Source: a virus. Taken from it: 36,358 nt of DNA. This document shows, one piece after another, positions 1 through 36,358 of this stretch (positions are counted from its first letter, which is position 1; every line of letters starts with the position of its first letter). The stretch covers positions 1 to 36,358 of IMG/VR virus record IMGVR_UViG_3300044996_000206, one strand, 5' to 3'. Position numbers and translations under genes: made by a program. The notes under the pieces are model-generated. The model ran no database searches and was not told the DNA's origin. It saw only the letters and a list, made by a program, of their open reading frames with translations.

Positions 1-281
1 TCGAGCCTGCCACAACCATGCTCCATGACCTGACGGATGGGCATTCCGTCAAGCCATATCTCCAACCAGACGAACCGGTGGAGGCCCGGGAAATAGAGAG
101 AAACTTCCCCATAACTCACGGGGCCGACGTGGAGCAGTCGGTTGCCGATGACGACCTTGTGTGGTTCGTGGGCAGGATGAAGCAACGTCTCTCGCAGGAA
201 CGCAACCCAACCCGGCAGGCAATCATCGGGCAGATACTGGCCCTCTGCAATCAGTTGAATTCGGTCTAGGGGGGCTTGCAA
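1..281 (-). CDS. Possible partial hypothetical gene running off the left edge
   Basis: The minus strand is open from about 365 to the window edge in one frame and gives a protein-like translation with regular hydrophobic spacing (for example IGNRLLHVGPVSYGEVSLYF). I see no convincing Shine-Dalgarno site. In-frame starts are TTG at 281 or 287, or GTG at 365 just after the terminator; 281 is a placeholder. The opposite strand has an in-register open frame (18-269) with ATG and stop but also no RBS, and third-position GC does not clearly separate the two. I prefer the minus strand because all other genes lie there. The 3' end is outside the window and I recognise no family. Confidence 0.35.
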   Translation of the reverse strand, partial: MQAPLDRIQLIAEGQYLPDDCLPGWVAFLRETLLHPAHEPHKVVIGNRLLHVGPVSYGEVSLYFPGLHRFVWLEIWLDGMPIRQVMEHGCGRL

Positions 282-304
282 ATTCAATAGTTGAGTGCTA
301 TATT
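276..304 (+). promoter_or_regulatory. Possible plus-strand promoter
   Basis: TTGCAA (276-281), a 17-base spacer and TATATT (299-304) make a fair sigma70-type promoter reading right, against the direction of all genes. It would start RNA near 311 and that RNA would meet the terminator at 379-409. TTGCAA is its own reverse complement, so part of the match could be chance. Confidence 0.35.
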
Positions 305-310
305 CTAGGT

Positions 311-413
311 GCGCGGTCCCTCTACGGGTTCTCCAACCGCCGTCCTGCTCAGGGTGCGCCCTCACCCCCGAGCCACTGAAAACCCCCCGGTCTCCTGCCG
401 GGGGGTTTTCCTT
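311..413 (+). ncRNA. Candidate small RNA of about 100 nt
   Basis: The stretch lies between the plus-strand promoter candidate and a strong rho-independent terminator, which is the usual layout of a small RNA gene. It holds no start codon with an RBS. A small hairpin (CGGGTTCTCCAACCG, near 325-339) lies before the terminator stem. I could not fold it into a tRNA. The call rests on flanking signals only. Confidence 0.22.
379..409. terminator. Bidirectional rho-independent terminator
   Basis: A perfect 12-bp stem (AAAACCCCCCGG / CCGGGGGGTTTT) with a 7-base loop carries an A-run on one side and a T-run on the other, so it can act in both directions. It lies just after the minus-strand gene ending at 428 and would close the leftmost operon. 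Confidence 0.85.
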
Positions 414-427
414 GTGCGCTGGCCTGC

Positions 428-742
428 TTATTCCACTGGCATTGGAATTGCCACACCAGCCCGCTTCATCTTCGCATCCTTCAAGATTTCAAGCAGGTGG
501 TCGAGGCGTTCGTTCGCGGCCCTCGTCCAATCGTCGTCCCCTTCATAGTGGGTGACGGTCAGGGTCTGCACATCGATGCGCCGGGGGTCTACGGCGGGGA
601 GTACAGGATGCCCGCACACGACGCAACACGCTTCGACCTGCTCCTTGTACGGGGTGTCCGGGTCGAGTTCGACACGATGCTTCCAGAAGTAGCATTCCAG
701 TTCCTTGGGTTCATCCTTGGGTTCATCCTTCGGTTCGCTCAT
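428..742 (-). CDS. Small hypothetical protein with acidic repeat and CxxC
   Basis: This 104-residue protein is not recognised. The N-terminus is a repeated Glu-Pro-Lys-Asp unit (residues 3-13) encoded by a 12-bp tandem repeat near 702-735. A CCVVCGH cluster (C39, C40, C43, H45) may bind metal. The rest looks helical (residues 72-92). GGAG lies 8 bases before the ATG. The start overlaps the stop of the HD-domain gene as ATGA, so the two are translationally coupled. It is the last gene of its operon, before the terminator at 379-409. Confidence 0.8.
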   Translation of the reverse strand: MSEPKDEPKDEPKELECYFWKHRVELDPDTPYKEQVEACCVVCGHPVLPAVDPRRIDVQTLTVTHYEGDDDWTRAANERLDHLLEILKDAKMKRAGVAIPMPVE

Positions 743-1260
743 CCGTTTTTCTCCATTTCATGGAGCTTCTCTGCCATGCGGCTGAAACGCTCCCATCCAG
801 CAACCCAATCCTTCGCCGCCTGCGTGGACAAAAGGTTCGGATTGACGGGTGAACCAACCCGGCCAATGTCAAGCCGGTCTGCATCCCAACACACGCCGAT
901 GGTAGGGTCATCGGTAACACGCCCATCCACATGCCCGCCCACCGCCAGCCGAAGCTTGTTGTACTGCTCATCGGTCAGGAACGCAAGTGCATCATTCCGG
1001 TGCACGTCCATCCACGATGCCGCCCGCACACCATGGTCGTAGTCGCTTCCGTCGTTATGGCGGCAACAGTCATGCACCAGAGCGAACGCCTGCACCACTT
1101 CGATGTCCACGCCCTCGGTCAGTTTCGCCAAGGCCATCCCGTAATTATTGACCCGGTTCCAGTGGGACAGGCCGTGAATGGATGCCCCCGCCAAGCAATG
1201 GTGAAGGGCGAATTCGCCCAAGGCGACGTGGCGCAGGATGTCACGATTGTACGTTTCCAC
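739..1260 (-). CDS. HD-domain phosphohydrolase-like protein
   Basis: This 173-residue protein has the metal ligand pattern of the HD superfamily: HGLSHW (H29, H33), HD at 63-64, GGH (H110) and DADRLD (D126, D128). Such proteins hydrolyse phosphate esters of nucleotides or signalling molecules; the substrate here is unknown. I chose the GTG at 1260 because AAGGAGGT lies 7 bases upstream; an ATG at 1311 would overlap the preceding gene by 71 bases and has no RBS. With the GTG start the overlap is 20 bases. It is the middle gene of a three-gene unit driven by the promoter at 1628-1656. A role in phage nucleotide metabolism is inference. Confidence 0.85.
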   Translation of the reverse strand: METYNRDILRHVALGEFALHHCLAGASIHGLSHWNRVNNYGMALAKLTEGVDIEVVQAFALVHDCCRHNDGSDYDHGVRAASWMDVHRNDALAFLTDEQYNKLRLAVGGHVDGRVTDDPTIGVCWDADRLDIGRVGSPVNPNLLSTQAAKDWVAGWERFSRMAEKLHEMEKNG

Positions 1261-1591
1261 TTGTCCAACCTCCTTCGATGGTGGATTGCAGGCCGAAGAT
1301 GCCCGGCTCATACTTGGTCGTGATTTTCAGCCAACGTCCATCGGGCAGTACCCAATAGGATGTCGGTGCGGCGAGCGAGTTCTCCGTGTGGAGCAGAAGG
1401 GCAAGCAGTTTCTCCTGCTCATCCACATAGGCCACATCAACATCGTTGCCCCAACGGTACGTCTGGCTGTCACGGCTGTGACCGCAATGCGTGCGCAAAA
1501 AGGCTTTCAGTTCGTAGCCTGCGAACGCCTGCGTGACCGGGGGTTTCATCTGCGTGGTCACTGGCAAAAACTTCTGTACATCTTTCGTCAT
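1241..1591 (-). CDS. Hypothetical protein, first gene of an early unit
   Basis: No family is recognised for this 116-residue soluble protein. The start at 1591 has AAAAGGAG 5 bases upstream. An upstream in-frame ATG at 1627 is rejected because it lies at the -10 box of the strong promoter 1628-1656, upstream of the expected RNA start (about 1621). It overlaps the HD gene by 20 bases. Confidence 0.78.
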   Translation of the reverse strand: MTKDVQKFLPVTTQMKPPVTQAFAGYELKAFLRTHCGHSRDSQTYRWGNDVDVAYVDEQEKLLALLLHTENSLAAPTSYWVLPDGRWLKITTKYEPGIFGLQSTIEGGWTSGNVQS

Positions 1592-1627
1592 GGGGTCTCC
1601 TTTTCCTGAATGAATGTCGTTAGTCAT

Positions 1628-1656
1628 ATTATAGGGGAATATTATAACATTGTCAA
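1628..1656 (-). promoter_or_regulatory. Strong sigma70-type promoter (P4)
   Basis: Consensus TTGACA (1656-1651), 17-base spacer and consensus TATAAT (1633-1628) on the minus strand, with RNA start expected near 1621. The surrounding TCCCCTATAATATGA keeps only one half of the CCCTAT-A-ATAGGG dyad found at the three sister promoters (2284, 28528, 35819). It drives the three genes from 1591 to 428. Confidence 0.88.
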
Positions 1657-1660
1657 TAAG

Positions 1661-1684
1661 GTTGCCCCGGTTGCCCGGGGCAAC
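1661..1684 (-). terminator. Hairpin terminator between two small operons
   Basis: Perfect 10-bp stem GTTGCCCCGG / CCGGGGCAAC with a 4-base loop, 8 bases after the stop of the gene at 1692. The tract after the stem (CTTATTG) is only weakly U-rich, so efficiency is uncertain. It stands directly upstream of promoter P4. Confidence 0.6.
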
Positions 1685-1691
1685 TTGAGAT

Positions 1692-1952
1692 TTACGGTCT
1701 GGTGACGGGCTTGCCTGCGAGGAACCAACGGTTGTGCGTTTCGGGGTCGTGCTTGATTTCTGCCAGTTTCCCGGTTGCGAAGTTCTTGCTCAACGCCGGG
1801 TAGTCTCCGTTCTGCAGGCGGTCCCGGATGGGATGGGTGGCGACCAGACAACCGAAGCAGGCGAAGGTGTGCCATTTCTTGCCGTCAAACCAAGCACCCC
1901 AATCAGCACCAACTGCCTTGATGAAATCACCACGTTTCGGGGTCGTTTTCAT
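1692..1952 (-). CDS. Hypothetical protein (86 aa)
   Basis: A small protein rich in Trp and aromatic residues at its N-terminus (WGAWFDGKKWHTF), with a CFGC pair (C32, C35). AAGGAGA lies 7 bases before the ATG. It is the second gene of the unit driven by promoter P1. I do not recognise a family. Confidence 0.78.
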   Translation of the reverse strand: MKTTPKRGDFIKAVGADWGAWFDGKKWHTFACFGCLVATHPIRDRLQNGDYPALSKNFATGKLAEIKHDPETHNRWFLAGKPVTRP

Positions 1953-1982
1953 GTAGGTTCTCCTTTTTTGTGGTCGAATGGT

Positions 1983-2246
1983 TCAGCAGTCGAGTGCGCC
2001 CGGGAGCTTTTCGATTTCGTTGTACCACCAATCCCGCATGTCGGGGTCGCCAGCGTAGATGAGGCCGACCAGGATGCACATATTATTGCGATTGTGGATG
2101 GTCATTTTCTCCTCGCCCCGCTCAATGCGAAGGTAGGTGTTGTTCAGTTCGATGTAGGCCAAGTCCACATCCGACATGACCTGTCTGCGGATAATGCTGG
2201 TGCTGACTTTGACTTCCAGAGTGGTGTTGCCGATTGTCATTTTCAT
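1983..2246 (-). CDS. Hypothetical protein (87 aa), first gene behind P1
   Basis: Small mixed alpha/beta-looking protein without a recognised family. The ATG at 2246 has AGGAG 7 bases upstream; a second ATG at 2240 is possible. A longer in-frame start at 2297 would lie inside the promoter spacer and is rejected. Confidence 0.75.
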   Translation of the reverse strand: MKMTIGNTTLEVKVSTSIIRRQVMSDVDLAYIELNNTYLRIERGEEKMTIHNRNNMCILVGLIYAGDPDMRDWWYNEIEKLPGALDC

Positions 2247-2283
2247 TTGATTTCTCCTGTTTTTGTGTGCCAGATTTAACCCT

Positions 2284-2312
2284 ATTATAGGGAACATTCA
2301 CGGAAATGTCAA
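2284..2312 (-). promoter_or_regulatory. Strong sigma70-type promoter with dyad at -10 (P1)
   Basis: TTGACA (2312-2307), 17 bases, TATAAT (2289-2284). The -10 box is centred in CCCTAT-A-ATAGGG and the -35 box is preceded by AAACTGACCCC; both features recur at 28528 and 35819. It follows the terminator at 2328-2363 directly. The dyad is a candidate operator. Confidence 0.9.
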
Positions 2313-2327
2313 GGGGTCAGTTTCCGG

Positions 2328-2363
2328 TAAAAAAGCGTACAGCCCGACTATATCGGGCTGTAC
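2328..2363 (-). terminator. Rho-independent terminator of the late operon
   Basis: An 11-bp stem GTACAGCCCGA / TCGGGCTGTAC with a 5-base loop is followed on the minus strand by GCTTTTTT. The stop codon of the small frame at 2348 lies in the loop. It probably ends the long tail-lysis transcript. Confidence 0.88.
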
Positions 2364-2560
2364 CAGTAGGTCTTATAAATCAGGATTTTCCTCGGCGGGG
2401 AGAAGCCCTTGGCCGCTCTCGCTTTTTCCATCAACCCAAGTCCTGTGCGCAGATAGGTTTCCAGCGTGTCGTTCTTTTCAGGGACAAGCTGGATGCAGGT
2501 CAGGGGTTCATCAGGCAGGTCTACCGGACGTTCGAGACAGGTCAAGGTTGCGGAGGACAT
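2348..2560 (-). CDS. Possible small protein overlapping the regulator gene
   Basis: This 70-residue frame is plausible as protein and ends in the loop of the terminator, as a last gene would. Its ATG has no Shine-Dalgarno site and it overlaps the winged-helix gene by 50 bases in another frame. It could be translated by coupling, start at an internal ATG (Met44), or be reached by frameshift from the regulator gene. No family is recognised. Confidence 0.42.
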   Translation of the reverse strand: MSSATLTCLERPVDLPDEPLTCIQLVPEKNDTLETYLRTGLGLMEKARAAKGFSPPRKILIYKTYWYSPI

Positions 2561-2774
2561 AGGTGCGGGATGAGTGTTTCTTCCGATTGATGGACAGGAT
2601 GCCCTGCGCCTGCAATTGACGCAGGCGGTAGGACACAGCAGAAGTCGAGTTCAGCCCGACCCCTGACATGATGTCCCGGATGCTCGGCCAGTACCCATGC
2701 TTATGAGCGTAGCTCCGCATAAAGCGAATGAATTGGGTATCGCTCACCCGCTGGTTCTTGCTCGTACCCTTCAT
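2511..2774 (-). CDS. LexA-type winged-helix DNA-binding protein without peptidase domain
   Basis: The 87-residue protein matches the LexA N-terminal DNA-binding domain: an HGYWPSIRDI segment before the recognition helix GLNSTSAVSYRLRQL and a wing ending GILSINRKK (residues about 24-67). LexA and related repressors carry a C-terminal S24 peptidase with a Ser-Lys dyad; it is absent here, so RecA-triggered self-cleavage is not possible. AAGGAGA lies 6 bases before the ATG. It sits after the lysis genes at the end of the late operon. The dyad promoters are natural candidate targets, which is inference. Confidence 0.82.
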   Translation of the reverse strand: MKGTSKNQRVSDTQFIRFMRSYAHKHGYWPSIRDIMSGVGLNSTSAVSYRLRQLQAQGILSINRKKHSSRTYVLRNLDLSRTSGRPA

Positions 2775-2784
2775 GGGTTCTCCT

Positions 2785-3138
2785 TTATTTCAAAAGTTTC
2801 AGCATCGTCGCATCCCGGCGGGCGACGGCATTCTGGACATCCACCGTTTTCGGTGTCAGCAGGTAGGCCGGGGCATAGGTCTTGAGGACGCTCAGGACGA
2901 GGGCGACGTACAACTGCCATGTGACCGGGGTGTCGGTCTGGATGATGGAGTAGGCCGACAGTAGCCAAATCACGGCGGCGGTCAGGGCAATCAGCCCGAC
3001 CATGATGAGGGCCTTGACGTGACTGGCGAGTTTGGCATAGGCCGTGCGCAGTTTCGGCACATAGGCGAATACCACGACCATGATGACACCAGCGATTGCG
3101 GCAATGCCTTCCGGGGTGAAAACGATGTTCTCGAACAT
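2785..3138 (-). CDS. Three-TM membrane protein, holin-like
   Basis: The 117-residue protein has three hydrophobic segments (about 9-28, 43-63, 75-93) and a charged C-terminal tail, a class I holin layout. Holins form pores in the inner membrane at the time of lysis. AAGGAG lies 7 bases upstream. Its place three genes after the endolysin supports a lysis role, but another small membrane protein from the same cassette (3512-3814) is an equal holin candidate. Confidence 0.72.
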   Translation of the reverse strand: MFENIVFTPEGIAAIAGVIMVVVFAYVPKLRTAYAKLASHVKALIMVGLIALTAAVIWLLSAYSIIQTDTPVTWQLYVALVLSVLKTYAPAYLLTPKTVDVQNAVARRDATMLKLLK

Positions 3139-3141
3139 GAT

Positions 3142-3528
3142 TTACTCCTTTCCATTGAGCGACTTGTTGAGTTGGGCGAGTTCATCTTTCAGGGATTTTA
3201 TCGTATTTCCCTGCCGCCTTATTTTATCACGCAATCGGAGATTTTCCTCCACAACCTTTTGATGCTTGTCGGCCCACGCCAGAGCATCGTTCTGGTACTT
3301 GTCCTGCAGAGCATTCAGGTCATCACGCAACGCCTGATTGTCCTTCTGCAACTGCTCCACGATGGCCTTGAGATTTCCGAAGGTATCCTTCTTGACGTTG
3401 TTCAACGCCGAAATCAAAGCAACGATGACCGTGGCGATGGAGACGGCGGCGGTGGAGTAGGCAATCCACTGGTCGGGGGTCAATGGTTCAGTCAAGTCAA
3501 TCACGATGGCACTAATCTCGGCAACCAT
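3142..3528 (-). CDS. Membrane-anchored coiled-coil protein of the lysis cassette
   Basis: This 128-residue protein has one N-terminal TM segment (about 22-42) followed by a long charged heptad-rich coiled coil to the C-terminus. It lies between two holin-like genes, so an accessory role in lysis (antiholin, spanin-like or holin partner) is possible but unproven. The ATG at 3528 has AAGGA close upstream; a TTG at 3540 preceded by AGGAAGGG is an alternative. It overlaps the upstream gene by 17 bases. Confidence 0.75.
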   Translation of the reverse strand: MVAEISAIVIDLTEPLTPDQWIAYSTAAVSIATVIVALISALNNVKKDTFGNLKAIVEQLQKDNQALRDDLNALQDKYQNDALAWADKHQKVVEENLRLRDKIRRQGNTIKSLKDELAQLNKSLNGKE

Positions 3529-3814
3529 GTTCCTTATCAACCCTTCCTGTCCTCTGCGCCCAAACGCAGATTATCACCGGCACAAGTTCGGTGACGAACA
3601 TGAGGAAGTAGCCGAACCGTGACACCCATTGCAGGGTCGGTATCTGTACCCCCTCAATATGGACGACGTGCAAGAATATGAAGGCGACGAAGATGCGGGG
3701 AACAATCTCTACCAGATAATAGGTGTTCTTCGTCTGCCTGTAACGGAAGACCCGGCCTACGGTTGCGACGAGGGCGACGATGCCAACCAGATAGGCGAAC
3801 CACGCAGGGGCCAT
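3512..3814 (-). CDS. Three-TM membrane protein, holin candidate next to endolysin
   Basis: Small membrane protein (100 aa) with three hydrophobic segments (about 5-22, 35-55, 68-86). It starts immediately after the endolysin stop (TAAATG), with AAGGAG in the end of the endolysin gene. Direct adjacency to the endolysin makes it the first choice for the holin, but no family motif can be named. Confidence 0.75.
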   Translation of the reverse strand: MAPAWFAYLVGIVALVATVGRVFRYRQTKNTYYLVEIVPRIFVAFIFLHVVHIEGVQIPTLQWVSRFGYFLMFVTELVPVIICVWAQRTGRVDKEHGCRD

Positions 3815-4804
3815 TTAGCTCTCCTTCACCAGATAGGGGGCGTAACAATAATTCCCATCAGCAAGCAACGCCCAATTGCCGGTGATGGATTTGACCTGAA
3901 TGATTTGCTGATAGTAGACAACATACCGAACCGGGAACGAAGTGGCGGGGCCGCTCCGGACGTTCAGGGCGGCGACGTTCACGATGTAGTTCACCCCGGT
4001 AGGCGGCAGGGGCAGGTCTTCAGGCGGGGCCGGGGGTTGCGGGTTGCCGCCAGCCAGTGTCTCAGCCAGCCATGCCCCATCGAAGACGCTGACATCCAGC
4101 GGCATTCGACGACCGAAGCTGTCGTAAACTCCGGGAAGTTTCACCCTATCTCCAGTGAACTGATGCCCATAGAGCAGGCCCATGCTAGTTCCGGGTGGGA
4201 CCAAGGGGGTATAGTTTGGCAACCAGCGGGCCTTGAAATCCTCCCACGACATGGACGAACCGGGCGGGGGCTGTATCTTCCAGTGAGGAGCCCACAACCT
4301 AATCGTGCCTAGCCATTTGCTCATCTGCGGCGCATAGGTGGTCACGAAACCATAGCCGTCATACCCGCCCGAATTGATGAGGAAATTCAATCGCTCCATG
4401 AACCTGCGACAGTGCTCGCTGATGTTCACGCCGGATGCCCGGGGAACCAGTGACCAAGGGAGTTTGCCTGCCCGGGCCTTGTACCACGCATCCCAATTGG
4501 TCCACCATTGCTCTTGGTCTGCCCACACGAATTTCACTGGCAATCCGGTTGCCGCAATATCAGCAACACACCACTCTGCCTGCGCCACCGGGTCCATGGT
4601 GATGTCGTCCCAATGGTAGGCCATGATGGGCATGCCCGCCTCGGCGCAAGCCGTAGCGTGTTTGACGAAGCGAACGTCACGCTTCATGCCCTGCCCGGAT
4701 TTGATGATGACGGCATACACCCCGCCATCCTGCAATTCCTTCACGTTCAGGCGATAGTCCCAACCGGAGACATCAATCACGACCTGCGGATTTGAGATTG
4801 TCAT
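3815..4804 (-). CDS. Endolysin: GH25 muramidase with SH3b domain
   Basis: This 329-residue enzyme should cut the beta-1,4 bond between MurNAc and GlcNAc in host peptidoglycan at the end of infection. The GH25 fold is seen in VVIDVSGWD (Asp11), AVIIKSGQG (31-39), AYHWD (62-66), the catalytic DxE pair D96/E98 in VWADQEQ, and the late YGHQFTGD...DVSVFDG strand region (212-243). After a Pro-rich linker (255-270) an SH3b cell-wall binding domain follows (273-327, NVAALNVRSGP). There is no signal peptide, so export needs a holin, and two candidates follow. I chose ATG 4804 because AAGGAG is 7 bases upstream; the longer frame from 4852 overlaps the preceding gene. Confidence 0.93.
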   Translation of the reverse strand: MTISNPQVVIDVSGWDYRLNVKELQDGGVYAVIIKSGQGMKRDVRFVKHATACAEAGMPIMAYHWDDITMDPVAQAEWCVADIAATGLPVKFVWADQEQWWTNWDAWYKARAGKLPWSLVPRASGVNISEHCRRFMERLNFLINSGGYDGYGFVTTYAPQMSKWLGTIRLWAPHWKIQPPPGSSMSWEDFKARWLPNYTPLVPPGTSMGLLYGHQFTGDRVKLPGVYDSFGRRMPLDVSVFDGAWLAETLAGGNPQPPAPPEDLPLPPTGVNYIVNVAALNVRSGPATSFPVRYVVYYQQIIQVKSITGNWALLADGNYCYAPYLVKES

Positions 4805-4814
4805 TTTTCGCTCC

Positions 4815-6173
4815 TTACCAAGTGTCTGCGCCAATCCAAGCGGGGATGTCATCGCCCCCGCCTGTAAACACTTTCAGGCTTGCGGCCATATGTATCCAGT
4901 AGCCGGACGTTGCGGTTCCATAACCGATGGCGGTGGTCGGGGATGTGGTCGTTGGCTTGGTCGATGCACGAACAGTCCCAAGGCCTCCCGGAGAGTAGGT
5001 CTTTATTTGCGCCTGTCCAGAGTCATCGTTGCGCAGGTAGCTTGCACCGTAGCACATGGCGAACAGGAAATCGGTGGTCGAGGTGTCCAACGTCAGGGAG
5101 GTGGCGTTGCCGTTATTCGCACCATCCGCATCGGAGTCTCTGGCAATGGTCGCACTATCAAGTGCGGCATTTTCCAGAACGAAGCATATAAGATTGTCAG
5201 ACGTGTACGAGCTTACGCCTACTGTGACGGTGACGTTGCCTTCGCCTTCCGGGCAATTGGCAAGGACGAAGATTGCTCCCGACACAGACCAGCCCGACGC
5301 ATAGGAATGCTCCCTGATTTTCGTCATCGGATAGCCTGTGCCGCCAATCGTCGCCGTTGCCGTCAAGCTGGTGGCTGGCGAGCCAGTAGTCTTATGTCCC
5401 AAGATGATAGCCACCAAGCATCGGGTCGAGTTGCCGCCCCAAATATTGATGTTCTGCGTCAAGCTGGAAGATATGCCCTGCTCGCCCCAAATCTTCACAT
5501 ACGGCTTGAGTATCGTTTCAGTCGGGACGATGGTCCAGACGAAATGCAGGTAGGACTGTGACGTAATCGTCCAAGACATCGTAGTTGGAGCACCGCCACC
5601 GGTTTCATACGACACGCAGAATCCCGGATTGCCAGAAGCGGTGAAGGACCATTCCGATTGCCCCGCCCCGGGTGTATGCGTCGTCACGCCCTCCTGACAA
5701 ACAATGTCGTAAGCGGTATCGGTGGCTTCGGCCCACACAGCATCTGACGGCGTTGAATTCCTGTTCTGACTAGATGCCCAACAGCCAACACGTAGTGCCT
5801 GAACGTTGCTCCAAGACATGGCGCACGCTCGATTGCTCCCAATCGAGCCGGTCCATGTGATGTAGACTTCCTTTGCCCCGGTCCAATCATCAGGTATCCA
5901 AAAAGCAAAGGCGACACCCCAAAGTTTCGTGGCAGGGGCAGCAGTCCAGTGGTCTTGAGCATCCAGAAACTGCGCCAGCTTTCCACCCACCCCGGATGCC
6001 CCACCGATTTTACAGACGACGTTCGTCGGTGTAGTGCCGGACGAGTTGTAAATCATCCACGTCACAATCAGCAGGCGGCTCTTCCCCGTTCCCAAATCAT
6101 GCGTGTTGAACGAAAGCGGAGACGAACCTCCACCTACGGATGAAAACGTGATGCCATCTCGAGCATGCGCCAT
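4815..6173 (-). CDS. Putative tail appendage protein with two tandem beta domains
   Basis: This 452-residue Ser/Thr/Gly-rich protein seems to hold two related domains: about 30-215 and 248-440. Each starts with a hydrophobic strand and a Thr/Ser-Pro loop leading to an Ile-Gly-Gly turn (SRLLIVTWMI...CKIGG and TRCLVAIILG...ATIGG) and ends with an aromatic strand (LHFVWTIV, WIHMAASLKV). This looks like a duplicated jelly-roll or Ig-like module, fitting a fibre or receptor-binding protein. GGAGGT lies 5 bases upstream. It is the last structural gene before the endolysin. No family name is claimed. Confidence 0.72.
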   Translation of the reverse strand: MAHARDGITFSSVGGGSSPLSFNTHDLGTGKSRLLIVTWMIYNSSGTTPTNVVCKIGGASGVGGKLAQFLDAQDHWTAAPATKLWGVAFAFWIPDDWTGAKEVYITWTGSIGSNRACAMSWSNVQALRVGCWASSQNRNSTPSDAVWAEATDTAYDIVCQEGVTTHTPGAGQSEWSFTASGNPGFCVSYETGGGAPTTMSWTITSQSYLHFVWTIVPTETILKPYVKIWGEQGISSSLTQNINIWGGNSTRCLVAIILGHKTTGSPATSLTATATIGGTGYPMTKIREHSYASGWSVSGAIFVLANCPEGEGNVTVTVGVSSYTSDNLICFVLENAALDSATIARDSDADGANNGNATSLTLDTSTTDFLFAMCYGASYLRNDDSGQAQIKTYSPGGLGTVRASTKPTTTSPTTAIGYGTATSGYWIHMAASLKVFTGGGDDIPAWIGADTW

Positions 6174-6176
6174 TTT

Positions 6177-7034
6177 CTACCTCCGACTGGCAAGCAGGGT
6201 CAGGCAGACCTTCTTGACCGTAGCGGGCGTGGCATCCGCATTCACCGACAGAAGCAGTCCGTTGTCATACTGCTCGGGGCGCAGAACGCCGGTCATGCCC
6301 GCTGACCAAGTGGAAATGCCGCCAGAGCCAAGCGATAGCACACTCACCCCACGAACCGCTGACGAAATCAGGGGCTTGCCGCTGGAAATGATGGTGTCGG
6401 CAACGGCGGGGGTGTTCCCGTAGTAGTCCACCCAAATGTCAAATGTGATGCTCCCGGACGTTGCGGTGACTTCCTCGATTTGCCAGCCATGCAGAATAAG
6501 CGGGAACCTTACCGGGATTACGGCCTTCACGCCTGCGGTGATGACGGTCACGCCATCCCCAATCAGGAAGGGTATCTTGAACAGATTGCAGGCAATCCTG
6601 CGGTCAATCACTTTTGCGGCGGCGATGGTCGTTGCGCCCGCATCCACGATGACCTTTGCCAGCGGAATTTCCCAAACCGTCGAGCTTTCCGTGACGGACG
6701 GTAGGGCCGGGGAACCTGCGGGGGTTCCGGTCTTGACGACGAGGGAAATGGTCTTATTGACCCAATCCAATTTCACCACGACCAAGTCCCACCGGGCGTT
6801 GCTCGGGTCGGCGGCGGCGATGGCGAGCGTACTCGTCGCATCACTGTCCATCGTATGCCCCTTGATGAACGCACGACCAGACCTGACCTTGACCTGCATG
6901 CCCGACGAGTCGCCGTACACTTCAAGACCGTCTCCAATGCCAGCAACCACGCCGGATTGCACAGGCGAAAACATCTTCGTCCACTGTGCTTGATAGACAT
7001 CGGCTCCATCAAATGGGTAATATGTGATGGTCAT
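6177..7034 (-). CDS. Baseplate/tail appendage protein (BppU-like N-terminus)
   Basis: The 285-residue protein begins with a pattern common in phage baseplate upper or fibre-base proteins: YYPFDGADVYQAQW, a GLEVYGDSSGMQVKVRSGRAFIKGH strand set, and RWDLVVVKLDW...EIPLAKVIVDAGATTI. Such proteins link the tail tip to receptor-binding modules. Residues after about 165 form a separate beta-rich domain. The ATG at 7034 follows AGGAG by 6 bases; the longer frame from 7058 is not supported. The SD overlaps the stop of the Gp37-like gene. Confidence 0.75.
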   Translation of the reverse strand: MTITYYPFDGADVYQAQWTKMFSPVQSGVVAGIGDGLEVYGDSSGMQVKVRSGRAFIKGHTMDSDATSTLAIAAADPSNARWDLVVVKLDWVNKTISLVVKTGTPAGSPALPSVTESSTVWEIPLAKVIVDAGATTIAAAKVIDRRIACNLFKIPFLIGDGVTVITAGVKAVIPVRFPLILHGWQIEEVTATSGSITFDIWVDYYGNTPAVADTIISSGKPLISSAVRGVSVLSLGSGGISTWSAGMTGVLRPEQYDNGLLLSVNADATPATVKKVCLTLLASRR

Positions 7035-7035
7035 T

Positions 7036-8154
7036 TCAACTCCTCTCAACCACGCCAATGCGCTTGCGTGCCTGTGCGTTCCTCAACGCATCCCGTTGCA
7101 AGCCTACTGGAATATTCCCTGCGGACAATACGGGGGTAATGACAACCGCATCCTGCGAAATCACGATGCGGGCCTCTGTCAGCCGCATGGAAAGCTCTAC
7201 CCCATCGATGCGGAAGGCAACCAAGTCTCCGATGGTGTAGTCCACGAACATGCACCGCCCCTTCGCTTCGATGGGGACGACTTTCAGACTGGATGAGCTA
7301 CCCCGATTGTCCAACTCGGATGCCGTCATTTCGAGCAGTTCAGCCGTGACGGACGTGCGCTCATAGTTGTAGAATTCCTCTGCCCTGCCCCACCGAAGCA
7401 CACTGTTGCTGTCCATCCCCTCAACGAAGGTGCGGGATGTTCCTGTGCCAAGCCCGCCCGTGATGAGGTAGTTCGCATCCGGTTCGCCCTCCTGATACTG
7501 GTAGGAAAGCAACGTCCCGGTATCGAAGTCGAACAGGATTGAGCTTGTCCTGTCCACCGGGGAGTAAACCTGAAATTGCAAATCCACCACACGGAAGCCA
7601 AGCGCAGGCGAAGCCGCCCCGGCGAGCATGGCGAGCAGGTCCATGAGGCCATCAAACCTCGCCCGCCCGGTAACTGCACTTCCACGCCCATAATCGGTCT
7701 CGATGGTCAGCCCTGTCACCCGCCGAGCCAGATTTGCGCCAGCCCCGGCATTGTAATAGACGTACTGCTTCAAAACCGTTTCAGCCACCCCGGTCCGCAC
7801 ATCATGCGTCGCAGATGAGTAGGGAGGGCCACTGACAACGGGCAACGCCACCCGCTTCTCCAAAAAGCCAAGGTCGCACTTGCCGTACCACGAAATCGAG
7901 TTCTTTACGGCATCCCGGCTTCGCTCATAGCCGCCGACTTTGCCGGAGAAAAAAGGTTGCCCATCCCGGTAGATGGATATGCCGCCACCGATGCCAAGCA
8001 GGGCCGCTTGGTCGAGGGATAGGTCGATGTCCATAGCCCATGAGCCAACGGCGTTGAAGCGGGGAATAATCTCAAGCCGGGTGAAGCCATCAATCTTCCC
8101 CGTAATCGCCCCGCTTGCGTCCCGGGAGAATACGTGCCAGATGCTAGTGGTCAT
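7036..8154 (-). CDS. Siphovirus ReqiPepy6 Gp37-like tail protein
   Basis: This 372-residue protein resembles the ReqiPepy6 Gp37-like family of tail-tip proteins (Tal-like baseplate hub). Signs are the N-terminal FTRLEIIPRFNAVGSW and a FFSGKVGGYERS strand, the middle GGLGTGTSRTF and the C-terminal IGDLVAFRIDGVE barrel. It sits between the Dit-like gene and the appendage genes, as expected for the hub. The ATG overlaps the stop of the Dit gene (ATGA) and lacks a strong SD, so it depends on coupled translation. Confidence 0.82.
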   Translation of the reverse strand: MTTSIWHVFSRDASGAITGKIDGFTRLEIIPRFNAVGSWAMDIDLSLDQAALLGIGGGISIYRDGQPFFSGKVGGYERSRDAVKNSISWYGKCDLGFLEKRVALPVVSGPPYSSATHDVRTGVAETVLKQYVYYNAGAGANLARRVTGLTIETDYGRGSAVTGRARFDGLMDLLAMLAGAASPALGFRVVDLQFQVYSPVDRTSSILFDFDTGTLLSYQYQEGEPDANYLITGGLGTGTSRTFVEGMDSNSVLRWGRAEEFYNYERTSVTAELLEMTASELDNRGSSSSLKVVPIEAKGRCMFVDYTIGDLVAFRIDGVELSMRLTEARIVISQDAVVITPVLSAGNIPVGLQRDALRNAQARKRIGVVERS

Positions 8155-8999
8155 CGGGCCAGATACCTTTCCGCATAAACGAAATCGACCTGCGTGTTCG
8201 CATCGGAGTTGCCCATCATGCAGGATATATCATTGTCGCCAGTGATGAGGGGCCAGAATTCACTCGACCGATTGAAGTAGGCGAAGGCATTGACACCGTT
8301 CTTCTCCACTGTCTTATACAACGGGCGGGTGTCGATTACAAGGGTGTCGCCCAAAGAAAGAGACAGGGTCGGCAATAAGGCAAGTTCCTTGCCAGTAGTA
8401 AAGTTCTTCAACACGATGTCCGATGCAGGCCCGGATACTGTGATAATGGGCCAGACGGTATAGCCGGGATTGTTCACGGTTTTACGTTGGAGCACAGCAC
8501 TCGCTGTCAGGCGAAGCGGGAATATCGGGAAGAACGTGCCAGTGCTTGCCGCCAACTGGAAGGTCTGCGTCGTGTCTGTTATCTCATACCAGAACGGGTC
8601 ACTGACGGAGAAGGACAGGACGAATTGCGCCCCCGGCACATCCTCCAGCCCATCCACCCCATCGTCCTCCGCACCGTCCTGCAAGTATACGTCACGCAGT
8701 TCCCGGGCCACCCCATCATTGTCGGTGAAGCGCAGGTAGCCGCCGGGGTAGGTGGCGAGGTAGGCGAGCAGGTCATTGACCAGCAACCGCCTAGCCATCA
8801 TGGACTTGGCGACAATCGCAAGAGGGAGTTCCAGCGTGCGTGTGCCGATGGAGTAGGCCATGACCTTTGCGACTTCCCCGGCGAATTCGCTGTTCAAGCG
8901 AAAGTCGGGGGCCATGTCGCCAGCCATTCCAGACAGAACGATTGCACCGGGCCGGGTGATGTGGAATTCATCCGTGCCGTACACATAATCAATTTGCAC
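8151..8999 (-). CDS. Distal tail (Dit-like) protein
   Basis: The 282-residue product fits the siphovirus tail component / Dit family: an N-terminal strand region, the TRTLELPLAIVAKSM...LLAYLATYPGGYLRFTD belt motif and an FVLSFSVSDPFWYE stretch typical of the galectin-like second half. Dit forms the hexameric hub at the tail end that holds the baseplate. I chose the GTG at 8999 because AAGGGAG lies 7 bases before it; it overlaps the tape measure stop by 11 bases. Longer in-frame starts to 9161 would overlap the tape measure gene deeply and read as low-complexity sequence. Confidence 0.85.
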   Translation of the reverse strand: MQIDYVYGTDEFHITRPGAIVLSGMAGDMAPDFRLNSEFAGEVAKVMAYSIGTRTLELPLAIVAKSMMARRLLVNDLLAYLATYPGGYLRFTDNDGVARELRDVYLQDGAEDDGVDGLEDVPGAQFVLSFSVSDPFWYEITDTTQTFQLAASTGTFFPIFPLRLTASAVLQRKTVNNPGYTVWPIITVSGPASDIVLKNFTTGKELALLPTLSLSLGDTLVIDTRPLYKTVEKNGVNAFAYFNRSSEFWPLITGDNDISCMMGNSDANTQVDFVYAERYLAR

Positions 9000-11346
9000 C
9001 AAGTATCTCCCTTCGACGGAACAGGGCGTACAGAGCATCAGCGTCAAGGTTGTTGCCACCCGAGACGTTGAAATTGTAAGCGGTGCTTTGCGTGTTGTTA
9101 TAGTAGGAACCAGCCCCGCCAGTAATGCCGGTGAGGGCCGCTTCCTGCATGTTCTCCGCAACGTTCCCGATAAGGTTTACCGGGACATTCATGCCGCCCA
9201 TCAGACCCTCGGCCAGACCGGCAATGACCTGCTCGCCAATCCCGGTGAACACCTTGGACGGAGACGAAATCTGGAAGATGCTTTCGATAACCCGAACAAT
9301 GTCACCGACCGCATTGTTCCACCAGTATTTCAATTCTTCCCAAACATCCTTCATGCCGTCCCATAGGCCCTGCAGAACGTCCCTTCCTGCCTGCTCGAGA
9401 GTGGGGCCAAGGTTCTCCCAAAACTTGAGAATGTCACGCCAGCCTTCTTCCCACCAAGTCTTGATGTCCTTCATGCCCTTATCCCACCACGTCTTGATTT
9501 GCTCCCAAATAATGCTCGCCGTAGTGGACATGGCTTCGAACGTGCCAGCCCAAATCAAGCCGAGTTCTTCAAGGGACGACCCCATCCACTGTAGCACCCA
9601 ATCAATGAACCACGCAAACACTTCGACCACAAGAAGAAGCGCATCCTTGGCGATTGTCCCGAGCATATTCCATGCCCCGGCGAAGTCGCCGGTGACCACC
9701 AGCATGAAGTACTCCATCAGGTTCAGGATGGTGTCGAAGACAAACCCCAAAACCCATCCCAGCAACGAAAGAAAACGGAACAGTTGGGGAAGGCCGGTAT
9801 CGACCAGCCATTGAAGGACGGTCCTGACAAATTCCACAATCAGCGGGCCATTGTCCCGCAGGAAATTCGCAAAGATTTCAAAAAAGCTGGCAACGCCACC
9901 AGAGACATCGACCCCGAAGAACTCCTGAATAAGCTCGGTGATTTGCGGTGAAAATTCACGCCAAAGCACATCGAACTGCACCAGTATCGGGTCGAGCGCA
10001 GTCTTGATGACGTTCATGGCATCACTGATTCTTCCAAGCGAAGACAGGAAACCAGAGGCGTTGTCTGCATTCCCGAACAGGCCGCCAGTGTTCCCGGTAA
10101 CGCCGAGCATGTTTCGTATCATCCCCTGCACCGCTTCGGGGTTCGATAGGTCAAGATTTCCGGTCAATGCAAAGCCGCCGAGTTGCACAGTGGACAGGGC
10201 AGACCAGATGCCATCTTGAATTGCATTTGCAACCGAGCGAGAGTTGAACAGGTTGAACAGGGCCGTTGCAAACTTGGTAGAACCGGGACCTCCATCCATA
10301 AAAGCAGTGATGGCATCGAATAGCGGGGTCAGAAAGGCATCTACGTTTTCGCCAAGTTTAGTCCCGATTTCCGTGAGCGTGCCGCTGTTCAGCGCACCCA
10401 TGAAGCGGTCAAGGATTTGCGAACCAAGTCCAGCAATGACTTCAAAGGCAGGCCCAAGCAGTTCGGGCATGGACAGAGCAAACACATCCTGCATCGTGGA
10501 TTTCAACCCGTAGAGCGTGCGGGACATGCGCTCTGCCGCCCCACCGAAGTTTTCGTCGGCGTACTTCTTGAAATCGCTGGCGAAGTCTTCCCACTTCAGT
10601 CGCCCGGAGGCAATCGCATTATTGAAGTCGTCAATGTCCTTGATGACCACGTTATGCTGTTTGCCCATGTATTTTAGGACGCTGACAAGGTCTAGGCCAG
10701 CCATAGCCAACTGCCGCACGTCCAGCCGTGTAACCTTGCCAACCAACCGGACTTGGGCCAAGTTGTAGGACATGCGGTCGAGCATGGAAGCATCCGCACC
10801 CACGCCCGCCGCCATGTTCAGGAGTGCATCGGTGAAGTCTCGGGCCTCATCAGCCTTGAAGCCGAATGCCATAGACTGACGGAAGGTCTGAAAGACGTTT
10901 TCGAATTGATAGGGAGACAGAATGGCAATGTTGCGAAGCTCACGGTACAGTTCTTCCGAAGCACCCGCCGCCATCAACAGTCCCTGCGTGACATTATCTG
11001 CCCGCCCTTCCTGTACAAACTGGCGGGCCAGAAGGCTTTGCAGGCCAATCATGGCATATTCGATTTTCGCAGTTTCAGCGACGGCATTGTAGGCAAACTG
11101 CCGAAACATTGCGGTTCCATTGCTGAATGCATTGGCGAGCGTATTGCCGACAAAACTGGTGAATATTCCCCCCAATAGGCCGAGCGACTTGGAGACAATA
11201 CCAGACATCCCGGTCATGGCACTACCCATGCCAGCCGCACCAGTGGTCGTCCGGGTGTGCGCCTGTTCAATGCCACGCAGGTAGAGGTTCAAGCCCGCCG
11301 TAAACGACGCTGTCTTGAAAACACCCTCAAGTCCGATTTGCTCCAT
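8989..11346 (-). CDS. Tape measure protein
   Basis: This 785-residue protein sets tail length and lies inside the tail tube. The N-terminal 300 residues match the tape measure domain (AGLNLYLRGIEQAHTRT, the ILSPYQFENVFQTFRQSMAFG segment, LDVRQLAMAGLDL). A hydrophobic block (about 510-560) and amphipathic Trp-rich repeats follow (WWDKGMKDIKTWWEEGW). With the usual 0.15 nm per residue it predicts a tail of about 115-120 nm. The start overlaps the stop of the upstream small gene as TAATG. Order (chaperones, tape measure, Dit) is canonical. Confidence 0.93.
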   Translation of the reverse strand: MEQIGLEGVFKTASFTAGLNLYLRGIEQAHTRTTTGAAGMGSAMTGMSGIVSKSLGLLGGIFTSFVGNTLANAFSNGTAMFRQFAYNAVAETAKIEYAMIGLQSLLARQFVQEGRADNVTQGLLMAAGASEELYRELRNIAILSPYQFENVFQTFRQSMAFGFKADEARDFTDALLNMAAGVGADASMLDRMSYNLAQVRLVGKVTRLDVRQLAMAGLDLVSVLKYMGKQHNVVIKDIDDFNNAIASGRLKWEDFASDFKKYADENFGGAAERMSRTLYGLKSTMQDVFALSMPELLGPAFEVIAGLGSQILDRFMGALNSGTLTEIGTKLGENVDAFLTPLFDAITAFMDGGPGSTKFATALFNLFNSRSVANAIQDGIWSALSTVQLGGFALTGNLDLSNPEAVQGMIRNMLGVTGNTGGLFGNADNASGFLSSLGRISDAMNVIKTALDPILVQFDVLWREFSPQITELIQEFFGVDVSGGVASFFEIFANFLRDNGPLIVEFVRTVLQWLVDTGLPQLFRFLSLLGWVLGFVFDTILNLMEYFMLVVTGDFAGAWNMLGTIAKDALLLVVEVFAWFIDWVLQWMGSSLEELGLIWAGTFEAMSTTASIIWEQIKTWWDKGMKDIKTWWEEGWRDILKFWENLGPTLEQAGRDVLQGLWDGMKDVWEELKYWWNNAVGDIVRVIESIFQISSPSKVFTGIGEQVIAGLAEGLMGGMNVPVNLIGNVAENMQEAALTGITGGAGSYYNNTQSTAYNFNVSGGNNLDADALYALFRRREILGAN

Positions 11347-11621
11347 TACTTACGCCTCGACCCTTTCCTCAACCGGTTCTTTTCCATTTCCAGACGCTGT
11401 AGATGCCCTTCCAATTCCTCGATGCCGGTTGCGGTTCGCCAGTAGGCGAGCATTACGGCGGCATCTTCTCTGGCATCACACAGACCCATTTGCGAAGGCA
11501 GGACGTTCCAGTAATGAGCACAGGCAACTTCACTGTAGTACGGGGTCGCCTGATAATGATTGCTCTTACCCCGCCTTGCCTCCTGCAACGCCTGCTTGAG
11601 CGAACGCTTCTTCCATCGCAC
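11346..11621 (-). CDS. Tail assembly chaperone, second frame (GT-like)
   Basis: The short basic protein (91 aa from GTG 11621) lies exactly where siphophages place the second tail assembly chaperone frame, between the first chaperone gene and the tape measure. In such phages it is usually made as a fusion by programmed frameshift. It is in the +1 frame relative to the first gene and overlaps its last 56 bases. The GTG has only a distant GAGG, and no start codon in this frame lies near the better AGGAGG, so frameshifting is more likely than independent initiation. If so the coding part starts near 11570. Confidence 0.7.
   Translation of the reverse strand: MRWKKRSLKQALQEARRGKSNHYQATPYYSEVACAHYWNVLPSQMGLCDAREDAAVMLAYWRTATGIEELEGHLQRLEMEKNRLRKGSRRK
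11566..11584 (-). promoter_or_regulatory. Candidate +1 frameshift site in tail chaperone genes
   Basis: The first chaperone ends ...GGC AAG GCG GGG TAA G. A Gly tRNA on GGG can slip one base to GGT, also a glycine codon, and continue AAG AGC in the frame of the second gene. AGGAGG (11584-11579) lies 7 bases before the GGG but serves no start codon, resembling the stimulatory SD-plus-stop layout of prfB. No -1 slippery heptamer would connect these two frames. Confidence 0.5.
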
Positions 11622-12180
11622 GTTGAAACGTGGCCTCGACTTGCTTGACCTGCTCCTCCTTCACCATTCCGGAGAGACGGAACACGGCCACCATCAAGTC
11701 AGCCAAATCCTTCGGCGATTGAATGACCCGAAGCTCCACAAACTTGTATCGACGCTGGACCTTATCCTCGGGGATGGGGATTTCCAACGCCGCCATTTCC
11801 TCAACCCAATCCTGCGAAGGTTCCACCTGAACAGACAGGAACACGGCCTTCATCAGGCGGGCATTGTACTCGGCCTCCATTGCGGAATTCTTGGCCTTGT
11901 ATTCAGCCCAAACCTGCTGGTTCTCTTTCGTCGCCACCTCATCGCCCTCGACCACAAGCGTGGTTTCGTCGTGCGGGTGGACTTCGGTTTCTCCCGTTGC
12001 AGTTTCAACCGTGTAGGTGGGAATAATGGGGAAGTTTCCCGCTTTCTTGAATTTCTCAATCACGGTCTGGCGAATTGCCTCTGGCATGGTCGGGGACAGT
12101 CCACGGATGCGGTAGGTTTCACCCGCTTGGTTCGTGAACGCACCGAAGTTCTGCTTGCCGTCAGAGCCTTGCTGTGTCAT
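11566..12180 (-). CDS. Tail assembly chaperone, first frame (G-like)
   Basis: The 204-residue mostly alpha-helical acidic protein sits between the tail tube gene and the tape measure, the place of lambda gpG-type chaperones that hold the tape measure during tail assembly. The position and the overlapping second frame are the main evidence; sequence motifs are weak. ATG 12180 follows GGAG by 9 bases; an in-frame ATG at 12195 has no RBS. A strong hairpin (12203-12232) stands between it and the tail tube gene and may lower its expression relative to the tube protein. Confidence 0.78.
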   Translation of the reverse strand: MTQQGSDGKQNFGAFTNQAGETYRIRGLSPTMPEAIRQTVIEKFKKAGNFPIIPTYTVETATGETEVHPHDETTLVVEGDEVATKENQQVWAEYKAKNSAMEAEYNARLMKAVFLSVQVEPSQDWVEEMAALEIPIPEDKVQRRYKFVELRVIQSPKDLADLMVAVFRLSGMVKEEQVKQVEATFQRAMEEAFAQAGVAGGKAG

Positions 12181-12202
12181 GGCACTTTTCTCCATTTCAG
12201 GC

Positions 12203-12232
12203 GGGTGGGGAGGGTTACGCCCCTCCCCACCC
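12203..12232 (-). terminator. Strong GC hairpin after the tail tube gene
   Basis: Perfect 12-bp stem GGGTGGGGAGGG / CCCTCCCCACCC with a 6-base loop, placed 10 bases after the tail tube stop and before the chaperone SD. No U-tract follows on either strand, so it may protect the mRNA 3' end or attenuate rather than terminate. A sister hairpin of the same make follows the capsid gene (20141-20166). Confidence 0.65.
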
Positions 12233-12242
12233 TATCGGATAG

Positions 12243-13691
12243 TTATTCGGCAACCAACTCAATGAAGCCGAGGCCGGAGTACGCTTCACCGACCACGACG
12301 GCATTGTTGCTGTCGCCAGCCCACAGGATGTTGCATCCTGTGTTGGTGTCGGTCGTGAGCAGTTTCCAAGTGTAGCCGCCGTCGATGGTGCGCAGAACCT
12401 TGCCCACCGGGCCAGCGGTATTCACAAGGGCGAAGCCCACATAGTCGTTCACGAAGAACAGGGACTTGACGTTGGAGTACGTGCCGAAGCCGGTGCGCTC
12501 CGTCCACGTCGAGCCGCCGTTGGTGGAGTAGTACATCTTGCCAGTGGCAGTCCCTACCCACACATGGTCGTCGTCGAAGGCGTAGACCGAGGAGACGGTC
12601 GGGGTGGCGGTGATGGCGGTAACGGGCGACCACGTCTGCCCGCCGTCGATGGTGCGGACAACCACGCCGGATGCGGCAACGGCGAAGCCATTGACACCGT
12701 CCGACGCAAAGTGAACGGCCTGATAGATGCCGGTCGTCGAAACGCCCGCATCCACAGCCGTCCACGTCTCGCCGCCATCGGTGGACTTGTAGATGTAGCC
12801 AGCATTCCCGACAAGCCAGATGTTGTGCTGGTCGAGGACGAACAGGGAACCACCCTTGGCGGGGCCGTGTCCAGCAGTTGCGCCGCCGAGGTTTACGGTG
12901 GTCCACGTCGCACCCCAATCGTCCGAGTAGGCCGTATGCCCCTGACCGCCGGTCGGGTAGTATTCAGCCACAATCAGACGGATGACATGGTTGCCCATGT
13001 CAAGGATGCCGCAGGCCATTGCGTGCTTGTCGATGGCGAGCGGGTCGGCGGCGCAGGTGGACCACGTCCTTCCACCATCCTGCGTGTACAGCACATTCGC
13101 CTTCACGCCGGTGTCGGCGTCGGCCACGGCAACGCCGTACTTATACGGCAGGATGCCATCGGCCTCGGGGAGCATGGCAACGTCATTGATTGCCATCGTC
13201 TCGGTGATGGTGATGCGCTGGCCTTCGACCACGACGACCTCAATCAGCGGGGGCCATGCGGAGATGGAGAAGCCCCGGGTCGTCTCGTTGTCTTCCTCCC
13301 GGTTCACCAGACCGGCATAGGTCTTCTCCGTGTTGCGTGCTTTCGGCAGGATGATGGCACGCACCCAATTCGAGAAGGCATCGGCACGCCCGCCGTCACG
13401 CTGGAGCAGGGAGAGGCCGTACTCGCCCCGGATGCGCTCCAGATAGGTGCGGGTCTTGAACGTCAGGCTGGTCAAGGACGTGGTGATGGGGTCGGGCGGT
13501 GAAACCTTCTCGCCCATCACGGTGAACTTGCCATCCGCTCCGAAGCACCGGATGAGTTCCATGTCACCCTGTGGTTCGGTTACATCATCGGCGTCCGTAC
13601 AGCCGATGTAGTTCGGTGCGGCATTCGGGCCATCGGGGAACACCCACACCGCTCCGAGTTTGCTGGTCAAAGCCTTGATGTCATCACTCAT
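12243..13691 (-). CDS. Major tail (tube) protein fused to an Asp-box beta-propeller
   Basis: This 482-residue protein has two parts. Residues 1-about 180 are tail-tube-like and lie at the tube position, before the chaperone and tape measure genes. Residues about 183-480 hold six Asp-box motifs of the S/T-x-D-x-G-x-T-W type at 203-210, 256-263, 303-310, 347-354, 389-396 and 435-442, spaced 42-53 residues. This is the pattern of BNR/sialidase or Ycf48-like propellers. Such a domain would stand on the tail surface, perhaps binding glycans; sialidase catalytic residues were not identified, so binding is likelier than hydrolysis. AAGGAGGT precedes the ATG. It overlaps the upstream gene by 8 bases. 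Confidence 0.85.
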   Translation of the reverse strand: MSDDIKALTSKLGAVWVFPDGPNAAPNYIGCTDADDVTEPQGDMELIRCFGADGKFTVMGEKVSPPDPITTSLTSLTFKTRTYLERIRGEYGLSLLQRDGGRADAFSNWVRAIILPKARNTEKTYAGLVNREEDNETTRGFSISAWPPLIEVVVVEGQRITITETMAINDVAMLPEADGILPYKYGVAVADADTGVKANVLYTQDGGRTWSTCAADPLAIDKHAMACGILDMGNHVIRLIVAEYYPTGGQGHTAYSDDWGATWTTVNLGGATAGHGPAKGGSLFVLDQHNIWLVGNAGYIYKSTDGGETWTAVDAGVSTTGIYQAVHFASDGVNGFAVAASGVVVRTIDGGQTWSPVTAITATPTVSSVYAFDDDHVWVGTATGKMYYSTNGGSTWTERTGFGTYSNVKSLFFVNDYVGFALVNTAGPVGKVLRTIDGGYTWKLLTTDTNTGCNILWAGDSNNAVVVGEAYSGLGFIELVAE

Positions 13692-14079
13692 TACCTACCT
13701 CCTTGCGGTATTTTCGGGCCGGAGCCTTTTGCTCACGCACCGGCTTGTAAGCGGAAGCGGCAACAAGCAGGGTGGAGAAATCCATCCGATACGCCGCCTG
13801 TAAAGCCGCCACGACCAACGCAGGTTTCGATTGCATGTCGTCCATCGTCCAGATGCCATTATTGTGCAGGCATTCCTCCAGACGCTCGGCGGTCACCTGC
13901 GGCTCGAAGATTTCTGCGAACGGCAGGCCGTAGGGCGCACCCGCCTCCAAATCCTCGACCAAAGCGGTTCCGTCCTCCTTGAGTGCCGAGGCTGGAATGA
14001 TTGCCCGCTGGACCTTCGCATCCTTGACGAATTCCACGACGACTGCGTTGTCTTTTTCGTGAACCTTCTTTACGTCCAT
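13684..14079 (-). CDS. Hypothetical head-tail joining region protein
   Basis: No family is recognised for this 131-residue soluble protein. Residues 1-40 look like a small beta domain, then helices follow, and the tail is basic (ARKYRKE). It lies between the HK97 gp10-like gene and the tail tube gene, where tail terminator or connector genes are usual. AAGGAG lies 6 bases before the ATG, and its end contains the SD of the tail tube gene. Confidence 0.75.
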   Translation of the reverse strand: MDVKKVHEKDNAVVVEFVKDAKVQRAIIPASALKEDGTALVEDLEAGAPYGLPFAEIFEPQVTAERLEECLHNNGIWTMDDMQSKPALVVAALQAAYRMDFSTLLVAASAYKPVREQKAPARKYRKEVGNE

Positions 14080-14091
14080 ACTCTCTCCTTC

Positions 14092-14634
14092 CTACCGGAC
14101 AGCATGCCCGGATAGTCTCACCGCTTCTTTGTTCGCCCGTTTCATTTCGGTGGCAAACTTTTTCTTGTACTTCTTTTGAAGTGTCTGCGTCCACTTCCGT
14201 TTCTTGATACCGGGCCGGGGGTTGTTCATCAGCAGAACCGGCCTCCCGTTCTTCATCAGGACAGGGCCTTTTGCACCTGCCCATGAGTTCAATTCGCCAA
14301 CCCGGGTCTTCGCCCTAAACCCTTTCATCATCAGAGCATATCGCACCCGAGTGCCTTCGTCAAGCCAACGCCACTTCCAGTATCCCTTATCGCCAGTTTT
14401 CTTGCTGTGGGCCTTTAGGGTGAATTTTCTCGGAAATTGCCCTAGGAACGGGATGTTCTCTTGGTCGAGTTCGATTTCAGTATCGAAAATGGGCGTATCA
14501 CCCTTCCACGTTTTCGTGGTCTTCTGCAGGTCGGCCTTCATCAACTTTCCAATCTTCGCCATTGCATTGACGTAGGGCGTGTGGAAGTTGCGTAGCTTCT
14601 TCGGCACGATGACCTTGAAACTGACATCACCCAT
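14092..14634 (-). CDS. HK97 gp10-like head-tail / minor tail protein
   Basis: The basic 180-residue protein has the layout of gp10-like head-tail proteins: an early helix (KIGKLMKADLQKTTKTW), a central beta region around WRWLDEGTRVRYALM (the conserved x-x-E-x-GT turn) and a Lys-rich C-terminus. These proteins act in head-tail completion. The ATG at 14634 overlaps the previous stop (TAATG) with GGGAG 8 bases before it; the longer frame to 14691 is rejected for this reason. Confidence 0.72.
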   Translation of the reverse strand: MGDVSFKVIVPKKLRNFHTPYVNAMAKIGKLMKADLQKTTKTWKGDTPIFDTEIELDQENIPFLGQFPRKFTLKAHSKKTGDKGYWKWRWLDEGTRVRYALMMKGFRAKTRVGELNSWAGAKGPVLMKNGRPVLLMNNPRPGIKKRKWTQTLQKKYKKKFATEMKRANKEAVRLSGHAVR

Positions 14635-15665
14635 TACAGCACTCCCGCCGAAATCGCATTCATCGAAGCGACGTAGCACCATGCCTGCCACGCCCCATCG
14701 CTCATACCAAATGGACAGTTCTCCCGTTCAGCTGTCAGGATTTGCGGGGTGTGCCGGTCACGCTCCCACATGCCCCGCAGGTAGTCGCACCCGCAAGGTT
14801 CGGACGGCATTCGGGAATGAGCAAGGCGAATGATTGCGTCCTCTGCGTGCGGGGTAACAGAAGTCCACCCGGCTCGATAATTCACCCTCGCCCAACGGAT
14901 GTTGCAAATGCATTCCGTAAGCGAGACGCATGCGCTCAAATCCACGATGCCAAGCGGGCCATTGCGAAGCAGGCCGTTCACCAGAGTGGTCGCCTCGGTC
15001 AGTTCCTCGCAACTGCCGCACTCATACCCTACCAGTGTGACCGGGGTGGTCGTGTTCGTGTGGATGCGCTTCACGTCGATGGTGCTTTCGAAGTTGCTGG
15101 TATCCGTGTAATCATGCCCATCTTCCGGGTTGTCGAACAGGGCGGTCTTGACGGTGCGCACCCTCGGTATCTCGATGGACAGGACACCGCCCGCAATGGT
15201 CAGGGAAGATGGCGAGATTTCATAGTCCGTCCCGGGATGGTAGATGCGGACCTCATCCGTGTCGGTGAACGTGACGGCGCAGGATGCAGTGGCGGGGTCG
15301 GACACATGGCTCAATGCCAGCCCAAGCGAGACATCGTCCACGACCTCCACGCCGAGTTCGATGACGTTGCGGTTCCGCATTACGAGAACCTTCCCGTAAT
15401 CATGCTGTTCGTCGGTGAAGTAGGTCGGGACCATCGGGAAGCCCACCTTCGCTTCGACTTCCGATTGCGCCGCCTGCAAAGCCCGGATGACGGCCTGCCT
15501 CTGCCAGTGCGTCCAGATGGTCCGACAGGCAAACTCCTCCTGCCCGCTCTGACGAACACCAAAGAACGCCGCCTCGGAGTAGTTCACGATTTGAGCATAC
15601 CGGGCCGGGGGGATGGCAAGCGGGATTTGCGACAGGGAAAGAGTGGTCGGGACAATTGGGTTCAT
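14634..15665 (-). CDS. Head-tail connector region protein (343 aa, Cys-rich)
   Basis: The N-terminal helices (about 45-75) and placement between capsid and tube genes suggest a head-tail adaptor. The C-terminal half is unusually rich in cysteine (CGSCEE, CVSLTECICN, PCGCDY, ENCPF), which could bind metal or form disulfides in the virion. TAGGTGA precedes the ATG. It is longer than usual connectors (about 100-200 aa), so extra domains are likely. The family is not certain. Confidence 0.7.
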   Translation of the reverse strand: MNPIVPTTLSLSQIPLAIPPARYAQIVNYSEAAFFGVRQSGQEEFACRTIWTHWQRQAVIRALQAAQSEVEAKVGFPMVPTYFTDEQHDYGKVLVMRNRNVIELGVEVVDDVSLGLALSHVSDPATASCAVTFTDTDEVRIYHPGTDYEISPSSLTIAGGVLSIEIPRVRTVKTALFDNPEDGHDYTDTSNFESTIDVKRIHTNTTTPVTLVGYECGSCEELTEATTLVNGLLRNGPLGIVDLSACVSLTECICNIRWARVNYRAGWTSVTPHAEDAIIRLAHSRMPSEPCGCDYLRGMWERDRHTPQILTAERENCPFGMSDGAWQAWCYVASMNAISAGVL

Positions 15666-15673
15666 GTGGTCAC

Positions 15674-16360
15674 CTACTTTGATGCCCGGTTCACCGAGCC
15701 AAGGGTTTCAGCCTGATAGTGGATGTCGAATTCGAGCAAGCGGGTCTGCCCGTTGTAGGCATCCGTGTTCCCGTTTCGACGGATTGACCAGACAAGCATG
15801 TCGGATACCAGATACCCGGTCATGTCAATGTCAGGGAAGGTCGAGAGATTGTGCTTCTCCGCTGACGTGTTGTCACCCACGACAAGGGTGTGGTCCTGCC
15901 AAGCAGACCAACTCGAGAACGTGCCAGCCTTCGATGCGATGCGGTAGCGAAACTCCCAATCCACAGCAAGGTTACTGCCATCAGCCGTCACCTTCGTCCA
16001 GTGGATGTGCGGGGAAATCACAGTCCCTTCCTTCCACGCATGAGGCAGTTGGGCCACGCCCGCAATCACGTTCTCTTGATTGCCAGCGAACAGAAGCGTA
16101 CCGGGGTAGTCTGCCCCGTTGTCAAGGGTCGCCGGTGCAGGCGAGCCGACAGGATTGATACCCTGTGCAGGGAACCGCAGGTCCTCCCATAGGGCAGGGT
16201 CTTCCGTGTGGGAACCAACCGTGTCGCCGGTGTACGCTTCTTCTTCCAGCAAAGTGCGCAGGGCGTCCACCAGCGCATCCATATTCGTGATGCGAACAGG
16301 TTGCGAAGGGCCACCATCTTCATTCGTCATTGCGACCACACGAACAGGGTCATCAGGCAT
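15674..16360 (-). CDS. Virion structural protein with phage beta domain
   Basis: The protein (228 aa) has a long beta-rich domain with LWEDLRFPAQG (57-67), the HAWKEGTVISPHIHW core and WEFRYRIASKAGTFSSW, a domain found in various phage structural proteins that I know but cannot name precisely. The TAATG overlap with the DUF1360-like gene and its position inside the head-tail block fit a decoration or fibre protein. RBS: GGTGA, 3 bases before the ATG, with AAGGTGG further upstream. Confidence 0.68.
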   Translation of the reverse strand: MPDDPVRVVAMTNEDGGPSQPVRITNMDALVDALRTLLEEEAYTGDTVGSHTEDPALWEDLRFPAQGINPVGSPAPATLDNGADYPGTLLFAGNQENVIAGVAQLPHAWKEGTVISPHIHWTKVTADGSNLAVDWEFRYRIASKAGTFSSWSAWQDHTLVVGDNTSAEKHNLSTFPDIDMTGYLVSDMLVWSIRRNGNTDAYNGQTRLLEFDIHYQAETLGSVNRASK

Positions 16361-16692
16361 TATTCACCATCCACCTTTCCTGTCAGGAACGATTGCAAGC
16401 CCGCAATCGCCAGATAGGTGAGTATTATGTCGGTTATCGGTACAGGACGCACCACAGCCGTTCCTGTGAGTAAACAGAGCCATATTCCAAGGCAGTGCGG
16501 GCAGGAAAACAGTTCTGCCATCGTCCAGCGGAAACCGCCGAGACGTTTGCCAGAAGCCTTCTGCCCAAGCCAAGTCCGCAGGCGTTCAAACATCATGAAC
16601 GGGCCGCTCTCTTTCGTGACAAGCAGGGCGAGCCGGTAGGCGGCGAGTGCCGCAAGGATGAAACGGATGCCGAACGCAACATCAAAGGTCAT
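16360..16692 (-). CDS. DUF1360-like membrane protein
   Basis: The 110-residue protein follows the DUF1360 pattern: an N-terminal TM helix with AYRLALLVTKESGPF, a FERLRTWLG segment, then ELFSCPHCLGIW (61-71) with a CxxC pair and further hydrophobic stretches (72-85, 88-105). Function of the family is unknown. It is odd within a structural operon; a role at the host envelope is possible. The start has only a distant AGGT and depends on the near stop of the upstream gene. Confidence 0.75.
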   Translation of the reverse strand: MTFDVAFGIRFILAALAAYRLALLVTKESGPFMMFERLRTWLGQKASGKRLGGFRWTMAELFSCPHCLGIWLCLLTGTAVVRPVPITDIILTYLAIAGLQSFLTGKVDGE

Positions 16693-16696
16693 CGGG

Positions 16697-17665
16697 TCAA
16701 TCTACCTGAAATTCAGCACGTCCATGGTCGGTCATGGCAAGCAGTCCCCGCACGTCTGGATTTGCGACGTAGCCCCGGACTTGCTTGCCGCCAAAGCGAT
16801 AGCGCATCCCGCTTTCGCCGTAGTACGTCCTGACTGACAGGCTTCCACCCACGTACCGCAGAACGGTCATGCCTTCGGCGGCAGGCAGGGGGACATTGCT
16901 CTGAACCTGCGGGGTGGCAGGCACTGGACTGATGGTAGGGCGAGTGCGTTTTCCACAGCAACCCATCGGAAACTCTCCTCTTGCATAGATGTCGGCGTGG
17001 CGTTCCTCGATGATGCGGCGGGCATTGGTCGCCATTGCCGGATTTCGCTTTATCGTCTCAATCATGCCCTGCGGATTTCTCCGGTAACAGTAAAGTACAT
17101 CGGGGATGGAGTGACCGCAGATACCGACCTTGCCAGAGCGCAACCAGTAATCCCAATCTTCATACAGGGTCAGGGTTTCATCCCAACCGCCAAGCCGTTT
17201 CCAGTTCTCCGTCCGTTGCAGACATCCGTTGGGCCAGTAAACCGCCTGCATAAGTCGAGAGAAGTCGTACTCCCGGGCCAAGTAGGTCGAGCGTTGCTTG
17301 TCGTCAAACAGGATGGTCGAGCCGTACAGGAAACCATCGCCCGGGTATGCTCCAAGCGCAATGTCAATGGCGTTTGCCGCCAGATAATCGTCGGCGTCCA
17401 AGGGGAAGAAAAACTCCGTCTTGACGCTCTCCATCGAATAATTCCTCGCCGCCGCCAAGCCTTTCCTTTTCCCGGTCAGGTGCTTGACCAGCAGGCCCGG
17501 CCTGTCGGGGATTTCCTTTTCGACCAATCCCCATTCCACCACCGAATGGTCATTGACCAGAACGATGGGGTACTTTTCGGGGACGGACTTTATCGCCACC
17601 CGCAACCAATCCGCTTCCTGCTCGGACCGGACTTTTGCGGGAATAATCACAGTAACCTTGGTCAT
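16697..17665 (-). CDS. GT2 glycosyltransferase fused to a phage head-tail domain
   Basis: This 322-residue protein has a GT-A domain of family GT2 in residues 1-240: VTVIIPAK, the nucleotide-binding VLVNDHS, the metal-binding FPLDADDY (D90-D93) and a catalytic-type TLYEDWDYWLRSG. A Pro-rich linker follows. Residues about 262-322 form a small domain (LRYVGGSL...YYGESGMRYRFGGKQVRGYV) that phages often encode near capsid genes. The fusion suggests the enzyme is anchored to, or acts on, the virion. ATG 17665 overlaps the previous stop (ATGA) with GGAG 8 bases before it. Confidence 0.85.
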   Translation of the reverse strand: MTKVTVIIPAKVRSEQEADWLRVAIKSVPEKYPIVLVNDHSVVEWGLVEKEIPDRPGLLVKHLTGKRKGLAAARNYSMESVKTEFFFPLDADDYLAANAIDIALGAYPGDGFLYGSTILFDDKQRSTYLAREYDFSRLMQAVYWPNGCLQRTENWKRLGGWDETLTLYEDWDYWLRSGKVGICGHSIPDVLYCYRRNPQGMIETIKRNPAMATNARRIIEERHADIYARGEFPMGCCGKRTRPTISPVPATPQVQSNVPLPAAEGMTVLRYVGGSLSVRTYYGESGMRYRFGGKQVRGYVANPDVRGLLAMTDHGRAEFQVD

Positions 17666-19503
17666 GCCGGGAACTCCATATTGGCTACAATTCTGCTCCA
17701 CATTTCCTCATCCAGGACGTCGCCCATTTCCAGCATCACATGGGTCTTCGTGGATGGTTCTGCGTTCCAGCGCACAAAGGGCCAGCCCGCCTTTATGCGT
17801 GGGGTGGGTGTCCCGCTGATGCAGACTTCCCACCCGGTCGCCTTCAAGCCCTCGATGCTGTCCATTGTGCGGATGAACTCCCATTCATGATTGATACGAT
17901 ATTCCCCGATAAAACTGACCTTCGGGGCCGTGTAGATTTGAACGGGCCTGCCAAGTCCAGCATTGCGGTTCTTCCATTCCCTGCCGCCGAACCAATCGGG
18001 AAACTTGTGTCCAGATGAAAGCGAGCCGGGGTGCATCCGGTAGAACATCGTCACCTTATTGTCTGTAAGAAATTCCACCTTCCAGCCCTGTGATGCAATC
18101 CGCATCCACAGGCCAGCATCCTCGGCGGGGCTTTCGTACTTCCTAAACCCGCCAGCCCGTTCCCACGCAGACTTGCGGAAGATGCAGTTCGTAGGCACTC
18201 GGTTCCGGCCCAACGCCTGCTCCTTGAAATTGAAGCTGTCATTGAACCAGCGTTTCCCAATCGGGTTGAGATTTTCGTCGCACAACCCAAGCGGGCCGAA
18301 GACGATGCCAACCAGCGGGTCAGCGAATTTGGGCAACCCCCGCTGAACGTAATCCTTTGCCAGCACATCGTCGGCGTCCACGCACAGGATGATGTCGCCA
18401 GTGGCAGTTTCAATCCCGATGTTCCTTGCCCGGGCCACGCCCTGATTTACGTCAAGCCGGATGTACCTCACTCCATCGGGGATGCTCGGATTGTCCGTGC
18501 TTGCATCATCCACCACGATGATTTCATCAACGGGAACGGTCTGCTTGAAGATGGATTTCAACGTCTCCCCGATGTACCGGGCGTAGTTGTGCAGGGGGAC
18601 GACCACGCTGATTTTCGAGCGTGGGGCCGGGTTCTTCATCAGCCCCGCATAAAGGTCATAGGTCTGCTGGATGGGGGTGTCCCATGAGAACATCGTCCGG
18701 GCATAGTCCCTTGCCCAACTGCTGTACGCCCAATGGTGGAGCAGGACGTTTGTAATCGCCCGAGACAGGCCATCCATGTCACCCGGTTCCACCAGAACGC
18801 AACCCGTGCCATTCTGCAACCATTCCCGGTTGAAGCCCCAATCGAAGCCCACGACCGGGACACCCAAGGCCATCGCCTCCATCGTCGCCATGCTGTTGTT
18901 CTCGAGCGTGGTCGCCAGATAGATGCTGGTCTTTGCGAGAAATTTATAAAATTCTTTTCGGGGAAGTTTCCCGTAATTGTGGATGTTCTCCCCAATCGGT
19001 ATCAGGCTTGCGAGTTTCAGGTCGGTCCTGTTCCGGGCCAGCCAGAGAAGCGGGCGGGGGTCGCATACGGGATTTGCGGTCATCTTGGGCCAGAGTATCG
19101 GGCCGTGAACGTCGCCCCCGCTGGCGGGTAGTTGGTCGAAGTCCACGCCGTTGCGGATGACGGTAGGGCTGATGTGGAAGTCCCGGCGGTAGAAGTCGGC
19201 GGCAAGGTCGCTGACCGCAACCACCCTGCGGGCCGTCATTGCCAGTTTGAACAGTTCGGCGTTCACCTGTGCGGCTTGGGGGAACCAGCCTTTCAGGGAA
19301 GTGGGGTACACGCCATGAGAGTGGTAGACATCGAGCCTGCGCTCTGTCTGCCCGATGGCATGAACGATGACCAAATCGGCGGCGTCCTCGTTCTTCGTAA
19401 AGGTCACGCCCATCTTCTTCAAGTGCCTGTGATGGGCCTCGAGAACGGATGCCACCCCGCCGGACGGCATTTGCTTGTAGTTGGGGGAGATGTGGAGTTT
19501 CAA
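17662..19503 (-). CDS. Bifunctional glycosyltransferase (GT4 plus GT2)
   Basis: The 613-residue protein joins two glycosyltransferases. The first half is GT-B type GT4: an N-terminal PSGGVASVLEAHHRHL, the VYHSHGVYP region and the ENNSMATMEAMALGVPVVG EX7E motif. The second half (from about 300) is GT-A type GT2: ISVVVPLHNYARYI, EIIVVDDASTDN, CVDADD and ESPAEDAGLWMRI. It probably builds a sugar chain on a virion protein or on a lipid or protein of the host. The TTG at 19503 overlaps the preceding stop (TTGA); AGGTAGAG precedes it. The longer frame to 19536 is rejected. Confidence 0.88.
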   Translation of the reverse strand: MKLHISPNYKQMPSGGVASVLEAHHRHLKKMGVTFTKNEDAADLVIVHAIGQTERRLDVYHSHGVYPTSLKGWFPQAAQVNAELFKLAMTARRVVAVSDLAADFYRRDFHISPTVIRNGVDFDQLPASGGDVHGPILWPKMTANPVCDPRPLLWLARNRTDLKLASLIPIGENIHNYGKLPRKEFYKFLAKTSIYLATTLENNSMATMEAMALGVPVVGFDWGFNREWLQNGTGCVLVEPGDMDGLSRAITNVLLHHWAYSSWARDYARTMFSWDTPIQQTYDLYAGLMKNPAPRSKISVVVPLHNYARYIGETLKSIFKQTVPVDEIIVVDDASTDNPSIPDGVRYIRLDVNQGVARARNIGIETATGDIILCVDADDVLAKDYVQRGLPKFADPLVGIVFGPLGLCDENLNPIGKRWFNDSFNFKEQALGRNRVPTNCIFRKSAWERAGGFRKYESPAEDAGLWMRIASQGWKVEFLTDNKVTMFYRMHPGSLSSGHKFPDWFGGREWKNRNAGLGRPVQIYTAPKVSFIGEYRINHEWEFIRTMDSIEGLKATGWEVCISGTPTPRIKAGWPFVRWNAEPSTKTHVMLEMGDVLDEEMWSRIVANMEFPA

Positions 19504-20123
19504 CGCTCTACCTGCAGAACGGCTATGCCATTCCACCAGAGGGGATGATTGAGGCTGGCAGGTTCGATGTAAAGGCGCAGTTTCAATTCGGGGTACATGC
19601 CCATCAGTTCGAACAGGGCGTATCTGACGGTTTCAAATAGCATGTCGTCCAGAACAATGAAGCCGCCGTCCACGACAAACTGCATCCCCAACGTCACGCC
19701 CAAAACGGTCTGCTCGGTGGAGTGCTCGGCATCGTAATAGTACACGCCGACTTGGGTGTTGATGGGAAGCCCGGTCAGTAAAAAAGAGGCCATGTTCTCA
19801 TTGTGGAAGGTCACCCTGTCCTGCATCCCAAATGCAAGCAGGTTCTCTTGCAGGCGGCTTTCATCAGCCGCTTCCTGAAACTGCGAAAAGTCATCCACAC
19901 TGATTGCCTTGGCCTCATTCCCGGTAAGGGCGGCAATCAACGAACCGCCCTGATGCGTCCCTACTTCCAGATAGACCTCGCCCGGTTCCATGCACCCAAC
20001 CAGATGATTGAGCACATGCAAAAAGCGGGGGCGGGACATCGTATTGATTTTCGTGCAAATCAGTTGTAAAGGTTCAAGGTCTGCGACGGTAGCTATTGCG
20101 TTGGCAATATCGGGCTGTTTCAT
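19500..20123 (-). CDS. Class I SAM-dependent methyltransferase-like protein
   Basis: The 207-residue protein has the SAM-binding strand-loop VYLEVGTHQGGSLIAAL (51-67), then ISVDDF, and YYYDAEHSTEQT, close to the Methyltransf_24 / CmcI-like group that often modifies sugars or small molecules. It heads a glycosyltransferase pair with overlapping genes, so methylation of a virion glycan is the simple reading. AGAGG lies 4 bases before the ATG. It follows the hairpin after the capsid gene. Confidence 0.8.
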   Translation of the reverse strand: MKQPDIANAIATVADLEPLQLICTKINTMSRPRFLHVLNHLVGCMEPGEVYLEVGTHQGGSLIAALTGNEAKAISVDDFSQFQEAADESRLQENLLAFGMQDRVTFHNENMASFLLTGLPINTQVGVYYYDAEHSTEQTVLGVTLGMQFVVDGGFIVLDDMLFETVRYALFELMGMYPELKLRLYIEPASLNHPLWWNGIAVLQVER

Positions 20124-20140
20124 CTCGCCTCTATTCTGAT

Positions 20141-20166
20141 GGGTGGGGTAGTCACCTACCCCACCC
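20141..20166 (-). terminator. Strong GC hairpin after the capsid gene
   Basis: Perfect 11-bp stem GGGTGGGGTAG / CTACCCCACCC with a 4-base loop, 27 bases after the capsid stop. There is no U-tract. It nearly copies the stem after the tail tube gene (12203-12232), which points to a shared function in shielding or trimming the mRNA of highly expressed structural genes. Confidence 0.65.
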
Positions 20167-20193
20167 TGTCAGTCGTTACCAATCAGTCGTTGC

Positions 20194-21474
20194 TTATGCG
20201 GGGCGGTCGTTCACGCAATCATACGGGAAGTACTCGCTCCACGGGTCGGTGGACAGCGGGCCACCGATGACGTTGCAGGTGATGTTCTGGATGCGAACCT
20301 GCGCCCAAGGGGCTTCGCAGACCAGACGGTGCTGCATCTCGACCAGCCGCTCTTCGCAGGTGTGGTCGCTGACGTTCCACTGGAGCAGACGGCCACCGTC
20401 CAGCGACACATAGCCCTCGCCCTTCTTGGCGGCGATGGGGTTCATGTCGTTGTACTGACCGTACAGCCAGCGGCGGTTGCCCACGCCCCGGGTCAGCAGG
20501 TAGGCATCGAACGAGTTGCCACCATTGATGAGGCCGAAGTCGTAGGGCATCAGGGGGATGGTCATGCCTTCGATGGTGATTTGCCCGGCACCGAACATCC
20601 CGCCGTTGAGGGCATCGCGGAACCGGCGGGCCTCGAAGGACTGCATCTGCGTCATGTCGCCCGAGCACACCGTCCAGCAGGTGTAGGCATCGAGGACGCA
20701 GGTGGCGAAGGACGACGGCAGGACGAGAACCATGTCGCCTTCCACGAAACCGCGCCCGGCCAAGGACGGGACCTGATTCTTGCGGGTGCGGATGCGGCGG
20801 ACGAGGGCCATCAGCAGGTCCACGAAATTCGCCGTGTCGGGGATGGCATCGCCGTTCCACGTCGCACCGGAACCGCCGTCGAAGTCGTTGTCGTTCCAGT
20901 CAATCACGATGCTGTCAATGAAGCAACAGTCGTGTCCGGTGACGACCACGTTCTCCAGACCGTCGGTCTGACCCGAAGTGTCTTCGTTGCCATCGACGAC
21001 CATCTGCGCAAGGTCCTGAATAAGGGCCTCGACCGCACGGGCCACATCGTACTCACGGTCATCATTGATGAGCGTGCCATCGATGCGGTAGCGGGGGGAA
21101 ACCTCGCAGTAGTTCAGGCCGGTCTTGGTGATGTCACGAACCGGACCAACCCGGCGAAGGCGAGAGAAACCTTCGATTTCCAGTTCGCAGTATTCGCTCT
21201 CGATGGAGTTCGGGTCGGCGCACGGGTCGGCCAGCCAGCCCGCCGATTTCGTTCCCTGAACGGTCTTGCTCGCCCGGTTGAACAGGATAAACTCACGGAC
21301 GAGCTTGTAGGTGTTGGTCGGTTGCCAGCCCAACCAGTCGAGGAACGGATTGACACCGGCGAAGGACAGCGACATCAGGTCGTTGTCTCCGCACAGGTCG
21401 AACAGGGGCGGGATGGTGGAATACAGCCCATCCTCAGTCCCGAGCGTCAGGCGCTTCTTGAGAAATTCGTTCAT
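20194..21474 (-). CDS. Major capsid protein (HK97-fold type)
   Basis: The 426-residue protein follows the protease-scaffold gene and precedes head-tail genes, the standard place for the capsid protein. Visible parts fit: an N-terminal arm, the E-loop-like region, long helix ARAVEALIQDLAQMVVDGN (spine helix) and a C-terminal beta domain. It has several Cys residues (CGD, GHDCCF, CVLDAYTCWTVC), unusual for capsids. AAGGA lies 8 bases before ATG 21474; the longer frame to 21570 reads as low-complexity Arg/Pro and is rejected. A hairpin follows the stop. Confidence 0.85.
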   Translation of the reverse strand: MNEFLKKRLTLGTEDGLYSTIPPLFDLCGDNDLMSLSFAGVNPFLDWLGWQPTNTYKLVREFILFNRASKTVQGTKSAGWLADPCADPNSIESEYCELEIEGFSRLRRVGPVRDITKTGLNYCEVSPRYRIDGTLINDDREYDVARAVEALIQDLAQMVVDGNEDTSGQTDGLENVVVTGHDCCFIDSIVIDWNDNDFDGGSGATWNGDAIPDTANFVDLLMALVRRIRTRKNQVPSLAGRGFVEGDMVLVLPSSFATCVLDAYTCWTVCSGDMTQMQSFEARRFRDALNGGMFGAGQITIEGMTIPLMPYDFGLINGGNSFDAYLLTRGVGNRRWLYGQYNDMNPIAAKKGEGYVSLDGGRLLQWNVSDHTCEERLVEMQHRLVCEAPWAQVRIQNITCNVIGGPLSTDPWSEYFPYDCVNDRPA

Positions 21475-21490
21475 TGGCTTTTTCCTTTCG

Positions 21491-22027
21491 TTACTTGAGA
21501 ATGGACACGGTGGCCTTGGCGATTTCCTCCAACGACCCCGGTTCTTTCGGCTCGGGCTGGTTCGCCTCAACGGTGCGTGGGCGGTAGGTGATGCGCCCTG
21601 TCAGGCGGGGCATGTCCTTGACCGCCTGCTTTACCTTGTTTTCATCGGTCTGTTCCAGACCGGCAATGCGGGCCTCCAGAGCGGAGACCGTCGAGCGCAG
21701 TTCTTCGATGGTGGCGTTGGCCTCGGAGCGCAACGCCTCGATGCGCTCATCAAAAATGCCGTGAAGGTTCTCGGCAACCCGGCTGGCAAGGGCGGTCATC
21801 GTGTCATCGTCCATGACCAGTTCGGCGGCAGGGGCAGGCGGTTCGGCTGGCGTGGTCGGCTCGGTGGTCGTCTCGGTGGCTTCGGCATTGTCACGCCGAA
21901 TGAGATTGTCGGCCTCGATGCGAGCATTCACGCTGTCCACCTTCAACATGAGTTCCTCTGCCATCGCCTGCGCTTCCGGGTCATCGCCAACCAGCTTGCG
22001 CAGTTCCTCTTTCGTCTTTTCATTCAT
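21491..22027 (-). CDS. Nested scaffold protein from internal start
   Basis: Inside the protease gene, in the same frame, ATG 22027 (Met272) is preceded by AAGGAAGGAG with a 7-base spacer, better than most RBS in the window. The product would be the 178-residue helical scaffold without the protease, as lambda gene C holds the nested Nu3. It allows more scaffold than protease. Confidence 0.72.
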   Translation of the reverse strand: MNEKTKEELRKLVGDDPEAQAMAEELMLKVDSVNARIEADNLIRRDNAEATETTTEPTTPAEPPAPAAELVMDDDTMTALASRVAENLHGIFDERIEALRSEANATIEELRSTVSALEARIAGLEQTDENKVKQAVKDMPRLTGRITYRPRTVEANQPEPKEPGSLEEIAKATVSILK

Positions 22028-22840
22028 GCGATTTACTCCTTCCTTCTGGATATAGATGCCCGTAAACAGGCAGGCGGCATCCCGTTCTGCAAGGATGCTG
22101 ACTTCATGATTGTAGCCGTCGTTGTAGGTCGGGATGCTGATGCCTTCGGCAACTTCCAATTTCTCCCGGCCCTTGACGGGGTCGAAGTAGAAGCCGATGG
22201 ACAGACCGTAATACTCGGGGTCGGCTTCAACGGCCTTGCGTGCGGCCTGTGAAAGTGCGTCTTCGTTGAACGTGCCAGAGATGAGGTAGGCGTAGCCGTC
22301 CAGTGCAACGTAGTCTGCCTGCCCGAGCGTGATGCGTTCCCCGACATGGTAGAACGACAGGAACGGATAGTCCGCTTCGCCCGAATGGATTTTTTCGATG
22401 AAGGACTGATACAACGCCCGGGTGTCCAGTTCGCCGGAACGGTTCAGCACGGCGGTTGCGGCGGGGAAGGCGAACCAGCGGTACTTGCCATCGGCCTGAC
22501 GCAGAACACGCAGGCCACGCTTCTGCTGTTCCACTGGCTTGTAGTCCACTTCGACGGCCTGCATCTCTCCCAAGCCAACGCCGCCACTTCCCATCGTCAA
22601 GACGGTCTTGTACAGCAGGCCGTTCATGCCGACCACAGCGTACATGGAATTGCCATCCAGGTAAACATCAATCAGGGAGCGCATGATGCCATCCTGCTCA
22701 TAGAGATTGTCCAGTTGGGCATAGACCATCTGGTAGATGTTGGGGAGCGAAACGGCACGCTCAACGCTCGCCATCTTGATGCCGAGCAGGCGCATCACGG
22801 TCTGTAGGACTTCCATCATTGCGGGGTTCTTTTTATCCAT
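21491..22840 (-). CDS. Prohead protease fused to scaffold (XkdF-like)
   Basis: This 449-residue protein has a protease domain with FYHVGERITLG (His165) and YGLSIGFYF (Ser214), the His-Ser pattern of HK97-type prohead proteases. After residue about 270 comes a charged helical scaffold-like part with a Thr/Pro/Ala linker (319-335) and a long coiled coil (350-405). The protease trims capsid and scaffold during head maturation. AGGAG lies 5 bases before the ATG. It follows the promoter at 22905-22933 and stands before the capsid gene. An internal start at 22027 makes the scaffold alone. Confidence 0.85.
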   Translation of the reverse strand: MDKKNPAMMEVLQTVMRLLGIKMASVERAVSLPNIYQMVYAQLDNLYEQDGIMRSLIDVYLDGNSMYAVVGMNGLLYKTVLTMGSGGVGLGEMQAVEVDYKPVEQQKRGLRVLRQADGKYRWFAFPAATAVLNRSGELDTRALYQSFIEKIHSGEADYPFLSFYHVGERITLGQADYVALDGYAYLISGTFNEDALSQAARKAVEADPEYYGLSIGFYFDPVKGREKLEVAEGISIPTYNDGYNHEVSILAERDAACLFTGIYIQKEGVNRMNEKTKEELRKLVGDDPEAQAMAEELMLKVDSVNARIEADNLIRRDNAEATETTTEPTTPAEPPAPAAELVMDDDTMTALASRVAENLHGIFDERIEALRSEANATIEELRSTVSALEARIAGLEQTDENKVKQAVKDMPRLTGRITYRPRTVEANQPEPKEPGSLEEIAKATVSILK

Positions 22841-22860
22841 TTCGTCTCCTCAAAACAGAC

Positions 22861-22880
22861 GAGCCGCCTTGCGGCGGCTC
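22861..22880 (-). terminator. Hairpin in the leader of the protease-capsid mRNA
   Basis: Perfect 8-bp stem GAGCCGCC / GGCGGCTC with loop GCAA (a GNRA-type tetraloop on the minus strand), followed by GTCTGTTTTG. It may end transcripts from upstream, and is also in the 5' leader of RNA from the promoter at 22905-22933, 10-20 bases before the SD. A GNRA-capped stem can protect an mRNA 5' end. Confidence 0.55.
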
Positions 22881-22904
22881 ATGGGCCTTCTGTTCACAGG
22901 CAAT

Positions 22905-22933
22905 ATCATACTCCATAATCACGACTTTTTCAA
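22905..22933 (-). promoter_or_regulatory. Sigma70-type promoter for protease and capsid genes
   Basis: TTGAAA (22933-22928), 17-base spacer, TATGAT (22910-22905), expected RNA start near 22898. The -35 box lies in the last codons of the small gene at 22919. It adds capsid-level expression on top of the portal transcript. Confidence 0.72.
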
Positions 22934-23137
22934 GGCCTCCGCGAATGCGTCAAGGGGGATTTCCACAAAGGGCGTGTTCCTGCATCGGGAGCGAATTCGG
23001 TCGCCATCCTTGAATTGCAGGATGACTTTCCCATCACGGACAATCCGCTTGCACAGGATGATGCCATCAATCCGGACAATGGACGTGTCAGGGGCAATCG
23101 TAATCTTGCTTCCAGTAGGGTCAATCAAGGATTTCAT
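22919..23137 (-). CDS. Small beta-rich head region protein (72 aa)
   Basis: The protein has regular alternating strands (KITIAPDTSIVRIDGIILCKRIV) and no known family. It lies between the MuF-like and protease genes. Its ATG overlaps the previous stop (ATGA) and has only a weak TGGA, so translation is coupled. Its 3' end contains the -35 box of the capsid promoter. Confidence 0.72.
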   Translation of the reverse strand: MKSLIDPTGSKITIAPDTSIVRIDGIILCKRIVRDGKVILQFKDGDRIRSRCRNTPFVEIPLDAFAEALKKS

Positions 23138-23775
23138 GCGTAGTCCATGAGCGTGTCTTCAAAGCCGGTGACGGAGTTGTAGTACAGTTTCGTGCAACGG
23201 CATTTCGTAAGGCAACGGGTCTTTCCTTCACCGGGGAATGGGAAGTAGCCAATCGGCTTCCAGCCCTGCGACGCAAAGTCCTCGCAATCCTTGCAATGCT
23301 CCGCTATTCCCAACGCCCACTTCTCTTGGTCGAAGCCCGCCTTGCGCATGACCATGCCCCGGGCCTTCTCGAACGCTTCCTTTGCAGAGTTGGAGTACAT
23401 CTCGGCACGCCAAGCGATTTGCGTTTCAGTGAGATTGCCAGCGGCGACCTCGGCGGCGAAACCACGCAGGTAGCGATACTGCTCACGAACCATCGCCCCG
23501 ATGCGCCCCCAATCCGCTTGCGTCATTGCCGACAGGCCACCACGCCCAAGGATGTACTGGCGAATGTACTCCTGCTTGATTTCTTCCCGCATCAAGGCCT
23601 GCCACTGGCTCGCCGTGATGCTCTTATTGGCGACCAGTGCGGCAAGATTGTCCGTCGCTCCCTTCGAGCCGGACAGGGACGATAGCTCTATTGCCATAAG
23701 CCGTTCCAGCGAAACCGGCCCTTCGCCCACAAGCTCATATCGACCCGTGCTTGGGTCAAAGTAGGACTTGGGCAT
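23134..23775 (-). CDS. MuF/SPP1 gp7-like minor head protein
   Basis: The 213-residue protein lies right after the portal and has a helical N-terminal part and a C-terminal Cys pattern C161, C164, C188, C192, C194 (HCKDC...CLTKCRC), typical of the MuF family C-terminus. These proteins bind the portal and may enter the host with DNA. Known MuF proteins are often longer. ATG 23775 overlaps the portal stop (TAATG) after GGCGG. Confidence 0.82.
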   Translation of the reverse strand: MPKSYFDPSTGRYELVGEGPVSLERLMAIELSSLSGSKGATDNLAALVANKSITASQWQALMREEIKQEYIRQYILGRGGLSAMTQADWGRIGAMVREQYRYLRGFAAEVAAGNLTETQIAWRAEMYSNSAKEAFEKARGMVMRKAGFDQEKWALGIAEHCKDCEDFASQGWKPIGYFPFPGEGKTRCLTKCRCTKLYYNSVTGFEDTLMDYA

Positions 23776-25490
23776 TATGACCGCCTGCGCATCCACCAAC
23801 GCTTGGGCTTGATTGCCTGCTCCTCTTCATCGGGGACAGGTTCAGCATCCAGCAGGTCGCCCATGCCGGGGGTTCGGCGGCGGGCAGAGTCGATGGCGGC
23901 GTCCACATCAGCCCCGGTTATCACCACCTCATCATCCCCATAAAGCACATCGTCCGATGCACGCATAATAAAATATTTGCGGGTTTTGCGGGAAAGTTCA
24001 CGGATTTTACCTGACGGGAAATCATACTTGACAATCGGTTCGTTGGGGAACGCCTGCATGGCACGCTGGACGGAGACCATTTCGAAAGCCCGCTCCGCTT
24101 CATCGGGAGCTTCTTCGGTATCGTCCGTTTCTTCCTCCGGCGCATCCTCTTCATCGGTGGGCGTTTCTTCAACGGCGGTCGCTTCGATTTCGGGGTTCTC
24201 GGCCCACTCCCTCGGAATGACACCGTTCTCTGCGAGCAGTTGCAATCCCTGCTCGAGCGTAACCATCGCCCCGCCGCCGGTCAGGGCCTGCACGACCTCG
24301 ACCTGCTTCAAGCGCAGTTCTGCGTCGAGCATTTCCCCTTCTGCGTCCCGTTCGTCAAATTCGAAGTGCAGGGTCTCTGGCAGGTTGCCTTGCAATTCTT
24401 CCTGAAATGCCAGCATGAATTCATGCCCGCCCTTGCCGGTGGCCTTACGATGTTGGGTTTCTGTCTCGGTGGACGTTCCGAAATTTCCGGATGAAACGGG
24501 CCAAAACTCCCTCGGGTCGAAGCCGAAGCACAGAGCGTAGCCGTACATGATAAGGTCGGTGTACGTCTGCTGGTCAAACCCTTCGGGGAGTTGCGACAGG
24601 CCGATGAGCTTCGCATCGATGTCATCAACGCCAAGGGACGCCAGCACAGAGACGGAACCGAACCACTCCTGCTCTTTACCATCAAGGGCCGCATCCCTGA
24701 CGGTCATTGCATCATTCCACTGTTTTTGGGTGATGCCCTTGAGCAGAAGCAAGCCCTTCGCCGCTCGAGCGAAAAGCAGTTCCTGTTCGTGACGCATGAT
24801 TGCCGTCAGGATGATGCCCAACTCCATTGCCCGGGACAGAGCGCAGTAGCCGAGCGAGTTGTAGCCTTCGTCCACATTGATTTGCGAGACGGCCCGCATG
24901 AAATCATACGGCCCAAATTCCACCATGCGCCGCCCATCCTTCAACGCCTTGGACGGGTAGTACTTCATCGGGTAGTCAATGTTCGGGGTCATCACGCAAC
25001 GGGTCGGGTCGATGTGGAATAGCCCCGCCAACGGGCCGTCCTTGAATTGCCGTCCCACCTCAACCATGCCGCCAATGTCCATCGTGTAGAAGCCCTGCGC
25101 CATCGCCCCCACGCCATCACGCCATGAGGCCCGTCCAGGTTGCACCTGCCAGTTGTGCAGGACGCTCGAAAAGCGCAGAACCTGATTGCGACCGCCGATG
25201 AGTGACCATCCCCGGTTCCTGTCAATCTGGACGGCAGAGTTGATGACACCGGCAAGGTACGGCTCATTATGCCAGAATGAGTTCATCCACTTGGAGCGTG
25301 TTCGACTGTCGGACTGATATTCGGGGATTTGCTGGAACGCTTCCTTGTGCCAGCGCAGGAAACTGTAAAACATCTCATCTTTGCTGGCATTGCTGAAACG
25401 GGGTTGCTTGGATTTCGCTGTCTTCTCCGCAACCGCTTGCTCGGCTCTTTCCAACCCGGCCTTTATTTCAGGGGTAAGTTTCTTTGCCAT
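23775..25490 (-). CDS. Portal protein
   Basis: This 571-residue protein forms the dodecameric ring through which DNA enters the head. It fits the portal families: an N-terminal WHNEPYLAGVINSAVQIDRNRGWSLI, the MRHEQELLFARAAKGLLLL helix region, LGVDDIDAKLIGLSQLPEGFDQQTYTDLIMYGYALCFGFDPREFWPVSSG, then a TETETQHRKATGKG stem-like helix. After about residue 455 there is an acidic Glu/Asp/Thr-rich linker and a basic end (WWMRRRS). ATG 25490 follows GGAG by 6 bases. It follows a strong terminator and an extended -10 promoter, so it starts a new transcript. Confidence 0.88.
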   Translation of the reverse strand: MAKKLTPEIKAGLERAEQAVAEKTAKSKQPRFSNASKDEMFYSFLRWHKEAFQQIPEYQSDSRTRSKWMNSFWHNEPYLAGVINSAVQIDRNRGWSLIGGRNQVLRFSSVLHNWQVQPGRASWRDGVGAMAQGFYTMDIGGMVEVGRQFKDGPLAGLFHIDPTRCVMTPNIDYPMKYYPSKALKDGRRMVEFGPYDFMRAVSQINVDEGYNSLGYCALSRAMELGIILTAIMRHEQELLFARAAKGLLLLKGITQKQWNDAMTVRDAALDGKEQEWFGSVSVLASLGVDDIDAKLIGLSQLPEGFDQQTYTDLIMYGYALCFGFDPREFWPVSSGNFGTSTETETQHRKATGKGGHEFMLAFQEELQGNLPETLHFEFDERDAEGEMLDAELRLKQVEVVQALTGGGAMVTLEQGLQLLAENGVIPREWAENPEIEATAVEETPTDEEDAPEEETDDTEEAPDEAERAFEMVSVQRAMQAFPNEPIVKYDFPSGKIRELSRKTRKYFIMRASDDVLYGDDEVVITGADVDAAIDSARRRTPGMGDLLDAEPVPDEEEQAIKPKRWWMRRRS

Positions 25491-25527
25491 GTGCCACTCC
25501 ATTCGAAAACCGGGAAACTTCTCTGGT

Positions 25528-25536
25528 ATTGTAACA
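25528..25536 (-). promoter_or_regulatory. Extended -10 promoter for the portal operon
   Basis: TGT-TACAAT (TACAAT 25533-25528) is a good extended -10 element; the -35 region (TTTTTA) is poor. It lies between the terminator at 25549-25577 and the portal RBS, where a promoter is needed. Confidence 0.5.
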
Positions 25537-25548
25537 CGGCTTTGCGAC

Positions 25549-25577
25549 AATAAAAAGCCCCCCAAACTTGGGGGGCT
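25549..25577 (-). terminator. Rho-independent terminator before the portal gene
   Basis: Stem AGCCCCCCA / TGGGGGGCT, 4-base loop, then TTTTATTG on the minus strand. It follows the stop of the gene at 25604 by about 27 bases and closes the small-gene unit. Confidence 0.92.
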
Positions 25578-25603
25578 ATATGGGGCAACTTGTTCAGTAC
25601 TTG

Positions 25604-25891
25604 TCAGCCACTTACAGGCGGGTCGTGTTTTTGGGTCAGTTTCATCAACTTCATGCCGGTTTCAAACAGGGCATCCTTGACGGCCAGCGTGAAAGCCATA
25701 AAGTAGCCGCCCTCACCTACGTTCTTATTGAGCACCTTCTGGTAGAACGCCCGCAGAATTTCCAGTTCTTCCCGCAACCGTTCCACTTCAAGGGCGGCGT
25801 CCCTGCATCCACAGATGCACGGCTTCCCATCGAGCAGGGCCTTGTTGCACTTGTGGGAATGGGTGATGAGCAACAGGTCAAGTGCGCTCAT
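25604..25891 (-). CDS. Small Cys-rich protein (95 aa)
   Basis: The N-terminal third has a possible metal site (H11, H13, C15, C25, C27, C29) and then a coiled-coil helix (33-55). No family is recognised. The ATG overlaps the preceding stop (ATGA). It is the last gene before the strong terminator. Confidence 0.72.
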   Translation of the reverse strand: MSALDLLLITHSHKCNKALLDGKPCICGCRDAALEVERLREELEILRAFYQKVLNKNVGEGGYFMAFTLAVKDALFETGMKLMKLTQKHDPPVSG

Positions 25892-26247
25892 TGCAGACCC
25901 CCGCTTTCGTTCACCGAGACATCCCGCCCGAACGTGGCGATGTTCTTGGCGGTGGCCTCATCCTCTGCATCCTGCAGAGCGCATTCGTCGCTCACCTTGG
26001 TGTGGGCCTTGAGTATCGCCCCCCACACCAGCAGGCCACCGATAGAGACGACCAGCGCACCCAACGCCCACAACCAGCCCTGTGCGCCATGACTTTCGAC
26101 TTCCTCGAACAACACCCCGGTCATGGAGCGATGCGAGTTCTCCTTGATGTAGTCCTGCTCGCCATTGATGCTCGGCAGGCTGAACACCAGTAGAACGGCG
26201 GCGAACACCAGCAGAAGCATTCCAGCGGCTTTCAGCATTTCCTTCAT
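25888..26247 (-). CDS. Two-TM membrane protein (119 aa)
   Basis: Hydrophobic segments at about 7-24 and 59-79 enclose a charged loop (NGEQDYIKENSHR) and are followed by an acidic C-terminal tail. AAGGAGA lies 7 bases upstream. Part of a run of very small envelope-type and zinc-finger proteins; function unknown. Confidence 0.75.
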   Translation of the reverse strand: MKEMLKAAGMLLLVFAAVLLVFSLPSINGEQDYIKENSHRSMTGVLFEEVESHGAQGWLWALGALVVSIGGLLVWGAILKAHTKVSDECALQDAEDEATAKNIATFGRDVSVNESGGLQ

Positions 26248-26471
26248 TCGGGTTTCTCCTTGAGCAGATAGCGGTAGGGTAGGGTTCCAACAATGCCTTG
26301 CAGTTCTTTCGTCGCATGTTGGATGATGAGGGCCAGTTTCCGGGCCTGCGCATATTCGTCCGGGTGCGACATTTCAAAGTGCAGGGCAAGGACAGCGTCC
26401 TTGTCCACGATGGACAACAGCGCAACTTTCGCCTTGCAGAGGGGGCAACGTGCAATCTTTGAATTTGACAC
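26244..26471 (-). CDS. Small C2H2 zinc-finger-like protein (75 aa)
   Basis: C9-x2-C12 and H31-x4-H36 (CPLC ... HFEMSH) make a classic C2H2-like finger, then a helix. Such small phage proteins often bind nucleic acid or host proteins. The start is GTG 26471 with GGAG 6 bases upstream. It overlaps the next gene as ATGA. Confidence 0.75.
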   Translation of the reverse strand: MSNSKIARCPLCKAKVALLSIVDKDAVLALHFEMSHPDEYAQARKLALIIQHATKELQGIVGTLPYRYLLKEKPE

Positions 26472-26486
26472 TCGGTTCTCCTTGTA

Positions 26487-26681
26487 TCAGAATTTCTTCC
26501 ACAGCTTCAACCACAGGTAGGTAGCGGCAACGCCGATTGCCAGCACCCACCACTCCACCTTGGTTCCATACCGCATCCAGTTCGTTAGGTCCTTGGCGAA
26601 GCTGGAAACCACCAAATACATGGCAACTCCCCAAATGAACGTCCAGTAGGCTTTTTCAACCTTGGTCAATCGACGGCGCAT
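26487..26681 (-). CDS. Small two-TM membrane protein (64 aa)
   Basis: The protein begins MRRRLTKVEK and has two hydrophobic helices (about 11-30 and 42-60) with many Trp residues. GAGGAGG lies 3-5 bases before ATG 26681; the longer frame to 26744 overlaps another small gene. Unknown function. Confidence 0.72.
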   Translation of the reverse strand: MRRRLTKVEKAYWTFIWGVAMYLVVSSFAKDLTNWMRYGTKVEWWVLAIGVAATYLWLKLWKKF

Positions 26682-26689
26682 GTTCCTCC

Positions 26690-26812
26690 TCACTTCGACA
26701 GCAATGCCAGTATCGGCTCGATGGGGCGAAAGACAACCACCCAAATGGTCCAGAGCGCAAACAGGACGATGGCGGTTCCTATCCTTCGAGAATTCTCGGG
26801 GCGAGGGTACAT
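26690..26812 (-). CDS. 40-residue single-TM micropeptide
   Basis: A short frame starts at ATG 26812 (AGGA with a 7-base spacer) and ends at 26690, eight bases before the next gene and within its SD region. The product MYPRPENSRR... has a basic start and one TM helix (11-28, IGTAIVLFALWTIWVVVF). The tight fit between neighbours and the RBS support it as real. Function unknown. Confidence 0.68.
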   Translation of the reverse strand: MYPRPENSRRIGTAIVLFALWTIWVVVFRPIEPILALLSK

Positions 26813-26876
26813 CTTCTTATCCTAGTCAATAGGTAGAGCCATCACCACCTAACGGCGAGTATGAGCAGCGCGTTAT

Positions 26877-27449
26877 TCAGCGTCCACTCCATGCAGTGTT
26901 AGAGCGCACTTTGCCGAGGAAGTACGCCCACAATGCCCCACCCGCAACTTTAGCGGCAAATTGTCCCAAAGTGACAAGCGGGAGAAAACCACCAAAAGCG
27001 ATGGCTGGAAAAACAAGGCTATCAACCAACGCACTAAAAACATTCGAGCCATTGACTTTGACCATATAACTGCGCTCATGCAAAAACCGGTAAACGATAG
27101 TGTCAACGATGGAGGAACACGCAAAGGCGGCAAAAGAAGCAATCGCAATTCCTCCCGCGCTTTGATTGAGAGCATAAGAAATCAGGCTACCCGCCACAAT
27201 TAGTAAGCCCATTTTCCAGACAATCCCGTTTCTATGCCATGCCTCATGCAATTTATCTCGGCTGGTCAAATCTAAACCGATGAATAAAAAGGCGTTGACG
27301 ATGCTGGCAGATGGGCCAAATTTAGCCGTTACCAGATTGGCCGCCACTATCGCGGCGAGATACAAACAAACCATACTGCTTTGGACGAGCCATGTACTTG
27401 CGCCATTCGCTGATTGCTTTGGTTCTCTCAAATCGCGTTCTTGTCCCAT
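26877..27449 (-). CDS. VUT/YhhQ-type transporter, probable 7-deazaguanine precursor importer
   Basis: This membrane protein (190 aa from ATG 27449) resembles the VUT (YhhQ) family of queuosine-precursor transporters: LAAIVAANLVTAKFGPSASIVNAFLFIGLDLTSRDKLHEAW is the typical first helix and loop, followed by ACSSIVDTIVYRFLHER and SALVDSLVFPAIAFGG. E. coli YhhQ imports preQ0 and preQ1. It probably feeds the transglycosylases of this phage. AAAGG lies 11 bases before the ATG; the gene overlaps the TGT-like gene by 128 bases, so a shorter start at Met 27374 (MVCLYLAAIVAANL) is possible. The stretch is AT-richer than its neighbours. Confidence 0.82.
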   Translation of the reverse strand: MGQERDLREPKQSANGASTWLVQSSMVCLYLAAIVAANLVTAKFGPSASIVNAFLFIGLDLTSRDKLHEAWHRNGIVWKMGLLIVAGSLISYALNQSAGGIAIASFAAFACSSIVDTIVYRFLHERSYMVKVNGSNVFSALVDSLVFPAIAFGGFLPLVTLGQFAAKVAGGALWAYFLGKVRSNTAWSGR

Positions 27450-27966
27450 CGCATGTAAACCTTTCTGAATTTTCTAAACTTGCAAAATGTTCATATCGGC
27501 GAAGCCAATTCACCCGCCCGATGTGGATATGCTTACCAATCGATTGGGCCCGATGAATACAATCAATCGCCGCCGCACTCATTTTCCAGACCGTAGAACC
27601 GCCAATAAACAAACATTGCCAAAGTTGGGATGCTGGAAATTCTAGGTTTTCCATTCCATCCTGAGCAACAAAAGCCACCGGCCACCCACCGAAACTAGAT
27701 TGATATTGTTGGAATAGCGATAACGTTTCAACGGCATTACCCACAACATCTGGGCAAACGACGAAAAGACAGGTCGATTTATATTCGCTCATCTTTTCAA
27801 GCCAAGGGAAAAACTTGTCTGGATTGAAACCCTTTGTAAAAGCTTGATTGTCCGCCGCCCATTTCATGCCGTCTTTGATACCAGACGGAATACCATACAT
27901 CCCCGGAGTAGCCAAAATTCCGAAGTCTTTATCAAAAAAACCGCCAATGGGTGCAAGATAAATCAT
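27322..27966 (-). CDS. Second TGT/DpdA-like transglycosylase
   Basis: The 214-residue protein looks like a short member of the tRNA-guanine transglycosylase fold: FVVCPDVVG (69-76), VAQDG (100-104), IGGSTVWK (121-128, compare the GGLAVGE loop of TGT), HIHIGRVN (147-153) and RFTCDGTRTRFE (169-180), whose Asp could be the nucleophile. DpdA proteins of phages exchange guanine in DNA for a 7-deazaguanine. It is distinct from the protein at 33600-34457 and stands beside a precursor transporter. ATG 27966 has GGGG and AGGAG before it. Base composition is AT-richer than the rest, suggesting later acquisition. It could instead act on tRNA. Confidence 0.68.
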   Translation of the reverse strand: MIYLAPIGGFFDKDFGILATPGMYGIPSGIKDGMKWAADNQAFTKGFNPDKFFPWLEKMSEYKSTCLFVVCPDVVGNAVETLSLFQQYQSSFGGWPVAFVAQDGMENLEFPASQLWQCLFIGGSTVWKMSAAAIDCIHRAQSIGKHIHIGRVNWLRRYEHFASLENSERFTCDGTRTRFERTKAISEWRKYMARPKQYGLFVSRRDSGGQSGNG

Positions 27967-27976
27967 ACTCCTACCC

Positions 27977-28060
27977 CTACCAGACAGGCCAGTCAACGGG
28001 GCCAACCAGAACCAAAACGATAAAGCCAATTACGATTGCGACCAAGATGCCAGTGACCAT
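27977..28060 (-). CDS. 27-residue single-TM micropeptide
   Basis: ATG 28060 follows AAGGAG with an 8-base spacer and the frame ends at 27977 just before the SD of the TGT-like gene. The product MVTGILVAIVIGFIVLVLVG... is nearly all one TM helix. It is the first gene after the promoter at 28099-28127, so it should be well expressed; it may also serve as a leader peptide for the next gene. Confidence 0.7.
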   Translation of the reverse strand: MVTGILVAIVIGFIVLVLVGPVDWPVW

Positions 28061-28098
28061 GTGAGTTCTCCTTGTTTTGGTAATATGCCCTATGTCTT

Positions 28099-28127
28099 AT
28101 TATAAGGTTTCCGGGGTGGATTTGCAA
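28099..28127 (-). promoter_or_regulatory. Sigma70-type promoter for the transglycosylase-transporter unit
   Basis: TTGCAA (28127-28122), 17 bases, TATAAT (28104-28099). The flanks lack the CCCTAT-A-ATAGGG dyad of the early promoter family (TTATAATAAG instead), so this unit may be under different control. Confidence 0.82.
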
Positions 28128-28131
28128 GTAG

Positions 28132-28154
28132 AGGGCCGGGGGTCACCCGGCCCT
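28132..28154 (-). terminator. GC hairpin after the small early gene
   Basis: 9-bp stem AGGGCCGGG / CCCGGCCCT with a 5-base loop, 7 bases after the stop of the gene at 28162. The following CTACTTG is a poor U-tract. It overlaps the upstream side of the next promoter. Confidence 0.6.
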
Positions 28155-28161
28155 GCTGTTC

Positions 28162-28479
28162 CTACCGCCACCCGATTTCGGATGCGGCGCATCCGGGCAG
28201 GTAGCCAATCTGCTGGCCCTCGACCAGATAGACCACCCATTCCGGCTCACGCCCGTTCATGATGTTCGCCTCGACATCGAAGCGGTTTGCCCCGGTTTCC
28301 TCGCAGATGTTCTCCACTTCCAGTTCCTCGTCCTCGGTCATGCCGTTGACGTCCACCTGCACCACGTCCCGGACGGTGTATTCGAGCGGGTACGACGGTT
28401 GCTGTGCGAAGCGGACTTCGGCATCATCGGGCATTTCCTCGAGCATGTCACGCAGTTCCTTTACGGTCAGTGAATTCAT
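28162..28479 (-). CDS. Small acidic hypothetical protein (105 aa)
   Basis: It starts MNSLTVKELRDMLEEMPDDAEVRF, a helix-strand pattern frequent in small phage proteins of unknown function, and contains strongly acidic stretches (TEDEELEVENICEE). AAGGAGA lies 6 bases before ATG 28479. The longer frame to 28545 would start inside the promoter and is rejected. Single gene behind promoter P2. Confidence 0.78.
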   Translation of the reverse strand: MNSLTVKELRDMLEEMPDDAEVRFAQQPSYPLEYTVRDVVQVDVNGMTEDEELEVENICEETGANRFDVEANIMNGREPEWVVYLVEGQQIGYLPGCAASEIGWR

Positions 28480-28510
28480 TTCGGGTCTCCTTTTTTGAAT
28501 GTTCCAGACT

Positions 28511-28556
28511 GTGATACTTATGACCCTATTATAGGGAAGTATCACAGGATTGTCAA
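28511..28556 (-). promoter_or_regulatory. Strong early promoter with nested operator-like repeats (P2)
   Basis: TTGACA (28556-28551), 17 bases, TATAAT (28533-28528). The -10 box is centred in CCCTAT-A-ATAGGG, and this is flanked by a perfect 9-bp inverted repeat GTGATACTT (28511-28519) / AAGTATCAC (28537-28545). A repressor bound here would cover both spacer and start site. Confidence 0.9.
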
Positions 28557-28596
28557 GGGGTCAGTTTTATCAGTTTTATAGGGGAATATCGTATCA
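28528..28596 (-). repeat. Early promoter module, copy A
   Basis: From the TerL stop codon to the -10 box, the minus strand reads TGATACGATATT, then CCC.ATAAAACTG, CCCYTTGACAATCCTGTGAT and TTCCCTATAATAGGG. The same order and nearly the same bases occur at 35819-35877. Copy A carries an extra 10-bp unit (ATAAAACTGA) in tandem. Confidence 0.8.
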
Positions 28597-29910
28597 CTTA
28601 CCCGGACCGCGTGACCAATGCCCGCCGCTCGAAACCGTGACGGCGAAGTAGCGCAGAGCATCGAGCCGGTGGTATGAGGACTTATTGGCGATTGCGTTGG
28701 TCATCCGGTTTTCGCTGTCTGCCACCCGGGAGTAGGTTACCAGTTCGGACAGAAGCCCCCGCAGGTCTTTGCTGATTTTCAGCCGCCCGGACCTGAACAT
28801 TTCAATCACGCAGGAAATTCCGATTTCAACATCATCGGTGTAGGGCCTCATGACCGGTATCCCCTCCCTGTTCCAGTCGGCCCGGAATTGCGTTTCCCCA
28901 AATGACCCGCCATAGTATTCGACCAAGCGGTGACCCTTCCCCTTGAGCGCAGTTTCAAAGGCGTGTTCATGGGTGGATTTGCCCCCGGATAGGCTTTCGT
29001 AATAAACGTGCCAGATGTTTGTTTGCGGGTCAAGCCATGCCCACAGTTGAGCCGTGTTCGCCCCGCCGAAGTCCAGCCCGACCACTACTCGGCCCTCATC
29101 CAGTGGTATTTCAAACGGCTGGTCCGTCATGGTATCTTCATCGAAGCAATCGTATATCAGACCAGCAGGGCGTGCGAACACTCCCTGATAGAACATCTTG
29201 AACCGCCAATCCGGTAGCGAGCGTTTCGCCCTGCGATATTCGTCCAATGGGAAGGCCGGGTTCGCAATGCTTGGAAACTGAATGACCCTGTAGTCGGCGT
29301 CCCCAGCGTCCCATCGGTCATAGACTTCCCGCTTCAACCATCCGAGATTGTACGGGGTCGTTGTGCCAAGCACAAGCCCCTGATGCAGGGCAAGGCGGCG
29401 TAGCACCGCCTCCCACGCATCGTAGCCGAAGCTGTCCTGCCCGCACTCATCCAGCCATGCCGCCTTCGCCGTCATCGACTCGAGCGCACCCGGGCTTGCC
29501 GCCGAGCGCAGGATAATTCTTCCCCACATCTTGTCTCCCGGCTTTTTGGCCCAAAACCTGCCAGTGTCAGGGTCACGCAATTCGATGACCTTATCACCCG
29601 GCCACCACTTGCCTACCCTTTGCACGCCCTCGAATACTGTTCGGACCTCTGGTAGCATCTTCAACTTGAACATATCGAATGTGGATGTTGCGCAGATATA
29701 ATCCCCCGAACCAAGCCCCGGCTTGACACCATCCCCGTATATTCTCGAGTACAACCACCAAGGGCCAAACGATGTTTTTCCTGACTGGCTTCCCGCAATG
29801 ATGAAAGTAAAACGGGCCTGGCTTGTATAGGCGAGACCCTGATAGTAGTGCATCTTGAGCCTGATTACACCACCAGGCTCAACTTGATATATTTCCTTCT
29901 GGCTGGTCAT
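28594..29910 (-). CDS. terL: Terminase large subunit
   Basis: The packaging motor protein (438 aa) has an ATPase with Walker A AGSQSGKT (39-46), Walker B AWLDE (151-155), coupling motif GTTTP (182-186), and an RNase H-like nuclease with VVVGLDFGG (D280) and YHRLDALRY (D417). It cuts concatemers and drives DNA into the head. It overlaps the small subunit gene by 32 bases and has no clear SD at ATG 29910; Met20 at 29853, with CAGG 6 bases before it, is an alternative start. It is the last gene of the modification-packaging operon. Confidence 0.95.
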   Translation of the reverse strand: MTSQKEIYQVEPGGVIRLKMHYYQGLAYTSQARFTFIIAGSQSGKTSFGPWWLYSRIYGDGVKPGLGSGDYICATSTFDMFKLKMLPEVRTVFEGVQRVGKWWPGDKVIELRDPDTGRFWAKKPGDKMWGRIILRSAASPGALESMTAKAAWLDECGQDSFGYDAWEAVLRRLALHQGLVLGTTTPYNLGWLKREVYDRWDAGDADYRVIQFPSIANPAFPLDEYRRAKRSLPDWRFKMFYQGVFARPAGLIYDCFDEDTMTDQPFEIPLDEGRVVVGLDFGGANTAQLWAWLDPQTNIWHVYYESLSGGKSTHEHAFETALKGKGHRLVEYYGGSFGETQFRADWNREGIPVMRPYTDDVEIGISCVIEMFRSGRLKISKDLRGLLSELVTYSRVADSENRMTNAIANKSSYHRLDALRYFAVTVSSGGHWSRGPGK

Positions 29911-30523
29911 CTTTTTGGCTCAGTAGGCTCTCGATGTCGGGTGGCTGTTGTGGGATTTCCACAACCGTATTAATAACCATCTTGCCATCCGGGGTGTTTT
30001 CCACTTCGAGGCCGGGTGTATCGTTGTACTCAATGCGGGATTGCTCCATCAGCCGCTCGAGTGCGTTCACCAACTCCGGCAACTTGACCCCTTCGGTCTT
30101 GACCACGTTCAGGCTCGCCGCTATCTTTGAGTTCGCTACCCGAAGCAGAGCACGCCTGCGACGACGCCACTCCTCCTGTTCCTTGGAGAACGCAATTTCA
30201 TCCTCCCTTTGCATAATGGCATCAAAAGCCCCAACCCGTTCCTTCCAAGCAAACCCGCTGGACCACTCGATGAGCGTCTGCCATGATGTCGTTGGCGGGA
30301 CGGGCTGGCCCACCTTCCAATCCTTCTTCATGTCCTGATAGCGTGCCAGCAGGATGCGAAGCGAACGACCCGACCGCATGTAGGCGTAATCTCTTATCGC
30401 CTGATTTGCCCGGGTGCTTTCCCTGTAAATCCGCTCAAGCGGGGCATCCAGGTTGAACTGCGGGTCCTTGGGTGGATACTCCTGTGCCTTCAACGCAGGT
30501 AGTCGTGACTTTCCAGCGGTCAT
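29879..30523 (-). CDS. terS: Terminase small subunit-like protein
   Basis: This 214-residue protein directly precedes TerL. Residues about 55-110 look like a small DNA-binding region ending in WSSGFAWKERVGAFDAIMQRE, a pattern seen in several small terminases, then a long basic helix (EEWRRRRRALLRVANSKIAASL) and a C-terminal tail. Small terminases recognise the packaging site. The ATG overlaps the FolE stop (ATGA) with AGGA before it. Confidence 0.8.
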   Translation of the reverse strand: MTAGKSRLPALKAQEYPPKDPQFNLDAPLERIYRESTRANQAIRDYAYMRSGRSLRILLARYQDMKKDWKVGQPVPPTTSWQTLIEWSSGFAWKERVGAFDAIMQREDEIAFSKEQEEWRRRRRALLRVANSKIAASLNVVKTEGVKLPELVNALERLMEQSRIEYNDTPGLEVENTPDGKMVINTVVEIPQQPPDIESLLSQKDDQPEGNISS

Positions 30524-31074
30524 TTTCCTGCTCCGGACAAAGACAAGAACTCGGCCCGCAACGTAGCCAATTCAAGGAACTTTCCCGACATTGCGCTTGA
30601 CGTGAACACACAGGGCATCTTGATGCCACGCATCGTCATGCACAGGTGCTCACCACTTGCCACCACCGCCACACTGGTAGTCTTGGCAACCTGCCCGATT
30701 TCATCCGCAATTTCCTGAACGAGCCTTTCCTGTAACTGCAACTTGTGGGCGTGCTTTTGGGCTATCCTGCCGAACTTGGACAGCCCGATGATTTTATTCT
30801 CGGACAGGTAGCCTATCGTGACATCAGCAAAAAAGGGTAACAGATGATGCTCACACAATGACCACACTCGCAAGCCCCTGACCAACACCAGCTGGTCAGT
30901 GTTATAGGCCTCGAAGGTAGTGTCGTAGTTTCCGGGGGAGTAGTCAATAAACTCTTTCCAGAACCCGGCAAACCGGCGTGGCGTTTCCCGAAGCCCCTCC
31001 CTTGCCGGGTCCTCCCCGATTGCCTCAAGGATGAGTTTGCAAGCTTCTTTGAGTTTTCCTTCATCGACATTCAT
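30520..31074 (-). CDS. folE: GTP cyclohydrolase I
   Basis: This 184-residue enzyme turns GTP into dihydroneopterin triphosphate, the first step to preQ0. Visible zinc site: SLCEHHLLPF (C74, H76, H77) and GEHLCMTMRGI (H143, C145). The length is typical. In phage 7-deazaguanine clusters FolE raises precursor supply. GAGGT lies 3 bases before the ATG, which overlaps the QueE stop (ATGA). Confidence 0.96.
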   Translation of the reverse strand: MNVDEGKLKEACKLILEAIGEDPAREGLRETPRRFAGFWKEFIDYSPGNYDTTFEAYNTDQLVLVRGLRVWSLCEHHLLPFFADVTIGYLSENKIIGLSKFGRIAQKHAHKLQLQERLVQEIADEIGQVAKTTSVAVVASGEHLCMTMRGIKMPCVFTSSAMSGKFLELATLRAEFLSLSGAGK

Positions 31075-31724
31075 GCGACCTCTATATACTTGTGAACCTG
31101 TATTGAAATATTCCAGCCACGTTTCATTGCGTAATCAAGGCAGAGGCGAGTGGCATTCTTGCTGATGCTCACTGGCTGTAAACTAATTATACAGTCTTCT
31201 CTCACGGGCCAACCTACCAATAACTTTTCCAGCAAGGCCAAGTCAGACTCTTTTCCAATGACGGTCTTTATTTCATCTGCTGTTCCGATGACATCCAAAT
31301 CGATAGGCTTGGCGGCCCTGATTTTAGGCGACACGCACACCCAATCGAAGGCGGCCCGGAGCGAGCCTCGGGCTGTTCCGGATGTTTCTAGGGCAACGCT
31401 CAGACCATCACGATGCAAGACCTGTACGAGCTTTTCTAGGTCTTGCAGGGCTGGTTCTCCCCCCGTAACCATGACCCATCTGTATTGTGGATGATAGATG
31501 CGAATATGCTCGGCAATTTCTCGCTCATCCACCAGAGCGGCATTCCCGTTCTTCCCAAGGACATCCTCGAGATAGGGCTTGTTGGCTTCGGAAGGCCAAG
31601 TTTCCTTCGTGTCGCACCAGACGCACCCGACATCACACCCCTGCAGGCGCAGTATGACCATGGGAGTGCCAACCTTCGCACCCTCGCCCTGCACGCTTGG
31701 ATAGATGTCATTTACCATTATCAT
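31071..31724 (-). CDS. queE: 7-carboxy-7-deazaguanine synthase
   Basis: Radical SAM enzyme of 217 residues that contracts the pterin ring of 6-carboxytetrahydropterin to 7-carboxy-7-deazaguanine. The CxxxCxxC cluster motif is C30, C34, C37 in RLQGCDVGCVWCD, the SAM-binding GGEP motif is at about 88-91, and the N-terminus YPSVQGEGAKVGTP is typical. It overlaps the QueD gene by 17 bases; GAGGT lies 9 bases before ATG 31724, and the second ATG at 31718 is possible. Confidence 0.96.
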   Translation of the reverse strand: MIMVNDIYPSVQGEGAKVGTPMVILRLQGCDVGCVWCDTKETWPSEANKPYLEDVLGKNGNAALVDEREIAEHIRIYHPQYRWVMVTGGEPALQDLEKLVQVLHRDGLSVALETSGTARGSLRAAFDWVCVSPKIRAAKPIDLDVIGTADEIKTVIGKESDLALLEKLLVGWPVREDCIISLQPVSISKNATRLCLDYAMKRGWNISIQVHKYIEVA

Positions 31725-32082
31725 ATGGAGTGTACCTCGCAGAAGTTTCCGGGCTTTCCTTTACGGTAACGGCGGTGAGCAGGGGATACTCTGCCGAAAA
31801 CGCCTCAAACAGATGCCGAGCGATATTCTCGGCGGTGGGTGGCACACCTGCGGGCATCTTGTCGTTCAGGTGATAATGGTCAAGGTTCTGGTCTATCCAC
31901 GCCTTTATTTGTGAAAGTTCCCCGTAATCCTGAACGAACCCGGTGGCATCCAGCTCGGTCGAGGACAACTCGAACACGACCTCGTAGGTGTGACCGTGCA
32001 AACGGGCGCACTTATGCCCCGGCGGTAAATGGTCGAGCCGATGACTGGCCGAGAACTTGAAGCTCTTGCAAATCGTGTACAT
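31708..32082 (-). CDS. queD: 6-carboxytetrahydropterin synthase
   Basis: This 124-residue enzyme converts dihydroneopterin triphosphate to 6-carboxytetrahydropterin. Zinc ligands H14 (SASHRL), H29 and H31 (LHGHTY), catalytic C25 and the LDH (H69) and PTAENIAR motifs are all present, so it should be active. The ATG overlaps the upstream stop (TAATG) with AAAGGG 8 bases before. Confidence 0.96.
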   Translation of the reverse strand: MYTICKSFKFSASHRLDHLPPGHKCARLHGHTYEVVFELSSTELDATGFVQDYGELSQIKAWIDQNLDHYHLNDKMPAGVPPTAENIARHLFEAFSAEYPLLTAVTVKESPETSARYTPYDNGK

Positions 32083-32681
32083 TATCGTTTCCCTTTCCAG
32101 TATTCGAGAACGACATCTGTGGATGTTTTCTCGGCAACCTGCGCCAGACGAAAACCGCTCTTGAGTAGATGAGTACGCATTTCGTCGGCCCTGCTTCCAA
32201 GGTGTCTAAGATGGACCTCCATCAATAAAGCCCGCAAATCCGTTCCTACGAGTTTCTGCGATATAAAGAACTCATCCCCTTCCACATCCATCACGATGAC
32301 CGTTGGCCTGTGATGCGTCATGAGCTTGCCTATCGCATCGAAGCAGGCAAAACGCAGATTGCCCATGTCCCCATAAACCGGACCAACGACCCGGGATGTA
32401 TTCCACCATTCCGAGCGAACCCAATAGGGTCGTATCCCCCCTCGGGCCAGAACCCCTCGCCTTACCATCTGGACGTTTTTTGCCCCGCTTTGGCGCACGT
32501 TCTCCTTGAGCAGGACGAAGTTTCGGGCATCCATTTCGTAGGCCACGACCTTCTTTGCCTTTTTGGATAATGGGACCGTGACCGTGCCATGCCCTGCCCC
32601 GATTTCCAGCACAACATCATCCGGCTCAATATGCGGGATGATGAAATCGACCTCGGCCTGTTCCATTTCGTTAGTTTCCAT
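32082..32681 (-). CDS. FkbM-like SAM-dependent methyltransferase
   Basis: The 199-residue protein has motif I VVLEIGAGHGTVTVPL (23-38), an acidic residue after strand 2 (VAYEMDARN) and VIVMDVEGDEF, the FkbM-type VDVEG signature. It is placed between QueD and QueC in one overlapping operon, so it may methylate the 7-deazaguanine or its nucleotide; direct evidence is lacking and an O-methyltransferase for sugars is the family norm. CGGAG lies 5 bases before ATG 32681; the frame to 32732 would overlap QueC more. Confidence 0.82.
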   Translation of the reverse strand: METNEMEQAEVDFIIPHIEPDDVVLEIGAGHGTVTVPLSKKAKKVVAYEMDARNFVLLKENVRQSGAKNVQMVRRGVLARGGIRPYWVRSEWWNTSRVVGPVYGDMGNLRFACFDAIGKLMTHHRPTVIVMDVEGDEFFISQKLVGTDLRALLMEVHLRHLGSRADEMRTHLLKSGFRLAQVAEKTSTDVVLEYWKGKR

Positions 32682-33603
32682 ATTTCTCCGTCCACGAACC
32701 ATAGCCGTTTGCCGCAAGCCATTCCGCATCAATCACGGAAAGCGTTTCTATCGAACGCTCCTCCCCGTAAGTGGTGGAACCCGGCTTCAGCAACTCAAGC
32801 CTCATGGCATTCCTGTACTTCTCGATATAAGGGCCTGCTCTTTCCAGTGGATTGCGGTCATACACTTTCATGATTTCACTGTGCGGGAAGCCGTTATTTG
32901 CAAAGGCGATATAATGCCGCAAGCACGCCTGACACTGACCGCAATGCCCGGATGTTGGGTCGAAGCACGAAACGGTCTTCAGTAAATAGTCGGGAACATT
33001 CCCCGCATTTATCCACCATCTCATCCAGCCGCTCTTGGTTCTTTCGGCAAGCGTGACAATGTCCTTTACGCCATAGGACTCGGATAGATATGCTTTGGCC
33101 CGGTCGATGAAATGCTCGCTCTTATCGCCGCCAGTGGGTGGGATTTCTCCCTTCGTTGCACCGAAATAAATCACCCCGCCGTTGCCTGCTTCCACGGCAC
33201 ACCGCAACAGTATAAGCAGGTTTCTGCCCGGGATGATGTGCTTCCAATTGGAACCAAGGTCGCCTCGGTATCCGATGTCACATCGCTCCACGATGAACGG
33301 GATTTCCAAGCCCCTCAGTGTGTGGATTTCCTTGCTTGCGTAAGCCTGTCCGAAGTCCATGTATATCGTCTGCAACGGGAGCGATGGGCTGGTCGCCATC
33401 GCCAGATAATAGGCGATTGTGCTGTCCAACCCCCCTGACACTGGAACCACCGTCATGCCCCGGCCTAGTGCGTTCCTTTTGGCGGTGGGGTATTCCGGCT
33501 CATCAATCGCCTCGACGAACAATTTCCACAACTCCATCGGGGCATCGCCAGTATGCGAAATGCTGATTTTCGATAACGCTTGCGCCAGTTCGTAATCGCT
33601 CAT
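32671..33603 (-). CDS. queC: 7-cyano-7-deazaguanine (preQ0) synthase
   Basis: QueC turns 7-carboxy-7-deazaguanine into preQ0 using ATP and ammonia. The PP-loop VSGGLDS (55-61), the IPGRNLLIL motif (125-132) and four zinc cysteines C213, C221, C224, C227 (SGHCGQCQAC) are intact. At 310 residues it is longer than usual QueC (about 220-240), with an N-terminal helix of about 45 residues and a C-terminal tail of about 50. No glutamine amidotransferase domain is fused. ATG 33603 overlaps the previous stop (ATGA) with GAGG 8 bases before it. Confidence 0.95.
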   Translation of the reverse strand: MSDYELAQALSKISISHTGDAPMELWKLFVEAIDEPEYPTAKRNALGRGMTVVPVSGGLDSTIAYYLAMATSPSLPLQTIYMDFGQAYASKEIHTLRGLEIPFIVERCDIGYRGDLGSNWKHIIPGRNLLILLRCAVEAGNGGVIYFGATKGEIPPTGGDKSEHFIDRAKAYLSESYGVKDIVTLAERTKSGWMRWWINAGNVPDYLLKTVSCFDPTSGHCGQCQACLRHYIAFANNGFPHSEIMKVYDRNPLERAGPYIEKYRNAMRLELLKPGSTTYGEERSIETLSVIDAEWLAANGYGSWTEKYGN

Positions 33604-34457
33604 GGCTTTTTCCTCATCCGAACTCCCCAAATGGCGGTCAGGTATTCCTCGGCCCGCTTCATGTTCAGGTACTCGAAGGCCCGCAGGTAGGTTGTGGCAT
33701 GTGTCTTTGCCCGCTTCATAACGGCAGGGAAACTCGGTAAACCGAAGCGGGTAAAATAATGCTCATAACTGATTATCCTCGGGTCACCGACCTGAAAACG
33801 AACATACTGCAATTTCGTTTCATCGAAGATATTTACCTTTCCCCATCGGTAGCCGATGTACGTGGAACTATCCGCTGAAAAGGCAGGGGCCTCCATCAGG
33901 ATGGGGTACGAACCAATCCCGAACAGATGCAATCTTTTCTTGGCCTTGATGGCTTCATAGGCGTGCCACCGGATGCTTTGCTTTATGGCATCAATGCTTT
34001 TCGTTGCCCCGACCATCCCCCCAAGCGCAACGTCCGGGTACTGCGCCAGCATGTCCTGATAAATCGTCAGCGGCTCTCCCATGTGGTAAACGGGCATCGG
34101 GGACAATCCCATTCCCTGTAACACGGACAGGTTCGCCGCACTTTTCTGCCAAGACTCTTTCACATCAAGATTTGCATAACAGTCAATCCAGCTAAGATTT
34201 TTCGTCAGCCAGTTGCCGTAGGCGTTCACGTCGATTGTCTGGTACTGTGTGAACGCAGAATAAGCCCCACTGTCCACGAACAGGATGATTTCGTCCCGCT
34301 GAACCCATCTTCCAAGGTAGTCAGCGAGGTTCTTGTTTTTCAAGGTCCAATAGGACATGAGTACCGTTATCGGGAAATACTTGCGACCGGACGCCTGCTC
34401 TGCCTCCCGCAGGGCATCCACAAATCGCAAAGCCTGCTCAACGAAATAGAGGCGCAT
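33600..34457 (-). CDS. dpdA: DpdA-like DNA guanine transglycosylase (TGT fold)
   Basis: This 285-residue protein keeps the landmarks of the TGT TIM barrel: FVDSGAYSAF (60-69, compare the DSGGFQ of TGT), PVYHMGE (122-128), ALGGMVGATK (144-153, substrate loop), LHLFGIGS (176-183) and SADSSTYIGYRWG (194-206), whose Asp is a likely nucleophile. DpdA replaces guanine in DNA by preQ0 or a relative. The lack of the TGT zinc site and the QueC/D/E/FolE neighbours favour DNA over tRNA as substrate. AGGAG lies 9 bases before the ATG, which overlaps the ParB-like stop (TAATG). Confidence 0.82.
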   Translation of the reverse strand: MRLYFVEQALRFVDALREAEQASGRKYFPITVLMSYWTLKNKNLADYLGRWVQRDEIILFVDSGAYSAFTQYQTIDVNAYGNWLTKNLSWIDCYANLDVKESWQKSAANLSVLQGMGLSPMPVYHMGEPLTIYQDMLAQYPDVALGGMVGATKSIDAIKQSIRWHAYEAIKAKKRLHLFGIGSYPILMEAPAFSADSSTYIGYRWGKVNIFDETKLQYVRFQVGDPRIISYEHYFTRFGLPSFPAVMKRAKTHATTYLRAFEYLNMKRAEEYLTAIWGVRMRKKP

Positions 34458-35038
34458 TACAGCTTGCTCCTGTCCACAGCCCGAAGGATTTTCCCAACTG
34501 CCTTCGCCTCATCGCTCATGTGCAGTTGCGTCATCATTTCGGTGAACAGGCCGAAGTCCTGCCTGCTCACTCTGACCGTAATTATTGCCCAATTTTCTTC
34601 GTCGGCCCTCTCGCTCTCCTCCTCGATATACTCGGGTTCGTCCGCGGCCATGCGTAACGCCTCTTCGATGTTCTCAAAACCAGGCAAGCCCGGATGCTCC
34701 GCAATGAATTCAATCGTTTTCAGCGGGTTGAACATGCTCATGTCTGCGGTTCGATTATCGACCATCAAATAGGCATCAGCCTGTTCCTGTGTGCCTTCAA
34801 ATTCCCCCGCCGCTATCTTCGTCCACCCCTCCCGCTTTGCCGCCTCCCACGTTCCGTTTCCCGCAATGATGTACCTAGTTCCACGCTGGATGAGTACGGG
34901 TCTTGTCTGTCCATATTCCCGCAAGGATGCCTGTATCGCAGATAGGTTTTCTTCAGGGTGGTCACGCTTATTTTCGGGATGGGGAACGATGCTGTCCAGC
35001 GGCACAAGCAAGGGCGTTAGATAGGGAGCGAATTTCAT
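34457..35038 (-). CDS. ParB-like domain protein heading the modification operon
   Basis: The 193-residue protein has a ParB/Srx-type N-terminal domain: PLDSIVPHPENKRDHPEENLSAIQASLREYGQTRPVLI and IIAGNGTWEAAKREGW (57-72). These domains bind nucleotide and can cleave DNA or hydrolyse ATP; in bacterial DNA-modification clusters ParB/DndB-type proteins accompany DpdA. After residue 100 it is acidic and may bind partners. ATG 35038 has no SD but lies 6 bases after a perfect TATAAT, so the mRNA may be leaderless. An in-frame ATG at 35062 is upstream of the -10 box. Confidence 0.82.
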   Translation of the reverse strand: MKFAPYLTPLLVPLDSIVPHPENKRDHPEENLSAIQASLREYGQTRPVLIQRGTRYIIAGNGTWEAAKREGWTKIAAGEFEGTQEQADAYLMVDNRTADMSMFNPLKTIEFIAEHPGLPGFENIEEALRMAADEPEYIEEESERADEENWAIITVRVSRQDFGLFTEMMTQLHMSDEAKAVGKILRAVDRSKL

Positions 35039-35044
35039 GGCCGA

Positions 35045-35050
35045 ATTATA
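35045..35050 (-). promoter_or_regulatory. -10 box of a leaderless promoter
   Basis: TATAAT (35050-35045) is followed by TCGGCC and then the ATG at 35038. RNA would begin on the A of the start codon. The -35 region (TTTCGT) is poor. The upstream terminator at 35062-35091 means this operon needs its own promoter. Confidence 0.62.
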
Positions 35051-35061
35051 GCGTATTAGCA

Positions 35062-35091
35062 TACAAAACGAAAGCCCCCTCCCGGGGGCTT
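35062..35091 (-). terminator. Rho-independent terminator
   Basis: 8-bp stem AAGCCCCC / GGGGGCTT with loop GGGA on the minus strand, then TTCGTTTTG. It follows the stop of the gene at 35121 and separates the early unit from the modification operon. Confidence 0.85.
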
Positions 35092-35120
35092 GGTTTCTCC
35101 TTCTCCTCCAGCCTACTGTT

Positions 35121-35468
35121 TCAGGCGACTGCCATGTCGGGTGTGGTGGTCGTCGCAGGTAGACCGGCCTTCATCGCCGCCTTTTCGTTGGCAATGCGGG
35201 CCAACTGCCCTACGTACTTCATCATGCGCCTGCGGGCCACCGCCAACTGCTTGATGGACAGGGAGCGTCCCCGCCCGATTTGCTCGGCAAAGGACGACAG
35301 GATATTTGCATCGAAGGCAGAGAAGCCGACCAGGTTGTGCTCATTCGTGTGCATGTGGAGCTTTTCGTGGCTGGTCTGGTACTGCCAGATGGCGACGACG
35401 GCCCGCATGACCGCATGGTCATTCTCGCTGAGCAGTTGCTTGATGTCTTCCTTGGTGTATGTTTTCAT
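35121..35468 (-). CDS. Conserved phage hypothetical protein (115 aa)
   Basis: The protein MKTYTKEDIKQLLSENDHAV... with GFSAFDANILSSFAEQI and RSLSIKQLAVARRRMMKYVGQLARIA resembles a family common in phages and mobile elements, whose function I do not know. AAATGGAG lies 6 bases before ATG 35468. It is the second gene after promoter P3. Confidence 0.8.
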   Translation of the reverse strand: MKTYTKEDIKQLLSENDHAVMRAVVAIWQYQTSHEKLHMHTNEHNLVGFSAFDANILSSFAEQIGRGRSLSIKQLAVARRRMMKYVGQLARIANEKAAMKAGLPATTTTPDMAVA

Positions 35469-35481
35469 CCGGTTCTCCATT

Positions 35482-35796
35482 TCAGGCGGTGAACGTGCGA
35501 TAGTTGCTGGACTTGGACCAACTCTTGCGGAGCATTACCGTCGTCACCCGGGCCTGCCGACCATCCGTCCGCACTACCGCCACAACGCTGTCGCCCCGGG
35601 CGATGCCATCGGGCTTCACATCGGGGTCGGCGATTTCGGTGTACGGGACGCTCTTGACGATGATGTAGGTCGGCTCATCAACGGAGGGCTTGACGTTTAC
35701 CTGCCACAGTTTGCGAACCACCTCTTCCTTGGTGACCAAGGTGTTCAATCGGTGGGTGATGCGTTCTTCTGCGTGGCGGGTAAGAGTTGCGTTCAT
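35482..35796 (-). CDS. Small hypothetical protein behind promoter P3 (104 aa)
   Basis: It begins MNATLTRHAEERITHRLNTLVTKEEV and continues with beta strands (YIIVKSVPYTEI, VVAVVRTDGRQARVTTVML), a layout like RelE/BrnT-type small folds (RHAEERI is typical), but no toxin activity can be claimed and no antitoxin partner is evident. AGGAG lies 7 bases before the ATG. Confidence 0.78.
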   Translation of the reverse strand: MNATLTRHAEERITHRLNTLVTKEEVVRKLWQVNVKPSVDEPTYIIVKSVPYTEIADPDVKPDGIARGDSVVAVVRTDGRQARVTTVMLRKSWSKSSNYRTFTA

Positions 35797-35818
35797 GTTC
35801 AGTCTCCTGTATAACCCT

Positions 35819-35847
35819 ATTATAGGGAATAATCACAGGATTGTCAA
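35819..35847 (-). promoter_or_regulatory. Strong early promoter with dyad at -10 (P3)
   Basis: TTGACA (35847-35842), 17 bases, TATAAT (35824-35819), again within CCCTAT-A-ATAGGG. Drives the two small genes down to 35121. Confidence 0.9.
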
Positions 35848-35877
35848 GAGGGCAGTTTTATCGGGAAATATCGTATC
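35819..35877 (-). repeat. Early promoter module, copy B
   Basis: Same ordered blocks as at 28528-28596: TGATACGATATT, CCCGATAAAACTG, CTTGACAATCCTGTGAT, CCCTATAATAGGG, lacking the extra 10-bp unit. The two copies are 7.3 kb apart. Confidence 0.8.
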
Positions 35878-35882
35878 AAATC

Positions 35883-35911
35883 AAATGCCCCGGATTGCTC
35901 CGGGGCATTTT
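35883..35911. terminator. Terminator, probably bidirectional
   Basis: 11-bp stem AAATGCCCCGG / CCGGGGCATTT with a 6-base loop. It lies 14 bases after the stop of the rightmost gene. On the minus strand the trailing bases are TTTGATTTGA, on the plus strand TTTTCTC. Confidence 0.8.
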
Positions 35912-35924
35912 CTCTCGCCAGCCA

Positions 35925-36358
35925 TCATTCCGTCTTTATGACGACACGCTCTGGCTTTGGCGTGACGTATTTCGCAGGCGGCTCATCCGTGTCCAGACCG
36001 AAGGCCAAGCAGACGTTCAGCCACCTCGTCCTCACGGTTGTCGTGGAGAAGGATGGCAACGCCTTCTCCAACCGCTCCGCTTCCACCATTTCCCTCGCCC
36101 ACGCCTCATAATCGACATCGCCGCTCGGCTTGTAGTACGTCGCTATCACCCCGGCGATTCTCTGCGTGGCCTTGCGTTCCACGACAGCGGTTTCAATTTC
36201 GGCTTCGACGCTGGCAACCTGCCGGGCAAGGTCGGCCCGCTTCACCATGAGTTGCGCCAGTTCAAGGTCGGAGTACATGAATTCAGCCACCACGTCCTCC
36301 CCACCGGGCAACCCACCTTCCTGCTGTTCTTCCTTCTGTTCTTCCTGCTGTTCGTCGC
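35925..36358 (-). CDS. Partial hypothetical protein at the right edge
   Basis: The frame is open to the window end; its visible upstream part encodes a Gln/Glu/Lys-rich stretch (DEQQEEQKEEQQEGG). The rest (about 128 residues) has a helical coiled-coil region (DLELAQLMVKRADLARQVASVEAEIE) and an ATYYKPSGDVDYEAWAREM segment. The 5' end is beyond the window, so the start is unknown. A TTG at 36311 has no good SD. Its function is not recognised; the layout recalls small recombination or replication accessory proteins, without proof. Confidence 0.7.
   Translation of the reverse strand, partial: DEQQEEQKEEQQEGGLPGGEDVVAEFMYSDLELAQLMVKRADLARQVASVEAEIETAVVERKATQRIAGVIATYYKPSGDVDYEAWAREMVEAERLEKALPSFSTTTVRTRWLNVCLAFGLDTDEPPAKYVTPKPERVVIKTE

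Follow-up and report, generated by a model that had tools for sequence, protein, structure and literature searches.

Siphophage tail tubes can carry additional domains on their major tail proteins. As described in the passages of PMC8718954 on tube decoration, lambda gpV and T5 pb6 bear a Big_2 domain, the YSD1 protein a Big_1 domain, and SPP1 gp17.1* an FN3 domain. The first-pass annotation of the DNA studied here had called Ig-like decorations of tail tubes well known, which agrees with the corresponding passages of PMC8718954 and PMC9022992, where a propeller is named in neither. A large C-terminal extension, TpeX, is also found on the major tail protein of the lactococcal 936 group, which then has ~500 residues in total; TpeX is presented in the relevant part of PMC6669499 as a BppA-like carbohydrate-binding module, with multivalent host binding as its proposed role. 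What such domains do along siphophage tails is posed as an open question in the same passages of PMC8718954. Asp-box propellers, in turn, are represented by the photosystem assembly factors Ycf48/HCF136 (PF14870), and a BNR/Asp-box domain is annotated in VP2/OVC8, a protein annotated as a phage capsid protein and, unlike the one reported here, not described as a tail tube in the part of PMC4802629 that deals with it. We found no description of a propeller on a tail tube in the open-licence PubMed Central literature.

Here, we analyzed one 36,358-base viral record from IMG/VR (IMGVR_UViG_3300044996_000206), referred to in its entirety as the window. Computation identified a gene in which two folds are joined in a stable in-frame fusion, which sits in the major-tail-protein slot and whose two parts are inherited together. 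The gene had been placed at 12243–13691; these coordinates are right, but the gene runs on the minus strand (13691..12243), as the matching frame of the plus strand is interrupted by a stop codon. Its product, the proposed major tail (tube) protein, has 482 amino acids and consists of a tail-tube domain followed by a C-terminal seven-bladed Asp-box propeller. Both the translation and the model place the tube domain and the extension in one uninterrupted frame, and the AlphaFold2 model of the whole protein, built with a 45-row alignment of relatives, reached a pLDDT of 93.2 and a pTM of 0.90. A short form of the protein made by frameshifting was rejected, because a scan of the gene for an in-frame −1 slippery heptamer found none. 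An internal GTG at codon 154, preceded by an SD-like stretch, might initiate translation of a separate propeller.

Like the Ig-decorated siphophage major tail proteins, the fusion combines a tail-tube fold with an extra C-terminal domain and occupies the same gene slot. Unlike them, it adds a propeller of ~310 residues instead of an Ig sandwich of ~90 residues, and no sequence similarity was detected between its tube part and theirs. Its extension has neither an Ig-like, an FN3, nor a BppA-like fold but that of a seven-bladed propeller. It resembles TpeX in the size of the extension; however, only some of the subunits receive TpeX, by means of a programmed frameshift, according to the relevant part of PMC6669499, whereas the fusion is read in one frame and its propeller is not a BppA-like module. 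With the Ycf48/HCF136 propellers it shares the profile match and the seven blades, yet here the propeller is fused to a phage tube domain rather than belonging to a photosystem assembly factor. The decorated tube as an idea is known from FN3, Big_1, Big_2, and BppA-like modules; a decoration of the propeller type, obligatory across a diverse lineage, appears to be new.

Because the Protein Data Bank (PDB) comparison of the full model was filled by propellers and silent on the tube part, this part was folded alone. The AlphaFold2 model of residues 1–172, based on a 44-row alignment, had a pLDDT of 89.6 and a pTM of 0.77, and its comparison with known structures returned a tail-tube fold. In the VIA search, the PVC tube 6j0b matched with a Z score of 13.0 (135 residues aligned at 2.2 Å), followed by AFP 6rao (12.9), the R4C tube 8gtb (11.5), SPP1 6yeg (11.1), and lambda gpV 7t2e (11.1). 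All of the best 50 VIA rows came from phages and contractile injection systems and represented tail tubes, caps, necks, tips, or baseplates. The first Foldseek match was the PVC-type entry 9qgl (E 2.8e-7), and tail-tube and tube-related chains dominated both match lists. Thus, the N-terminal tail-tube-like domain that had been proposed was borne out in its fold but not in its length, which is ~150 rather than ~180 residues (approximately residues 1–153; 13233..13691, minus strand). By sequence, no profile match linked the domain to a known tube family: the 44-row profile matched nothing in the PDB up to E 10, and PHROGs and Pfam gave no consistent match to the tube domains of 44 members.

The remainder of the protein was identified by both sequence and structure. 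Six Asp-boxes spaced by 42 to 53 residues had been reported, and a strict pattern, [ST]x[DN]xGx[TS][WF], recovered all six at residues 203, 256, 303, 347, 389, and 435 (spacings of 53, 47, 44, 42, and 46). When the C-terminal 302 residues were shuffled 20,000 times, boxes numbered 0.0095 on average and at most one per shuffle. The C-terminal part scored above the Pfam cut-offs for PSII_BNR (PF14870; 53.8 bits versus 27), Sortilin-Vps10 (51.1 versus 33), and BNR (41.6 versus 27), and the best PDB sequence matches of the fusion were Ycf48 proteins (E 1.6e-17). Structure comparison of the full model matched this part to seven-bladed PDB propellers with Z scores near 30, and these aligned with the fusion from residues ~150–156 through 482. 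The PF14870 score above its curated cut-off and the seven-bladed structural matches identify the domain as a Ycf48-type Asp-box propeller. The first-pass annotation had described a six-Asp-box propeller, and while the six boxes are there, the blades are seven, six of which carry an Asp-box. The blades occupy residues 168–482 (12246..13190, minus strand). Given six Asp-boxes in six blades and the strands at residues 150–160 (13212..13244, minus strand; DSSP E150–153 and E156–159), which precede the first complete blade, blade 7 is apparently closed in the model by a strand that exits the tube domain. Taken as anatomy, a tail tube protein that carries a propeller is, in our judgment, highly probable.

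Two further features of the propeller were observed. It opens with a Cys-rich loop, possibly a disulfide or metal site (alignment columns at residues 171–186), in which 39 of the 45 members have at least two Cys and which contains 12.3% Cys as compared to 1.1% elsewhere; the window's protein has no Cys there. Top and bottom faces of propeller loops follow a general convention, and we assigned them by this convention together with the DSSP boundaries. Among the 14 members of the window's clade, the loops of the presumed top face were less variable (BC, 1.58 bits; DA, 1.67 bits) than the AB loop (2.23 bits). The lower variation of the top face is compatible with a common ligand and, equally, with common contacts, e.g., between propellers.

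The minus strand of the window starts with terminase genes, head-region genes mostly devoid of family matches, a methyltransferase-domain protein, and two glycosyltransferases. These are followed by a connector-like gene (343 amino acids; 14634..15665), a neck/head-completion-like gene (199 amino acids; 14092..14691), and a small gene of 131 amino acids (13684..14079) directly upstream of the fusion, none of which had a convincing match, the first two to any Pfam or PHROGs family and the third to any family. Downstream of the fusion lie a tail-assembly-chaperone-like gene (209 amino acids; 11566..12195) and a second short chaperone-like ORF (91 amino acids; 11346..11621) that overlaps it. Next come the tape measure protein (785 amino acids; 8989..11346; Pfam TMP_3, 3.4e-13; PHROGs tape measure families, best 3.5e-24), the distal tail protein Dit (8151..9161; Pfam SPP1_Dit, 2.4e-11; PHROG 33 Dit, 2.2e-28), a minor tail protein of the Sipho_Gp37 type (7036..8154; Pfam, 1.8e-31; PHROG 538, 5.6e-53), and an endolysin, all on the same strand. 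The connector-, neck-, and chaperone-like labels were given by position.

The same arrangement was found in relatives. Homologues of the connector-like gene, seen as a ~400-amino-acid gene upstream of the fusion, occurred in 29 of 44 loci, those of the neck-like gene in 18 (16 of them 0.5–1.1 kb upstream of the fusion), those of the small gene in 21, each just upstream, and those of the chaperone-like gene in 33, directly downstream; an ORF similar to the second short one was present in relatives such as L013, L028, L035, and L043. A large ORF begins 0.7–1.7 kb downstream of the fusion in 38 of the 44 loci, the other six contigs ending before one is complete, and 29 of 39 such ORFs, the window's included, matched the tape-measure family phrog_167. 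Thus, both in the window and in relatives that extend far enough, the fusion lies between head-completion-like and chaperone-like genes and fills the slot ahead of the tape measure protein. Overall, the gene set reads as a tail operon of the siphophage kind, in which the fusion occupies the position of the major tail protein. No sheath gene was matched by PHROGs among the window ORFs scanned. Tail tubes often escape recognition by sequence. PHROGs recognized no second tube gene among the 30 ORFs of the window, in a possibly incomplete record; the fusion was one of these ORFs and its tube is likewise missed by the profiles, which makes this a weak search.

Several other genes of the window were noted. 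The glycosyltransferases, with Pfam GT2 and GT1 domains, are encoded between the head-region and tail genes (16697–19536, minus strand). Of 44 relative loci, 21 have a homologue of the larger gene (GT_17662) upstream of the fusion, where the tail genes face the head region; only this count was used, as the matches of GT_16697 were short (70–171 amino acids) and apparently spurious. Given these two genes, glycosylation of the virion is possible. A DUF1360 protein is encoded at 16360–16692 (minus strand), and 16 of 44 loci contain a homologue of it, likewise located upstream of the fusion. At 30520–34457 (minus strand), the translation, read by eye, resembles 7-deazaguanine (queuosine-type) biosynthesis proteins, and the product of 33600–34457 matches queuine tRNA-ribosyltransferase in PHROGs; such genes make DNA modification possible.

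Subsequently, we evaluated how widely the two domains occur together. A scan of IMG/VR with a four-row alignment retrieved 48 loci, 45 of which encode both domains in one ORF. The remaining three were L042, cut at the contig start and showing the propeller part only, and L053 and L054, which encode propeller proteins lacking a tube domain. The 45-row alignment omits L027, which repeats L026, as well as L050 and L051, which fell below the first phmmer threshold although both domains are present in them; the 44-row tube alignment excludes L003, and the propeller alignment L003, L014, and L015. In two scans performed with tube-domain alignments alone, which gave 24 and 17 loci, the propeller followed in frame in 41 of 41. 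Across 175 sources, comprising all loci and the window, we counted 94 ORFs with both domains and none with the tube domain alone; because these scans were pattern-based and incomplete, with profiles built from fusions, a bare tube may exist in a more distant outgroup. The 94 ORFs collapse to 68 distinct proteins, or 66 clusters when grouped at 95% identity and 34 when grouped at 50%. The tube-propeller fusion is an old, stable protein family of uncultured phages.

The two parts of the protein have travelled together, as seen from the correlation of their pairwise identities (Mantel r 0.86; 43 proteins, without L014 and L015; 903 pairs), which none of 2000 permutations reached. The propeller was better conserved than the tube in 95% of the pairs, with a mean identity of 32% versus 23%. 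Outside the IMG/VR loci, five members were compared with 50,697 phage records by tblastn, and the matches, if any, covered only part of the propeller; nothing credible came up in phage records for the tube domain by itself. In BFVD, A0A1P8DJ39 (497 amino acids) matched over the whole length (TM 0.73/0.71; E 2.5e-21; 17% identity) and probably shares the tube-propeller architecture, as judged from its model. By comparison, VP2/OVC8, at rank 2, was only a partial structural match (TM 0.55/0.57; rmsd 15.4). One related contig (L143:4902–7989) contains two complete tandem tube-propeller genes that are 58.7% identical, and its tail may be built from two paralogues. Propeller-profile matches lacking a tube domain were also seen in related contigs (L031:13279–16738, L036:798–1724, L053:101–3787, and L054:7809–10094). 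In the scan of genome contigs, the tube domain was found only in L055 and L056 among the 80 loci kept. As both are contigs of metagenome-assembled genomes (labeled Diapherotrites and Saccharibacteria), we drew no host from them. A host search gave no match in 400 sampled genomes from the phylum of L107 and 396 from that of L088, both run without a positive control; in the phylum of L056, one of 286 matched, which was the contig already known.

These results suggest the following model. A siphophage would use the fusion as its major tail protein, and the N-terminal domains would polymerize around the tape measure protein as a stack of hexameric rings. The chain would exit on the outer side of the ring and then fold as a full seven-bladed Asp-box propeller, which the closure of blade 7 by a strand leaving the tube domain would keep near the tube. 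Since both domains are read in a single frame, one propeller is expected per subunit. A tape measure protein accounts for 1.5 Å of tail length per residue, so that 785 residues, at a ring rise near 40 Å, would correspond to ~29 rings and ~175 propellers. Tail-tube ring rises of 38–43 Å are given in the relevant passages of PMC9022992, and extra C-terminal domains of siphophage tubes sit outside the tube in those described there and in the corresponding part of PMC8718954. We infer the hexameric assembly, the outward position, the copy number, and the binding of a ligand.

As to function, the first-pass annotation had suggested glycans of the cell surface or of mucus as possible ligands. In our model, the dense coat would bind in a multivalent, low-affinity manner and retain the virion on the surface of the host or within extracellular polysaccharide; this retention would raise the odds of the tail tip meeting its receptor. 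Multivalent weak binding has been proposed for FN3 and Ig-like tube domains, in the passages of PMC8718954 on their role, and the GFP-labeled TpeX extension bound host cells, as reported in the relevant part of PMC6669499. By analogy, multivalent weak binding would be the most likely role of the propeller. We consider the chances even that ligand binding is its main function, and the statement as a whole, a siphophage major tail protein with a propeller on each subunit forming a multivalent coat, somewhat probable. A host-range adhesin evolves fast; in contrast, the propeller is conserved above the tube and never missing, which argues against such an adhesin and also fits a structural role.

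This conservation makes a structural coat the main rival: with the same anatomy, contacts between propellers or with the next ring would stiffen or protect the tail, and no ligand would be involved. Such a role would fit the presence of the propeller at all 41 loci found by the tube domain, and the Cys-rich loop of most members could cross-link, although the protein of the window has zero Cys in it. In lambda, activity falls 100-fold when the Ig-like domain, which makes a contact within the ring, is lost (reported in the passages of PMC8718954 on gpV). However, a propeller of ~310 residues seems costly for this purpose, as a short C-terminal arm gives the contacts in 80alpha and SPP1, according to the relevant part of PMC9022992. 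We regard a purely structural coat as possible but doubtful. A variant that retains binding is that the obligatory propeller, more constrained than the tube, recognizes a single conserved ligand over the full length of the tail. The ligand might even be a glycan supplied by the phage, in which case propellers and sugars would zip the tail or virions together. A glycan of this origin is conceivable because of the glycosyltransferase homologues upstream of the fusion in relatives, but we consider the variant improbable.

Still less probable is that the propeller acts as an enzyme, e.g., a glycan hydrolase resembling sialidases, and removes polysaccharide along the length of the tail. Sialidases are among the Asp-box propellers, and weak PDB sequence matches to anhydrosialidase were found (E ~1e-4), but the Ycf48 group matches better. 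Sialidase propellers are six-bladed, and Arg-Ile/Leu-Pro is the motif of the catalytic arginine in sialidases of the GH33 type. The propeller has seven blades instead, and the R-[ILV]-P motif was present in 0 of 45 propellers; the absence of R-I/L-P and the blade number led us to reject the sialidase reading. Last, the fusion is very unlikely to be a single-ring component (a terminator or tube-initiator ring with a propeller crown) rather than the main tube. In favor of such a component, the same fold occurs in cap, neck, and tip proteins, which are also among the structural matches, and the searches that recognized no other tube gene were weak ones by sequence. Against it, the best structural matches are the PVC and AFP tube chains, the fusion lies directly before the chaperone-like and tape measure genes in the usual place of a major tail protein, and from the neck-like to the tape measure gene of the window the only other unassigned genes are the one at 13684 and the chaperone-like ORFs.

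For the preferred reading, a major tail protein with a propeller on each subunit, the size of the propeller, its obligatory presence in the relatives found, and its conservation above the tube make its function testable. The propeller can be produced as a separate domain, ~3 times as large as the known Ig-like domains of tubes, and its absence should lead to a clear phenotype. If it is stoichiometric, each tail would carry ~175 or more propellers and would constitute a natural scaffold for multivalent display.

Follow-up and report, generated by a model that had tools for sequence, protein, structure and literature searches.

A VUT/YhhQ-family gene adjoining a short DpdA gene in a phage with preQ0 synthesis genes: a probable import-and-insert cassette for 7-deazaguanine

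YhhQ, the closest experimentally known family to the membrane protein described here, transports preQ0 and preQ1 (PMC6884629, PMC11130926). YhhQ homologs have been reported in phages before, with no correlation to any phage group (PMC6884629), and many phages carry dpdA with no preQ0 genes; the source of their 7-deazaguanine has been left between host synthesis and uptake (PMC6884629, PMC8306585). That a single phage should combine import with synthesis has precedents. In phage EC151, a preQ0 transporter is encoded alongside a complete preQ0 cluster (PMC8310023), and import is joined to synthesis in the haloviruses HCTV-1 and HCTV-16 (PMC8651126). Phage CAjan likewise precedes the present case, as does SHIN8, an Escherichia phage (Seuratvirus) with a full preQ0 cluster, a VUT gene, and DpdA genes of both the DpdA-L and DpdA-S types (see below) in one genome.

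The window analyzed here is the whole of IMG/VR record IMGVR_UViG_3300044996_000206, 36,358 bases in length and probably a fragment (Table 1). Like CAjan and EC151, it combines folE, queD, queE, queC, and DpdA with a gene for a putative preQ0 transporter; in CAjan this is gp41, whose match to the VUT profile has a probability of 98.3%. In those two phages, however, the transporter lies within the synthesis cluster, whereas the VUT gene of this record lies outside its cluster and is paired with a short DpdA, a type not detected in CAjan. SHIN8 differs in that its DpdA-S lies beside a sliding-clamp gene and away from VUT, which is inside the synthesis cluster. We read the window, with a probability of roughly 0.7, as that of a phage with a self-sufficient, synthesis-fed DpdA-L to which a second unit, an import-and-insert cassette of VUT plus DpdA-S, has been added. 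VUT would span the inner membrane with six helices and import a 7-deazaguanine base, most likely preQ0 or preQ1, and the overlapping DpdA-S would swap guanine in the phage DNA for the imported base, a replacement that would probably guard against host restriction. The cassette would have joined a phage in which FolE, QueD, QueE, and QueC already fed DpdA-L.

Table 1. Features of the VUT/DpdA-S region and of the preQ0 cluster, with positions in the window
Feature	Position	Strand	Evidence
VUT/YhhQ-family membrane protein, putative 7-deazaguanine base importer	26877..27449	-	Pfam, phrog_4899, YhhQ homology, AlphaFold2
DpdA-S, putative DNA-guanine transglycosylase, overlaps VUT gene	27322..27966	-	phrog_15826, model, profile match
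Possible 27-aa single-helix membrane peptide ORF, just upstream of DpdA-S	27977..28060	-	hydrophobic helix; aaggag-like (ribosome-binding-like) site before ORF
Terminase large subunit, nearest recognized phage gene to cassette	28594..29910	-	phrog_2 E 4e-24
FolE (GTP cyclohydrolase I)	30520..31074	-	PF01227 174 bits
QueE (cluster order FolE, QueE, QueD)	31071..31724	-	TIGR04322 186 bits, cut-off 200; phrog_2076
QueD (6-carboxytetrahydropterin synthase)	31708..32082	-	PF01242 108.6 bits
FkbM/RsmA-like methyltransferase within preQ0 cluster	32082..32732	-	PF00398 41.8 bits; TIGR01444 39.4 vs cut-off 37.7
QueC (preQ0 synthase), divergent	32671..33630	-	PF06508 38.8 bits, cut-off 22
DpdA-L (second DpdA, phrog_887 type)	33600..34457	-	phrog_887 E 7e-29
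ParB-like protein adjoining DpdA-L	34457..35062	-	phrog_620 E 2e-24

The preliminary description of this locus had proposed a VUT/YhhQ-type protein next to a transglycosylase, and both assignments hold. The Pfam model Vut_1 (PF02592) matches the VUT ORF at 47.5 bits (E 3e-12) against a gathering cut-off of 27.2, phrog_4899 matches it with an E-value of 9e-35, and E. coli YhhQ shows 36% identity across 59 residues (E 3e-06); the HMM search yielded no non-VUT membrane family. A relative on phage contig L007 scores 45.5 bits to Vut_1, and comparison of profiles relates VUT to the QPTR/COG1738 YhhQ family at 93%. Scores fall under the equivalog cut-offs for queuosine precursor transporters (TIGR00697, 36.2 vs 50.95; PRK11212, 25.3 vs 252), which marks the protein as a divergent, short member of the superfamily. 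With E. coli YhhQ it has in common a homologous core that includes the motifs DLT-x-R and D-T/S-L-x-F-x-x-IAF, although YhhQ has 221 residues and the phage VUT only about 165. From this homology, the phage protein would be expected to transport preQ0 or preQ1. An AlphaFold2 model (a prediction only) has six helices and a pLDDT of 93; the top solved folds for it are ECF S-components (Z 8.6-10.8 over about 140-154 residues; Foldseek E 0.48), a comparison in which helical proteins score high by chance. A sequence search of the PDB with VUT found no relatives, megablast of positions 25001-36358 against phages gave no match, and PADLOC returned nothing for VUT or for either DpdA.

Translated from its first ATG, the VUT ORF encodes 190 aa and its frame shares 128 bp with the DpdA-S gene. 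The alternative start at Met26 (ATG 27374-27372) gives 165 aa and an overlap of 53 bp. Family members begin near Met26, which makes the start codon uncertain and the Met26 position the probable one. Residues 3-25 had been considered as an N-terminal marker from apparent homology in PEAT2 and Flyfo, and were rejected because in PEAT2 the stretch crosses a stop. Comparison of VUT with its nearest viral relative gives dN 0.156 and dS 1.21 (dN/dS about 0.13), and the protein is therefore under purifying selection.

The putative transglycosylase is the 214-aa product of the gene directly upstream, a TGT-fold relative of DpdA. Its family, phrog_15826, is labelled "unknown function" in PHROGs, while GenBank relatives are annotated as DpdA-like. 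The family profile of DpdA-S matches that of the phrog_887-type DpdA (DpdA-L) at 97.8%; against the single DpdA-L sequence of the record the figure was 0.3%, the comparison being uninformative until both sides were profiles. The curated DpdA models PF23859 and NF041059 gave no Pfam or NCBIfam match for DpdA-S, and a PDB sequence search found no relatives. The AlphaFold2 model has a pLDDT of 91. Plain Foldseek placed assorted barrels rather than TGTs at the top, and TGTs emerged only in structural (VIA) re-ranking, where most of the best-placed chains are TGTs (Z about 13, rmsd about 3.3, aligned over about 190 of the 214 residues); because pyruvate kinase barrels reach equal scores, the TGT-type barrel fold is by itself unspecific for DpdA-S. 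Residues D39, PD72-73, Q102, GG122-123, H148, and D173 are invariant in the family alignment (D39 and D173 across 40 members), and the placement of conserved Asp residues and the order of motifs agree with those of other DpdA proteins. From its kinship with DpdA, DpdA-S would be expected to insert 7-deazaguanine into DNA. The short DpdA of SHIN8 (L282, 8732-9324) reads as a pair of overlapping half-ORFs, through a frameshift or because the gene is naturally split.

Transporter genes had also been called rare in phages. VUT is indeed uncommon among named phages, with 21 of 50,697 records, but in IMG/VR at least 371 stretches encode relatives. A search with VUT fetched 80 distinct IMG/VR contigs; 74 of them have an HMM match to DpdA adjacent on the same strand, and a match to PF23859 (Pfam DpdA) makes L072 the 75th paired contig. 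Once VUT sequences are clustered at 80% identity, 28 of 30 clusters are paired, with a short DpdA (11), a phrog_887-type DpdA (16), or a PF23859 DpdA (1). Pairs occur in both gene orders and with three DpdA subfamilies; VUT is seen with no detected DpdA in 5 of the 80 contigs (two clusters) and in phage mEp021. For example, VUT overlaps or adjoins DpdA in Pectobacterium phage PEAT2, Flyfo siphovirus Tbat1_6, and Acinetobacter phage AB3P2 as it does here, although their DpdA is of the phrog_887 type and QueC and QueD were undetected. Of 34 records, this one alone strongly matches both DpdA types. One 79 kb viral contig (G007, locus L035) has two separate pairs of short DpdA and VUT, at 25997-27099 and 69806-70863.

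Of the 78 contigs fetched by short DpdA, 33 have VUT only, 18 have preQ0-synthesis genes only, 27 have neither, and none has both. Fisher's test on this split gives p 1.4e-5 across contigs and p 0.012 across 54 clusters. These values are rough, since the contig sets share ancestry and co-occurrence was counted within flanks of 5-10 kb, mostly of fragments, which also makes "never both" partly a limit of view. The record itself has VUT and preQ0-synthesis genes, 3-7 kb apart. Among 31 VUT-bearing records, QueD is found in none and QueC strongly in one. The adjacency of VUT and DpdA, together with the split between VUT and synthesis genes among short-DpdA contigs, indicates that VUT most likely supplies the adjoining DpdA, the two genes forming an import-and-insert cassette. 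Phage importers themselves were already known; what is new is their near-constant adjacency to DpdA, which we did not find described in the literature searched. This linkage suggests that the correlate of phage YhhQ homologs is a neighboring DpdA, and where phages with no detected synthesis genes keep a transporter tied to dpdA, uptake becomes a directly testable answer to the question of their 7-deazaguanine source.

Capacity for preQ0 synthesis, likewise proposed in the preliminary description, is borne out by a complete set of folE, queE, queD, and queC, which together with the second DpdA occupies positions 30520-35062. The QueE, QueD, and QueC proteins of the record score under the NCBIfam equivalog cut-offs. 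Of the markers for a dG+ or dPreQ1 pathway (QueF, QueF-L, ArcS, or a Gat domain), neither QueF nor an amidotransferase was recognized among the ORFs scanned in this possibly fragmentary record, where a weak QueF score came from FolE alone, and preQ0 is thus the expected product of the cluster. DpdA-L keeps the family-invariant residues D62 and D196, and 180 phage records match; a viral scan with the record's own DpdA-L as the query returned no relatives. The methyltransferase within the cluster, for which no relative was found in the fetched loci, might alter the modified base or might be a DNA methyltransferase. A special link between ParB and DpdA was considered and rejected, since ParB also lies beside TerL in relatives that lack DpdA within the fetched stretch. 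At 16697-19536, the region of structural genes includes two glycosyltransferase-like genes.

The GC content of the cassette is 46-48%, that of the preQ0 cluster 53%, and that of the whole record 56%; the lower GC suggests that the cassette arrived as a unit. In a tree of VUT sequences, phage and chromosomal genes interleave, and the protein of this record groups with phage contig L007 and a Methylococcaceae gene, 71% identical, with support of 0.976. One chromosomal relative, in a Chloroflexi genome, is part of a QueF-QueC-VUT run, while the neighborhoods of other chromosomal VUT genes are mostly uninformative. The interleaved tree and the QueF-QueC-VUT run suggest that VUT has been exchanged repeatedly between phages and bacteria. 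The presence of TGT in genomes with a chromosomal VUT was discarded as evidence, since 14 of 14 control genomes also have TGT. Tentatively, and at somewhat under even odds, dpdA-VUT may be a mobile module that serves as an alternative to preQ0 synthesis and is re-assembled from different DpdA subfamilies and host-derived VUT genes. Its occurrence here, alongside a complete synthesis-fed DpdA, would then mean that one genome carries two systems for 7-deazaguanine modification of DNA, independent of each other and differing in base or in motif.

The division of labor between the two DpdA proteins can be drawn in other ways. VUT could top up one shared preQ0 pool for both, with the enzymes differing only in DNA motif and import acting as insurance against poor synthesis. 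This we consider a real possibility, if one with the odds leaning against it: VUT does lie within the preQ0-synthesis cluster in CAjan and SHIN8, modification of CAjan DNA affects two motifs, GA and GGC (cited in PMC8306585), and in Vibrio phage R29Z both types of DpdA occur beside synthesis genes with VUT undetected. Most sampled contigs, however, place VUT beside DpdA and outside synthesis clusters, and the low GC of the cassette suggests its arrival as a unit. The preliminary description had offered two reasons for the presence of both routes: a precursor demand beyond the output of a single route, or transglycosylases with different precursors. The first finds no support, VUT being tied to its adjoining DpdA, mostly in records where preQ0 genes were not found (QueD in 0 of 31). 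The second is unlikely on present evidence; in this reading preQ1, queuine, or 7-carboxy-7-deazaguanine would be brought in by VUT for DpdA-S, and phage-made preQ0 would be inserted by DpdA-L. Two DpdA subfamilies with separate supply would fit this arrangement, as would the chromosomal QueF-QueC-VUT run, and in locus L037 (2540-4680) QueC, VUT, and DpdA stand directly in a row with QueD and QueE undetected, which may hint that an intermediate preceding preQ0 is imported. Yet L037 is a 14.7 kb fragment, and one precursor with two target motifs fits the same gene content and is at least as likely.

A role for VUT apart from base supply, whether in superinfection exclusion, lysis timing, or vitamin uptake, with the gene merely traveling beside dpdA, seems improbable. 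Vut_1 is named for vitamin uptake, the VUT model resembles vitamin-binding S-components, and some lambdoid phages (mEp021) have a distant VUT with DpdA not found. Simple hitch-hiking, however, would not predict that the pairing arises again and again with DpdA of three subfamilies and in either gene order, and YhhQ, the nearest family known from experiment, transports preQ0 and preQ1 (PMC6884629, PMC11130926).

A separate observation concerns the C-termini of phage DpdA proteins. A peptide resembling sliding-clamp-binding motifs (Q-x-x-L-F type) occurs in the last 20 residues of 31 of 91 representative phage DpdA sequences, compared with 3.3 expected from shuffles, a count that lacks independence because the sequences are related. 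The DpdA-S of this record has QYGLF near its C-terminal end. A sliding-clamp gene adjoins the short DpdA in both SHIN8 and R29Z (the R29Z clamp was called by reading the sequence). Clamp-binding-like C-termini of this kind may tie base exchange to replication.
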